A stretch of 64,000 nucleotides of DNA from Nannochloropsis oceanica (taxonomy: Eukaryota > Sar > Eustigmatophyceae > Eustigmatales > Monodopsidaceae): assembly GCA_004519485.1 (NCBI GenBank), contig CP038130.1, forward strand, positions 372,001-436,000. The letters run 5' to 3'. The position numbers and the translations under genes are program-made. A model generated the notes under the pieces. The model saw nothing but the letters and a program-made list of their open reading frames with translations. It made no database searches and was not told the DNA's origin. Positions 1 to 64,000 of the stretch are shown here, piece by piece. Each line of letters begins with the position of its first letter. The stretch's first letter is position 1.

Positions 1-1
1 G

Positions 2-3000
2 GGGGCGAGCCTCGAGGATTTGGGCTTAGTCCAGGAGAAGATAAAGACGAGTGGGTATGCAATGCAGTGCCGGGTGACGACTGAGGTACACGCTACCCCC
101 TCTCCTTTCCTCCCACCCTCCATGCCTGTGACCTGCCTGCGGTGCATTTCCTCCCAAGCCCTCACTCACCCACTGCTTCCCTCCCCGCTCCCTCCCTCCT
201 TCCTTTCGCAGGACCCTTCGAGGGACTTCCAGCCGGACAGCGGCAGCATTGATGTCTTTAGGGTGCCCGGAGGAATGGGGGTGCGGATCGACGATGGCCC
301 AGGTAAGTTTCTGTCAACATACATACATACATGTGAGCCTGCTCCATAAATTCACGTCATATGTTGACCAGCCGATGTTATCGATAATTTGACCTGATAT
401 TTCGATAAAATCAGGCTTTGTCGGGGCCAACATTACACCGTACTACGATTCATTGCTGATCAAGATCACGAGCAAGGTAAGTCTCGAAAGAGGGAAAGAT
501 GGAGGGAGGAGGAAAGAAGGAATATGATGAAGTGCCCAGCCTTATTGTACAACATGGCATCATGTACACACTGACCTTTGCCTCGTGAACCAACCCTTCT
601 TAACCCCTCCATCTCCTCCAGGCGACCAACCGCCACGACGCCATCATGAAGCTGCAACGTGCCTTGAAGGAGTTTCGTGTCCGGGGCGTGCATACCAACA
701 AATCCTTCGTCCTTAACCTCCTCTCCCACCCTGGTAAGTCGGGAGTTGTTGGTCTCTGGAGAGATGGAGGGGGAGGGGGAGGGAGTGGTGTATTTAAAAA
801 TGACAATGACTGAGAGGTTATATTCAAACGTTCACGCTTCTCCTACTTCTACCCCCCTTCCTCCCTCCCTCCCCGTGCTCACAGACTTCATCCACGGCCA
901 GGTCGACACCGGCTTCATCGCCCGCAACCCCTCCCTGCTCCTCCCTGTCTCCTCCTCCAACCGCGGTCAGAAACTGCTAACATTCATCGGCCACACCATC
1001 GTCAACGGCCCTGACCCCTCTCTCGGTGCTTCCGGTCCTCCCTGCTCAGTCATCGATCCCACCATCCCCTCCCTCCCTCCCCCACCTCCCCGGAAGGATA
1101 AGTCTCTCCGTCAGATTTACCTGGACCGAGGACCCAAGGGATTCGCGCAGGCCGTGCGTAAGCACAAGGGGACTTTGATCACCGACACGACCTGGCGGGA
1201 TGCGCATCAGTCCCTCCTGGCCACTAGGGTGCGAACGCGGGATTTACTTAAAATCTCCGAGGCGACCAGCGTTGCCCTGGCCCCGGCCTACAGCCTTGAG
1301 AATTGGGGGGGGGCAACTTTTGACGTGTCCATGCGGTTCTTGAGGGAGGACCCGTGGGATCGACTGGCGCTGATGAGGGAGGCAGTTCCCGATATTCCGT
1401 TTCAGATGCTGTTGCGCGGGGCGAATGCAGTAGGGTATACAAGGTGAGAAAGTGGGTAGGTAGGTGTCTCCCTCCTTCCCTTCCACCTGTCCCTCCCTCC
1501 TGTCCCGTTATCTGTGATTCCTGACAGGGAAGAAAAACTTCATTGCTTTATGTTTTGCCGTACACGAGACCGAGACCACACGAGTTAACCCTTCCTCGCT
1601 CCCTGTCTCCCTCCCTCCCTCCTTCCCTTTCTCCCTCCCAAGCTACCCGGACAACGTCGTCTTCAAGTTCTGCGAGCTGGCGCAGAAACACGGGATGGAC
1701 GTGTTTCGCGTCTTCGACTCCTTGAATTACTTGGAGAACATGCGCCTGGGCATCGATGCAGTCGGTGCGGCGGGGGGCATCATTGAGGCCAGCATCTGCT
1801 ACAGTGGCGACGTGTCGGATCCTACCCGGAAGCCGTACACCCTTGATTACTACCTGGAGTTTGCGCGGCAATTGGTGGGCTTGGGAGTCCACGTGCTGGC
1901 GGTGAAGGACATGGCGGGCTTGTTGAAGCCCGAGGCCGCCACGCTGCTGGTCACTGCCTTGAGGAGGGAGTTCCCGGATGTGCCCCTGCACCTGCATACT
2001 CACGACTCAGGTAGGGAAGGAGGGAGGGACGGGGGGATTGGGGAAGGGGTGTAGAGGGAGGGACATGTGTGATAGGGATGAGGTGGTGAGGACACAATCC
2101 CACTCATTCACCCTTTCTTCCCCTCCCTCCCTCCCTCCCTCCCTTTCTCGACCAGCGGGCACGGGTGTGGCGTCCATGATAGCCGGGGCGAAGGCAGGAG
2201 CGGACGCGGTGGATGCTGCCATGGACGCAATGAGCGGAACGACAAGCCAGCCGAGCCTGGGCGCGATTGTCGGGGCATTGAAAAACACACCGCAGGAGAC
2301 AGGTTTGAATATGGCGGAGATCAATGCGGTGAACGAGTATTGGGAGGAAGCCCGGGGTCTGTATGCCCCCTTTGAGAGCGGGCAGAAGAGTGGGAGCTCG
2401 GATGTGTACGAGCATGAGATGCCGGGGGGTCAGGTGAGGGGAGGGAGGGAGGAAGGGAGAGAGGGAGGGAGGGAGGAAGGACGTGGAGGAAATGGAAGTG
2501 CTTAGCCAGGAATGAGCGTAGATAAGAGGATGGGAGTGGGCGGCGTCACGTGAATGTGAGCAAGTTGCACTCACGTCTTCTTTCCCTCCCTCTCTTCCTC
2601 CCTTCCTCCCCCCCTCCTTGCTAGTTGACCAACCTGATGTTCCAGAGCACACAGTTGGGCTTGACAGGCCAGTGGGCGCAGATTAAGAAGGCCTACGCCG
2701 CCGCCAACCGCCTCCTCGGGGATATCATCAAGGTCTGTGTCCCTCTTTTTCCCCTTTTCTTTCCTTCCTCCCTCCACCCTCCTTCCCCCCTCGCTTTCAT
2801 CCAGTTCAGTCAACATCCCTTCATCCCGCTCCATTTTCTCACCGTCATCCCCTCACTTCCTCCCTGCAGGTGACCCCCTCGTCCAAGGTGGTGGGGGATC
2901 TCGCGCAATTCATGGTCCAGAACAATCTGAGCGAGGCCGACGTCCGGGCCCGTGCCGAAGAGCTCTCTTTCCCTAACTCGGTCATTGAATACTTCCAAGG

Positions 3001-5126
3001 GTATCTAGGTAAGGATGACCAAGCAGCAGCAGGCTTGGACACTCCGCCGACCCCTCCCTCCTTCCCTCCCTCCTTCCTACCCTCCCTCTCTCCTTCGCAC
3101 GCCCCAAATTCCCATTTGATATCTCACCCTCCCGTCCCCCCCTTCCTTCCTCATTCCCTCCCTCCCTAGGCATCCCTCCGTTTGGTTTCCCGGAACCCTT
3201 GCGTACACATGTCCTTAAGGGCCGAACGTTACCCAACGGCAAAGCCTGCTTTGACGGCCGACCTGGGGCAGAGCTGCCGGCCTTTGCCTTCGAGGACGAG
3301 AAGCAGGGCTTGCTGGATCTGTATGGGAAGCACATCCGGGACGTGGATGTCATGACGTACGCGCAATACCCGCAGGTGAGGAGGAATGAAGAAGGGGAGG
3401 GAGGGGAGGGAGGGGAAGTAGGGGGTGGGGAAGGACAGAGAGGATTGTTCTAGTACACAGACAGATGAGGAATGTCACCCCCTCCTCTTTTCCTCCCTCC
3501 CTCCCTCCCTCCCTCCCTCCCCGTCAGGTCTTCGCCAAGTACCAGCAGTTCTACAAGGAGTACGATGACGTGTCCGTGCTGGATACCCGGACGTTTCTCC
3601 AAGGGATGAGGATCGGGCAGGAAGTGAGCGTGGAGCTGGAGCACGGCAAGACATTGTTTGTGAAATTAAACGGGGTGGGGGAGGTGGATGCCACGGGTCA
3701 CCGCGACGTCATTTTTGAACTGAATGGGCAGCAGCGCGTGATTAAGACCAAAGACCTGAAGGCGAATGTGAAGGCCGTGGTCCGCCCGAAGGCCGAGCTG
3801 GGGAAGCCGGGCTCGGTGGGCGCGCCCATGCCGGGGTTGGTGGTAAGTAGGGAGGGCGGGAGGGAGGGAGGGAGGGCGGGAGGGAGGAAGGGATGGTCAC
3901 AAACACACGCAGAAGAAGGAGAAATGCATGGTCACAATGCTGGAGGGCTCACACATGCACACCCACCAACCCACACCCACACCCACCCACACCCACACAC
4001 ACCCACACCCACATACATACACACACACCCACACACCCCCACACACCCACAGACATCCACACCCCCACACATACACATACACACATACACCCACCCCCAC
4101 CCCCGCCCCCCCACCCACACCCATACACCCACACACATCCACCCACCCACACATACATACACACATACATACACACATACATCCATACACCCACACCCAC
4201 ACACCCACACATCCACACGCACCCACAAACCACACCACCCACACAACACACACACACACAACACACCACAAGACAAACACACCCACAAAAAACCCACACC
4301 CAGAGAAAACACACACACAAACACAACCACACACCAACACCCACACACCCACAACACACCACCAACACCACACCCACCACACACAGCAAAACACACCCCA
4401 CCCACACATACACACACACCACAACACACATACACATATACACACACACCCACACCCACACACGCACACAAACCCACCACACCCACACCACACCCACACA
4501 CCACACCCACCCCACACACCACACTCCACACACCCCCACACCCATACACACCCATACACACACACATCCACACGTACACACCCATACACACACACACACG
4601 ACTACACACCCACACACCCACACCCACATACACATACACACCCCCACACCCACCACCACATACCACCCACCACATACCCACCCCCCCCCCCCCAACCACC
4701 AAACCCAAACACCCACACACCCACACACACCTTCTTTTTTCCCTCTCTGGCGCACAGGTGGAGGTCAAGGTGAAGACAGGACAGGAGGTGAAAAAGGGGC
4801 AGCCCCTGTTGGTCCTGAGTGCCATGAAGATGGAGACCGGTACGTGGTCGTCTAGAGGGAGGGAGGGAGGATCCTATGAAAGCCTGAATGCGTGCAAGGA
4901 GAACCGGAGCAAGCCATCATGTTGTCCTTTTTCTCGCTCCACTCTTTCTTATTTCCTCCCTCCCTCCCTCCCTCCCTCCCTCCCTCCCTCGTTCCTCTCT
5001 TCCTTCCTGGCGTGAACCACACTCACTCCAGTGCTGACCTCTCCTGCGGCGGGCAAGATCAAGACGCTCCTGGTGGGCGCCGGCGACAACATTGCAGGAG
5101 GAGATTTGGTGGTGGAGATTGAGTAG
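2..5126 (+). CDS. PYC: Pyruvate carboxylase (5' end outside window)
   Basis: ATP- and biotin-dependent carboxylation of pyruvate to oxaloacetate. Thirteen exons can be joined in frame: 2-85, 212-302, 415-476, 622-733, 885-1443, 1643-2010, 2156-2433, 2625-2732, 2870-3008, 3170-3375, 3528-3842, 4758-4839 and 5032-5126, all with GT..AG introns. The visible protein starts in the biotin carboxylase domain ([11 protein letters not shown], then ITPYYDSLL). It continues into the carboxyltransferase domain ([36 protein letters not shown] split from AGTG by an intron), the conserved C-terminal carboxylase domain, and a biotinyl domain with AMKMET, whose biotin-accepting Lys codon is 4827-4829. It stops at TAG 5124-5126. 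The [11 protein letters not shown] motif and domain order distinguish it from acetyl-CoA or propionyl-CoA carboxylases. The N-terminus, and so mitochondrial versus cytosolic location, lies outside the window. Confidence 0.97.
3843..4757 (+). repeat. CA-rich irregular satellite inside pyruvate carboxylase intron
   Basis: This 915-base intron separates the carboxylase domain end (GLV) from the biotinyl domain (EVKVKTGQ). After the GTAAGT donor comes about 45 bases of GGGA/GGGC purine repeats. From about 3950 to 4728 the sense strand is almost only C and A with scattered T, built from CACACCCA and ACATACAC units without one fixed period. It ends in a pyrimidine tract and the acceptor CGCACAG. 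The other eleven visible introns of the gene are only 112-199 bases. The tract reads open in several frames only because it contains hardly any stop codons. Confidence 0.95.
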
Positions 5127-5843
5127 GGGGAAAGGGAGGGAGCGGTGAGTTGTACAGGAAGACTTGTCGTTTGGATAAATAATATATGGCATCCGTCGGA
5201 AGGGCACGAAGAGTGGTGGTGGTGGAGAAAGCAAGAAAGAGAGGGATTGAGGGGGGGGGAAGATCAGCTCTTGAGGCGTAAACGAAGGGCAGCAGAATGG
5301 AGGGCAGCAGATACAATTAGAGTGGACAAGAGCGTAGAAAAAAACGAGCAGATGCGAATATAAAGTGTGTCAGCGAAGAGGAAGAAGAATTAGAAGAAGA
5401 AGCGGTTCCCCTTGCATCTTGTCTCCTCCTTGTCTTTTATTTCGTGTTCTGATCTATATTTTCCAGGACAAGGAGCGGCGCGGAGGGCATTCATTACCCA
5501 CCAGCACCTTCTCGTCTTTCTGTGCTTGCTTGCTATGGCTACATTGAGACGTCGAAGGGACAGGCCCGTGTGACCGCGCTCTCTCCGCATGGTACCATCC
5601 CTATATACCTACAGGGTTCCTCTCCTCTCTTCATTTGTTCCGGGCACCTTTTTTCGGTCGTGTCATTTTTGGGGTCAGCACGATACACCACTCATATCCC
5701 TCCACTTTTAAATCCCCGTTTCTCTCTTTATTCTCCATATGGCACACTAAAAAAGCTTCCTCCAAAAAAGACTGCGCGGGCATCCTACTCGACTCATCTC
5801 ACCCTCCCTCCCTCCCTCCTTCTCTCCCTCGCCCCCCCCTTAA
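5127..5843. other. Convergent 3' flanks, no gene seen
   Basis: This stretch lies between the stop of pyruvate carboxylase and the stop of the minus-strand phytol-kinase-like gene, so it should hold both 3' untranslated regions. It contains purine-rich stretches near 5200-5400 and CCCT repeats near 5805-5840. I see no conserved reading frame or RNA gene. Confidence 0.6.
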
Positions 5844-6851
5844 CTACATCAACAGAGCCGTCGCCAACACCGACGCGACCACGGGGACACTCACATTATC
5901 ATCCCCCCAGGGCACCAGCTCCACCATCGCACACAACACACTAATCACCCCCACCCGTCCTACCACCCCAAGCGTCAAGGCTGGGACCAAGCCCCATAAA
6001 TGAAACCAGGCAATCAACCCCACACTCACCAAGAATCCAGACACCACAAACGCCCCCGTTCCTGCATAACTTTTCGTACTACTGAACGCCCACTTTTTCT
6101 CTCCCCATCTCCTCCCGACGATATCGGCCATTCCATCCCCTGCTGCCATCTGACTGATTGCCACCAGCCCCACCATGCTCTCGCGCCAAAAACTAAGGGT
6201 GGACAGAAGGAGAACAATGACGTATATCAGTGGCCCACGCAGGACCTCCGCTGGATTGCCGCTTCGGGAGATTGCAGCGACGAGACCACTGGGCTTCATT
6301 TTAATCGTAGTAGCATTCGTGAGGGTCGGAGCGTCTGGCTGCTCCTTTGCCAAGCCCGAAGCGATAACAGCGATGGCTTGGAGCAAAGGCACCGCTGCAG
6401 CGAAAAAGCGGGCGCTGGGGTCTGCGGAGAAAAAGGGCCAACACAACATAAACAGTGGACCGGAGCCGCAGTGGATAAGTTTGCGAGAGTCCTTGGAATC
6501 AACCTTACCGGACGTTGCCAGGGTAGTCCACAATTTCAACCAAACCGCGGAGGCGATCCCGACCAACGTTGCCCCACTCAGATCCTGGAGAAGGTTGGAG
6601 GGAAGGGCATGCGAACAAGTGGGGAAGGGTCTCCAGGCTGCTTGAGGGGGTGGTGTCGATAGTGCATGTCTTGGAGGGGTGAGGGTTCGGGATTTGATTG
6701 AGAGGGAAAGGGCAGAGGAAGGGGAAAAGGAGCGTGGCCGGGGTGGGATAAAAGCTGTGGTAGTTCTACTACTGCCCAGGGCACTGGTGCTGGTAACTGC
6801 TACCAGGAGGAGGAGCTGCAGGGAGGCCTGGACTCGATTGATGCTCGTCAT
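5844..6851 (-). CDS. Phytol/farnesol kinase-like membrane protein, probably plastid (VTE5/FOLK family)
   Basis: A single frame of 335 residues from ATG 6851 (MTSINRV). An in-frame upstream Met at 7082 would add 77 residues without targeting character, so I prefer the internal start. Residues 1-25 form a hydrophobic signal sequence followed by TTTAFIPPRP, resembling the Ala-Phe motif of secondary-plastid bipartite targeting. The rest has several hydrophobic spans and the family signature AGDGMADIVGRRWG near residues 237-250. Near the C-terminus is WGDDNVSVP, matching the DN-tVP motif of phytol kinases and related CTP-dependent polyprenol kinases. The family phosphorylates phytol or farnesol, feeding tocopherol and prenyl salvage. 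Dolichol kinase or another cytidylyltransferase-fold enzyme is the main alternative. Its 3' end faces that of pyruvate carboxylase. Confidence 0.78.
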   Translation of the reverse strand: MTSINRVQASLQLLLLVAVTSTSALGSSRTTTAFIPPRPRSFSPSSALSLSIKSRTLTPPRHALSTPPPQAAWRPFPTCSHALPSNLLQDLSGATLVGIASAVWLKLWTTLATSGKVDSKDSRKLIHCGSGPLFMLCWPFFSADPSARFFAAAVPLLQAIAVIASGLAKEQPDAPTLTNATTIKMKPSGLVAAISRSGNPAEVLRGPLIYVIVLLLSTLSFWRESMVGLVAISQMAAGDGMADIVGRRWGEKKWAFSSTKSYAGTGAFVVSGFLVSVGLIAWFHLWGLVPALTLGVVGRVGVISVLCAMVELVPWGDDNVSVPVVASVLATALLM

Positions 6852-7280
6852 GGTTTCAGGCACGTGGCTTGCTTCAAGGGAGAGCAGGCCCTCAGTTGTT
6901 GCTGTTGATGGTCGATGATGAAAGCGCCCGCGACAAACGTGGATGAGAGGGGGGCGAGTCAGCCTTCTGCCTGTGAATTGTTTGGAAGTGAGAGGCGTAA
7001 TGAGTATGCGGTGTTTGTGTGCGGTGACCGCACACGGCATGGAGTCGCCAAGGCATATGTTCCAGACCTCACTTTCCGACATTCATGCCCGTGCTATACA
7101 GACACAAGTACAGAGGCTGTTACGACATTCGCAAGGATCAGGAGGGCGCGTCGATCGCTTGCTGCGGTGCTGGTTGTGCCTCTTCACGTCTCCAAAAACA
7201 CGACGAGAGCGAACCTCCCACCCCCATTGCTCCTCCTTCAAAACCCCTTCCACCATAACGCATTAACCAGTTGCACAATT

Positions 7281-8894
7281 ATGGAGACCACTGCCACTGC
7301 ACCTGTCGAAGACAATTTTGAAGCCCTGGACATGGAAATGCTCATTATAGACGTTCCCCACCCTCCAAATCCAATGCCTCGCTTCTACGTTAGCGGCGTC
7401 TCGGCAACACGCAAGCCCGCAGTCCTGGTGACGCTCCAGCTAACCCACCTTGTCTCCATTGGAGCTGAACCCGGAAAGATTCTGGCTTCACAGTTTCAGC
7501 CGGGCCGTACCTCCCTCTCTTTCCCAAAAATCTTGGACATCGAAGAACAAGACCTCCTCTCCTCCCTACTTCCCACTCTCCTTCCCTTCCTCGCCGCGAC
7601 CACGCCAGAGGACACCATCCTAGTGCATTGCCAAGCCGGCCAATCACGTTCTGTTGCTGCAGTGTTGATGTACTTGATAATATGTCAAGGCCTGACCTTG
7701 GTGGATGCCCACGCCCAGGTAGCTCGGTCTCGGCCAGGGGTTTGTGTAAATCCGGGTTTCCTCCGTCAGCTTTTGTTTTTGGAAGACTTTCCCGGCTTGC
7801 GTCGCTCTCCTTTCACAGGAACCAAATGTGGCGCCAATGAATTTATCTCCGCTTCTTTTACTGACACGGAGAGCAAAGCAACCGCACTCATTCAGAGTAG
7901 CCGCAGAAGAAGTGCAATGCGCGGTTCATGGGCCGCCGAGCACCGCCTTTACCTCTTGAATAATCTCTTTCGAGTCACATGTCGTCTTTCCTCTTTGGAG
8001 CCAGTACAGGTCTGGGAAACAATCGACAATGAACACAGAAAGCTGGTAAAGTTGTTGATCAGGTATGGGCATGCTTGTCGCAAGGGTCCGCCGGTGGAAG
8101 AGGAAGGGGGGGGGGAGGAGGAAGAGGAGGAAGTGTTGGGAGAGGAAGAAGAGGCAAGGGGAAAAGGGTGGGTCGCGCGCTGTCGACATTGCCATCAGCT
8201 ACTATGTACAGAAGAAGATGTAGTGAGGCATGCGGGGGAGGAAATTGATATTTTGAAGAAGAGGACGAGGGTGAGAGCGCGAGGCATAGGCAGAGCAGCA
8301 CCAGCAGCTGAGAGTGTGTGGGGGTACGGGAGGGAGTTCGAGCGGCAGCCGGTGCTGCATTTGTTGCCCCTATCGCATGCTTGTGTGAAGACTAGGAAAG
8401 CAGAGGAGGAGAAGAGAAAGAAGGAGGGGAAAAGGAGGAATATTGAAAATGGAGAGGATGAGGGAAAAGGGGAGGGCGGCAGACATGGAAAAAGCAGGAC
8501 GACTTGTCGTCATCGTTATGTGTTCCCCCCACCATGGGTCATGCCGTCCTTGCTTACATCAGAAAGGGGAGGAGATGGCATCAGTATCACAGCCACTGAC
8601 GCCAAGGAAGGGACGATGAATGTGAGAGGAGGAATAGGGAGGGGGGGAGGGAAGGAAGGAGGGATGGTCGATCTCAGGTGCCCGGGTCGGCATTGTGGCG
8701 CTGTGGTGGGGTCAATGCAGGCACGACCGGAGGAAGGAAGGAGGGAGAAAGGAGGATGCGAGTGCTTAGAGCCGTTGCCAGTGGTAGTGGTGAGATTTTG
8801 GGAGGAGGCATTGATGAATGAATGCGCGAGAGAGGAGCGAGGGAGAGAGGGATGGAAGGAAAGAGAAGATCACGGGGGTCTGTGTGTGAAATAA
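7281..8894 (+). CDS. Dual-specificity phosphatase DUSP12/YVH1 with C-terminal zinc-binding domain
   Basis: A single exon of 537 residues beginning METTATAPVEDNF. The frame stays open upstream to 6915, but that part overlaps the divergent gene and looks unlike the family. The dual-specificity phosphatase domain covers about residues 30-180. Its catalytic loop is VHCQAGQSRS, with the nucleophile Cys117 at codon 7629-7631, followed by the family-typical ARSRPGVCVNPGF. Downstream, CRHCHQLL with a following His (about residues 300-320), then LRCPGRHCGAVVG (about 466) and CECLEPL (about 493), correspond in order to the zinc-binding domain of YVH1/DUSP12. That protein helps release MRT4 during 60S ribosome maturation. 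About 150 low-complexity Glu/Lys/Arg-rich residues split the zinc domain, unlike yeast or human relatives, so the protein is considerably longer than usual. Confidence 0.9.
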   Translation: METTATAPVEDNFEALDMEMLIIDVPHPPNPMPRFYVSGVSATRKPAVLVTLQLTHLVSIGAEPGKILASQFQPGRTSLSFPKILDIEEQDLLSSLLPTLLPFLAATTPEDTILVHCQAGQSRSVAAVLMYLIICQGLTLVDAHAQVARSRPGVCVNPGFLRQLLFLEDFPGLRRSPFTGTKCGANEFISASFTDTESKATALIQSSRRRSAMRGSWAAEHRLYLLNNLFRVTCRLSSLEPVQVWETIDNEHRKLVKLLIRYGHACRKGPPVEEEGGGEEEEEEVLGEEEEARGKGWVARCRHCHQLLCTEEDVVRHAGEEIDILKKRTRVRARGIGRAAPAAESVWGYGREFERQPVLHLLPLSHACVKTRKAEEEKRKKEGKRRNIENGEDEGKGEGGRHGKSRTTCRHRYVFPPPWVMPSLLTSERGGDGISITATDAKEGTMNVRGGIGRGGGKEGGMVDLRCPGRHCGAVVGSMQARPEEGRREKGGCECLEPLPVVVVRFWEEALMNECAREERGREGWKEREDHGGLCVK

Positions 8895-9652
8895 AAGAGA
8901 GCGGAGGAGCGAAAAGTGTACAGTGTAAACATAACCATACTGAATGCCCCACTGACAAGAAGCAGCAGTTTCTGAGTGGGCGAGAGAGCAGACAGGTAAA
9001 CAAGCATCATCGTCTTGGTCCTTATTCAAGTGACCCTGCAGTTGTTCTCTCATGCGTCTTTTTTCCGTTCTCTCTTTCTATCTTCATCGTCGCTGATTGA
9101 CGCAGGTTTCCCTCTTCGTCGACGCTGATCGACGTGGGTGAATTTTCACAAATATGACATACACATGGTTTCCGCCCTCTGCTGTTTCTCCTTTCCCACT
9201 GCTTGCCTCTCGCGGAACTAATATGTCTGATATGCACGCAATAATGCTTCTCTCTAAGGTCTTTCTCTGTCTTTCTCTGTCTGTCTGTTTCTCGTACCAT
9301 CTCTTCCTGTGGTGTCTTTTCTAAAACTCCATCGATTTGTAAGCCCGCTGTTGCTTATTGTCTGTTTTTGTGTGTTCGTGCACTTCACATCCTTCCTCTT
9401 ACCTCTCGCCTCTTTCTTCTGGTCCATCTGAATCTCTTTACTCTTCCTCTCTTCCTACAACCACTCAAAATTTTCTCACCTTCCATTTCACATTCGCACA
9501 CACTCTTCTACATCTCGATCTCATTGTCCATTAATCACAAGCTTGATCTCTGTCATATACCTTCTTACAAAGCCTCATATGTAAATTCTCTCGCCTTCTC
9601 ACTCTCATACAAAGCGCATCGTCACTTCCTCCCTCTCTCATTCCCCCGCTCC
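8895..9652. other. Convergent 3' flanks, no gene seen
   Basis: Between the DUSP12 stop and the stop of the minus-strand membrane protein. Around 9360-9640 the plus strand is T/C-rich with many short frames. I find no family resemblance, RNA gene or repeat worth naming. Confidence 0.6.
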
Positions 9653-11047
9653 TCACACCACCGTCGCTGTGCTCGCTGGCGCCGCCACCAGCGCCGCTGA
9701 GTAGGGAGGAGGTGCTCCTTCCTCTATCTCTTCCTCTTGTCTTTCCTCCAGCTGCTGTTGCGGCTGCTGCTGCTGCTGCTGCTGCTGCGAGTGCGTGGAC
9801 GAGGGGGAGGAGGACCGCAAGGATGGAGTAGACGTAGGCAGGACGTGTACGCCCATGTAGTACACTTCTTGCACAGGACTACTATTACTAATGGTGCTGC
9901 CACTACTGCTGCTGTTGCCATGCATGGAGATGTACGGGGTCACAGTGGCAGGGTGGACAGGCTCGTAATTCCCACTGACGGTACCCGGATAAGGCTGCTG
10001 CCCTCCACAAGAGATAGAAGGGAGGGAGGAAGAGGTGGAACAACACACAGCGTACAGCCCCCGGGCAAGCAGCACCGTCGAGGCCAAGAGGAGGATGAGG
10101 ACCACCATCCCCATGACGGGGGTGCTGTCGCTCGTGCCCTCGTTGCCCATTCCCGTCGGATCCAAGGGCGAGATATTCCCTCGTCCCCCAGTTCCTCCCT
10201 CTCCCTCCCCCCCTCCATCGCCTTTCCCTCCCGCCGCGCTCGGTACCGGAGTCTGGCCCATAAAAAATACCAGATTTAAACCTACCGTTACAATTAACGC
10301 CACGGCAATCGCACGCAAAAAGCGATAGAGGCCTGCATGCTTGCTAAACTTGGGGAACGCCCCCCCTCCTGCTGCTTGTTCAACTGCCTGCCTCAAGTCG
10401 GGGTTCGAGTCAATGGCGCGCCAGAACCGGAGCATTTCTTCGCGTCTCTTTTCTGTTTGGACGAAGCAAGCGACGAGGAGGGCGGAGAAAGATATCCAGC
10501 ACACCAGTCCCAGGAGAGAGAGAGCCATGACGCCGTCGGTTGTTTCATCATCGCCGTCGTAGGGGGCGTCACCACTTGTCCCGTCAAAGTCAGTGGTGGG
10601 CTCGTCATCTTCTTCGTCTTTAAGTTCTGCGAATTCAGCTTTCGTGAGAGTTTCTACGCCGGGAGGAGGACGGCGATGGAAGACGACCTCGGCTCCTTCG
10701 TATGGTAAGAGGCTTTCTGTACCAGCCGTAGAGGGCACCAACACTTTCGTGTTTGGAACAACATTTTTGGCAGAATGCAAAGAAGATGTTTGATTTCCAG
10801 CTGTGTTGTCAAATGTGGGTTTTAAACTCGAATCTTTGACCGGCATAACTAGGAAAGGCAAGTGTGCAGTGGCTGCTGCTGCTCCTCCTGGTGCTGCTCG
10901 AGTCAGTCTCGATTGACCTGCCTGACGCCTGACACTCTTGGAGTTTCGTCCCGCTTCCGTGATAATGGGCAGCAGAGAAAAAATAAAGAAGGAGAGGAAT
11001 ACGGCCACAGCCAGGAGCAGGCGGGGACGACGACGGGGAGGGCTCAT
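9653..11047 (-). CDS. Unidentified three-span membrane protein with signal peptide and PPPY motif
   Basis: A single-exon frame of 464 residues from ATG 11047; I do not recognise a family. Residues 1-31 look like a signal peptide or signal anchor (LLLAVAVFLSFFIFSLLP). An acidic, presumably lumenal or extracellular stretch follows (about 130-172). Clear membrane spans lie near 173-195, 243-263 and 311-336. The C-terminal tail of about 130 residues is Ser/Pro-rich, has a Gln tract at 421-432 encoded by CAG/CAA repeats, and carries GAPPPYSAAL near residues 444-453. PPPY is the classic ligand for WW domains of NEDD4-type ubiquitin ligases, which suggests an adaptor or ubiquitylated cargo if the tail is cytosolic. 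Function is otherwise unknown. It is divergent from the HtrA-like gene. Confidence 0.8.
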   Translation of the reverse strand: MSPPRRRPRLLLAVAVFLSFFIFSLLPIITEAGRNSKSVRRQAGQSRLTRAAPGGAAAATAHLPFLVMPVKDSSLKPTFDNTAGNQTSSLHSAKNVVPNTKVLVPSTAGTESLLPYEGAEVVFHRRPPPGVETLTKAEFAELKDEEDDEPTTDFDGTSGDAPYDGDDETTDGVMALSLLGLVCWISFSALLVACFVQTEKRREEMLRFWRAIDSNPDLRQAVEQAAGGGAFPKFSKHAGLYRFLRAIAVALIVTVGLNLVFFMGQTPVPSAAGGKGDGGGEGEGGTGGRGNISPLDPTGMGNEGTSDSTPVMGMVVLILLLASTVLLARGLYAVCCSTSSSLPSISCGGQQPYPGTVSGNYEPVHPATVTPYISMHGNSSSSGSTISNSSPVQEVYYMGVHVLPTSTPSLRSSSPSSTHSQQQQQQQQPQQQLEERQEEEIEEGAPPPYSAALVAAPASTATVV

Positions 11048-11781
11048 GATGGCGGCTTGTGTGATATGCCGAGGATCAGGATCTCATACTAGAATGCTGC
11101 CTGCAGCACACACCTTGCCGGTGGAGGAAACCTCGGCCGCTAACTGACCTTTTCTGGAAGGCACTTTTAGGAGGGCCCTTGACGCGCTGCCTCCCTGTGT
11201 TTCAGTAGCGTGTGTATAAAGAGTGGGAGATAGCGGTAGCAACTTGAACGAGCAAAAGGACGAGGAGCAGCGCCGGGCCTCAGGCCTTGGTAAGCGCTCA
11301 GCGTTCAACGTTCTCCCCACAGCCTCCTAGACAAGTCAACCGGAGCAGGACAAGGGAATGAATATCAAAACCACCTCATTGGGCACTCAAGCCATGTTCC
11401 TGTGGCTCTGGGATATACATTGGATTGTGACATGCCTCAGGGCGGCATCTCCGGAGTCCTCGTGTTGGCGAGAGACGTTCCTGTCGTTTATGCTGCGCTT
11501 TTGACACCACCACCATAACCACATTTATCCGGGTCTCACTCAGTCCATGAGCTTGATATGTACCTTCTTGGATTGTGGCCGTCATCGTGATACCTGCCGT
11601 GGTGTATTCATGGCCACGTCTGAAGCAACCCCCTCCTCACATTCACGTTGCCTCCATAGGGAGATTTAACACTCACAGGCATGCCACTTTGGTGCTAGTA
11701 CAGCCAGGACAAACAAGCCTTGCAGTCAGACAGCTGGAAAGAGAGTGTTGTCAAGCGTCGCGGACGGATCGTGGATCAACC
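11048..11781. promoter_or_regulatory. Shared upstream region of two divergent genes
   Basis: These 734 bases separate the start codons of the minus-strand membrane protein and the plus-strand HtrA-like gene, so they must hold both 5' flanks. The HtrA frame is open upstream to 11575, but those residues have no targeting character. No defined promoter motif can be named. Confidence 0.5.
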
Positions 11782-14700
11782 ATGACAGCCTTCAGCACCT
11801 GTAGTCGCAGGCCCAGGTCACTTCAAGGCCAAGCGTTGCTCGTCCTCGTCCTCGTCATCATCCTCGCGTTGTGCAGAGGAAGAAAGACCCTGACGCCGTC
11901 AGCGGGGACGAGCGTGGGAGCGTTTGTGAGCCGTTCAGACTTAGGATTCAAATCTCGCCAGCCATCAGCTTCCCCCTCAAAGCGCCCGCTCATTGCCGCC
12001 ACAGCCCTGCCAACTACCCTTTCACCTCATCGCGCCCGCCTCGCCCCCCTCTCCGCAGGCATGTGGCGTTTCGATAAAGAGCTGACCCAGCCTCAATCAC
12101 AAGAGAATGGTGATGATTCGGGGTTTGATCCGCCGGGAAAGGGAATGTTTCGGTTTGTGTGGGGGTTGCTAAAAAAACGCACGGTGCAAGCAATAGGCAT
12201 AACGGCGTTCGCCCTCAGTGCAGTCAAAAATGGGGGCGGAGGAAGGAAAGCAGCGGGGGGAAAGGTTGGAATTCTGGATGGTGGCGGAGCAGCGAATGCT
12301 CCGGAGCGGTATGTGAGAAGTAAGGATCCCGACGCCTCATCCAAACAGCAGCAGCGGGAGCAGGAGCAAGAGCAGCCGCAAAAGCAGGAGCATAAAATAG
12401 CGGGAGCTGGAGCAGGAGCAGCATCTAAGTCAGCTGCTGTGCCCCTGCCAGATGCTGAGTGCCCTATTTTGCCTCCGGACGACAGCAGTAGCGGCAGCAG
12501 CAGCAAGAAAGGAACTGCGGAAGAGCCAGCAGTACCTGCAGCAGTACCATCGTCAGAGCAGCAGCAGCATCAGCAGCAGCAGGACGGGGAAGCGTCAGGT
12601 ACAGCTGCAGCAGATTCTCTTGCTCCCGAGATAAACAAAGAGGGAGGGAAGGAGGCCAGGTCACCTTGGACACCATTTAAGAACTGGAGGAGCAAAGAGA
12701 GGGGGGCGAGGGAGGGAGAGAAGGTTGTACTGCGGCAGGAGCAGCAGGAGCAGCAGCCACGGAAGGATAGAGAGGAAGCGGTGGGAGAAGGTATTACACT
12801 CAATAGAGGGACAGCGAAAAAAGATGAGGGGGCACCTGCGACAGATGACAGCAAGCAGGGCGAGCAGAGGGAAAATGTCCAGGACCGCATCAACCCCGAA
12901 GAGGAGGAGGCGGAGGCTGAAGAGGAGGAGGAGGTGGAGGAGGAGGAGGAGATGGAGGAGGATGGGGATGGCACCGTGCCATTTGATGAACGCGAATCTG
13001 CCCTTCTGGAGGATGGAGAGGCCTTCCTCGCACGCCGTGGGACTACTCAGCCCGGGCAAGCCGCCACCTCCGGTTCCCGTGCCACCGGCAAGAAGAAGAA
13101 CGACAACAACGACAAAAACGACAACAAACAAAGCAAAAGGCAACAGCAGCAGCAAAAGCAGCAGCATCAGAAAAATAAACATCCCTCCGTCGTCCCAAGA
13201 CCCGATTCTGGTGTCTCCTCCCCGTCTACCACCAAGCTCTCTATCCCCCCCTCCCTCCATCCCTCCCGGCCGGGGGGCTCCTCCTCCTTTGTCTCAGGTG
13301 TGTTCCGCGCCATCGCCCCCGCCGTTCCGCGCGTCGACTGCGTGAAAGTTTACAAGGGAGAAATAAAATTCGCCTCCGGTTCGGGCGTTATTTTCACCCC
13401 GGAAGGGTATATGATAACCAATTCTCTTCTTGTGCGGAACGCGTTGGAGTTGAAGGTGACACTTGCCGACGGTCGAGAATTTCCCGCCGAGGTGAAGGGG
13501 GTGGATGAAGTCCTCGATGTGGCGGTGCTTAAAATCCTTCCTCCCTCCCCCCCTCCCTCGTCCTCGTCCTCATCCTCGTCCTCGTCCTCGTCCTCATTCC
13601 CTTCCTCTTTTGAATACGCGCCAATCGGAGACTCGGACGCCCTGCAAGTAGGCGATTGGGTGCTATCGGTGGGTAGCCCTCGTTCCCCCGGCCCTTCCGT
13701 CATCCTAGGCATTGTTAGTGGCCTCACCAAAACAGCTGCAGAAGTGGGTCGGCCCGAGACGCAAGTCTCCTTCATCCAAACAGACGCGAGTTTCGATGCA
13801 GGTGTTGTGGGAGGCCCCCTGGTGAACGAGTACGGGGAGGTGGTGGGGATCAATAGCATCGGGCTCACCACCAGCAACACAGTACAGTTCTCTGTCCCGA
13901 TCAATGAGTTGAAAGTGGCCGTGGAAGAGCTGGCTATGGGGAATGAGGTCCTGCATCCATCCATTGGGGTGGAGATGATGCCCGTCACTCCCACCCTTGC
14001 TGCTCAGCTGAACCAGAAGGCAGCGGCAAGACAGCGGCAAATCCAGGTTGAGCAGGAGGAGAAGGCAGTGAAAGAGCTTGCGGAGCAACAGGAGTTGCAA
14101 CGAAAGGAGCAACAGCAACCGCAGCAGCAGCAGGCAGAGAAGGGAGGAAAGGGCGCGAGAGGACAAAGAAAAAGAGGTGGAATGGAAAGGGGGAGAAGTG
14201 CCTTCTCTGAAATTTTGCGCAAAGCTCAACAAGCAGGCAAGCACCTCCTCCAACAACCTCCACAAAACCACTACCCACCCTCTCCCTCCCCCTCCCCTTC
14301 CCCGCCGTTTTCTCCTTCCACACCCTCCTCCTCTTCCTCTTCTTCGTCCTCTTCCTCGCAAATCCATTTCATCCCCGAGGGGGGCGCAGTGGTGGTCGTC
14401 AACGTTCTAGAAGATTCCCCTGCCCAACAAGCAGGCCTGCAGCACTTGGACATTCTGCTTGAGATCGATCGATGCCCCATCTACAAGGTGGAAGATGCGC
14501 AAAGGATCATCCACGCGTCCGGGGTCGGGAGGGACATAGAGATAAAGGTACTAAGAAGCACACAGGAAGTCACTGTGCAAGTGAGGACGACTGATTTTTT
14601 GACTCTGTTTCGAAAGCAACAGACGGCCAAAAGGTACCCTGAGCTGAAGCCAAAGGTGGAGAGGAAGAGGGAGGGATTGAACGAGGGGGGAAGGGAACAG

Positions 14701-14946
14701 TTGGAGAGGGAGGGGGACGGGGAAGAGCTGGAGGAATCGCCGTTGGGAGGGAAGGGGGGGCTGCATCAGCGGTCGGCGAGTAATGATGGGAAGGGAGGAA
14801 ATGAGAGAGGTGAAGAGAGAAAGAAGACGGGGTTGATGAAACAGAGTAAGAAGGAGGAGAGGCAGATGAGGGAGGAGGAGGGAGATAGACAGGCAACAAA
14901 AGATAGGGAAGCACCAGATGAGATGCATGGAGAATTGTGGACTTAA
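11782..14946 (+). CDS. HtrA/Deg-like PDZ protein, predicted catalytically dead, probably plastid-targeted
   Basis: A single exon of 1054 residues from ATG 11782 (MTAFSTCSRR). A hydrophobic signal segment at about 18-34 is followed by SVGAFVSR, consistent with bipartite plastid import. Residues 100-510 are low complexity (Gln-, Glu-, Lys- and Ser-rich). The trypsin-like HtrA domain spans about 515-730: GSGVIFTPEGYMITN, LDVAVLKI, PIGDSDALQVGDWV, FIQTDASFD, GGPLVNEYGEVVGIN. A PDZ domain is at about 865-940 (VLEDSPAQQAGLQHLDILLEID), then a charged tail. The catalytic His is replaced by Leu549 (TNSLLV where TN-HVV is usual) and the Ser by Val676 (GVVGGPL where GNSGGPL is usual). Asp579 is kept. 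I infer a non-proteolytic scaffold or chaperone. Poly-Ser inserts lie inside the protease fold and before the PDZ. Confidence 0.9.
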   Translation: MTAFSTCSRRPRSLQGQALLVLVLVIILALCRGRKTLTPSAGTSVGAFVSRSDLGFKSRQPSASPSKRPLIAATALPTTLSPHRARLAPLSAGMWRFDKELTQPQSQENGDDSGFDPPGKGMFRFVWGLLKKRTVQAIGITAFALSAVKNGGGGRKAAGGKVGILDGGGAANAPERYVRSKDPDASSKQQQREQEQEQPQKQEHKIAGAGAGAASKSAAVPLPDAECPILPPDDSSSGSSSKKGTAEEPAVPAAVPSSEQQQHQQQQDGEASGTAAADSLAPEINKEGGKEARSPWTPFKNWRSKERGAREGEKVVLRQEQQEQQPRKDREEAVGEGITLNRGTAKKDEGAPATDDSKQGEQRENVQDRINPEEEEAEAEEEEEVEEEEEMEEDGDGTVPFDERESALLEDGEAFLARRGTTQPGQAATSGSRATGKKKNDNNDKNDNKQSKRQQQQQKQQHQKNKHPSVVPRPDSGVSSPSTTKLSIPPSLHPSRPGGSSSFVSGVFRAIAPAVPRVDCVKVYKGEIKFASGSGVIFTPEGYMITNSLLVRNALELKVTLADGREFPAEVKGVDEVLDVAVLKILPPSPPPSSSSSSSSSSSSSFPSSFEYAPIGDSDALQVGDWVLSVGSPRSPGPSVILGIVSGLTKTAAEVGRPETQVSFIQTDASFDAGVVGGPLVNEYGEVVGINSIGLTTSNTVQFSVPINELKVAVEELAMGNEVLHPSIGVEMMPVTPTLAAQLNQKAAARQRQIQVEQEEKAVKELAEQQELQRKEQQQPQQQQAEKGGKGARGQRKRGGMERGRSAFSEILRKAQQAGKHLLQQPPQNHYPPSPSPSPSPPFSPSTPSSSSSSSSSSSQIHFIPEGGAVVVVNVLEDSPAQQAGLQHLDILLEIDRCPIYKVEDAQRIIHASGVGRDIEIKVLRSTQEVTVQVRTTDFLTLFRKQQTAKRYPELKPKVERKREGLNEGGREQLEREGDGEELEESPLGGKGGLHQRSASNDGKGGNERGEERKKTGLMKQSKKEERQMREEEGDRQATKDREAPDEMHGELWT

Positions 14947-15391
14947 ATTAGGCGATCGCGTCTGTGGTTTTGGAGAAGAGAGACATCGTGAATATATACA
15001 TATACATGTATTTTCTTACATACAAATCAAATTAAACCAGACTTGCCCGCAGCAGATAAAACAAATATCCTCATTTTCCCACAATCAATGGACCGATTAA
15101 AATTTGTTGGAACTTTTTTGTGGTTGCTCTTAGGTTTAGTGACAAAACAACAGAAACAGAATCACGACACGTAAAATGAAAGGAACAACTTTACATAGAG
15201 ATGAGGATAGCGGATATTTGATCGGAGCTCGGAACGAGAGGCAGTCTCTTTGTGGCAGCGCCTTGGCGAAAGCCATTGCGTTCATGTCCCATACAGCGAA
15301 AGCAAATGCACTAATTTCAACTCCAATGATAAATGTATATAGCTCTGCCTTATATTCATTTTCTAATATACTTGCTTGCTTTCCAAGGCCC
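14947..15391. other. Convergent 3' flanks, no gene seen
   Basis: Between the HtrA-like stop and the stop of the small UQCC6-like gene. It is A/T-richer than the coding parts, with ATATACATGTAT at about 15000-15011, a motif that recurs behind other genes in this window. No gene is supported. Confidence 0.6.
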
Positions 15392-16042
15392 TCATGGAGC
15401 CCTTTTCTCAACGTCTTCCTGGAAAGCAGAAGGCGGCGACGACGGTAAATCTGGAATGGTCTGTATGTACCAGAGTAAAAAGAGATATGAGATTCAAAAA
15501 AGTTTGAAAGCATGAAAGGATTTGTGTGTGGAAAAAAATGATCTTTTTGCGGTCTGACGGCCGGTTGCAACATGGGATCTGAAAAGCAGATGACCATCCT
15601 TTCAGCACCATCACATTCTTCAGCGTGCGACCTATCCCGCACCTGCCTATCTAATTTTCAACATTCACCCTTCCAAGTAAAAAAAATGCACTCACCAAAT
15701 CTGTTGTGTGTGAGAAGGAGAAGCAAGAGCGAACGGCAGCATGTGGGGTGTGCGTGTGTAGTGTAGCGTGAGAGACACGCGGCGGGAGTGGCAAACGATA
15801 CAACAGCACGATACATACCTGGCTTATAGAAATTATGGACGATTGATCTTTGAGTGGAGGAGAATGAGGATGGACAGGGAAATGGGAAGGAAAATGAGTC
15901 GTCAAGCCGTACAGCACAGGACCCTTTTGGAGTCCTCCCTCTACCTCCGCTTGACTTACGCGCCAGCCAGCAAGGAGAGATAGGCGACGGGGAATAGGAA
16001 AATATACTTGACTGCCTTGCCAAAGCGGGAAGCTCCGGGCAT
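15392..16042 (-). CDS. UQCC6/BRAWNIN-like small mitochondrial membrane protein, four exons with a 5-base microexon
   Basis: Joining 16042-15960, 15847-15819, 15700-15696 and 15460-15392 gives a 61-residue protein with no internal stop. All three introns have GT..AG ends (donors GTAAGT, GTATGT, GTGAGT). It starts MPGASRFGKAVKYIFLF, has one membrane span (about residues 13-27), and then the motif VHNFYKPDLTIPDLP just after the membrane. I know the VVHxYYxPDLTIPEIPP motif and the MP-start/single-span/AGA layout from human UQCC6 (C12orf73, BRAWNIN), an inner-membrane micropeptide needed for complex III assembly. The PDL residues exist only if the 5-base exon ATTTG is included; skipping it breaks the frame. 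The predicted role is respiratory complex III assembly. Too short to prove by eye, but the motif match across three splice junctions is unlikely by chance. Confidence 0.82.
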
Positions 16043-16385
16043 GGTATTGGTGTGCTGTCGAGTGCAATAGCGTGGCAGAGATGGAGATTGAGGTGGGTGG
16101 GGAGGTTGCCGGTGTGAGTACCTGGAACCTGGGTCTGTATCCTCCTTCGAGGATAGAAGCGCCTTTCGAAGAGGGAAAAAAAGCCCCTTCTTCCCTGTGC
16201 TATGTAGCGTGGGATGTTGATAAGGAAAAAATGAGTGTTTGATTCCTCCTTTCTTCAGTCGCCACACAAGCGTCTTCGCCATCATCGCCCCTCAAGAATT
16301 AAATGCTCAACATCCCACAGCATCCCACGCGCTGTCCATCGGTGCAACAAGACGACGTACATTAGTAGCGACATCAGTCCTCGCA
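16043..16385. promoter_or_regulatory. Divergent promoter region, UQCC6-like / ZC3HC1-like
   Basis: The 343 bases between two start codons on opposite strands must contain both 5' flanks. No specific element is recognised. Confidence 0.5.
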
Positions 16386-18106
16386 ATGGCCACAACGCGG
16401 CGCGATCCCAGTCAGGAAGACGTGGATGAAGCATCCTCGACTCTACGTGCCTGCGTCGATCGAGACCTTCTGGCCGAAATTTGCCATGGGGACAGCCTCG
16501 GAGCTGGTAACCACCGCGCATCCACGCACTCCTCGTTGGTATCGACATCATCTCCGCCTTGGAAAGGTACGTGTGGCGGCGGTATAGTGGTTTGTGCTGA
16601 TGCAATGCGTGGATAGAATAGTTTCTTTGAGCATCGCTTTCATCTTTACGCCCACGGTCTGCCTCAACTTTCAACGCCCTTGTGTCCACACGCCCTCAGT
16701 AAGCAGTAACATGGAATTACGCTGCATAACAGCACATCGATCACCACAAAGCATTCCATATGCATGCCCTCACTGGTTATATCCTCCTCCTTTCCGAACA
16801 CCGACATATCTCTCCCGAACATAATAGACGAGTCCCTCCACAAATGCCGTCCTTGGTCCGAAGCAGATTTCTTCCACCGCCTTCGCACATTCACACCACA
16901 ACATTGGTTTGGCAAGAGCTTGCTCGTGGCACCCCCACGATGCGCGGCGCAGGGATGGGTAAACTCGTCGACGGATACGTTGGAATGTCAAATGTACGTC
17001 ATGGAATGGCTTCGTCGGAAATACGTCGCCTCCCCTCTTTCTGTATATTTGGTGTTTATGTCAGCTCATGATCATTTGTTTGATATCAGCATGAAGATAA
17101 AAACGAAGATGATTTTTCTCATTCATTCCCTCCATCATCCTCTTCCTTTCGCTGTACAAAATGCAGATGTCAAGCCACCCTCACCCTTCCCAGCAACTCG
17201 GAACCCGCTCCTGACATCCTCTCCTCCTCCCACTCCATCACCTGTCCCTGGGCCCACCAAGCTTGCGAGCCCGATGTTTCACATTTCCCTCTTGTAACCG
17301 CTGAGTGTTTGCTTACTCATACGGCGCGTCGCATGGGCGGCATTCGTCCTCTTCTCCAAGCATACAAAGGAGATTTAACAGTTAAAGTACCTGAGGAATT
17401 CAACAAGCTGATGGCTGGGTGTAAGATTCAGGGGGGAGGAGTGGGGGAGGGGAGAGACGGAGTGGGTAGTTTGACCCTGGAGGCGCTGGCACGGCGGGTG
17501 GAGGAGTGTATTGAGGATGATGCTGGTGGTGGTACAGCTGGTGCTGGAGCAAGGGAAGGAGGAGGGGTTACGGTGGAGGAGGAGAAGAGGGAAGACGAGC
17601 AAGCATTGGAGTTGAAGGGGAATGGGTTGATATTGGCTTTGCATGGATGGGAGGCAGGGCCTCCACCACGGCAGCCAGAGAGTGGAGGAAGAGGTGGAAG
17701 AGGTTGGGCGTTAATCTGTGGTATGTGCGGACGTCGGGTAGAAGTGGGGAGAGTGGTGGATCGAAGGAGCAGCTTGGGGAGTGGTCGTATGATGGAAGGA
17801 GGGGGAGAAAAAGGCGAGGATGTAGGAAGGGCCAAGGCGCGACGAGTTGGAGGGATGGCAGGACCCGCGGCGTTTGATGTCATGAACCAGCATCGATGGT
17901 GGTGTGCGTGGGTGTCGCGGGGGCTGGATGAGAAGGGCCAGCCGGGATGGCGGCTGACGCTCAAGACATTGGTGGGCCGCATGCGTCGGATGGTGGAGCT
18001 AGGGAAATTGATGGAGGACGAGGGTGATAGTGGGGATAGGAGTTGGGGGGTGGGGTCGTCGTCGTCGTCGTACGCACGAGCGAAGAGATTGCTTGATGGC
18101 ATGTGA
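16386..18106 (+). CDS. ZC3HC1/NIPA-like C3HC zinc-finger protein
   Basis: Exons 16386-16566, 16828-16993 and 17167-18106 join in frame to 428 residues (donors GTACGT, GTACGT). The C3HC zinc finger covers about residues 67-150: CRPWSEADFFHRLRTF, HWFGK, PPRCAAQGWVN, LECQIC made by the second splice junction, and TCPWAHQACE. A second conserved block, CGMCGRRVEVG (about 301) and NQHRWWCAW (about 355-363), matches the Rsm1/NIPA C-terminal zinc motif. Human ZC3HC1 is a nuclear basket protein; yeast and plant relatives also sit at the nuclear pore or act in mRNA export. Nuclear location is therefore likely. Between the blocks are Gly/Glu-rich inserts. The splice that yields CQIC is chosen because it is the only one restoring both frame and CxxC. 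Confidence 0.86.
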
Positions 18107-18541
18107 TAATAAATAGAATTTGTCGGAAAGAAATTCAAGACAAAAGAGCTGCGTGAAAACCTGGTTGCTGCGTCGTTTTGCTTTCCTTTGTGTGACTTGG
18201 CGTGCGTCTCTGGTTACTTATGTGCCCAAGTTGGTATGTTGCCGTGGCCGTTACCACAGCATCAACCCGTCTCAAAACCCTTCCCCAAACACCGCGACAA
18301 CCACACACATACGCGCTAGTTCTTGTATCTCACCACCATGCAATGCATGCACAGCAGCTACATCTGCTTTTTGTGGCGTGTGCCAAGTGCCAGTACATAA
18401 ATTATATGTACACGAATCCACGCATCATCACTTACAAGCACAGACCAACCGCCAAGCAGACAACAACGCACTCTGGCAGCTAGAAGACCAGTCAACACTA
18501 TGCCCCACACCCACGTCTAAGCCAAGCGCAATTATTGCAAT
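18107..18541. other. Intergenic between tandem genes
   Basis: It holds the 3' flank of the ZC3HC1-like gene and the 5' flank of VPS13, which starts at ATG 18542. No other gene or motif is supported. Confidence 0.5.
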
Positions 18542-21500
18542 ATGGTGCTCAGCCACCTCCTGACCCCGTTGCTAACTTCGATTTTGGGGGATTACCTCCA
18601 GCCCGCGTGCTTCCAAGAGGACTCCCTCCGCGTGGGGCTCTGGCGGGGCCACGTCGAGCTCTTCAATGTATGTCTCAAAGACGACATTCTTGATCTTCTT
18701 GGCCTGCCTATCACGCTGCGACTCGCGCGAATTGGACACATCGAGATACAAATCCCGTGGAACCAGCTTGGGGGGAAGCCAGTGGTGGTGAAAATCGAGG
18801 AAGTCCACGTCCTTGCCTATGCTAAATATCAATGGGAAGACGCAGAAAATAAACGCCGCCTCGAAGCCATCAAGCAAGCCCAGCTCCGTGCCGCAGAGGA
18901 GAAGGCTGAAGACACATCGAAAGATTTTGGGCCCACGGCGAAAGAAGCCGCAGCGGCGGCGGCTGCGGGACCACCTGGGGGAGCTAGCGGAGGGACGCAT
19001 TGGTTGATGCAGGGATTGCTTAATCAGGTGCTGGATAGGATCCAGATCGAGGTCCGGGATGTGCATATTCGGTTTGAGGATTTAGTGAGCAGTCCGAGTT
19101 TGCCGTACTGCTTTGGATTGACATTAAAAGTGTTTAAAGTCAGCAGACAGGGCCCCTCTAGAAGGGGTCATGCCCCAAGGCCGGCCCCCCTGAAGTTTCC
19201 CATGTCTAGCGGCGGCAGCAGAGGCAGTGGTGAGGCGGAGGGGGAAGATGATAAGAGAGGCAAGGAGGTGCTTAAGGTCGCACATATTGAGTATTTGTCC
19301 GTGTACTGCAACCCGGTGAGTAACGATGATTTGGTCTCGATGGCTCTGCATGAGTTGGAGAGCGATGAGGAAGTGGACCTGATGCTGGCTCGACTATTGC
19401 CGCAAGAATCAGTGGCGTTGTCGGAATCCCTGGGGGTGGGAGGGGGAGGGGAGGGGAAGGGCAAGATTGGGAGGAGAAAGGATGGGAGCAGGAGGTCGGG
19501 AGGGTTGAAAGGGGGAAGAAGTGACTGGACAGAGGAGGAAGACCCTGAAAAAGCCGAGCAGGAGAAGGGAGAGGACGAGGGCGGAGAGGAAGAAGAGGAA
19601 GTTGAGGAAGACGAAGAAAGGGAGAAAGCTAGCCGGCAGCGCCAGTCACAACAAGACGCGGAGCGGCTTGGGGGGCATCGTTTCCTCCTCCATCCAGCTC
19701 GAAGCACGTCTTATTTTTGGTTGGGGAGTCAGGCACAAGAACCGGGCAGTGCACGGAGGACACGAGTTGTACGCGCTCTCTTGGGCCTGGACCGCTTGAT
19801 GATCACCTTGGAAGACCTTTTACTGCGGTCAGTCCTGTGTTTGTCGGCGGGGTTGGTTCGATTCCAGACCATGAACCGATTAGGGGTGAAGAGGCCGAAT
19901 AAGGGGATCGGGGAAGACCCGAGGGCGTGGTGGCGCTATGCATATGAGGTGGTGTTGATGAAGTTGCACGAGCATCGAGGGAAGTACGACTGGAGCAGTG
20001 TTTTGAGACGGAGGAAAACACGGCTGCGGTATGTCAGGTGCTGGAAGAGGTGGGTGACAGGGAGGAACCGAACGAGGGAGGAGGGAGAGGAGGAGCAGGA
20101 AGGGGAGGAGGCGGAAGGGGGCAGTCAAGACGTTGGCGAAAAAGAAGAGGAAGAGAAGGAGGAGCAGGAAGACAATCTGCTTAAGCAGAGGCGGGAGAGG
20201 CTGAGTCGGAAGATTAAGGAGCTCGAGGCTCATTTGTCTTATAAAGATATTTTGCTTTATCGAAAGCTTGCCGACGCGCAGCTGAAGGAGGAAGGGTGGA
20301 CGCCATCCAAAGAGGCTAGCACAGGGCGAAATGGACGGTGGTTGTCGTTTTTGAGAGCAGCAGATTGGAAGAGTGCCGATCCAGCAGAAATATCGGCACC
20401 GGCGTATGCTGCAATGATTGTCCATGTCGAGCTGGCGCTTCAGGGTGGGGAGGTGCGGCTGGCTTCGCGCGGCAGCAGCAACAGCAGCCTTGGGTTGTTG
20501 GTGATGGAGAAGGGAGAAAGCAAAAGGACGAGCTTTTTGCGGGCCGTAATTAAGGATTTGCTGCTGCGAGCGTCGGCAGATAGTGGAGTGGGGCTGCAGC
20601 GTTTGGAGGTGTCTTTGGAAGACGCCCGGATTGAGAGCCGAACTGGCTCCTCTTCGTCCTTCCCCCCCCACCCCTTCAACAATGACGCTTTCAACGATCA
20701 GGACAAGGAGGAGAAGGAGGACGAGGATGGTCATAACTGGTCTCGTCTCATCTCCCGGCGCATCCGACCGCTAGGCCCGACCCAATCGGCCCACTTTTCG
20801 AGCCACAACCCTCTCTTCCGACTCACATACCTCCGCCTACCCGCGGGCTCGGCCTTTGTCGCCGACGTCCGTTTGGCCGTGGACGAAATAGAGGCAATTC
20901 TGGTACCAAGTGCCCCATGGCTTCATTCCATTCATTCCTTTCTTGATTTACCGGATTTGGCCGACTCGTGGGTGGAGCTTGAGATGGTCGCCTTGTCAAA
21001 TTTGCATGGATTAAAGGAGCAGGTTGACGCTAAATTGGAGTACCTTGTGCAAACCCGCCCAGAAGTAAAGCTTAGAATAGAGGTAAAGGGGCCTTTGTTA
21101 ATGATTTTGCCGCCTGTGGACGAGCCACTCGCGCCAGAAGTACATGTGGAAATAGATGCGGTTTCCTTGCGGAGTTTGGATGTGGAGGGAGGGGGAGGGA
21201 GGGAGGAGCATGAGCGGTGGAGGGTATCAGATGACGGGGCTGGGAGAGGAAGAGAGGGAGGGATAAAAGAAGGGCTGCCGCCGTTGGATTTGTTGGTGCA
21301 TCGATCGTCATGGCAGTCTTTGGGGTCGTCTTTGTCGGATGGAGGAGGGGCAGAAGGAGAGAGGGGGGGACATATAGTAGATGTGCTGTGCCAGCAACAG
21401 CACACACAGCGATTCGGCGGCACAGACGAAGACAGAGACCTGCTCACGGGTGAGTCCTCGTCTGCGTCCATTGCGCCACCACCCGAGGAGCTCCCCACTC

Positions 21501-23166
21501 CCGTAGAGGCAGCAGAAGGAGCAGGAGTCGGAGCAGCAGGGAGGGGCTTAGGCTCGTCCACAGGGAGTGTCGACAGCATGGGAAGCACCTCCCGGCCCGG
21601 GCTCAATCAATTTTACGATCGATTGCAGATCAATATTGTCGGGGTCAAGGTAGGCTTACTGCCAGCAAAAGGAATCAGGCTAGTCCCGTTCCTGGATCCT
21701 TCGGCAGTAATGGCTTCGGTGGCTGTTTCTCGCTTACCCTCCGACCCACAGCTACCTCGATTGCAGCTCTCGGCCCGTACTGGTGAGATCAGCATTAGGC
21801 TATCTTCCAGTGTGCTGAAGCAGCTGACACGCTTGGGGGTTGCTTGTTTGAGGACCACTCAAAAGACGAACGTAGACATCGAGCAATTGCGGGCCAAGTT
21901 CGAAAGTATGGCCGAGAAAGGAACGTCGATGACGAGGTTATCCTCCTACTTAAATATGTCGGAAGGGAGAAAGGGTAGGAGGGAGGAGGGCGAGGGAGAG
22001 GGGATGTCGCCATTCAGACCCAGAGGGAGGAGTGGCAGTGGGGCCTTGATTTGGCTTTCGCCTGCAGGAGGAGGTGGAGGGCTTGACTTTTACGATGCCC
22101 ATTCAGTCTACTCGGCAGGAAGCCTCTCGACCCTGTCTCGTCGATCCTCCTCCTCGTCGGCGACGGCAAAGATTAAGTCACGACGGCAACAACAACAACA
22201 GCCACAACAACAACAACAATCACAACAACAACAACAACAACAGCAAGAAGAGGAAGGGAAAGGAGGAGGGAGGGCGGGAGGAGGGAGGGAGGGAAGTGTG
22301 GCTAGCAGTGGAGGGGTGTCTGTGCGCTCGGCTAAGACGGTGCAGCATGACAGCAGCAACGCTGGGGAGGAAGGAAGAAGGAAGAAGGGAAGGAAAGAAG
22401 GAGAAGGGGTACTTCCGCATTGGGAGGGTGGAGAGGAGGAGGTGGACAACCAGAACGAGGAGGAAGAAGAAGAGGAAGACGAGTTTTTTGATACCCAGGA
22501 GGGGTATCGCTCGGACGAGGACGCGTTCCGACATGCGTTTGGGGCGGAGGCGTTGTCTTTCTTGGAGGAGGAGGAGCAGGAAGAAGGAGAGGAGGAGGAC
22601 GAGCAGGAGATAGGGGAGGGGACGGCCTTGTATCGAGGCTTGTCTGGACGGGCAGCTGCGGCCTTTGCCAACGTAGTGAAGGAGGTCATGCAGCAGCAGC
22701 AGCACCAGGATCTGGGGGAAGATGGACAGGAAGGAGGACAAAAAGGCGTGGAGCAACGTAATTACCATGACTACCAGCAGCAGGGACAGCATCTACCGCC
22801 GTCGGGATATTCATGTAAAAACTGGCGCTTGCTGCGAGTGGAATTTTCCTTGCCCCGCGTCCAGGTCAGCCTATGGGGCACTGGCACGTCGCTTGAGGCG
22901 CTGGAGGGGGAAGCAGATGATGAAGGGGAGGTAGGAGGGACGGGTGCTGAGGCATTGATGACTGTGTGGGCGGTGGGATTTGGGATTAAATACACGGCAG
23001 AATCTTTTTTGCATCGTCTACGGGTGAAGCTGGAGGACCTGACGGTGTCTTGCCGGGGAGCCCCGCCGGAGATGCCTCTCTTTCGGCTTGGCGCTCCGTT
23101 GCCCTCGCCATCCTCTTTTGTTCATGAAACGAATTATCGTAGTAGTCATGGAAATGTCGGTTATAT

Positions 23167-23200
<34 letters not shown>

Positions 23201-24593
23201 AGCCAGCGTCACCACACCAGCACTGCTGCCTCTACCAACAACCCTCTCTCCTCCTTCCCTTCCTTCCCTCACCTTCAACACCCTTCTCCTCCACCTCGTC
23301 CTTCGTCGGTCATTGATTGCGGCCACCTAGGAGAAGACCCATTCCAGCTCCTCTTTCAACTTGTCCGCGATCCTGATCCCGCTGCAACAGGTCGTCTCTT
23401 TCGAAGCTTGCAGTGTAGTGTGCGTGTCGCTGCCCTCGCCTCTCATTTGGATCAAGAAACAGCTGCCGAAGTTTTGAGAGTTCTTGCGCCATTGGCAAAG
23501 CTCATGGCCATCTCATCGGCAGAGGGAGAAGGGGGGGAGGGAGGAGGTGAAGGAGGGCGAAGAGAAGGGATGCGACTATCGGCCTCGGGTTTGAATCATT
23601 CGAGATCATGGGCAGGACCAGGAATGGCACCCCTGTCGTCTTTTTCTCCTTCAGCTGCTGCCGATGCTCTTCCTCCCCTTCCTGCGACCTTCTACGATGG
23701 TGGAGGCACGCCGGCAGGGAGCTTTATGAACAACAGCAGCACTAGCACCAGTTCCAGTGGCAGCAATCGACGAGTTCAAGCCCCTCATATTCATCTATTA
23801 TTAAAAACTCAAGGCGCTCGGTTAGCGTTAGTACGTGGACCCCAAGTCTCGGTACTTTTGGCAATAGGACCGACGAGCTTCGATTTGAAACCCAAAGCAG
23901 ATGGAGCTATTCTCGCCTGCTCTTTGCACTTGATGGACCTGGAGCTGCAAGCCGTGGAGGAGAGCACACTCTACCCTCATCGTATCCTCTCTCACCCTCC
24001 TCACGCCATCGAACCCATCCTGGCAGTGACTGCCTCCGTCTCGACGTCGTTGATCCTTCCTCCTGTTCCTTCCGTCTTGCCTGGGACTATCTTGATACAG
24101 CAGAAACAGCAGCAGCATCAAGCACAGCAGTTTTGCGACGTGAATATGCGCTTAAGAGGTTTGTCTGCTTTCCTCCCAGTGAAGTCGATGGTTAAACTCG
24201 GCCAGCAAATATTGAAGGGCCCTTTAATTTCATACCTGATCGCAGCAACAGCAGAAGCAGCAGCAGGAGGGGAGAGCAGCAGTAAGACACCAGTGAAAGA
24301 AAGAGATCCTTTCTTCTCCCTCTCGGCTTCACCACCGGCGTCGCCTGCGCCGCTTTCTGGTGGAGGCTCTTATGTGGGCGGAGCTACCACCACTACGACT
24401 GCTGCTGCTGCTGTGACTACTGCCTCTGCTACTGTCATACAACCGCAGGTCAAAGCTGTGGTGTCCATAACCCAGAGCTCGGTCTGGGTGCCATTGCAAG
24501 ATGGCCAGCATGGGGAATGGCAGGATGCTTTGGTTCTGAAGGTAGACGAGTTGCAGAGCTCTTTCCTAACCGATAGTGCTATCCTTGCAGCAC

Positions 24594-24626
<33 letters not shown>

Positions 24627-27600
24627 AAGGAGTCAATGAAGAAGTAGCCGCGGTATCCGTGATCGTCAACGGCGTTGCATTGGAAGAGAGCGGGGAGGAA
24701 GGAACGCACTCCATCCTTACTCTCGAAGCCGCTGAGGGCACTGTCAAGCTTTACGACGATAGGATTCATGTCGACACGAAATTAACCCAGCTGGTGGGAG
24801 AGGTAGAAGCAGAATCAGTAGTCTTCCTCCTCACCCTCAACGGTCAAATTCAGGACATAATTGACCGCGACTTGGATTCGTTGCTCTCTTCTCCTATCGC
24901 GCAAACTCTGATGGGCAATCCGATGTATTCCTCCCGCAGAGCTGAGCGACAACTGCTTCACAAGGTCTTGTCGCCTGATACCAGGATGGAGAGCCCGTCG
25001 CGTTCTCCAATCCTTTCATCGCCATCTTTTACACCACCATCAGCAGCACCCCCGATCTCGCCGGCGGTTGTCGCCGCCCCCCCTCCATCGTCTTGTACTG
25101 CTTTGCTGCCGGCGTCAGAGTTCAGTCTGGGTATGAAGAAAGACCTGCTCGTGACACTTCAAAGCAACGGCCTCCATGTAACCTTCGGTGTCAGCAGCAG
25201 CAACAACTTGAGTAAGACCCACCCAGGAAGCCCCCCTACATTCGCTGTTACCCCTCCCCGCGGCCACGGTGGCAATAGCAGCATCAGCAGTAACAGTAAC
25301 AGTAGCAATGACAGTTTTCTTCTACTGGTGGTGGAGGGTTTGCAAGGACATTTGTCGGCAGGAAAGGCAGGGAGCGGAGGAGGACTTAATGTGGAAGCAG
25401 CGGTGGGGCAAGTGCGGTTTTTGCATGGGCAAGGCTCGCATGGTGCGGAAACGTATGTGGAACTCTGTGGGCCGACGGCGGTAGGGATGGAGGAGGAGCA
25501 GCAGGGTGTGTGGGAGTCTATTCGAAAAAGAAAAAGCAGCAGCAGTAGTAGTAGTAGTAGTAGTAGTAGTAGCAGCAGCAGGAAAAATAGTAGGGAGGAA
25601 AGAAAGGAAAGCCCGCCTCATTTGGGGGTGCGCGGTAGTATAAGCGGGAGTCCGCGTGTAGCTGTTGAGCTGGGTTTGTATCTGTACCCGACGGACTGGA
25701 CAGGCACTTTGCCGGGGCTCACTGCTATTCACTCTGCAATTCAAAACATTAATCGGGCCTTGACCTTAACGGCGGCACAGCAGCATCAGTACAAGGAGAC
25801 GAGTTTGGCACATACAGCCATTCTTACACCACAGAAAATGTTCCGTGCGGGTGGTGGAGGAGGAAGCGGTTTGCCTTGTCTGACCCCTCCGAGACAGGAG
25901 GGAGTGGGGTTGATTGCCTTGTTGCAGGCCTTGCAGGAGGGACAGATGGAGGGTGAGGACGATGACCTCGTGAAACGAAAGCTCCAAAAAGCTATACGTC
26001 AGGGGATCCGTGCCGGGCCCGTGACATTAGCTAGCATAGAAGTGGCAGTGGCCATTGGGACCCAGCAGATGACAGTGTTAGATTTCTCCTCTTCCTCTTC
26101 CCCCTTCTTTCCATCCTACTCGCCTGCCTTCTCCCGGGACAGTGGCAATCAGCTCCACCACATGGCCCATTCGACACAGGCATTGGTCCTCCAGGTTGAC
26201 ATGGGTTTTAATGCCTGCCTCGTGCCTGTCTACGAGGAGGAAGGAGGGGAAAAGCAAGGGGAGGAGGGATCGAGACAAGGAGAAGCGGTCGTTAACCACG
26301 TTGCAGGCAAGGTCAAGGCCACGGGGCATGGATGGCAAGTAATGCTTCAACGTCTACGCGTACCTCACATTTCATCGTCATCGTCGCCCTTTTGCTCCTC
26401 CCGCCCATCATCATCCTCCTTCCGGTCGCCAAGGTCGCCCTTCTCTACCCCTACTCCTCTCCGTTGGAGCAGCTTGATTGTCCGTCATGGAAATGGAGAG
26501 ATTCAGCGCGAATCTACAGAGTTAGAAGCAGAGCAACGCCTCATCTCCCCCATTACCTGGGATCTTGATGCGAGCAGCACACTCGACTTGTCTCCAACTA
26601 GCATTCGAGCACTGCTGGGGGTGGAAGCGACTTTGAGGGTTGAACCTCTAGAGGCCTGGGGTTTTTCGGATATCAGCGCCTTGGAACATATCTTCTCTTC
26701 TACTCTTCTCCCAGGCTTGGCATTTTTCACTCCATCAACAGCATCACCTGGAGGAGCAGCAGCAGCATCAGCATCAGCAGCAGCATTAGCAGCAGCAGCA
26801 GGAGGAGGAGGAAGAGGAGGAGGAGGAGGAGACCGTAATGACTTGTCGTATCTGGTACAGAAGCTGCCAATCGCAGCGGTGGAAGACGAATACCAGGCCT
26901 CCGGTTGGACACCAGTGGCTGCAGTACTTAGACTATTAGAGTTCATGCATCTCCGCCTTTTGATTTCCGTGGAATCGATTCATTTGACAGCGATAAACAA
27001 TTTGTGTCGTCCGGCTGTCCCATTTTCAGATGTCACCTTTGGAGGGCCTTTCGTTGTTAAATTAGACGCCACGGATGGCGTGGTGGACGCGAAGCTCCAC
27101 TTAGGCATCAAAGCCAAGTATTTCAATCGTCGTCTGGTCCTTTGGGAGCCCTTGCTGGAGCCATGGATGGCCACGGCAACACTCACGGCGGGGTGCCTCC
27201 CTCCCTCTCTCGTGTGCTGCGCTACTTTCGACCATGCAAAATCAGCAGGAGAAGAAGCAGCAGTCAGGATGTTAAGTGCCACCCGTTCTCGGCGATCAAA
27301 ATCGAAGCTGTACAATTTGACGTCTCCTCGGCGCAGCGCCCTGAATCTCGCTGATGAATTAACACTTGCTCCATTTCTTATTCCTCCTCTTCCGCGACGA
27401 AAGCGGCGGCAGTATTTCGCATCGTGTCGGGTCACTTCTGCAGCAATAGCTAATCTTAATGTGACTGAAGCTTTTCTCGAGAGCTTATCGAGTGTCAGCC
27501 TCGCGTTTGGCAAAGCTCAAGCACGATTGAAAAGCGGAGGTTGTGTAAGAAGAGTCGGTAGAGGAGAAGGAGTAGGAGGGAAGGGAAGGTCGACACCGGC

Positions 27601-30600
27601 CAAGGGCAGCTGCGCAAGCAGTAATGATGGCACATGTGATTTGGTGGGTGGCGAGGGAGGGGAGGAAGTGGAGCTGAATTTGTATTGGGTTCAGAACGAT
27701 ACTGGCGTCTTACTTCGTCATGATGGCCAGTCGAATAAAGTGTGGTATGAGGTTCCTGCTGGCGCGCAAGAACCGCTGCTGTTGCCGCCTCCAAAGGAAC
27801 GCGCGAAGCAGCAGCAGCAGGGGACAAAGGGGTTGCAGTTGGAATTGCAGCGGCCTGGGCAGATGGCATGGTCGAGGTTAGTCGGAGTCAACGTAGAGGA
27901 GGAGGGTATGTTTCTGCATTCAATCCATACCCTGGACGGGGTGTTGTGGGTTGTGTGTGAGGTGTCACGCGTGGCGGGTTTCAAACTTTTACGGGTGCGT
28001 TCCACGGAAATGTTCGAAAACAAATGCTCGATGTGTCTACATTTAGTTCTTAAAGCGGGTTATGGCGTGGTGCAGTGGGAGAAGCGGCTTGCGCCGGGGA
28101 CTCAGATACCTTTGCCTGTGTATTTGACAGAACTCCCGGATGCGACGCTGTTGCTGTCAGTGGCGAAGGCGGAGGGGGGAAAAGGGGAAGAGGAGCCGAC
28201 ATCCACGCACGTGGTGGAGATCCCGCTACCTCCGTCTATGGCAGGTGCTTTAGAGATCGACGGTAGCGGCAGCAGCAGCAGTAGTAGTAACAGTGGTCGG
28301 GCAGCAGCAACTACTTGCCTTAGGACGAGGTGTCTGGAGTTAACCCCTCCTCTCACCACGACACCACTGCACGTGGTCATGCGCGTTCTTAATGACGATG
28401 AAGAAGAAGATGGAAATGAGGGCGATATTTGTGGCAGCAACAATGGCATATGCCCTTCAGCGCGAGGAATGGGCTTGTGTAGGCACATGCGAACCCTCCG
28501 ATTCACCCCTCCCTTGGTGGTGCATAATCTTCTCCCGGTTCCTATGGAATTCCTACTGAGACAACGAGCAGAGAAGGGAAGAGGTGGAGGATTGGGAGGA
28601 GGGATTAGGTGGCCGCTAAGTCCATGGCAAGATGAATATGACGCAGACCCTTTGGCCTCATCCGAGAGGCACGCCCCACAAGAGATCCTTCGACTTCGTC
28701 CAGGGGAGTCTTTCTCTTGGTATGGTGCGTCAGGACAAACAGATGTGTTGCTGTGGTTGCGTCTGACCGGGTTTGGGTGGGGGAAAGCGACGGTGCTTCG
28801 CTCTTATTTGTCAATGCAGGAAGAGGGCGTGAGGGAGGACGTGATAGAGGTCGAGGTTGAGGAGGAGGATTCGGGCCAATTGCTGGGGTTATCGGTGGAG
28901 GTTAGCATCAAGAATGGGCAGCAGGTGGTTGTGTATGTGCCATACTGGATTGTCAACACCACAGACCTGCCCCTGGAATACGCACATGATGTTGGAGATC
29001 CACACAGTGATAAACCGTCTTTGGGCATTCATGAAGGGTTGTTAGCCGGGCAATGTAGGAGTAAGGGAAGGAAAGGGGGGAGGGATAGCTCCTTCCCGTT
29101 TACGGCACCTGGCTGGGGACAACACCAGCAGCAACGGCAGAGTCAAGGGCGACGAGGTATGGGCTTATTGGCGTTGCTACCCCCTCCAAAGTCAGAAGTG
29201 GAGCGGCTGCTGGCACGAGCAAAGGAGCAGCTAGTCATGGCAGGCTATAGCCCCACTGCTTTCTCCCCTGGAGTAACGCGCTTGCGTATGCGTCTGAAGG
29301 GAGGCAGTGACTCTTCTCCTGCTCTTGATGCTGCTTCTCCTGCCGGCCCGTGGACTCGTGGTTTTGCTTTGCCTCCGGCAACAGAGGGGTTGGTCGGTTT
29401 TTTTGAGCTTAGAGAGCATCCACCAGCATCGGGGCTTGCGGCACGTTTTGGGCTGTCATTTAGAGGAGGAGGTCGAAGGATGGGGTATGGTGCTGCTGTT
29501 GCGACTGGTCGGACTGGTAGCAGTAGCAGCAGCAGTAGAGGAGGGCGGCAAACAAAGCCAGTGACTGCGTCATCATGGGGATTTGGGTTGAGCGTGTCAC
29601 AACGTGTCGCAGGAGGAGACTTTCATCGCACGCGGGTTTTGACGGTGGCGCCAAAGTTTTTGTTGGTGAATGCCTTTGGTCGGTCCTTGGAAGTGAAACA
29701 GGACGGGACGACAGAGGATCCAACAGTACCTGCAGTTGACCTTGCATGTGGCACTGAAGGACAGCAGCAGGCGATACCGTTCTTCTGGACGGAGCGGGGG
29801 GGCTCGAGGCATCTACGGGTGAGATTGTGTGAGTTTGGATGGGAGTGGAGCGGGAGATTTGTGCCGGACGTGCCGGGAGATGTGACTTTGATGCTGCGGC
29901 ATGTGCATTTGGAAGCCAAGTATCTTCTACAAATTAGGATAACGCTTGAAGATGCCTCTTATGTCATTCGATTTCGAAGGGAGCCTCCGGCTTTTGCGCC
30001 CTATAGGATCGAAAATCGGACATTGGGGAATGTCTGGTTTGTGCAGGCAGGGCTGAGAGAAGGAGGGGCGCACAGCGAGCGGGATGCTGAGGTGTTGTTG
30101 CCGTACCATGCGTGCACGTACTCGTGGGATGAACCTTTGTTACAGCGAAAGGTAGAATTGGAGTTGCAGGCCGGGGAGGGGGCCTTGCGACGGGAGGCCC
30201 TGGGGGCGTTCTCATTCAATCCAGATTTGCCGACGCGGCCGCCGAGCAAGGGGGTGCTGGTGGTTGTGGAAACGAGAGGGCCAATTCGTGTGATGGTTAT
30301 CACCAATTCATACCCCACTTTGCCACCTGCTGGGATTGCCGAGGAGATAGACTGTCAAAAGGCCCGACTGCAGCAAGAAGTGAGGGAGGGTGGGCAGGTG
30401 ATGAAGGAGAAAGGCTTGCACCCGTGGGCAGTGGACTTGGAGGTCGACTTGCTGGGACTCGGTGTATCATTGCTCAATGGTTTGCCGCAGGAGCTTTTGT
30501 ATGTGTCTGTACAGGGACTGAAGGCGACATGGGATTTGTATGGACCCTCCAGTCGGTTAAAGCTGGCCGTGGGTCATGTCCAAGTGGATGATCAAATGGC

Positions 30601-32716
30601 CAGTACTACTTGCCCTGTTGTGTTTGTGGGAGAGGCAAGGAGGTGGCGAAGGACAGGGGGGAAGCAGGAGCAGGTCCGGTGGGCGAGGGAGGGAAGGAGG
30701 GAGGGAGGGGAGGAAGGGCGGTCGCCTTTCCAGATGACGGTCGCAGCAGATTGCACGGCAGAATCGATTGGTCGAGGCAGTGGAAGGCATCAGCAGCGGC
30801 ATCCACCTCATTTCGAGCTGACTGTGGAGCAGGATTTGCGATATGACCGCATCTTATTCTTCCAAGCCGTGATCGTTCGATTGGTGCCATACCATATTCA
30901 TCTCGATGGGAATTTAGTAGCGGCTTTGCTCAGCTTATCTTCTGGCGTCCTGACATTCCTTACCGATGAGGCAGGTGGCAGTCCAAGCGGAAGAGTGGCA
31001 GTTCTTCACAAATCCTCTTCTTCCAACCAGCCTACCCTATTGGGGAGGGGGGAGGCGTATCCTAATATCACACCGTCTAGCATGGTCTCGCCTGTCGAAC
31101 ACATTTTGAGGGAAACCATGCTCTGTGGTTCATGGGTTATTCCTGCTGTTGTGGTAGAAGGGACGGGGACACATCGTCGACAAGCTAGCGTAGCTGGAGG
31201 AGACCGAGGAGGAGGAAAAGAAGGGAAAGGAGAGATGGGTGCCGTGCAACGCAGCAGTAGCAGCATCGCTACTTGCCCACCGGTAGTGGAGGAAGATGCC
31301 TTCAAGATCTTTGTTGACTATTTGGAAGTAGATCCTGTGCGTGTCCAAGTCTCTTTTAGTGCTTCCTCGATGGTGTCTCGTGTTCTCTCCCATCTCGTCG
31401 CAAGCGGCCCGGGTGGCGAGCGTTTCCGGGCTCTCAAACTCTTCCTCGACGTGGTCAGCTCTGCTCTCTCCAAAGTCGACAATGCACCTCTCAGGTTCAC
31501 CCCCCTCATCCTCCGACATGCTTTTAGCGCCGACCTGGTTACACGCGCCATCGCGCACTACGCCAGCCAGGCCTTGCGCCAAGCCTACGTCGTGTTGGGC
31601 ACTTTGGATGTGCTTGGAAATCCAGCTAAGATCCTCGCAAACATTTCAGCTGGCCTGCGTGACTTTATCTACGAGCCAGCCAAAGGGCTCGGACAAGGAA
31701 ATATATGGCAGTTTTCGATAGGTTTATATCGGGGGAGTATGAGCTTGACGAGTCGCTTGTTATTGTCCTCCTTGGATGGAATTCAGAGTTTTGCGTCGTC
31801 CTTGCATGCGGGTATCATGCCTCTAGTAGGTCTTATTGAAGATGATCACAGCACTGTATCCACCCATCAACTCCCTCCCCGCCTTCCTGCCTCATCGTTC
31901 TCCACCGGGAGTGGCTCCTCTGACATTGTTCCTCGTCATCGAAGGCAATCAAAAGGGTCCATTCATGGGTTAGTACAAGGCTTCAGTGCTTTAATTTTAG
32001 AGCCGATTCGGGGGGCACGCGTAGGAGGGGTGCATGGTCTAAGGGCAGGTGTGGCACGAGGAATTATCAGTGTGGTCTTGCGTCCGGTTAGAGGGTTGTT
32101 GGAAGATGTGGTGGGGATATGTAGGGTAGGGCGATTTTACTTGCAACCGCATTTGGTGCATGCAGTGGGGGTGAGAAGGGTGAGACCACCCCGATTGTTC
32201 ACAACTCGTGATGAAGCTCTGACGCTGTACTTGCCAGAGACGAGTATAGCGCAAAATGTGTTGAGTAAATTGTGCGGAGGGATTTACTGGAAAGAGGGCT
32301 TGGTGTTTTGTAGCTTCTCCTCTGGCAAGGAGCGTTGCACATTACTGACGACGCGGCATGTGTTGGCGGTGCGTGTCTTGGGGCCAGCAACCGCGGAAGT
32401 CTATTTGTTGGAATGGGCAGTGCCGGTATCGATTCTGATGCAGGCAGAGACAATTCCTCCTTCCAGTGTGCTGTTGAAATTCCTACCCTCTTCCATAGAT
32501 GGCCGCTTATTGGAGCAAGAGCAAGCAGAGCAGCAGCAACAGCAACAACAACAGCAACAGCAGAAGCAACAGCAGCAGGAGGCTTTGACTCTTCTCCCTC
32601 CTGGAGAAATTACCGCAAAAACCAGCAGTGGCAGGAGCGGCAGCAACAAACGGAGGAGGAGGAGCAGCAGCAGCAGCAGCAACATTAATATCATCAACAA
32701 CAACAACAACGACAAT

Positions 32717-32804
<88 letters not shown>

Positions 32805-33166
32805 ACAACAACAACGACAGCGGTAGCGGCCGTAGCAACATCACAGCCTTGTTCCCATCTCATGGTCCGGCGGGAGGAAGAGAGGGAGGGAGAATAAGCA
32901 GCAGCAACAATTGTGAGAGTGTTGGTTTGCTGCCGAGTTTCGGTGTATGGCTGCGACATTCACTTGCATCCTCGCAGCACCGTGCGAGGTCGGATTTGAG
33001 GATGGGGGAGCATTTGCTGGAGCTGCCAGATCGGGAGTCAGTGCAAGGCTTTGTGAAAGCCTTGCGATCGTTGGAGGGGCTTCATCACGGGAGTCTCACA
33101 ATTCGGGTGCTTCCTTATTTTGATGAAGGAAGGGAGGAGGGGCAATATCGGAGATTGTTAGGTTGA
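18542..33166 (+). CDS. VPS13: VPS13-family bridge-like lipid transfer protein, 4874 residues, uninterrupted
   Basis: One open frame of 14.6 kb. The start is fixed by the family N-terminus: the chorein domain (residues 2 to about 115) with YLQPACFQEDSLRVGLWRGH and GLPITLRLARIGHIEIQIPW. The following stretch (RIQIEVRDVHIRFED, about 165-180) is also typical. The middle forms the long lipid-channel region. VAB/SHR-BD-type repeats lie at about 3040-3900 (YWVQNDTGVL, YVPYWIVNTTDLPLEY near 3461, FLLVNAFGRSLEV, YRIENRTLGNVWFV). Towards the end are an ATG2-like amphipathic segment near 4473-4530 (GARVGGVHGLRAGVARGI) and a PH-like C-terminus from about 4560. VPS13 proteins move bulk lipid at membrane contact sites. 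Yeast and human VPS13A have about 3150 residues. The excess here is low-complexity insertions (Glu-, Gln-, Ser-, Asn- and Ala/Gly-rich), several inside conserved domains. No intron is needed to read it. Confidence 0.96.
32521..32820 (+). repeat. CAG/CAA and AAC trinucleotide tracts inside VPS13
   Basis: A mixed CAG/CAA stretch at about 32527-32577 encodes a Gln run. A second stretch at about 32695-32819 is nearly pure AAC with occasional GAC and encodes an Asn-rich run broken by Asp (about residues 4718-4760). Both interrupt the C-terminal PH-like region shortly before the final conserved block. Confidence 0.95.
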
Positions 33167-33655
33167 GATGGGAGGGATGGATGGATGAAAAGGGGAAGGG
33201 GAGTATATGGTGTGTGATATAGCAGCAGCAATAGCCATGTACATATGCCAAGGGGATAAGCACATATATACTTATAGAGGGAGAAACATCACTTACCTCA
33301 ATACGAGCCTGCAGATGTCTGTCATCACAACGGGCGAGGAAAACAAAAATAAACCCATGTATACATGTATAGTGAACAAAAAACAAGTCATCAATGGTCA
33401 ATAAGTTAAATTCGCATTTTGCAATCCAGGTTGCGATTTCTTAAATTGCGTGTGAAGCTTTACTCTGATGCTGCCACCACTGACGGTGGCGGTAGCCGTA
33501 TGTTTCTTACGGCAGAGATCTTCCACCGCTCCCTATCACTAAGATGCTTTGCTGATGCACATGATCTCACTGGTAAGTCAGACGATTCTAACAGATCCTG
33601 TTCGAATTGTCCGTTCAATTTTTGAGCATGTACAATTCCAGCGCAGTCAATTAAC
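33167..33655. other. Convergent 3' flanks, no gene seen
   Basis: Between the VPS13 stop and the stop of the minus-strand hydrolase. It contains CATATATACTTATA at about 33260 and GTATACATGTATAG at about 33357, similar to motifs behind other genes here. Nothing coding is supported. Confidence 0.6.
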
Positions 33656-34878
33656 CTAAGCTTGACTTGCTGCCAAGCTCTCCACCTCGTCCAAAAATGC
33701 CAGCATTGTCACCACTACCACCTCCTCGTGCCCTTTCCCCGAATGTTTGGCACCAACCACCGTTGCCGCTCTCGACAGCGGACACACCCCGGCGCAAGCC
33801 TTGACAAACTTCTCCCCTAGCTCCTGCACATCCACACCCAACGGAACATATTCATCCGCTCCCGAGAATAAGAACAACGTCGGGACGTCAAGGTGCCCTA
33901 AGCGATCTCTCAATTCCCTCTCTGTCAAATCACTCGAAAACATGTCATCCAACCCATCCTTCGTCGCCAGGTCCAGGAAACGGTTCGCAGTCACTGGGGC
34001 CCACATTGCTGCTCGAGGGAGCATCTCCTCGCCTTTTCCCTCTCTTTGCATCGCGCGGGCCATGGTCACAAATTCCGTCGTCCGCTCTTCTAAAGCGAGA
34101 TGCTCTCGATCACTCACAGGAGCTTGTAGTATTATGAAAGCCGGCTTTTTTGATGCGTCACCCTCGCATGCTTTCACATAGTAAACACTGTCTTGAGTCC
34201 CTGTTGAGTGTCCTACCAGCCCTACGGTTTCTGAACCCATTTCCTCCTGCAAGTAAGTGATTAAATGATGAAGTTCCACCGCGTCGGTTTTGAGGGAGGA
34301 ATGCCCAAAGCCCGTGTATGAGGAAGAGAGAAGTGGTTGGATTAAGGCCCACCCACGTTCGTCTAAGGCTGCTGCGAGACTTTGGGTGTAGGGGACGGGG
34401 AGGAGGCCGTCCTGAGTATGGGGATGGGTAAATGTCGGGAAGGATTGCGTCGGGAGGGGGCTGAGGCGTGTGTATATTCCTCCTTTTTATCTCGTCTGTG
34501 CTAAAAATGAATAAAATTACATCGAACGATGGCGCCCCCTTCGGAACGCCGATGCACAAAAAACATATATTCATGCGCCAGTCCAGTTTTTTCCCATCCC
34601 CCCGGCTAATCTCCTCATTCAAATCTACCCGCCTCGCACAGCTTTTCAGGAAAAGACGTAAGCTATGCTAAGGATGAATACCCACAGCCTCATTATACCC
34701 AAGTCCCCCATCTCCTTCCACGCCACTCGCCCCCGCCCACACTTACCCCTAGTCCTCCAATAAGCACCACATGCCGCCGGTGCGCCTTGCGTCCGGAGAG
34801 AAACGCTACCCGATTCACATACTCGTCTCTGAAGTACGTAAAAAGGGTCCCCTCCATGGATGGCAACGTCGAGGACAT
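33656..34878 (-). CDS. UPF0613/DUF1749-type alpha/beta hydrolase
   Basis: Two exons, 34878-34747 and 34411-33656, joined at GTAAGT..CTCAG in phase 0, give 295 residues. The junction restores HVVLIGGLG-DGLLPVPYTQSL, the N-terminal strand and loop of this family. The nucleophile elbow is GLVGHSTGTQDSVYY, and a helix-rich lid follows (EERTTEFVTMARAM). FLFSGADEYVP fits the acid strand. KHSGKGHEEVVVVTMLAFL at the end places the catalytic His. The start is uncertain: the frame stays open upstream of 34878 to about 35076 without an ATG, so MSSTLPSMEGTLFTYF is the first Met, but an upstream exon could add residues. Members are serine hydrolase-like proteins of unproved substrate, related to fungal siderophore esterase-like proteins. 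Confidence 0.86.
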
Positions 34879-35678
34879 CCGCTCTGTCGTGCTGCCTCCT
34901 CCGGTGGAGTAGGCGTAGATGGCAGCAGCTGAAGTAGGAAACTGGATGAGTGGAGCAGTAGGGCAGCGAAAGGCAGAGGCCGCGCTTGCCAGGAGCAACG
35001 GGCGGACGACAAAGTGGCGAAGAGGTAGAATGATTATCAGCCGTTCCTGTTTGAGGGCGTGGGACGATTGTGATTATCAAGGAGCGACAACAAACGAGGA
35101 TGCATGCCGCCGAGTGGCAAGAAAAGCCGCCGCCGGAGAAGGGAGACGCCGTCGGACAACAAATGGACTGGCCCATCATGCATGCACGTGTGCATATAAT
35201 TACAGTTATGATTTCAGACAGAGTCTCTCTTGCAGGCTGAAGCGTAGAGAGAGAGAGAGATTTACAGCTGGGTGTGTGGTATTCTCCACCAAGGCAGAGG
35301 GCCAACAGTTTGGACGGGGATACTTCAATGGCCAGGAGGTTGACGTGACGGACTTGGCTTCCTGATTTTGTCGAAGAAGAGCATGAAATTCTCGTTAAAC
35401 CACCACTAGGAATGTGTATATCATTAGTTGCACAACTCCATCGTGCATGTTATTTCTTTGTATTCTATCTTCATCTTCACACTGCGGGCTGCTCGTTCCA
35501 CAATGTTTTGTGTTGCTTGCTGCCCCGCTCATACATGCGGCGTCTGATGGCCTTTTCATATCTGTTTGTCTTCTTCTTGACTGTGCTCTTAATTCACACC
35601 CTACAATCTCTTTGCTGACTGATATTGCTTTGTTTCAATCGTCGCTCCCTTTCGGAATACATGTACTGCGCGTTCTGG

Positions 35679-35737
<59 letters not shown>

Positions 35738-35913
35738 GCTTTCTCTTTATTTATACTTTCTCCAGAAATTGCCACACTCCTGCGTGTGCGCGGATGGTTT
35801 TGCAATCACAAGGGACACAAGGCAATCATGACAACTGTATGAACCATCCACGGGGAGGATGCAGCTACCATCCTCAGTTCTGCCGGTGCCCTCCCCCTCC
35901 TTTTAACAACTTA
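34879..35913. other. Intergenic region with a CTG repeat
   Basis: It lies between the 5' end of the hydrolase gene and the 3' end of the first carboxypeptidase gene, both on the minus strand. Apart from the CTG tract listed separately and a short GA run near 35250, I see no feature. Long frames across 34900-35300 on both strands lack family resemblance. Confidence 0.5.
35679..35736. repeat. CTG trinucleotide tract
   Basis: About 16 pure CTG units (35688-35736), preceded by one interrupted unit (GCTGTT). It lies roughly 180 bases upstream (plus-strand sense) of the carboxypeptidase stop, i.e. 3' of that minus-strand gene, outside any supported coding region. Confidence 0.93.
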
Positions 35914-37825
35914 TTACTTCTTTTCGTTTCCTGCCGGCCAGATATTGTCGTTTAGGTAGGCCTTGAACAAGGCCAGGGCTTCTACAGGTTTGTAAGCGGG
36001 TACCTATATTGAATGAATAATAAGAAAGTGAGCACTCGGTGCTTGTCGGGAAGGGAATTTTAATTGCTGCATGGATACGCTGAATTATTTTCCTTACCTC
36101 GTGCCCCGCCCCCGACACCGTGGCGATCGTGATCCCGTTCTGGTAACCTTGCAAGAAACCAGAAACCTGGCCGTCAATTCCCCAAGAGGTCCACTCCTGA
36201 CCCTGCTTGGTAGGCCATCCCATGTTCCCCACCCAAAACAACGTCCCCTGCGTCGCGCAGACCGAGTCATCAGCGCCTGAGAAAATCAGAATCTTCATTT
36301 TCAACTTCTTCCTCTCGTCCACCAAATATGTATAAGTGTCCTGCATAAAAGCATGCCGGTCATTATGGTTAAAATTGTAAAATACAGTGTCGGAACAATC
36401 GGCCCACTTGGTCCCTTCCCGCGCGTGAATCGCATGCTGGACATCCTTTCGATTGAGGTAAGACGCAGCAAACGCGTCTTCACACGGTTCATACCGAGGC
36501 ACTGTCCCCTCCTTGTTCATCGACGCCAGATCAAGACCAGAGCGATTGCCAATAAAAGAAGGCAGCGTGTGACTCAAAAGCTTATATCGCTGATTCCGCC
36601 CTTGAGCAAGAATAGCCTCGGTGGATGGAGGGAACATTGCGCCACGCTGCCGGGCGTTAGCCAAGCCAGCCTTTGTCGCTGTCAGACACACCGGGTAGTC
36701 GAGTGCATACGGGTTAAGCCCCTGCACATTGCTCCACAGCAGACTCTGCAGCCGCATGCACGAATCCCCGAACAAGATCCCGGGGTTCTGTGTCTGGGTC
36801 CTGCACTTATCCAGCCATTCAGCGTACAAATCAGGCGGCAAGATGGAATGGCCCCAAAAGCTTTCAATTGCACCAATTAAATTTTCCACCGGATCGGTCA
36901 GCGGATTTCCAACGAGAAAACCTTTCAAATTAATGGGAGCATCTTTGTTAGGGTGGTCGACAATGTACTGGGCCAGTTGAGGGAGGTAGTGGCCACCGTA
37001 GCTCTCCCCTGAGAGATGCAAGTCACGATTACGCAGGTGAGGGAAGCGTTCGAGGAAAGCTTGGATAACCTGAAAATTGTCCTCCGCCGCTTGCTTGTCA
37101 CCAAAATTGAGGTCCTTTGGGTTATCCGTGTAACTGAAACCGACCGTTACCGGCTGCTCGACAAAGAGCATGTTGGCAACCTTGTTCCAGCTGTAAGGGT
37201 TGAGATGCACAGCCTTGCCGTCGGCAGTCGGACGGAAAGGCCCGTTTTCATTCATAAAGCCGAACAGCCCAGAACATCCGGGGCCGCCATTGGTCCAGAA
37301 GACGAGGGGTGCCTCGTCGGGCTTCTCCTCCGCCTCAACGTACCAGTAAAAGATGTTCTTCTCTGTGCCCCTCAGATTGAGGTAGCCGGAGAACTGACGA
37401 AAGTTGAGCGACTTTTCGGTCAGGCCCGGCAAACCGATAATCTCATCAGCCAGAGCGACCTCGGTGTAGGGCGCGGTGGACTTAAAAGAAGTAGAGGAGG
37501 CCGCTGTCGTGCCCTCGGCAGCTGTAGAGGCCCGTAGAGACTTGGCGGAAGCGGCGGCTGCGACGGGCGCATGGCGATTGCTCTCTAAAGAGATGATTGG
37601 CTCGGCAATGGTGCTCCTCTGGGCGGCGACGCGGCTGGACAAGAAGCGGCTGGGCATGTCAGTGTACATAGGGCGGCGATGATGCACGACGACAACCGTG
37701 GCGCCGAGGATGCCCAGCATGCCGGTCACCGCGGCAACAAGGATGGCACGCGACCCGGCTTTGCGTGCATGGCGGGTCTGTAGATGGCTGTCTTGTGCCG
37801 GCGGAATGACGACGGATTGTGGCAT
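35914..37825 (-). CDS. Serine carboxypeptidase (peptidase S10), type II membrane-anchored
   Basis: Exons 37825-36098 and 36003-35914 give 605 residues. The intron falls inside the catalytic His motif (GAGHE|VPAY). The S10 hallmarks are FWTNGGPGCSGLFGF with NENGPF, the nucleophile GESYGGHYLPQL (Ser275), the acid in FSGADDSVC, and the His in GAGHEVP. All three catalytic residues are present. Instead of a cleavable leader at the very N-terminus there is a short basic tail (RHARKAGSR) and one hydrophobic segment at about residues 28-46 (LVAAVTGMLGILGATVVVV). This predicts a type II protein with its catalytic domain in the endomembrane lumen or vacuole. The enzyme removes C-terminal residues from peptides at acid pH. 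Its paralogue is divergently transcribed next door. Confidence 0.95.
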
Positions 37826-38501
37826 GGTGATTTCTCTGTGTGATGTGAGATGTGCTTGTCAACAGATCGTTTTGTAGGCTTCGGCGCCTATGGGCACGTT
37901 TACCCTATGTCTAAGTGTAAAAGGGGAGCACGACCTGCCATGCCGATGTATCCCGCCCACACTTAGCAGAGTAGGCACATAAATCGATGCTAGAAGCTTG
38001 TGGGGTTGATGTATACGTCGTGTTGTTTTGTGGGTGCACACGACCAGGGACAACGCCGTGTGTTGTACAAACACGCGAATGAACGAGCACCAACCGTAAT
38101 TTTCCTTGCCATGGACAGCCATGGATGGCCAAATAAGAAAAGAGGCACCGGAGAGTTACAATGTGACTACGAGCAGACTGCGGCTCCCTCGTGTCCTTTT
38201 CCACATACTTGTGGGGCTGGCCATATAACTGAAAGATGGGCCCATCGTCGTTGCACAGTGTGATGAGAAGCAACCTTCATACCACCAATTACCACATAGT
38301 GGTGATTATATGATTTATATTATATTTTTCATACCGTTCTAATAAAATTCCAACACTCAAACTCACACGCAACATGCTCATACCCTTGGGCACAGAAAGG
38401 GGAGTGACTGCCTGTTATTTTGATTGCAAAATCGAGCCAGCCTGCTGTCGGACAAGTTTTTTTTTCACCAACAGCTTACCCGACCTCAACCCAGCAGCAT
38501 C
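37826..38501. promoter_or_regulatory. Shared upstream region of two divergent carboxypeptidase genes
   Basis: The 676 bases between the two start codons must contain both promoters, so the paralogues could be co-regulated. An A/T-rich stretch at about 38300-38350 (TGATTATATGATTTATATTATATTT) lies 150-200 bases upstream of the plus-strand gene. No conserved element can be named. Confidence 0.5.
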
Positions 38502-40643
38502 ATGTCCTTCTACCCCGCCTCATCGGAAGAGGAAGGGCAAATATACTACCAGGCCAGCAGTGTGTCAAGCAGTGAAAAGGAAGGTTTGGACTACATAAGC
38601 CCGCTTTCGTTGCCGTCGCTCGAGGTATGCTTGCAAACCAGGCAAGACAGGCCATGCTCCCGTTCGCTTTCCCCGCCCCGAACCACAACACCAGTTGTAT
38701 GGGTAGACGGACATGCAACCAGTCTCATTATCTCCATCATGCCTCATGCCTCACTGTTTCCTCCTACCCCCACCCAATAGCCCGTCATCAATATAGATAA
38801 CAGCAGCGATGCCGTCCGGGCGCGGCGCACGGTTCTCCATCTGCTGGCCGTGGTGGGCATAGCAGCCCTCCTGGGCCTTGCTGCCCACAATCGCACCCTT
38901 ATAAGCAGCAACAATCCGATCCCTGTGCCAGAGACCACAACCTCTACCACCAGCAGCAAAGCGCATCACCACAAAAGCCACACCACCGCCTTTCCTTTGC
39001 ACTCTCCCATCCTCTCAAGCATCAATAACGATGATTCCTCCTCCTTCGCACCCACCTACACGGCCGCGGCGCTTGCTGACGAAGTCACATCCTTACCAGG
39101 CCTCCCTACTCCTGCTCCAACCTTTCGCCAGTTTGCGGGCTACCTGGACATCACTCAAACCAAGCACATCTTTTACTGGTACGTCGAGCCAGACGGGAGC
39201 AGCACGGGTATAGACCCAGTGACGGCGCCCCTTTCGCTGTGGACGAACGGCGGGCCGGGGTGCTCGGGGCTCTTTGGATTTTTGGCGGAAAATGGTCCTT
39301 ATCGACCGACGAAGGGGGGTACTGGGTTGGAGTGGAACCCGATGTCTTGGAATGCGTTGAGTCATATGGTTTATGTCGAGATTCCGGTGGGGGTGGGGTT
39401 TAGTTATTCGGATGACAAAGCAGAGTATCACATTGGAGATACGCAGACCGCCCGAGATAATTACTTGATGTTGCAGGAGTTCTATAAAAAGTTTCCGCAT
39501 TTGAGGGCGTTGGATTTGTATTTGACGAGCGAGAGTTATGGAGGCCATTACATTCCCACGCTGGCCCGGGAGATAGTATTAGGGAACCAAGCGTTGTTGT
39601 TATCCCCCAACGTCACCAGCAGCATCGGCCGTAGCGGCAGTAAGAACAAGAAAGGATCAAAGGTAGAGACGAATGAAATGGGGAAGATCAGGACGGAAGA
39701 AGAGGCTGCTGCTCTGAAGGTGCCACTACCAAAGCACGTCAAGTACAATCACATCAACCTCAAGGGATTTGCTATAGGCAACCCCTTCACGGACCCCGTG
39801 GAGAACATGGTAGGCATGATCGATGCCCTCAACGGCCACGACGTCATTCCAGAGTCACTCTACGAGCGTTGGCTCGCCACCTGTGAAGCAAAGGGAGCAG
39901 CGGTAGCAGATGTGTTTTATTCACATCCGTGTCGGTTGTTACAGCAAAAAATGTGGCATGAGGTGGGTCAGGGCATTGACCCGTACGCCTTGGACTGGCC
40001 CGTGTGTAAAGACGACGTGAAATTGAAGGGGAGGAATCAGCGGCATGCGTTGCTGGAGTACTTGGTAAGGTTGGATCGCGAGGATGAGAGTATTGCGGGA
40101 GTTGCAGAAGTAGCAGAGACAGGGGGGGATTTCGCGATGCGCGCTGCGTGGGATCATGACAAGCATGGTTTGCCCTTCGAACCTTGTGAAGACGATTATT
40201 TAAGCCTGTATTTGAATCGGGCGGATGTCAAGGCTGCATTGCATGCGAAGAAGGATATAAAATGGAAAGATTGTACTGATAAGGTGAAGTATTATGGGGT
40301 GGATCAGGATGTTTATATCGAGCCAATTTATCGGTTCTTGATGGATGAGAATCGAGAGTTGGGGCTGCGCGTGCTGTTGTTTTCGGGCGATGATGACAGT
40401 GTGTGTGGACCCAGAGGGACGGAGATGTGGCTAAGGACAATGGGCTGGAAGGTCACGAAGCAGTGGAAGGCATGGGTGGTGGAGGGGGAGGTGGCGGGAT
40501 ACATGAAGACTTATGAGAACGGATTTGTGTTTGCAACGGTTTTGGGAGCAGGGCATGAGGTGCCTGCGTTTACCCCGCAGGCGGCTTGGTTTTTGTTTCG
40601 GTCTTACCTGGAGGGCGATGTGGAGAGGTTGCGGATGCAGTAG
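38502..40643 (+). CDS. Serine carboxypeptidase (peptidase S10), type II membrane-anchored, paralogue of neighbour
   Basis: Exons 38502-38624 and 38781-40643 give 661 residues. Exon 1 encodes an acidic 41-residue cytosolic-type tail (MSFYPASSEEEGQ...). Exon 2 starts just before a hydrophobic anchor (LHLLAVVGIAALLGLAA, about residues 58-75). The lumenal S10 domain has LWTNGGPGCSGLFGF, LAENGPYRP, the nucleophile SESYGGHYIPTL (Ser293), the acid in FSGDDDSVCGPRG, and the His in GAGHEVPAFTPQ. A Lys/Ser-rich insert of about 40 residues sits after the nucleophile region (about 315-345). The arrangement matches the minus-strand neighbour, but intron positions differ: here the intron is before the anchor and the His motif is uninterrupted. 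A loop insert and an extended tail make it longer than typical 450-500-residue S10 enzymes. Confidence 0.95.
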
Positions 40644-42644
40644 ACGAGACAGGAAGAAAAAGGTGATCGTCAGACAAGGCGACAGAGGTGAGAGCTGGGT
40701 ATGAAAAACACTGGAGGTGGTTTGCATTCATTTTTGTCGGGGCGAAATAGTCAAGAGATAGACCGATTGGTAAGTGCAGAAATCTTTACACATTTGTACA
40801 AAATACTTTGATTTGACTGGTTGTGATATTATATGAGATGAAAAGCACGGAAGAAGTGGCAACAGGGAGAGCCTGGTTGACCTCGTCACAGAGCCTCAGT
40901 TCCCTCTGAGAACATATTGCATGTTGGTTCGTTCGGAAGTGTACTCATATAAGTATGAGAATGAAGAAGGAAAGAGGCAAACGACCTGAAATCATCAGAG
41001 GGGAACAATTACACAATCAAGTAGCGTGTAGAAGATTGAAGAAACCCCCATCCATAAATTTGTGCCTCGCCACCGCGCCTTTAGATGGCAGAAAATATGG
41101 AAGGCAACTTGCTTTGTGTAGTCTTTGCTTCTTTGACCACTCTGCGAAGACGAACAAATAGTCCCTGCATCTTTTCACCTGATATCATGGAAAGCCTACA
41201 CACAAGTCGCGCTGTCTGCTGTCTGTCTTGCGGTGTCTTGCTGCCTTCAGCAAGACACCTTGGGTACTTCTTTTGCCATGGGTGTCTGCGTAGATCAAAA
41301 CGAGCGGATAGAAAATCGAGACGCTCGCTCTACGAGGAAATAAGTTTGCCTCTAGCAGTCCTAGCAAGTTGAAAGCCATACGTCTTCCCTTTGAGATGCG
41401 TAATAACAAATCAGCAAAGCTAAATTATTCATTCAAGACTGGAGAAGAAGAAATACACCGAAATGGGCCTTGCAGACTGCAGGCTGGGTGTGACAGCGTC
41501 GGCGAGGTCGAGCTCACGGTGCATGCCCAATTGCGGGGAGGGATGCACTTGCACCAGCCATCCAATCAAGGCTATAAACTACGAGGCCTACGGCGGAAAC
41601 ACGTGCCTATCCGATGGGCCCCATGCCTCGCTTCAGGACCCAGGTCTGTCCTGCCAGCTTTGCCGTAATTCAGACGAGATTTCAGCGGGTGTTCTTCGTC
41701 TGGAGCTGCTGGCTGTTTGACGCTTGCTTCAGCACAAAGAACGAGCTATCTTTCTGTTTCTTCATTCTTTTGTGTCTATGCCTCCTTAGGTGCGATCCTT
41801 CATCACTCCATGTATGTATACTGTACGTGGAATTCTCTGAATGTGTATTCCGTACCCCTAAATTATGCCGGTTGCTCGCCTGCTCGTCGTGTTGAGTGTG
41901 GTGGCCTCAAGGTCGCGCCTTCCCCCATTCCTTTCCAGCTCTCCACCCTAAGTACATGCTATCATAGATTTCACCACCAAGCCCTGCTTTGTGTAAAGCA
42001 CCGGGCTGCGTTCATCTATCCAGGATCCATGTGCTGTCTTTCCACATGCTTTGTGACGCGGGTGCCGCAGCACAAGGGCCGCACGCAAGTGCTAATATGC
42101 TGACAGCGCATGTTCGTGGATAGAAGCTTTGCAGCTCGGCCCAAGCCTTGTGCACTCGACGCGGACCACCACACCTTAATTTAAATGTGTGTTGTGTGGT
42201 TTGATTGTACGGTATGCTTATGTGGGCGGCTGGTGGTGCTCTCTGTTCCCCCTTCAGGGCACCTGGAAGAGCGCCTCCGAGCCGAGGAGCAGGACTGGCG
42301 TGTTGTTGCTGCTGCTTCCTTCCTCTCCCTTTTTCCCCTTCTCCCTCAATCATACCACCCCACACATCCCCACCGCCGACTCAGCCACCCTTCTTTATCC
42401 AACTCCCTACATAATTCACAGGCCTGTCCAATCTAACGCGCCTCGGCCCAGGTGATTTGACATCCACGTCCCCAGCTGCCGCGACGAACGCAGAAGCACA
42501 GAAGCCTCTGAACGTTCTTCGCTTCTGCGCTCTTCCTTCTTTCCATTCTGTGCCCAAGAGCCAAGCCAAGCGTCGCCTCACCCAGCTTAATACACAATCC
42601 TCGCCTCCACGAGCACAGTACACATTTTACAACACTGCTGGAGC
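40644..42644. other. 2-kb gap without a supported gene
   Basis: Between the second carboxypeptidase and the HSF gene, both on the plus strand. Frames of up to 128 codons exist (for example 41717-42103), but none shows a domain, targeting signal or plausible splice partners. It must include the carboxypeptidase 3' flank and HSF promoter and 5' leader. GAACGTTC at 42510-42517 is a two-unit heat-shock-element-like site. Confidence 0.5.
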
Positions 42645-44447
42645 ATGGCCGCTGTTGTGCACCCTGCTGCTGACCACCCCACGGGTCCTCCGGCCCCCCT
42701 CTCCTCCACCTCCTCCTCCCCGTCTTCACCTCCCACCAGTAACGAGACCAAGGCCACCTCCTCACCACCCGAATGCGGCTTGCCCAGTCCCCCGTCCGCC
42801 TGTGCGATCCCACCTGTGGCCGTTCCCCCCTCTGGCTTGCTCGCAGAGATGAGCTCGCACCCGCCCCCCCAAGTAGAGCCCTTGACCGACCTGCCTCATC
42901 CTCCTCCTCCTTCGGGCCTCGGCCCTCACTCCTACGAAGGCGGCCCCCCTCCTCACTCCTATGCACATCACCATCTACCCCCGCCTCCTCCACACTTCCA
43001 CCCCATGGGCCAGCCGGTTGACCCAAACGCTTTCCAGCATCATCCCCACCCATACTTCGACGTCAATGCGCACCATCACGGGCAGCACGGTGGCTTCCCA
43101 CCTCCTCCTCACCACCATCCTTTCTCTCCAAAGTACCTCGGCCCTCCTCCTCCTGGTGGACTCCCCCCCCCTCCTCCCGGCTTGCCCCTCGGAGTTCCTT
43201 CCCTCCATCATCACTACCAGCAGCACCACCAGCAGCAGCACCAGCATCAGTACAACATGGCAGCGCACCACCAGCAGCTTCCGGGGGCATCCTTGCTCAT
43301 CGGTGGGGGAGGAGGCGCTGGAGGAGGCGCTGGAGGGGGGGCGCTGCAAGCGCAGCTGTTGGCGAAGAAAAGTAAAAAGCCCGAGTTTCTGGTGAAGCTT
43401 TACCGGATGTTGCAATACGAGGACCCCACGGTGATCTGTTGGGACTCGGGCAGGATCCACGTGCACGACCCCAAGGCGTTGGGGAATGAGGTCTTGCACA
43501 AATACTTCCGGCATTCCAAGTACAGCTCGTTTCAGCGGCAGTTGAATTACTTCGGGTTTCGGAAAACGCAGGGGAAGGGGAAGATGAGTGCATGCACCTA
43601 CACGAATTTTGACCTGTCCAACTCGAGCTTGAAAAGCTTGTTGAAGATCAAGCGGAAGACGAACACGAGCTCCAGGCATGGAGGGGGTGGAATGGAGGAT
43701 TACTACGACGGGGAGGAGGACGAGGAGGAGGAGGGTGAGGGGGGAGGCAATGACCATGAGCACCAGCAGATGAGGCAAGTGCTGGGGAAAGGGGGGGATA
43801 CAAGGTTCCATCCGATGATGGGCTTGGCGTCGGGTGGGATGGCGCCTCCCTCGTTGCCTCCCCTGGATATGCTGCGGGCGCAGCCGATGGGAGGAGCAGG
43901 GGGAGGGGCGGGGGGGGGGAAGGATGACAGGCTGTTGTTTTTGTATCAGCTGGCGGCAGCGGAGGGGAAGGGGAAAGGGGGAGGGAAGAAGGGTGGAAAG
44001 AAGGCGGACGATGATGAGGAGGAGGATGACGAAGATCCAGAGGTGGAGGACGAAGAGGCGGATGAAGAGGAGGGGGAGCGAGGGGGAGAGGGGGAGGAAG
44101 ATCGGACTAGTAGCAGTGTGGGAATGGAGTCGGGGGACGAGGAGACAGAGCAGAGGAGGAGAATCAGGATGGGGAGGAAGGCGGAAGCGAAAAAGGGAGG
44201 GGCGAAGGAGGAGATGAAGTTTCAAGGGAAGAAGAAGGAGGAGGAGGAGGAGGAGGAGGAGGAGGTGGAGCGGGGGGAGGAGGGGGGAATTAAGAGGAAG
44301 TTTGAAGGAGAAGCGGGAGAGGTCGTAACTAAGGTGAAAAAGCACGAGGCTGATGAGACAGAGGGGGAGGCAGAGGAGGAGGAGGAGGATGAGAAGCCCA
44401 ATCAGCGACAGCAGCAGCCTCAGTTGCCCCCCGCAGTGACGGCTTAG
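42645..44447 (+). CDS. Heat-shock transcription factor (HSF-type DNA-binding domain)
   Basis: A single exon of 600 residues from ATG 42645. Residues 1-235 are Pro/His/Gln-rich low complexity. The winged-helix HSF domain spans about 243-340: KPEFLVKLYRMLQYED, VICWDSGRIHVHD, VLHKYFRHSKYSSFQRQLNYFGFRK (recognition helix), ending TNFDLSNSSLKSLLKIKRKT. The following 260 residues are Glu/Lys/Gly-rich with stretches such as EEEEEEEEEVERGEEGG. I do not see a clear HR-A/B leucine-zipper trimerisation region directly after the DNA-binding domain, which many stramenopile HSF-like proteins also lack. Nuclear; it probably binds GAA/TTC repeats. The target programme cannot be read from the sequence: expanded algal HSF families are not all heat-related. 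A later Met (residue 69) is an alternative start. Confidence 0.94.
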   Translation: MAAVVHPAADHPTGPPAPLSSTSSSPSSPPTSNETKATSSPPECGLPSPPSACAIPPVAVPPSGLLAEMSSHPPPQVEPLTDLPHPPPPSGLGPHSYEGGPPPHSYAHHHLPPPPPHFHPMGQPVDPNAFQHHPHPYFDVNAHHHGQHGGFPPPPHHHPFSPKYLGPPPPGGLPPPPPGLPLGVPSLHHHYQQHHQQQHQHQYNMAAHHQQLPGASLLIGGGGGAGGGAGGGALQAQLLAKKSKKPEFLVKLYRMLQYEDPTVICWDSGRIHVHDPKALGNEVLHKYFRHSKYSSFQRQLNYFGFRKTQGKGKMSACTYTNFDLSNSSLKSLLKIKRKTNTSSRHGGGGMEDYYDGEEDEEEEGEGGGNDHEHQQMRQVLGKGGDTRFHPMMGLASGGMAPPSLPPLDMLRAQPMGGAGGGAGGGKDDRLLFLYQLAAAEGKGKGGGKKGGKKADDDEEEDDEDPEVEDEEADEEEGERGGEGEEDRTSSSVGMESGDEETEQRRRIRMGRKAEAKKGGAKEEMKFQGKKKEEEEEEEEEVERGEEGGIKRKFEGEAGEVVTKVKKHEADETEGEAEEEEEDEKPNQRQQQPQLPPAVTA

Positions 44448-44806
44448 TACACAAATCTGAAGAGAGAGATGGAACAAGAGGGAGAAGGGATAGATGAGGG
44501 GAGGCGCTTGGCGCGTCGTGGATGCCCTTTCCGTCAAGTCCTCATGCACTTGTGTTTCTCGGATATGTATCGATATTCTGGTAATACTCTACTACGATTC
44601 CATCCTCTGGTATTGATTGATAAATTTATGGGGTTCTGGGCATTTTGACTGTGGGAGGGAGGGGGTGCTTGAGGGAGGGAGGGGGAGGTTTCTTCGCATC
44701 TGTTGATGATGTCAGTTGTGTTGGTGTCAACACTGCCATGTGATTAAGAGTTCCCCGAGATAGAAAGTAAGCAGGCGAGAGCGATGGATGCGAGAGGTTA
44801 AAGAGG

Positions 44807-44843
44807 TATATGCATATATATATATATATATATGTGATATATA
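44807..44843. repeat. AT dinucleotide tract
   Basis: TATATGC followed by about ten TA units and TGTGATATATAC, located about 360 bases after the HSF stop codon. Confidence 0.9.
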
Positions 44844-46088
44844 CGTGTGTGAGTGAGAGTGAAGGTGAGATTGAGTGTGCGATGACAGAGGAAGAAGGAG
44901 AAGAGGAAGGGGAGGGGTAGGGAGTCAGAGAGCAAGAAATGTCCGCGTGTGTTTCTTGGTCGGTCTCCGGCACGCGCCCCCCTCTATGATCTTGCAAGGA
45001 TAGCGGAGGTGAGGGAGGGAGGAATGAGAGGGAGGGAGGAAAGAAGTGGGAGCTAAAAGGGTGGTTGGAAATAATGAAATCTTTCAACGAAGAGAAATAT
45101 TTGAGCAGAAGATAAAGGAGAAGATCAAGAATTTAAAGACATCACGAATAACAAAAAAGAATCCAAGGCAAGGAGGATGAATCACGACCAAATCCATGTG
45201 AGAAAAGAGGGGAGTTTCAGAGGGAAAAAGAGAAAGAGGAGGAGACATAGGACGAGAAAGACCGAGTCAGGGAGAGAAAGACAGGCCGGAGGAAAGCGAT
45301 TCAAACAAGATTTAAGTGAAAATCGACTGCTTTGCAAGAAGGGTAAAACCATCTGGCAGAAGGAAGGAAGCGAGAGACAAGACACGAAGGTGGAATAGTA
45401 CGCGTAGGTCCCCTTGTCAGCCAAGGGGTGACAACGAGGACTGACGCCACTAGGATGACGCCACGACAGGAAAGAAAGAGGAAGAACGCCAGTTCCCGGG
45501 ACAGAGAAGGAGAAAGAGAGTGAGTTAAAATGATCCATGGGAAGGAGATCAAGACGCACAGAAAAGAGGAAAATGTGATGCACGCGAAAAAGATGAACTA
45601 GATGATGAGGAGATGAATAAGAAGAAGACGACGACGACGATGAATAAAGAAAAAATATACGACTCTTAAACAGGAGGAGGACATTCAATTTGAACAAACC
45701 ACTCCCGTCCGTTCGCGCGCCTTTTCCTTTTGTTTTGTGCCCGTTGATGACTGAGGAAAGACAGTGACAAGCAGCATGTACTGCGAAATGAGAGGGAGGG
45801 AGGAGGGGTGGGTGAATTTACGTAAGTGGGCCCAACTTCCACTTTCTCGTGTAACGCCGTGAGGATTAGATGGGAAAACAAAAGGAAGGACACAAATTAA
45901 GAGACAGAAGAAAGGGAGGGTGGAAGGGAGGGCAAGAGGGATCAAAACATTACGATCAAATTTCCTCCCACTTTGGACGCGTGTTTTGCGTCTGCATTTC
46001 TCCTGCTTTCTTTTTTTATATAATCCTAACCCTTACCCTGTTGCTTTGTCTTGTGTGAGCGGGGCGGGGCACCAGCATATCTCTTGTT

Positions 46089-46157
46089 CTCCTCCTCCTC
46101 CTCCTCCTCCTCCTCCTCCTCCTCTGCCCCCCTCCTCCTCCTCCTCCTCCTCCTCCT
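46089..46157. repeat. CTC (GAG) trinucleotide tract
   Basis: About 20 CTC units with one short interruption (TGCCCCC), located about 120-190 bases beyond the stop of the minus-strand RAB5IF-like gene. It reads as a poly-Ser/Leu or poly-Glu/Arg frame depending on strand, but no gene is supported. Confidence 0.9.
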
Positions 46158-46276
46158 TCCCCTTCCTTCTTTTCCTCAGCCTCTTGTTCCCTCTCCTCCT
46201 CTTTTCTCCCAAATCCACCGTCCATCTACTTCCCCCTAAGAAAGCATTATCATCTAATCCTCGTCCCTCTCACTCC

Positions 46277-47091
46277 TCAAGGCCCTGCGCCACCTGCAGC
46301 TGCTGCATCTGCGGCCGCTGCCGCCGCCTTCTCAAAACTCGCATTATGACAGATTGTGTAGGTCAGCACCCACGTTGCAAAAAACACACCGGCTGCTGAT
46401 TGTAAACCTTCCTTCAGGAGCGCCACGGCATCAAAATCATCCTCATCCACACTCGCCCATTTTTGGTAGTACATTCGAGGAAGCATAAGTTCCTGAGGGG
46501 GAACGGAGGGAAGGAGAAAGAGAAGGAGGAATAAAGTAAGTGCGACACTCCCTTTGGTAGAGTTACGGCGTTAGAATTAGCCTCATTCGGTCAATCCGAG
46601 GAAGCACAAGATAATGCGCAAGCGAGAAACGGGCTGACATGCCCTCAACCTTCCCTCCCTTCATCCCTCCCTCCCCTCATTTCTTCAACTTTTACCAAAC
46701 CAACAAATGACATGATCGCAGGCCCTCCCAGTGACGGAGCTCGACCCCATACGAGTCCAATGATTAACGCCAGCATCTGTCGGAGCCAGTAGATGACGTC
46801 CAAGAACTCGGGAAAGGTCTCCTGTGTGCCCAGGAATAAGTAGGGATATGTGAATCCTGAGTGACTGAGGGCACGCCACCATTGACTCAATTCTACCGTG
46901 CACACACCCAGACATACCTTATTCCAATTGCCTCGATAAATTAGGGCCTTTTGGAATATTGCCATCGCTCCCAAGTCGTCTGAAGGTTGCTGCTGCTGCT
47001 GCTGCTTCTTGGTGGAGGCGTCGAGAGTGGCTTGCTGCTGCGAAGTGATGGCGCCGCTTTGCGGCATCTTTCTTCTGGCAACTCCTGACAT
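46277..47091 (-). CDS. RAB5IF (C20orf24/OPTI)-like small membrane protein
   Basis: Exons 47091-46918, 46821-46696 and 46492-46277, all joined in phase 0, give 171 residues. The N-terminal part has a Gln tract (residues 30-35). The conserved core is ETFPEFLDVIYWLRQMLALIIGLVWG, then GGPAIMSFVGL and, after the second junction, YYQKWASVDEDDFDAVALLKEG and a final membrane span GVFFATWVLTYTICH. This matches the human RAB5IF/C20orf24 layout (EFLDVIYWFRQ, WG, two to three spans, DEEEYGGTWELTKEG) in the EMC6/RAB5IF superfamily. The human protein is the partner of TMCO1 in the ER multipass translocon (GEL complex) and has also been linked to respirasome assembly. An ER membrane location is likely. The C-terminus ends in an Ala-rich tail. 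Divergent from the photolyase gene. Confidence 0.9.
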
Positions 47092-47442
47092 GGTGTTTTC
47101 CCTATGTGATGGCGTGATAGTGGGTTGTGAGCGAATGCATGATGAACGACTCAGAGAAAGCGCGCTTATCATCGAGCCGCAGCAAAGAGAAGGCCTGGCC
47201 TGCCAGGCAAAAGCGACTCGGATGATCACAAGTATCGCTGAGTCTGTGCGGCGATTGCAACGTTTTGGGACTCAAACATTCATATTACATACACCACTCT
47301 CTCTCACTCAGTCAGGAGACGACGTCAAGGCATTTCGCTGCATGGCCCTGGTGCCCTAGGCCAGCATTGCTGTGGATGCGAAGACTGGTGGTATAGCTCG
47401 AGCACACGTCATTCTCGACCTCCTGCCCTTCCTCTGCCTCCC
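47092..47442. promoter_or_regulatory. Divergent promoter region, RAB5IF-like / photolyase
   Basis: The 351 bases between opposite start codons must contain both 5' flanks. No specific element is recognised. Confidence 0.5.
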
Positions 47443-49748
47443 ATGTCTGTCACAACTGCTACCAGCACCAGCACGCTGCCCTTACCGCCAGGCGTGCATC
47501 GAAATCGTCTGAAGTGGCTCAAGGGAGGTGACTCACACGCATTAATTGTACCTCCCAACCGGGCCGCTTTGTCATCAGCGCCCTCCCCGTCTTCCTACTC
47601 TCCCTCCGCCGCACCGCAATGCGTTGTCTACTGGATGCAACGCAGCGTCCGTTCCACCCTTAATCATGCATTGGAAATGTCAATTCATCACGCTAACAAC
47701 CTAGGCCTCCCCCTTATTGTCGTTTTTGCAATCGTCACCTCCTACCCAGGGGCAAACGAGCGAGGCTTTGCCTTCCTTTTTGAAGGGCTAAGTGAAGTGC
47801 AGTCCCTGTTGGCCAAACGTGGAATTCGGATGGTGGTTCGTGAAGCTAAACCTAAGGGTAGTGGTGATGGCGCAGGAGCAGCAGCAGTACCAGCAGCGGC
47901 AGCAGCTTCAACAGCTGTACCAGACGTCGTCCTTGACACGTGCCGTCGCCTCAATGCCCCCCTCCTAATAATGGATCGGGCGTATGAACGCCTTTTAAGG
48001 ACATGGCGTGATATCGTATGTACTTGCATCAATTGTCCTGTGTTATTGGTCGAAAGCGACGTAGTCGTCCCTGTCGAAGCCGCCTCCCCTCGTCCCCTGG
48101 CATCAGCAGCAGCTTTGCGACGTGCCCACGCCCCCTTGCTCGCGCAATATTTGCAGCCATTGCCGGAGTTAGTCCTGACGCACCCTTCAGTGGATTTACC
48201 CTGCTTCGCTCCTTCTATTCACCCTAATTCTTCCGCCTCCTTGAGCATGAAAGCCACTCCTAACCCTTCCTCCCTCCCCCCCCCCGACCTCTCTTCCCCC
48301 CCATCCCCAAGCACCACCACCTTCGCTTTCGACGAGCTTGATCTTTCAGACCCTCACGCTCTCCTTTCTTCCCTCTCCGGGATCGATCGCTCTGTCCCCC
48401 GTATCACCTTCAAACGTGGTGGCCCTACTCAAGCCAAGCTTCACCTCGCTCGTTTTCTTCGTGACCGTCTTGAGGGATACCAGAACAAGAGGAAAGAGGC
48501 GGGAGAACGACACCAGAGTTTCTTAAGTCCCTATCTACATTTCGGACATATTTCCCCTCTGTATGTGGTGGAAAAGGTGAAGAAACATACGCGGAGTAGT
48601 GCGGAGGATAGAAGGCGGTTTGTCGATGAATTGGTTACATGGAGAGAGATGGCTTGTCACTTCGTGTGGTGGAACAGGGAGGGTTATGATAGGTGGGAGG
48701 GGGCCGTGCCGAGGTGGGCAAGGGAGACCTTGCTAGAGGGATGGAGGCAAGCAGGGGGAGGAAGAGAGGAGGAGGGAGAAGGAGCTGGAGGGGCGTCTGG
48801 TAGGAGTGGGGCGAGCGTTCTGGCGAGGGATGGAGGTGGAGGAGGTGGGGGAGGAGGAAGAGGAGCTGGAGGAGGAGGAGGCCGCACTCATGCATATAGC
48901 TTGGAGGAGTTGGAGGAGGGACGGACGCATGACGTGCTTTGGAATGCGGCACAGATGGAGATGAGGGTGACGGGCTATATGCATAATTATCTGAGAATGT
49001 TCTGGTGAGTGTTTGTGCTTCCTCCTTCCTTCCATCCTTCCCTCCATCCTTCCCTCACTTCTTCCGATGGATAAAGTTCCTTTTGGCTGTTTTGTTGTTT
49101 GTACGACGTGCATTAATCCGAGCATCCTTCGCTTCACATCTCTCTCTACCCCTTCCTAGGTGTAAAAGCATAATTCTTTGGACTGCCGAGGGGCCGGAGG
49201 AGGCGTACCGGCGTTCTCTCTACCTCAACGATCGGTATTTTCTCGATGGACGTGACTGCAATGGCTACATGGGCGTGGGATGGTGCTTTGGCTTATACGA
49301 TAGACCCATGCCGGGTCGGAGCCCCGTCTTCGGAAAGGTAAGGCGAATGACGACGAGTGGCGTGCGGTCAAAAATGGATGTGGGAAAATATGTAGAGCAA
49401 GTGAGGCATCTGGCAAGGAAGGTGAGAGAGGAAGGGAGGGAGGGTAGTGAGGGACTGAAGGTGGAAGACGCTATCTATGCGACCCCAATGAAGAGGAGCA
49501 TAGAGGCCTTTATTTCGTGGGATAGTGGTGAAGAAAGAGGAAGAGGAGGAAGAGGAAGAGGAGGAGGAGGAGGAGGAGGAGGAGGCGGAGGCGGGGCAAC
49601 ACCGGCACCAGGGACGGAATATAGCGTAAGTGGTGGTCGCCTGCCGCTGCTGCCGCCGAAAGGAGCAACAGATACCAAAAAGCAGAAAATTACCGACTTT
49701 TTCTTTGGTGGAAGCGGCGGACGCGGAGGGAAGAAGGAAGGAAAATAA
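47443..49748 (+). CDS. Class II CPD photolyase with C-terminal PIP-box-like motif
   Basis: Exons 47443-49004 and 49160-49748 (junction in MFW|CKS) give 716 residues. It is a light-driven, FAD-dependent repair enzyme for cyclobutane pyrimidine dimers. The N-terminal alpha/beta domain begins CVVYWMQRSVRSTLNHAL (about 57-75). The FAD domain contains FLSPYLHFGHISP, ELVTWREMACHFVWWN and, across the intron, MHNYLRMFWCKSI, LYLNDRYFLDGRDCNGY and PVFGKVRRM. The LYLNDRY-LDGRDPNGY block is diagnostic for class II rather than class I photolyases or animal cryptochromes. Class II enzymes are usually 450-550 residues. The excess here is Ala/Ser/Pro inserts, a Gly/Arg-rich insert at about 436-483 within the FAD domain, and a roughly 90-residue tail. 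The tail ends in KQKITDFF (codons 49680-49703), resembling a PCNA-interacting peptide. Confidence 0.96.
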
Positions 49749-50300
49749 TGAGGAGCAGGTAGAATGTGAAGGCTTACACAGATGCGTGTTCATAAACACC
49801 GACAGCGTTAGAGACAAAGCACTGGGTCAAAAAAGCACAGACATCCCCACTAAAAACGAAGCATGCGCAAGGGGGAATAAGAAGAATACAACATACAAAA
49901 AGCCGGAATTAGCAATTAGGCAGATGAGGCAGGAGGTTGGTCGAAAAATGGGCCCAGTGTAACTAAAACGCCGCGTCGTCCCCTTTTTTGTTCTACGCTT
50001 TTGCTTGATTTCGGTGTGTTGCAAGCCCAACTCCCGGCCTGCCGATGACACATGTGTTTCCTTTTAAATTTAATCTAATTTATCCCTTATACCAGACATG
50101 ATAATGCCCTCCTTTATACCTCCACAACCACATCCTCCTGCCTTCTCTCTTTTTGGGACCATGGGCCTTGCATCTTCTCCTGCTCCAAATTTCAGTACTG
50201 CACGGCCAGGCGCATTTTTCATTCACCCAGACCAACATATATCATATAATCTAGCTCACTACCAGGACATTTTCCTGCATTTGTCGTCAACTCCCAAACT
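49749..50300. other. Intergenic between tandem genes
   Basis: Photolyase 3' flank and G-beta 5' flank. No gene or repeat is recognised. Confidence 0.5.
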
Positions 50301-51398
50301 ATGGCGGAAGTGGGCAGCAGTTTGGCCGAACGCATAGAACAAGCCAAAACGAAGGCACAGACGCTAAAAACGGAGATTGAGGAAATAAGAAAACAAAAAG
50401 ACAATGCTACCCTGCCAGGTGCTGCTAGGAGCCAGTCTTTGCCCAAATTTGAGGACAAAATGCCCAGGGTACGAAGGGTGCTCAAAGGCCATTTTGGCAA
50501 GGTCTACTCCATGCATTGGGCGCACGACGGCACACAGCTCATCTCGGCCTCGCAAGACGGCAAGCTCATCATTTGGAACGCTCACACCACAAACAAGAAT
50601 CAATCCATCTCCCTTCGCTCCTCTTGGGTCATGACCTGCTGCTTTGAACAAACGACGGGCTCTTTGGTGGCGTGCGGCGGGTTGGACAATGTTTGCTCTG
50701 TCTACCGCGTTGGCGGGCCCGGGAGCTCCGCTTCCTCCTCTGCCGCAGCACAATCGGCGGTGAGACCTGCCCATGAGCTCATGGCTCACGACGGATATCT
50801 GTCTTGCTGCCGCTTTTTGGACGAGGGAAGCTTGTTGACCTCCTCGGGGGACTCAACGTGCATTTTTTGGGATGTGGAGAAGAATGAGGCGATTACTTCT
50901 TTCGCGGACCATGGAGGGGATGTGATGAGCCTTTCGGTTTTACCCAGCGTGAGTCGACAGGTGTTCGTCTCGGGATCGTGCGATGCGACGGCTAAGGTGT
51001 GGGACATCCGGTCGGGGAAGTGTGTACAGACATTCATAGGGCATGAAAGTGACGTGAACTCGGTGCAGTTTTTCCCAGACGGGAATGCTGTCGGCACTGG
51101 ATCGGACGATTCGACATGCCGTCTGTTTGATTTGCGGTCATACGGCGAGGTGAATGTGTTTGGGAACGATAAAATTGTTTCAGGGGTCACGAGTGTGGCG
51201 TTCTCAGCCTCGGGCCGGGTGCTATTCGCCGGCCACGATGATTCGAGTTGTGTGGGTTGGGATACGATTGGGGAGGGAAAGAACGTCGCTTTTCAATTGG
51301 CAGGGCATGACAGCCGCATATCGTGCCTTGGAATGAATAGCAAGGGGGAGGCTTTGTGCACGGGCTCGTGGGATTCGTTGTTAAAGGTGTGGGCGTAG
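50301..51398 (+). CDS. Heterotrimeric G-protein beta subunit
   Basis: A single exon of 365 residues. An N-terminal coiled-coil helix (LAERIEQAKTKAQTLKTEIE) would pair with G-gamma, followed by seven WD40 blades. It starts GHFGKVYSMHWAHDGTQLIS and SQDGKLIIWN, as in the first blade of G-beta, continues through SSGDSTCIFWDVE, SGSCDATAKVWDIR and GSDDSTCRLFDLR, and closes with TGSWDSLLKVWA. Length and motifs match canonical G-beta (about 340 residues), with an insertion of about 20 Ser/Ala residues in blade 2 (about 140-155). The family couples receptors to effectors at the plasma membrane. No G-alpha or G-gamma gene is in the window. RACK1 is excluded by the N-terminal coiled coil and blade order. 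Confidence 0.97.
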   Translation: MAEVGSSLAERIEQAKTKAQTLKTEIEEIRKQKDNATLPGAARSQSLPKFEDKMPRVRRVLKGHFGKVYSMHWAHDGTQLISASQDGKLIIWNAHTTNKNQSISLRSSWVMTCCFEQTTGSLVACGGLDNVCSVYRVGGPGSSASSSAAAQSAVRPAHELMAHDGYLSCCRFLDEGSLLTSSGDSTCIFWDVEKNEAITSFADHGGDVMSLSVLPSVSRQVFVSGSCDATAKVWDIRSGKCVQTFIGHESDVNSVQFFPDGNAVGTGSDDSTCRLFDLRSYGEVNVFGNDKIVSGVTSVAFSASGRVLFAGHDDSSCVGWDTIGEGKNVAFQLAGHDSRISCLGMNSKGEALCTGSWDSLLKVWA

Positions 51399-52023
51399 TA
51401 GGAGGCAGGAAGGGAAGGGAGGGGCATGACCATATGGTGTGAGTGAATGTGTGCGTGCTCGGAAAAAATGGAAAAGGAAAAGGAAAAGAGAAGAAAGCGT
51501 GGGTATGGAGTGCACTTTGCTTGAGTGCGGCAATGTTGATCTTGTTTGCCTTGTCGTGGCTAGTCGAGTTAGCACGTCAGTTCTTTCCTTTCGATTCTTC
51601 TTCTACACACAGACGCGATTCTCTTCCTACCGCTGCTGCAGCTGCTGCTACTGCTGCTGCGGTGGCGGTAACTCTCCTTTGCTCGGATTATCAATGCGCC
51701 TGCTTCCTTGCCTCACACATATACACTCGTTTATTTCTCTGCTACCTCACCACCATTTCATTTCCTCTTCCATTCCTCGGGCCTTTTCTTCGGTTCATCT
51801 TTTTCTCCTTTTCCTGTTTTCTTTTCCTTCGCTTTTTAATTCGATATCTTCTGTTGCGCTGTTTTTTTTAAAACTTTACCTCAACCAGTCAGTCACTCTT
51901 GCGCATACACCAATTCGATAAGACACGTACGTCTCCCTCCCTCCCTTCCCTCACCCTTTATTCACCACCCAACTCTCCACCACCGTCCTGTCCAGCCCTC
52001 CCTTCACTCCCTATGTCTCCCCT
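51399..52023. other. Convergent 3' flanks, no gene seen
   Basis: Between the G-beta stop and the SPC25 stop on opposite strands. There is a short GCTGCTGCT stretch at about 51629-51660 and T/C-rich sequence after it. No coding content is supported. Confidence 0.6.
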
Positions 52024-52719
52024 TCAATTCGATCCAATCGTGACCTTAAACGCCCTTCGCATTTTTTTTACAAACGTTGCAAAATCATTCGCCTTATTAA
52101 CCTCCCCCACCAAGCCCTCTACCATCCCCACGTCCAACGCCGGCACACACTCCTCTACCCGATATTGGTCGTTCTCATCAATGTGTACCGAGAAGAAAAA
52201 TTCTCTCCCTGGGTTACTCGAGTCAAGCTGTGTAAAGATGAGCCTGAGCTTGTTATCGTCGGCCCTTTCAAAATCCAACCCAAGGTGCTTGTACATCACC
52301 ACCCCCCTGGTCAAATCATTGATATATTCCCCCTGACGCGAAGTCAAGGAACCCAGCGCTGCCCTTTTCCCCGCCAGCACCTGTCGCAGCTCTTCTTCCC
52401 TCTCGCGCGCCGTGGCCAGTTCCTGGGGTAATGCTCTTTCTTTCTCTTTCAGTGCGGCGATTTCCGCTTCTACGGCTGATAACGCTTCTTGGTCCTGTTG
52501 GGAAAGGCGTGCCCCTTCCTCCGTCTTGTTCTTGAGCTCGGCCTGCCGCGCCAGCAATGTGGCACGTTCGGCACCCATCTCTGCTAGGGCTTTTCCGTGT
52601 CGTGTCTCAAGCCCTTCGAGGTCAGCTTTGGAGCTCTCGAGCCATGTGTCCAAGCGTGCTTGAGTCTCAGTTATGTCTTGGGTGAGTGACCGAGCGAGCT
52701 GCTCGGCGGTGGCGGCCAT
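52024..52719 (-). CDS. Kinetochore protein SPC25 (NDC80 complex)
   Basis: A single exon of 231 residues from ATG 52719. The upstream part of the open frame (to 53052) has no family character. Residues 1-135 form a long heptad-rich coiled coil (LEGLETRHGKALAEMGAERATL and so on), and residues about 140-231 a small globular domain: YKHLGLDFERADDNKLRLIF, TQLDSSNPGREFFFSVHIDE, then VPALDV and FVKKMRRAF. This is the arrangement of SPC25, whose RWD-like head pairs with SPC24 and docks the NDC80 complex on the inner kinetochore. YKxLGLxFE followed by LxFxFTxLDxxNPxREFxF is the family fingerprint. Length agrees with human (224) and yeast (221). SPC24 itself would lack the PGREFFF-type strand. Confidence 0.88.
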   Translation of the reverse strand: MAATAEQLARSLTQDITETQARLDTWLESSKADLEGLETRHGKALAEMGAERATLLARQAELKNKTEEGARLSQQDQEALSAVEAEIAALKEKERALPQELATAREREEELRQVLAGKRAALGSLTSRQGEYINDLTRGVVMYKHLGLDFERADDNKLRLIFTQLDSSNPGREFFFSVHIDENDQYRVEECVPALDVGMVEGLVGEVNKANDFATFVKKMRRAFKVTIGSN

Positions 52720-53629
52720 AGTAATGGATGCTGTGGATGAGCGATGAAGGACGAAGGGGCAATAGTGTGAGAGTGTGCATATGTGGGTAGAGTGCTTGCA
52801 GGCGTAGGCTGCCGCGGGAATCATGCGCCGCCTAGAGGGGAGCGCGAGCGGAGGATGTAAAAGGGGTCTGGGAAAGGCACATGACCAGCCGTCGCGTAAA
52901 CGTCTACGATGTGCCTCGATGTTCATGATGATGGTGTGGTGTGCAGCGCATGCAGGGTTGGCGTGGAGAGCGCGAGGTGGGTGCAAGCCCCCGCTGAGGA
53001 GGCGGAGAAGGATGATGGGTCTTACACAAGTAGCGCACGCGCCAAAAGCCAAGCCCGATATAGTCTAGGCATGGCACGGCTACTAATGAAGTGTTTGAGC
53101 ATGGCATTGTGTGTTATTGTGGCTTTTAGTGCTTTCTGTGCCTATATGGGTGGGTGGGATTAGCCTAGGGCGGGAAGAAGCCCAGCAACCCGACCGCTTC
53201 CGTTGAAGGTTGTTGAGCGAGGCCTGGTCGTTGCTTGTTCCAAAATGTAGCAAACTTCTCGCAAGGCCAGCACGCACTTAGCCTGCATGCGGACAAGCTA
53301 GCACAACACTGTGAGAAATATTCCAGCGGGAAATGTGCCTTCTCTATTTACCAAGATGAATGATGCCAGTGATTGTCGCGGAAGAGTCACGGTTGTTGAG
53401 GATGGGAGCGAGTATGCGGAAAAGCAAGTCTCTCTACTTATCGAAGCAGATGTAGACCCAACCATAGGATGATGGACAAGTATGCACAAAAGAGCATACA
53501 AAATGAACACCCAACAATTGGCTCTCGCTGTCTCCGGCAATCAGCCACAGCAATCAAGAGTATGATGTATACCTAGGGGCTGGCAATGTATTAAGGACAC
53601 ATGCATAGTTGCTTTTTTCACTTTTCTCC
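52720..53629. other. Intergenic, no gene seen
   Basis: The 5' flank of SPC25 and 3' flank of the golgin gene, both on the minus strand. Several frames of 60-85 codons are present but none is convincing. Confidence 0.5.
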
Positions 53630-56600
53630 TCACACAGGCCCCCCATCCCTCACCATCCCCCCTCCTCCCCCGCCCCCGCCCCCACCACCAAGCTTCGAGC
53701 TTATCCATCCCTTCACCCCTCCCACCACGCCCTCACCTCCCTGCGTCGCCGCCCTCGCCTTGCTCGCCTCCTCAGGGCTAAAATGCAACATGGTTACAAT
53801 CACAGAAAGCAACGTTAAGCGCTCCTTGTCGTTATGCGCGGTCAGAAAACCGTATATAGCATGCTTCAGATATTCTACATTCACCGGCCCCGCATGCAAC
53901 TCCCTTTCTCTCGCCAAACTCTCCTCTGCTGTCCTCAAAGCAACCTTAAGCACCCGCTCCTGCTCTTGTAGTTTTGCCTGTGTCGCATTCATTTCCGACA
54001 TCTCCTCCTGCATCTGCGCAATGAGCTGCAAATCCCTCAATCGCTCCGACTGAAAATCAGCAGTCAACTGCTTGATCACCACGTACTGATCTCCCAAACT
54101 TGCCAGGTCACCCTCCCCATCCCTTCCCCCCCCTCCCCCACCACCTACGCCGCTGCCACTGGTGCTGCCGAACCCCCCACCACCTGCCGAGGAAGAGGAA
54201 GAGAGCGGTGGAGGAGGGATGTCCAGAGGAGTGACAGAGTGGCCCGTGCGCTGGTTGGTGCTACGCTGCACCGGGTCATATCTCCCATCGTCGTCCACTT
54301 GCCTATTTCCTCCTCCTTCTCCCCCTTCGCCTCGCTGCTGCTCAAAACTCAAAAACTTGCCTGTCACCCTCCCCGCAGTAAAAGTAGCAGCAGCAGCAGC
54401 TGCTGCTGCTCCTTCATCACGGGCTTGTGCCGTGGCTGTCGCCTTCGCCATCGCCGCAGCTGCCGACGCAGCCTTAGCGGCATTATCGGCCGCAACCGCT
54501 GCTGCCTGTGCTGCCTTCAGCTGTCCTTCCAGCTCGATAATCTTCTCCTCCAATGCATCGCCCTCTCGCTCACTGGCCTCCATTTTTTTGCTCCACTCCG
54601 CGACCGTCTCCTTCCACCTCATATCCGCCTTGGCTTCCGCCTCCCCGAGCAAGATCATCCCTCTCCTCTCCTCCTCTTCCACAGCCTTTTTCCATCCCCG
54701 CTCTGCCGCTTTCATCCTCTCCTCCTGCTCCTCCCTCAGCTCCTGCACTACCACTTCAAGCTCCTTAATCTTGTCTTTCAACTCCCGCGCCACAGCCTCC
54801 CATTGCTCCCTCTCCTCGATCAACCTCGCATTCTCCTCCTCCACGTAACGATCCCTGTGCTTATCTTCTCCACTTCGTTCCGTCGCTTTCTTCAACGCCG
54901 CATGCGCCCGTGCTCTGTACTTGTCAAACTCGGCCTCAAGAAGCTGCTTCGCCTTCCTCTCCTCCTCCAGTGCATGCGTCAGTCCTTCCTCCTTGCTCGC
55001 CCAGGTCTCTTGGAGCACCGCCGGCCAGCAAGACACACTCGCGACGCTGCCCGGTGCGTTGGCAAGAGCTTGCTTTGTCCATTCTCGCACTGTCTCCTCC
55101 TTTATCCAAAGTGTTGACGGTCGCTGCTGCTCCTGCTGCTGCTGAGGCAGGGTCGGGGCCTCGCTGGTGCTGCTCGAGACAGAAAGCTCGTCTTGCATTG
55201 CTGCGGGTGCTGCTGGTACAGGTGGTAGCGGTAACACCACATGACACCAGATCATACCGTCCTCCTTCCCTTCCTTCCCGCCTGCCTCCTTACCCCCTTG
55301 CCCAGCCCGCACCCGCAAAGTAACTGTAAAAGAAGAAGGTGCAACTGCTTCCGCCTCGGCAGCGGCCTTGATCTTACCCAGCTCCTGATCTCTCAATTGG
55401 ATCACGCTCCTTGATTTAGCCAGCAGCGTTTTCAACCTTTTCACCATCTCCTCCTGCTCCTTCTTTTGCCCTTCCACCGCAGCCACTTCTCCCTCGGCTT
55501 TCCTTACTTGTTGCTCTGCATTCCTTAGCTCGGCCGCCAACTGCGCTCGGACCGTCTCTCTCTCCGTCTTGGCAGCAGTGACCTTTAATTGCAGCTCGTT
55601 CACCTTGGTCTGTTGCGCCTCAAGCTGCAGCTGCAAGGATGCCACCTCCTTTTGACTCACCGCCAATGCCTCTACAACTGCTGCTCCATTGTCATGAGAG
55701 GAGTCGAGAGAGCGCTCACGTTCCGCTGTTGCCGCCGCAGTGGCAGCATCCAGCTCCCTTTGGAGTCGCTGTACTTCCTGGTGGTGAGTGTCCACGGACT
55801 TTTGTGCCTCCTCCATCAAGACAGCCTTGGCTGCATCTGCCTCGACCAATCGCTCCGTAATCTCAGCCACATTGCCCCGTAACATGTCTCGCTCCTCCTG
55901 GAGGCAAGCCAAAGCCCGCTCGAGCTCGACCTGGGCAGTCTGTGCCTGAGACCCCTCCTTCGGCTGCTCCTTCAGAGAAGCCACCTCCCCCTGCCACAGC
56001 TTCACCTCCTTCTCAAGCCCTTTCTTGTTGTCGTTATCTTCCCTCCCGATAGTCTCAATCTCCTCCTCCGGCTGCTGCGATAGGGCGGCAATCTTGCCTT
56101 GTAGCGTTTCTTGTTCATTCTGTAGTGCAGCAAAGGCCAGTTCGTGTTGTGCTTGAGACGCTGCATATGCTGCTTGAGCTGCTTCGGCTTCGCTCCGCCA
56201 GGATGCCAGCTGAGCTGCAAGACTTTCTCTCTCCTTTTTCAACTGAAGTAGCTCTTGCTGCTGTCCTTCCACATGCTGTTCCTGTGCAGCAACGGTAGCC
56301 TCCGCCGCCGTTGCACGCAACGACTTAAGCTCAACGGTTAACGCATCTCGTTCCCTCCGGACCTGCTCTAGCTCCTTGAGAAGTTGCTGATACTGCTCTT
56401 GCTGCTCGTGCTGGAGAACTCCAGGTCCTGCCGTCGCAGCTACCCGCAAGGACGCCAGCTCGGTTGTAAGACCATCACGCTCCGCCCGCACATGAACCAA
56501 TTCCTCCTTCGCTCGCTCGAGCTGCTGTTGCACACCTGTGGCGACCTCTGTTGTCGCAGCTACTGCTGCTGCTGTTGCTGCCCGTGCTGCTTCAAGCTCT

Positions 56601-57301
56601 TGGGCGAGACCCGCCTTCTCCTCCACCACCGACTTGGCTTTGGTTTGGAGTGCCTTATAACGCTCTATCAGCATTTTAAGCTTGCCGTTCATTTCCTCGT
56701 TCTCGGCCTGCAACCGCGCCATCTCCCCAACCTCATTCGTAAAAGTTGATGGTGTGGATGCCTCTACCTTCGCAGCCGCTGTACTTGATGCGCTTGCCAG
56801 GCTTGCCGCCAAATCAGTCTCCAACGTGGCTATGCGGTCCTGGGCGCGCTGCAATTCCCCCTCGGCCCGTTTCGCACGTTCTGCCAGTTCAATCTGGCCA
56901 TCTTTCGCCCGTCGGGATTCCTCCAACCCACGATCCAACTCATCCACGCGTGTCTGTGAGGCATTGACCCGGCTCTTGCCGTCAGCTTCCGCTCGGTGCA
57001 CGTCCTCGGCAGCTTGAATGAGCCGGTTATCAGTCTCGCGATCTTTTTTTGTCAATGCTGCCGCCCGTCCCTCTAGCTCCGTGTGGTCGACCTGCAACGC
57101 CGCATGTTGCGTCTTGATTTGCTGCAACTCTGTCTCCACTTCCTTAACCTTATGCTTGAGTTTCTTGATGTAGCCCAGAAGTTGCTCCTTGGTCAGTTCC
57201 TTGGCCCCGCCGCTTGCTGCCTTGGCAGCGGCATGGGCCTCACTTGTACTCCCACTCTCATTGCCCCCAGGTCCCGAGATCGTCGCCCCCGTGTCATCCA
57301 T
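53630..57301 (-). CDS. GRIP-domain golgin, long coiled-coil trans-Golgi tether
   Basis: A single exon of 1223 residues. After a short acidic start (MDDTGATISGPGG), residues about 35-1000 are almost continuous predicted coiled coil (LGYIKKLKHKVKEVETELQQIK and many LxxELxxLR heptads). Breaks lie near 660-780 (Val/Pro-rich segment and TWASKEEG) and a Ser/Gly-rich hinge near 1010-1080. The C-terminal GRIP domain at about 1141-1185 reads VEYLKHAIYGFLTAHNDKERLTLLSVIVTMLHFSPEE, with the conserved Tyr used to bind ARL1-GTP. The protein should sit on trans-Golgi membranes as a vesicle tether (golgin-97/golgin-245/IMH1 group). A Gly-rich tail follows. The motif and coiled-coil layout, not the long middle, carry the identification. 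Confidence 0.9.
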   Translation of the reverse strand: MDDTGATISGPGGNESGSTSEAHAAAKAASGGAKELTKEQLLGYIKKLKHKVKEVETELQQIKTQHAALQVDHTELEGRAAALTKKDRETDNRLIQAAEDVHRAEADGKSRVNASQTRVDELDRGLEESRRAKDGQIELAERAKRAEGELQRAQDRIATLETDLAASLASASSTAAAKVEASTPSTFTNEVGEMARLQAENEEMNGKLKMLIERYKALQTKAKSVVEEKAGLAQELEAARAATAAAVAATTEVATGVQQQLERAKEELVHVRAERDGLTTELASLRVAATAGPGVLQHEQQEQYQQLLKELEQVRRERDALTVELKSLRATAAEATVAAQEQHVEGQQQELLQLKKERESLAAQLASWRSEAEAAQAAYAASQAQHELAFAALQNEQETLQGKIAALSQQPEEEIETIGREDNDNKKGLEKEVKLWQGEVASLKEQPKEGSQAQTAQVELERALACLQEERDMLRGNVAEITERLVEADAAKAVLMEEAQKSVDTHHQEVQRLQRELDAATAAATAERERSLDSSHDNGAAVVEALAVSQKEVASLQLQLEAQQTKVNELQLKVTAAKTERETVRAQLAAELRNAEQQVRKAEGEVAAVEGQKKEQEEMVKRLKTLLAKSRSVIQLRDQELGKIKAAAEAEAVAPSSFTVTLRVRAGQGGKEAGGKEGKEDGMIWCHVVLPLPPVPAAPAAMQDELSVSSSTSEAPTLPQQQQEQQRPSTLWIKEETVREWTKQALANAPGSVASVSCWPAVLQETWASKEEGLTHALEEERKAKQLLEAEFDKYRARAHAALKKATERSGEDKHRDRYVEEENARLIEEREQWEAVARELKDKIKELEVVVQELREEQEERMKAAERGWKKAVEEEERRGMILLGEAEAKADMRWKETVAEWSKKMEASEREGDALEEKIIELEGQLKAAQAAAVAADNAAKAASAAAAMAKATATAQARDEGAAAAAAAATFTAGRVTGKFLSFEQQRGEGGEGGGNRQVDDDGRYDPVQRSTNQRTGHSVTPLDIPPPPLSSSSSAGGGGFGSTSGSGVGGGGGGGRDGEGDLASLGDQYVVIKQLTADFQSERLRDLQLIAQMQEEMSEMNATQAKLQEQERVLKVALRTAEESLARERELHAGPVNVEYLKHAIYGFLTAHNDKERLTLLSVIVTMLHFSPEEASKARAATQGGEGVVGGVKGWISSKLGGGGGGGGGGGMVRDGGPV

Positions 57302-57887
57302 GACGCACAGTGTGTGAGACTAGTCGATAATTAAGTGTGTGCGTGGTTGTGCTTGGGGTAATGCGGTGTCAAGGCCATATGTGCTTGGATGTGGGGGGTG
57401 TAGAGGAGAGAGATGATGCGCTGCTGTTGGGATCTTGAGGATAGCTTGCTTTGTCTGTCTAGTGTGTGGGGAGATGAAGAAGCAGGACGACGATAGGAGA
57501 AAATTTAGCCATTGATCAAGCAAGACGGTATAGGTGTGAGTGTATTGCGTAAACAGGGGCACCAGGAACTGCCAAGCAGGCTCGCAAAGTGGTTGCGAAA
57601 CGAGAACTACTCGTAGGAGGCGGCGATAGACCGTAAGCGACCGTAACGTTCAAGGGTACTCTGCTAGATGGACAATCAAACCTACATTCTCCAAATGGAC
57701 AAACCAGCCCCGACGTAGTCTCGTCTTGTCCATCTGTAAGCCTGGTGCTGAAGGGTACTCTTTGGTTATCAAAGCTGGCTTGCCCTGTCCTTCGAGCTGA
57801 GATCAAGCAAAGCCTCCCCTCCCCAACAAGTGCTTGCGCTTGTACATTTACCGCCCTACTACCCCCACAATCACATACAGCTTCGTT
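57302..57887. promoter_or_regulatory. Divergent promoter region, golgin / adenylate kinase
   Basis: The 586 bases between opposite start codons contain both 5' flanks. No element is recognised. Confidence 0.5.
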
Positions 57888-58868
57888 ATGGGTAGCGTAA
57901 AGGGGCTGAAAGGCCTCACCGCCCTTATCTTGGGCCCGCCCGGCGGAGGGAAAGGCACGATTAGCAAGAAGCTGCTCAAGGAGTTTGGCTTCCTACATTT
58001 CTCCACGGGAGACGTCTTGCGGAAGCACGTCCGAGAGCAGACGGCGGTCGGCATGGCGGCCCAGAAGTTTATGCTCACAGGTATTTTTGGTGGGCCTTGA
58101 TAGGATAGATATGGACGGGCTGCTGCTGAGGGCGTGGAGAGGGGAGGGAGGGACGGCGGAGTTTTTTGTTCTCCAACTAGCATACTGATGGATGTACGTG
58201 CGCGTGAATGTGGGTATGCTTATGCATGAACGCAATGGGCAATTTCCTGGCTAAAGATAGGATGGAGGCAAGGGGCGCTCTCAAAAGAAGGGAGCTGGGA
58301 TCTATCTTTTTCTCATTGCGCTCTCTTAAAGCCTCTCCACACCCACCCCACTCATCCTCCCTCCCTCCCAATTAATCTTACGCACGTAGGTGCTTTAGTC
58401 CCTGACAAGGTTATGGTGGACCTAGTAGTGGAAGAGCTGGCATCCAAGGGCCACATGCCTCGCCTGCTTCTGGATGGATTCCCGCGCACCATTCCTCAAG
58501 CCATCGCGTTGGAGCAGCACGTGAAAATTGACACGGTCATTGACCTTGAAATACCGGACCAGACAATCATCGAGCGGATTTCGAACCGATGGATCCACGC
58601 CGCATCGGGACGGACGTATGCGTATGACTACAACCCGCCCAAGGTGAAGGGAGTGGATGACGTGACGGGCGAGAAGCTGGTGCAACGGGAGGACGACAAG
58701 GCTGAGACGGTCAAGGCACGTCTAGATCAATACAAACGTGTAACATCGCCATTGATCGACCACTATAAGTATGCGGGAAATCTGGCGACATTTGCGGGGA
58801 CGGAGTCGGATGTGATTTATCCCAAGGTCAAGGCCTATCTGACAGAGTTTTTGGCCAAGCGGAGTTAG
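57888..58868 (+). CDS. Adenylate kinase, long-LID (AK2/AK3) type
   Basis: Exons 57888-58080 and 58390-58868 (G|GT codon split at the junction) give 223 residues. It interconverts ATP + AMP and 2 ADP, or acts as a GTP:AMP kinase if AK3-like. The P-loop is GPPGGGKGT, with Pro and Gly where GAPGAGKGT is common. Then come the AMP-binding segment FLHFSTGDVLRKHV, LLDGFPRTIPQA with the conserved Arg, and the LID RWIHAASGRTYAYDYNPPKVKG followed by DDVTGEKLVQREDD. ARLDQYKRVTSPLIDHY closes the fold. The LID has no Cys4 zinc site, as in eukaryotic AK2/AK3. There is no obvious targeting extension before MGSVKGLKG, so a cytosolic location is favoured. The intron (58081-58389) has GGGA-rich and CCCT-rich parts like others in this window. 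Confidence 0.97.
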
Positions 58869-60278
58869 GAGCGGAACCGAGCCAGGGAGGGGGGGAGACA
58901 AGCGGAGATGAGGGTGAAGGGGAGAGTATGACACTAGCATTTATTTCGTTTATATTCCATTTGTGTTAAAATACTGTGCTTGTGGTAAAAATAGAATGAA
59001 TTCTATTTTCTTCAGCTCGCTTTCCCCGCGTTTGTTTGGTTTTGTGGGAGCGTTCACCTTGAAATTTATTTTTTCTTTTCCTTCAAAAATGCCCAGGAAA
59101 CAGAGCCAATACTGAGAAACACCGAATCAGCAAGGCACTTGGAAAGTCATTGTACCCAATCCGTTGAAGCTTTGTGCCTCATTAAACTTGGTGTGAGCGC
59201 ATATATATATACGTTCATATACATGTATACATGTATTTATATATATATATACATTTATTTTTGAGGAAAGCGTACCAAAGAGACATGCGAGCGACCGCAA
59301 TGTTTCTCTTGATTTGTAGATACTGTGGGCTGGCCGGTGATTTTTTTCATGATAATTTTTGCTGTAGTTTGCTCCGCAATCGAATTTTCACGAGCCGTCG
59401 CAGCTTCATCCGCGCCCTGACTTGGCCACCGAAATCGACCTTAAACCGCTGGTCTCAATTGTAATCACAAATATAAAAGCACCCCCAGCGACGCAGTCAA
59501 GTATAATCGATGCCAAGAATCAACACCAGGGAGGTAAGAGACGAGAAGAAGCAGCTAGGAAAGAAAGAGCCTAAAATTATTGAAATATATGGTTGGGTCT
59601 TTTTCTGTCCTGCTGGGACTACCGATGATTTGTCTGCGAACACACACACACACACATCATGTGTGGCCGATGTGCAGGAGCAGGCAAAGACAAGAATCTA
59701 AGTCACTGCCATCTAATGAGAACCTTTCCAATACCTCTATTAAAACGCCCCGTTTCCTTGTATTTTGAATTCCGTTCTTCCTCTTCGCGCCAGTTTCTTG
59801 TGTGTGCTCTTTGCTTCGGCTCAAGTGGGCAAATGGCTGGTTATTTGGGGCTGGTATCTAATCTATCTGCCGAAATAACTCCCGTTTATTGTTTGAATAC
59901 CTTTCCTTTCGACGGAAAGTCGGAGACGGGACTCTGTACACTTTTACACACAAAAAAGCACCGTTTTGGTCTCCTTGTTGACCCCTCTTCTTCATTCATC
60001 CCTCATGCCCCGACGACAAGTGTGTAAATATTAGCGTTAGCACCGTTGAAAGAGATACGAAGAAGGTGTGGTTTGAGAAACACGCACGACTGAAACTCTT
60101 AGACCTTAACTCGTCTAGATAAACACGCCCCTCGTAGCGACTCGCCTGTACAAAAGTTTATGCTTGCGACTGCTCTTTGGCACTCTCCGCGAGAGTTTCC
60201 GCGCACCATCTGGGACCCATGACCCCCTCAATCATCTATTCTTACCCTCCCTCTTCCTCTCCCTTCCTCTCAGCCCTC
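58869..60278. other. 1.4-kb convergent gap without a supported gene
   Basis: 3' flanks of adenylate kinase and the protein kinase gene. A/T-rich with the TA tract listed separately. A 122-codon frame at 59659-60027 has no recognisable feature, and I see no RNA gene. Confidence 0.5.
59201..59257. repeat. AT-rich tract with ATACATGTAT palindromes
   Basis: Two TA runs flank TATACATGTATACATGTAT about 330 bases after the adenylate kinase stop. Similar ACATGTAT motifs lie behind the HtrA-like and VPS13 genes. Confidence 0.85.
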
Positions 60279-62859
60279 CTATCCACAAATTCCCGCCACC
60301 ACCCTCTCTCCCCCATTCTCCACCAGCCCGCCCAGCCCTCCGCCTACAGGGGGCATCGCCCCAGGCGGTGTTCTCTGGTAATTCATCGGAGGGGCCTTCG
60401 CATTATTCATCGCAAATTTCAAGGACAGATTGCTGGTCGAACTCAAGTCACCCGCCACAGTGTTATGCAGCGTCTGGGGGAAATAAGAGACCAAGACAGG
60501 CTTCTGATGCCCCCCTATCCGCGGCTCTCTGCTGCGGCCGTTGCCATCACCATTCTGCAGGGTGATTGAATGGCGTAAGGGGGAAGCCTTGGTGGTGGGC
60601 GGAGTGCGGGAGTAGGCGGTATTGACGGGAAGGCGCATGCGATCCAGGTTGAGGTGAGAACGGACATGTCGAATATTCCCATCTTGATTGATCACCATAG
60701 CCGCAGCCATTGACATGGAAGGGGAGGGAGAGGATGGAGAGGAGGAGTATGGGGAAGAGGACGAAGATTGGAAGACGTGCGTGCCGTTGCCTGCCCCCGG
60801 TACTTGTTGCTGGTACGGCTGCTGCACGTGATGCTGCCCTGCCATGCTGCTCCTCAAGAGCCCAGTGCCATTGCCACTGATAGGCGTGCGGTCGCCATCT
60901 CTGCTTCCGCTCTTCGTTTTGCTCGCATACCCACTGCTCTCCTGCGGGTTCTCCAAGAACTCCCCCCTGGCACTCTTCGGCTTGGCCTGAAACGGCGGTG
61001 GCTTCCCCCCCTTCACGTTCCCTCCTTCCTTCCGCGCCTTGTTATTCTTATTCCTCTTGGCATCAGCCGCAGTTCCATACAACGTCCACGGGTGCTTGAT
61101 CACCTGGTGAGCACTAAATCTCTCGAGCGGGTTCGTGACCAACATCCTTCTCAACAAATCCTTGACACTCTCGCTCTTACCCCTCCAGACCGCCTCGGGG
61201 AAACTCAGCTCAAACTTCCGAGCCACCTGCGCCCTGTTGCTGGGCAAGACCTCAACGTCCGCGTTGAAAGGCAGCCGGCAAGATAACAACAAATACAGCA
61301 ACACACCACACGCCCATATGTCCACGCTCTCCGAATACATCCTATGCTGCCGAATCTCCGGCGCCAGGTATCCACCCGTCCCTAAGAACGACCCCGTCAG
61401 CTGATGCCTCAGAATGGTCGAGAAGCCGAAGTCGATTAGCTGTTTGAGCGTTGGGAGTTAAGGAAAAATATCAATGATACGCTTACCTGCGTGCAAAGAA
61501 GCCTTTCCTAGCCGCACGAGAAAAGCAGCAATGGCATCAATGCATTCGTACCATACACTCTATTTCCCTCCCTCGCTCCCTCCCTCGCTCCCTCCCTTCC
61601 TTCCTTCCTACCTTTACCGTCGGATACTCTGCTGTTGAGTCCACCACCAACAAATTTTCGGCCTTCAAATCCCTGTGCACCACACCCCGGTCGTGCATGT
61701 AGGTGATTGCGCCCATCACTTGGCGAAACACGTGCAGAGCGACGTCCTCCTGCAGTGGGCCACGGTCGAGCAAATATTCAAACAACTCCCCCCCTTGGAC
61801 CAGCTCCATAATAACAAAAATCTTGTCGGCCGTTTCAATGACATCTTCAAATTCGACGATATTCGGATGATGTAAATGCTGCAAAATTTCAATCTCTTTT
61901 CGCAGCTGCTCAAGCAACAGATCCTTGTTGTCCACCTCCATGTTGAGCTTGCGTTTGTCGATCACCTTGCATGCATACACGGTTTGACGGGCCCGGCGTT
62001 TGCAACGGTAGACTTTGCTCGTAGTCCCAATGCCTATTATGTCTGCGAGGATGAACGGAGGGGATGGAGGAAGGGAGGGAGGGAGAAAATTGGTCGATCC
62101 AGCACCTCGCGACCAGAAGAGCCACATTCTCTCCCTCCTTCTTCCCTGCACTCCCTCTCGCGAGCAATCCCTCCCTTCCAACGTACCTTTCAAATCATAA
62201 AACTGAGCCAGCTCCGTGGGAATCTCCTCCCGTCGGAAATCCTGCAAAATTCCCTCACTATACGAATTATCCTTCGCCCTAAGCACCTTGGTATGAGCGG
62301 GGCGGGCGGTGGTGGACGAAGGAGAGGTGGAAGACAAGGTGGAGGCGGAGGAATGGCCATTCCCGGCCCCTGAAGGCCCGTCGCCGTTGCGGTGGTGGTA
62401 GTGCTGCTGCTGCTGGCGGCGACAGGAGGTAGGCATTTCGAGCTGCGTGTTCGGGTAGGGTGGCGAGTGGTAGAGAAAACGTAAATCGATGTCAAATAAA
62501 TCGTTAAGGGGATACACGAAATCACGCTGAATGCGTGCGAAGGCAACAATCCGCCCGTGTTTTTTTTAGAAACGAAGAGAGACTCGAGCGACAGGAATCT
62601 CGATCATGCCCAAGCGAGAGAAAGAAAGACAAGGAGGACATCACAGCGCGGACACACATACAGAGAACGTTCGATCCAAGATGTAATCTTATGATGTCAA
62701 TTGGTGAACCCAGATGCAATCCTCCTCGACAGCCAAGCATAGCACACTCACCTTGTCCTCGTTCTCAAACAGCCTCATGGATTCTTCCTCCACCTCGTCA
62801 AGAATCAGATGGCGCACACATTCCCGGAGCCGCGCAAGGCACGAACCCCAATGCGACAT
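60279..62859 (-). CDS. CAMK-group serine/threonine protein kinase with N-terminal extension
   Basis: Exons 62859-62752, 62526-62187, 62042-61612 and 61439-60279 join in frame to 679 residues. The N-terminal 150 residues (MSHWGSCLARLRECVRHLIL, then RDFVYPLNDLFDIDLRF and a His/Gln/Ser linker) match no domain I know. The kinase domain covers about 150-400: IGIGTTSKVYRC glycine loop, YACKVIDKR with the ATP Lys, HRDLKAENLL catalytic loop, LIDFGFS, GTGGYLAPE, and WACGVLLYLLLSCRLPF, ending LVTNPLERFSAHQVIKHPW. All catalytic motifs are intact, so it should be active. The style is CaMK/CAMKL, although no calmodulin-binding segment is obvious. The C-terminal 280 residues are Lys- then Ser/Pro/Gly-rich, probably disordered. 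The Asp-Phe-Gly motif lies immediately after the third intron. Introns 2 and 3 carry purine repeats near the donor. Confidence 0.94.
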
Positions 62860-64000
62860 TGCTATAAGGCTTGCTAATTGGCTGCGTCTGCTGGTCTTAT
62901 CCTCCTGAGCCCGGGGATTCACTATGGCGTTTTGTTGATGTGATTTGACGCCACCAAGCTACTTTTTCCCTGGGCACCCTTGGCAGTCGCTTGGCCTTAC
63001 CCTAGCGTGTGCTCTCACGTTACCTGTACCTTGAAAGCGGAGTGAGACGATGAGAGACAATGTATTTAGGCACAACAGTGCCGTTGGGGGGCACACGCAT
63101 ACAAGGAGGCACGGGGAGGGGACAATGAAGTAAACGAGACGTTCTGGGCCGATCGACGAGTGTCATCGGCAAATGCTTTCGACAGCTCTTGTGTTCCGAC
63201 GTCCAATCAGTGCACCGACGCTCCCCCCCCGCCAATGGAGCATCATTGTGCGTCGATTGTCGAGCCAGCTCACCACAGGGCTGAGGGAACGTTCCAACAG
63301 GTGCAAGTGTGGCAAACAAAAATAAAGGTCAACTGGAGATGCTTGCTTGTTCTTCGAGTCACGACGCTGAGACAACACCTCGGGACATCTTCGACATCTA
63401 GTGGTCTTCCATCAAATGCACGATTTTCCGTGGCAAAAACGCCGCGGCGCAGAGGCATGACAAGGAAAACAGGGGCAGGCGGCGTCTGTTTCTACCCCGA
63501 TTCCAGCTTTCGGGTTTGAGATCGGAGGGCAAATCTTGGGGGAGATGGGGGTTTTTAATGGGGTTTTTATAGTTTAGTTCTTTTGTATCAGTTTCCACAT
63601 AACTCCATCGTTGGCCCGAAGTGAATTTGGGGGAAGCCACCAATCTCTGCTCAGGCTCGAGCGCCACCATCGGTTTGAGCTTACAAGCACAGAGACATTC
63701 CCCCGGGATGGATGGGTGGGGCCGCGCCGTTGCCTACTGTCGTGAGGACTGTACTCGCAGCGTGCGCGTCAGGCAAGCTCCTAAGGTTCGGTGCGTGTGG
63801 CCATATAATAATTGACGACATCTGAAAACGATTAAGTTCTCGATGCTGATAAAAGTTGAATAATTGCCTTAGCATTGACAGGGTCGACTGTGGTCCGCCT
63901 GAGGGTGGCGTTTTGGCGCGAAGACAATTAGTTCCCCGCCGCTCGGCAGCAAAATGAAGTTTAAAACCTTTGATTTTTCAGTAATATGATTCATCTACCA
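62860..64000. other. Upstream region of kinase gene, no other gene seen
   Basis: The 5' flank of the minus-strand kinase, running to the window end. Several 60-120-codon frames exist on both strands (for example 63160-63519) without motifs. A gene beginning beyond the window cannot be excluded. Confidence 0.45.

Follow-up and report, generated by a model that had tools for sequence, protein, structure and literature searches.

The gene lies on the minus strand of the 64-kb window (the whole stretch of DNA analysed), between two plus-strand open reading frames (ORFs) at 11575-14946 (Trypsin_2 and PDZ) and 17309-18106 (NuBaID_C). It is predicted to consist of four coding exons, the third of which is only 5 nt long. 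The exons and introns, together with a rival form of the last exon, are located as follows.

15960..16042, minus strand: coding exon 1, 83 nt; start codon at 16042; hydrophobic segment (from sequence, translation and hydropathy)
15848..15959, minus strand: intron 1, 112 nt; gtaagt..caaag
15819..15847, minus strand: coding exon 2, 29 nt; SIVHNFYKP
15701..15818, minus strand: intron 2, 118 nt; gtatgt..aacag
15696..15700, minus strand: microexon ATTTG, 5 nt; supplies the second and third bases of the Asp codon and the entire Leu codon of PDL
15461..15695, minus strand: intron 3, 235 nt; gtgagt..tacag
15392..15460, minus strand: coding exon 4, 69 nt including the stop codon; TIPDLPSSPPSAFQEDVEKRAP
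15392..15450, minus strand: rival shorter last exon; internal acceptor ttccag/ATTTACC, which would need no microexon

Joined in the order 16042-15960, 15847-15819, 15700-15696 and 15460-15392, the exons of 83, 29, 5 and 69 nt give an open, in-frame coding sequence of 186 nt for a product of 61 aa, MPGASRFGKAVKYIFLFPVAYLSLLAGASIVHNFYKPDLTIPDLPSSPPSAFQEDVEKRAP, whose motif-bearing part is VHNFYKPDLTIPDLP. All three introns have GT-AG ends (gtaagt..aag, gtatgt..cag and gtgagt..cag). The exon coordinates, lengths and boundaries of the original prediction, as well as its open coding sequence, were all confirmed; the joining of the four exons is itself predicted from the DNA sequence. The product is small and has one N-terminal hydrophobic segment, with the hydropathy peak at residues 13-31 (mean 1.97, the best among the 13 listed 19-residue stretches).

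The neighbouring ORF at 11575-14946 encodes 1123 aa in an HtrA/Deg-like layout of Trypsin_2 and PDZ with long low-complexity stretches. The NuBaID_C match of the ORF at 17309-18106 is weak and barely over the cut-off (21.3 bits vs. 20.2). Downstream of the latter, an uninterrupted frame of 4874 aa (18542-33166, plus strand) contains long Asn, Gln and Ser tracts, and its first 653 aa match VPS13_N.

Similarity of the predicted product to the UQCC6/BRAWNIN family

Comparison of the 61-aa product with Pfam gave a match to PF14990 (DUF4516) of 54.4 bits (E 1e-14, cut-off 27), in which residues 12-48 align to profile positions 9-45 of 46. The sole other Pfam family listed, GPR_Gpa2_C, is a weak match below its cut-off (16.7 bits vs. 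21). The human BRAWNIN/UQCC6 sequence used here for comparison matches PF14990 with 79.3 bits, next to which the algal match is modest. The algal product falls into the same Pfam family as this human protein. In a single direct comparison of the two proteins, 16 of 33 residues are identical and 26 of 33 are similar (E 9e-14). With the splicing predicted here, the four-exon product carries the PDLTIP core after a Val-His...Tyr motif (VHNFYKPDLTIP). Searches against solved structures returned no match to the algal product at E up to 10, and only two unconvincing matches to the human UQCC6 (E 0.12 and 0.51).

A protein this small could resemble the family by chance, or could be a decayed copy. 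The resemblance was measured against other splice products, enumerated with up to three introns, GTRNG donors and HAG acceptors. Among 435 distinct products from ATG 16042, the claimed product ranks first in comparison with human UQCC6, with a BLOSUM62 score of 104. None of 240 ATG starts picked at random in the window exceeded 47, in a control that is lenient because the median start gave one product, some starts giving thousands of products and one at least 20000. Together with the canonical splice sites and the family E-value of 1e-14, these scores leave chance resemblance or decay strongly disfavoured, with a negligible probability.

With the same four-exon splicing, an ATG further upstream in the same frame (16285 or 16282) might serve as the start; the protein would then be up to 142 aa long, with a possible targeting extension. 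Such a start would be compatible with the four-exon gene. From 16285 to the end of exon 1, no stop codon interrupts the frame (open over 15956-16285, minus strand), and the longer product scores 51.9 bits against PF14990. However, ATG 16042 has an A at -3, and the human protein begins at nearly the same alignment position, leaving the upstream start improbable.

A six-frame search of the genome with the PF14990 profile found no match, which partly bears out the claim that the gene is easily missed, although the finished 61-aa protein used as a query does recover exons 1 and 4. With an E-value limit of 10, the same query matched this locus only, in a search that another copy made of short exons could escape. 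Among prokaryotic contigs, 354 stretches fit a search pattern and none was confirmed as a relative; among viral contigs, searched with the two-sequence alignment, 43 fit and again none was confirmed.

The 5-nt exon against other splice readings

The original prediction held that only this combination of exons gives a clean frame, which is incorrect: 154 models, with 151 distinct products, share exon 1 and the start point of exon 2 and run to a stop codon. Among them, the model joining exon 2 to the acceptor at 15450 within exon 4 ends at the same stop without the microexon. The claimed model is singled out by the family motif, not by frame alone.

Scoring with the PF14990 profile placed the four-exon model ahead of seven other readings by 9 to 42 bits. 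Skipping of the microexon lowers the score to 40.9 bits (13.5 below the four-exon model), joining of exon 2 to 15450 to 42.5 bits (11.9 below) and use of an 8-nt alternative exon at 15650-15643 to 45.4 bits (9.0 below), each of these three rivals still being above the PF14990 cut-off. Exon 1 alone scores 12.3 bits, and exons 2-4 alone 30.4 bits. The 8-nt exon, which would give KPDRQTIPDLP, was rejected on its score and on the acceptor context, with a pyrimidine share of 0.25. Retained introns were rejected as well: the frame stops immediately when intron 1 is retained (28 aa, 12.3 bits), and TIP is lost when the intron after exon 2 (36.4 bits) or the one after the microexon (41.7 bits) is kept.

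The microexon has canonical flanks (aacag/ATTTG/gtgagt), and its inclusion restores both the reading frame and the family motif. Exons 2 and 4 are separated by 358 nt, and this gap contains one AG-5 nt-GT element that encodes an in-phase Asp-Leu. Dinucleotide shuffles of this gap, with patterns picked after the exon had been seen, produced an AG-[Asp-Leu 5-mer]-GT in 197 of 20000 cases, and Asp followed by any of the looser hydrophobic codons tested in 473 of 20000. The Asp-Leu pattern appeared in 2 of 20000 shuffles when YAG and GTRAGT sites were required, and in 1 of 20000 with YAG and GTRNGT. Across the 64-kb window, where the patterns were likewise chosen afterwards, the plain AG-Asp-Leu-GT form occurs four times on both strands, and YAG-N5-GTRAGT with any five bases occurs nowhere on the plus strand and once on the minus strand, at the microexon.

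The three-exon model, in which exon 2 is joined directly to 15450, is the serious rival: since the spliced sequence contains CCAGATTT two times, PDL can be rebuilt without the microexon. It would yield a UQCC6-like protein of 56 aa with KPDLPSSPP replacing KPDLTIPDLP; its frame is open to the same stop, it passes PF14990 at 42.5 bits and it requires no unusually small exon. However, this model gives up 11.9 bits and the core TIP. It would also leave two features as coincidences: the ten bases before 15450, which encode an in-phase TIP (ACC ATT CCA) right after another AG, and the presence in the gap of the window's sole YAG-N5-GTRAGT, strong as AG-ATTTG-GTGAGT and encoding Asp-Leu. The pyrimidine share before the acceptor is 0.55 at 15450, compared with 0.70 at 15460 and 0.75 at the microexon. 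The microexon is preferred on account of these otherwise coincidental features, and because TIP, which the human protein also has, raises the family score. Judged from the DNA letters, the three-exon model thus appears quite improbable.

The microexon may also be alternatively spliced, which would be compatible with the four-exon gene: inclusion would give the full protein, and skipping a frameshifted 54-aa or an in-frame 56-aa product, tuning the amount of active assembly factor. Both skip products are open, and of the two splice isoforms described for human C12orf73, the shorter has the lower stability (PMC7066179). However, plant microexons are said to show intron retention more often than skipping (PMC8831610), and this putative regulation is regarded as unlikely. 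A splicing switch, in which the 5-nt exon would determine how much functional complex III assembly factor is made, is putative and very unlikely; if true, the alga would tune its respiration through five bases inside the motif core.

The original prediction, a gene resembling BRAWNIN/UQCC6 and including a microexon of 5 nt, is thus supported, with PF14990 matched at twice the cut-off and three rival splice forms outscored. We put the probability at roughly 85% that this is a nuclear gene, seen in one copy, homologous to UQCC6 (BRAWNIN, C12orf73, Drosophila Sloth2) and containing a constitutive 5-nt microexon.

Proposed function and partners in the genome

The human C12ORF73 protein occurs in a complex with UQCC1, UQCC2 and SMIM4 and interacts with newly made cytochrome b (PMC8719881). 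BRAWNIN is an inner-membrane protein with a C-terminus that, judging from proteinase K assays, appears to lie on the intermembrane-space side; in zebrafish without BRAWNIN, the assembled complex III dimer is gone (PMC7066179). The fly proteins Sloth1 and Sloth2 help complex III to assemble (PMC9681215). By analogy with this work on animals, the algal product probably acts at an early step of building complex III, as a protein of the inner membrane. Its hydrophobic segment would anchor it in the mitochondrial inner membrane, with the conserved VHxxYxPDLTIP region on the intermembrane-space side, and newly synthesised cytochrome b would be its client, handled together with a homologue of UQCC1 (CBP3). 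The spliceosome of the alga would include the 5-nt exon by default.

Searches for partners in the genome found an exon of the ubiquinol-cytochrome c chaperone (UQCC1/CBP3) family on contig C22 (26.3 bits, cut-off 21.5) and a neighbouring exon below the cut-off (17.5 bits). A GT-AG intron joins the two in frame; the scores given are those of the separate exons. This family profile matches in the bacterial controls too. The intron of the UQCC1/CBP3-family gene (L002 1501-2044, on another contig than the microexon gene) is rich in CCCTCC runs. Cytochrome b-type genes are located on contigs C31 (38,068 bases) and C32 (117,556 bases), which fits these being the mitochondrial and plastid contigs of the alga, and a Rieske membrane anchor is encoded on C9. 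The presence of the UQCC1/CBP3 family and of cytochrome b in the genome therefore means that the inferred client and a likely partner exist. The UQCC2, SMIM4 and BCS1_N profiles had no match in the genome; these blanks are weak because the profiles matched no control genome either and because split genes are missed, as the microexon gene was by the PF14990 profile.

Comparison with known systems

In its first description, the complex III assembly family was presented as one conserved in vertebrates, and it is reported to be missing from yeast (PMC7066179 and PMC8719881); the original prediction took its motif as a vertebrate hallmark. That view does not hold, since homologues of Sloth2/C12orf73 have been published for Drosophila, Arabidopsis (AT5G57080 and AT4G26055) and Plasmodium (PF3D7_0709800), so that the PF14990 motif is not vertebrate-specific; in Arabidopsis and Plasmodium, only Sloth2-like homologues were found (PMC9681215). 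In the alga, too, the SMIM4 profile had no match, in a search that is uninformative. A probable algal member of the family fits an old origin of the factor.

The algal product resembles UQCC6/BRAWNIN/C12orf73 in size (61 aa vs. 71 aa in the human protein), in its one hydrophobic segment and in the AGAxxVHxxYxPDLTIPxxP core, scoring above the family cut-off. In contrast, its C-terminal tail is shorter than that of the human protein and dissimilar. The gene structures differ as well: the algal gene has three coding introns and a 5-nt exon, whereas the zebrafish ORF is described as lying in two exons (PMC7066179).

Microexons of 1-15 nt are recorded in plants, including a 5-nt case in rice and 1-nt cases in APC11 and VPS55 (PMC8831610). 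The algal exon is similar to them in being a very small internal exon with canonical sites, and the plant ones are described as often absent from annotation. However, it occurs in a different lineage and in a different gene. Among the literature matches listed, the term microexon was absent for algae, and the open-licence literature yielded no paper on microexons in Nannochloropsis or Phaeodactylum. An algal UQCC6 with a 5-nt exon was not found there either, in a family literature that was covered partly and in which a prior mention is possible.

The protein family, its non-animal members and exons down to 1 nt in length have already been published; what looks new is a probable member from an alga with a 5-nt exon in the core region. 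Since the protein family is known, the chief interest is in the 5-nt exon, which lies within the most conserved part of the protein and provides a clear test case, as well as an example of a gene that escapes exon-by-exon profile search.
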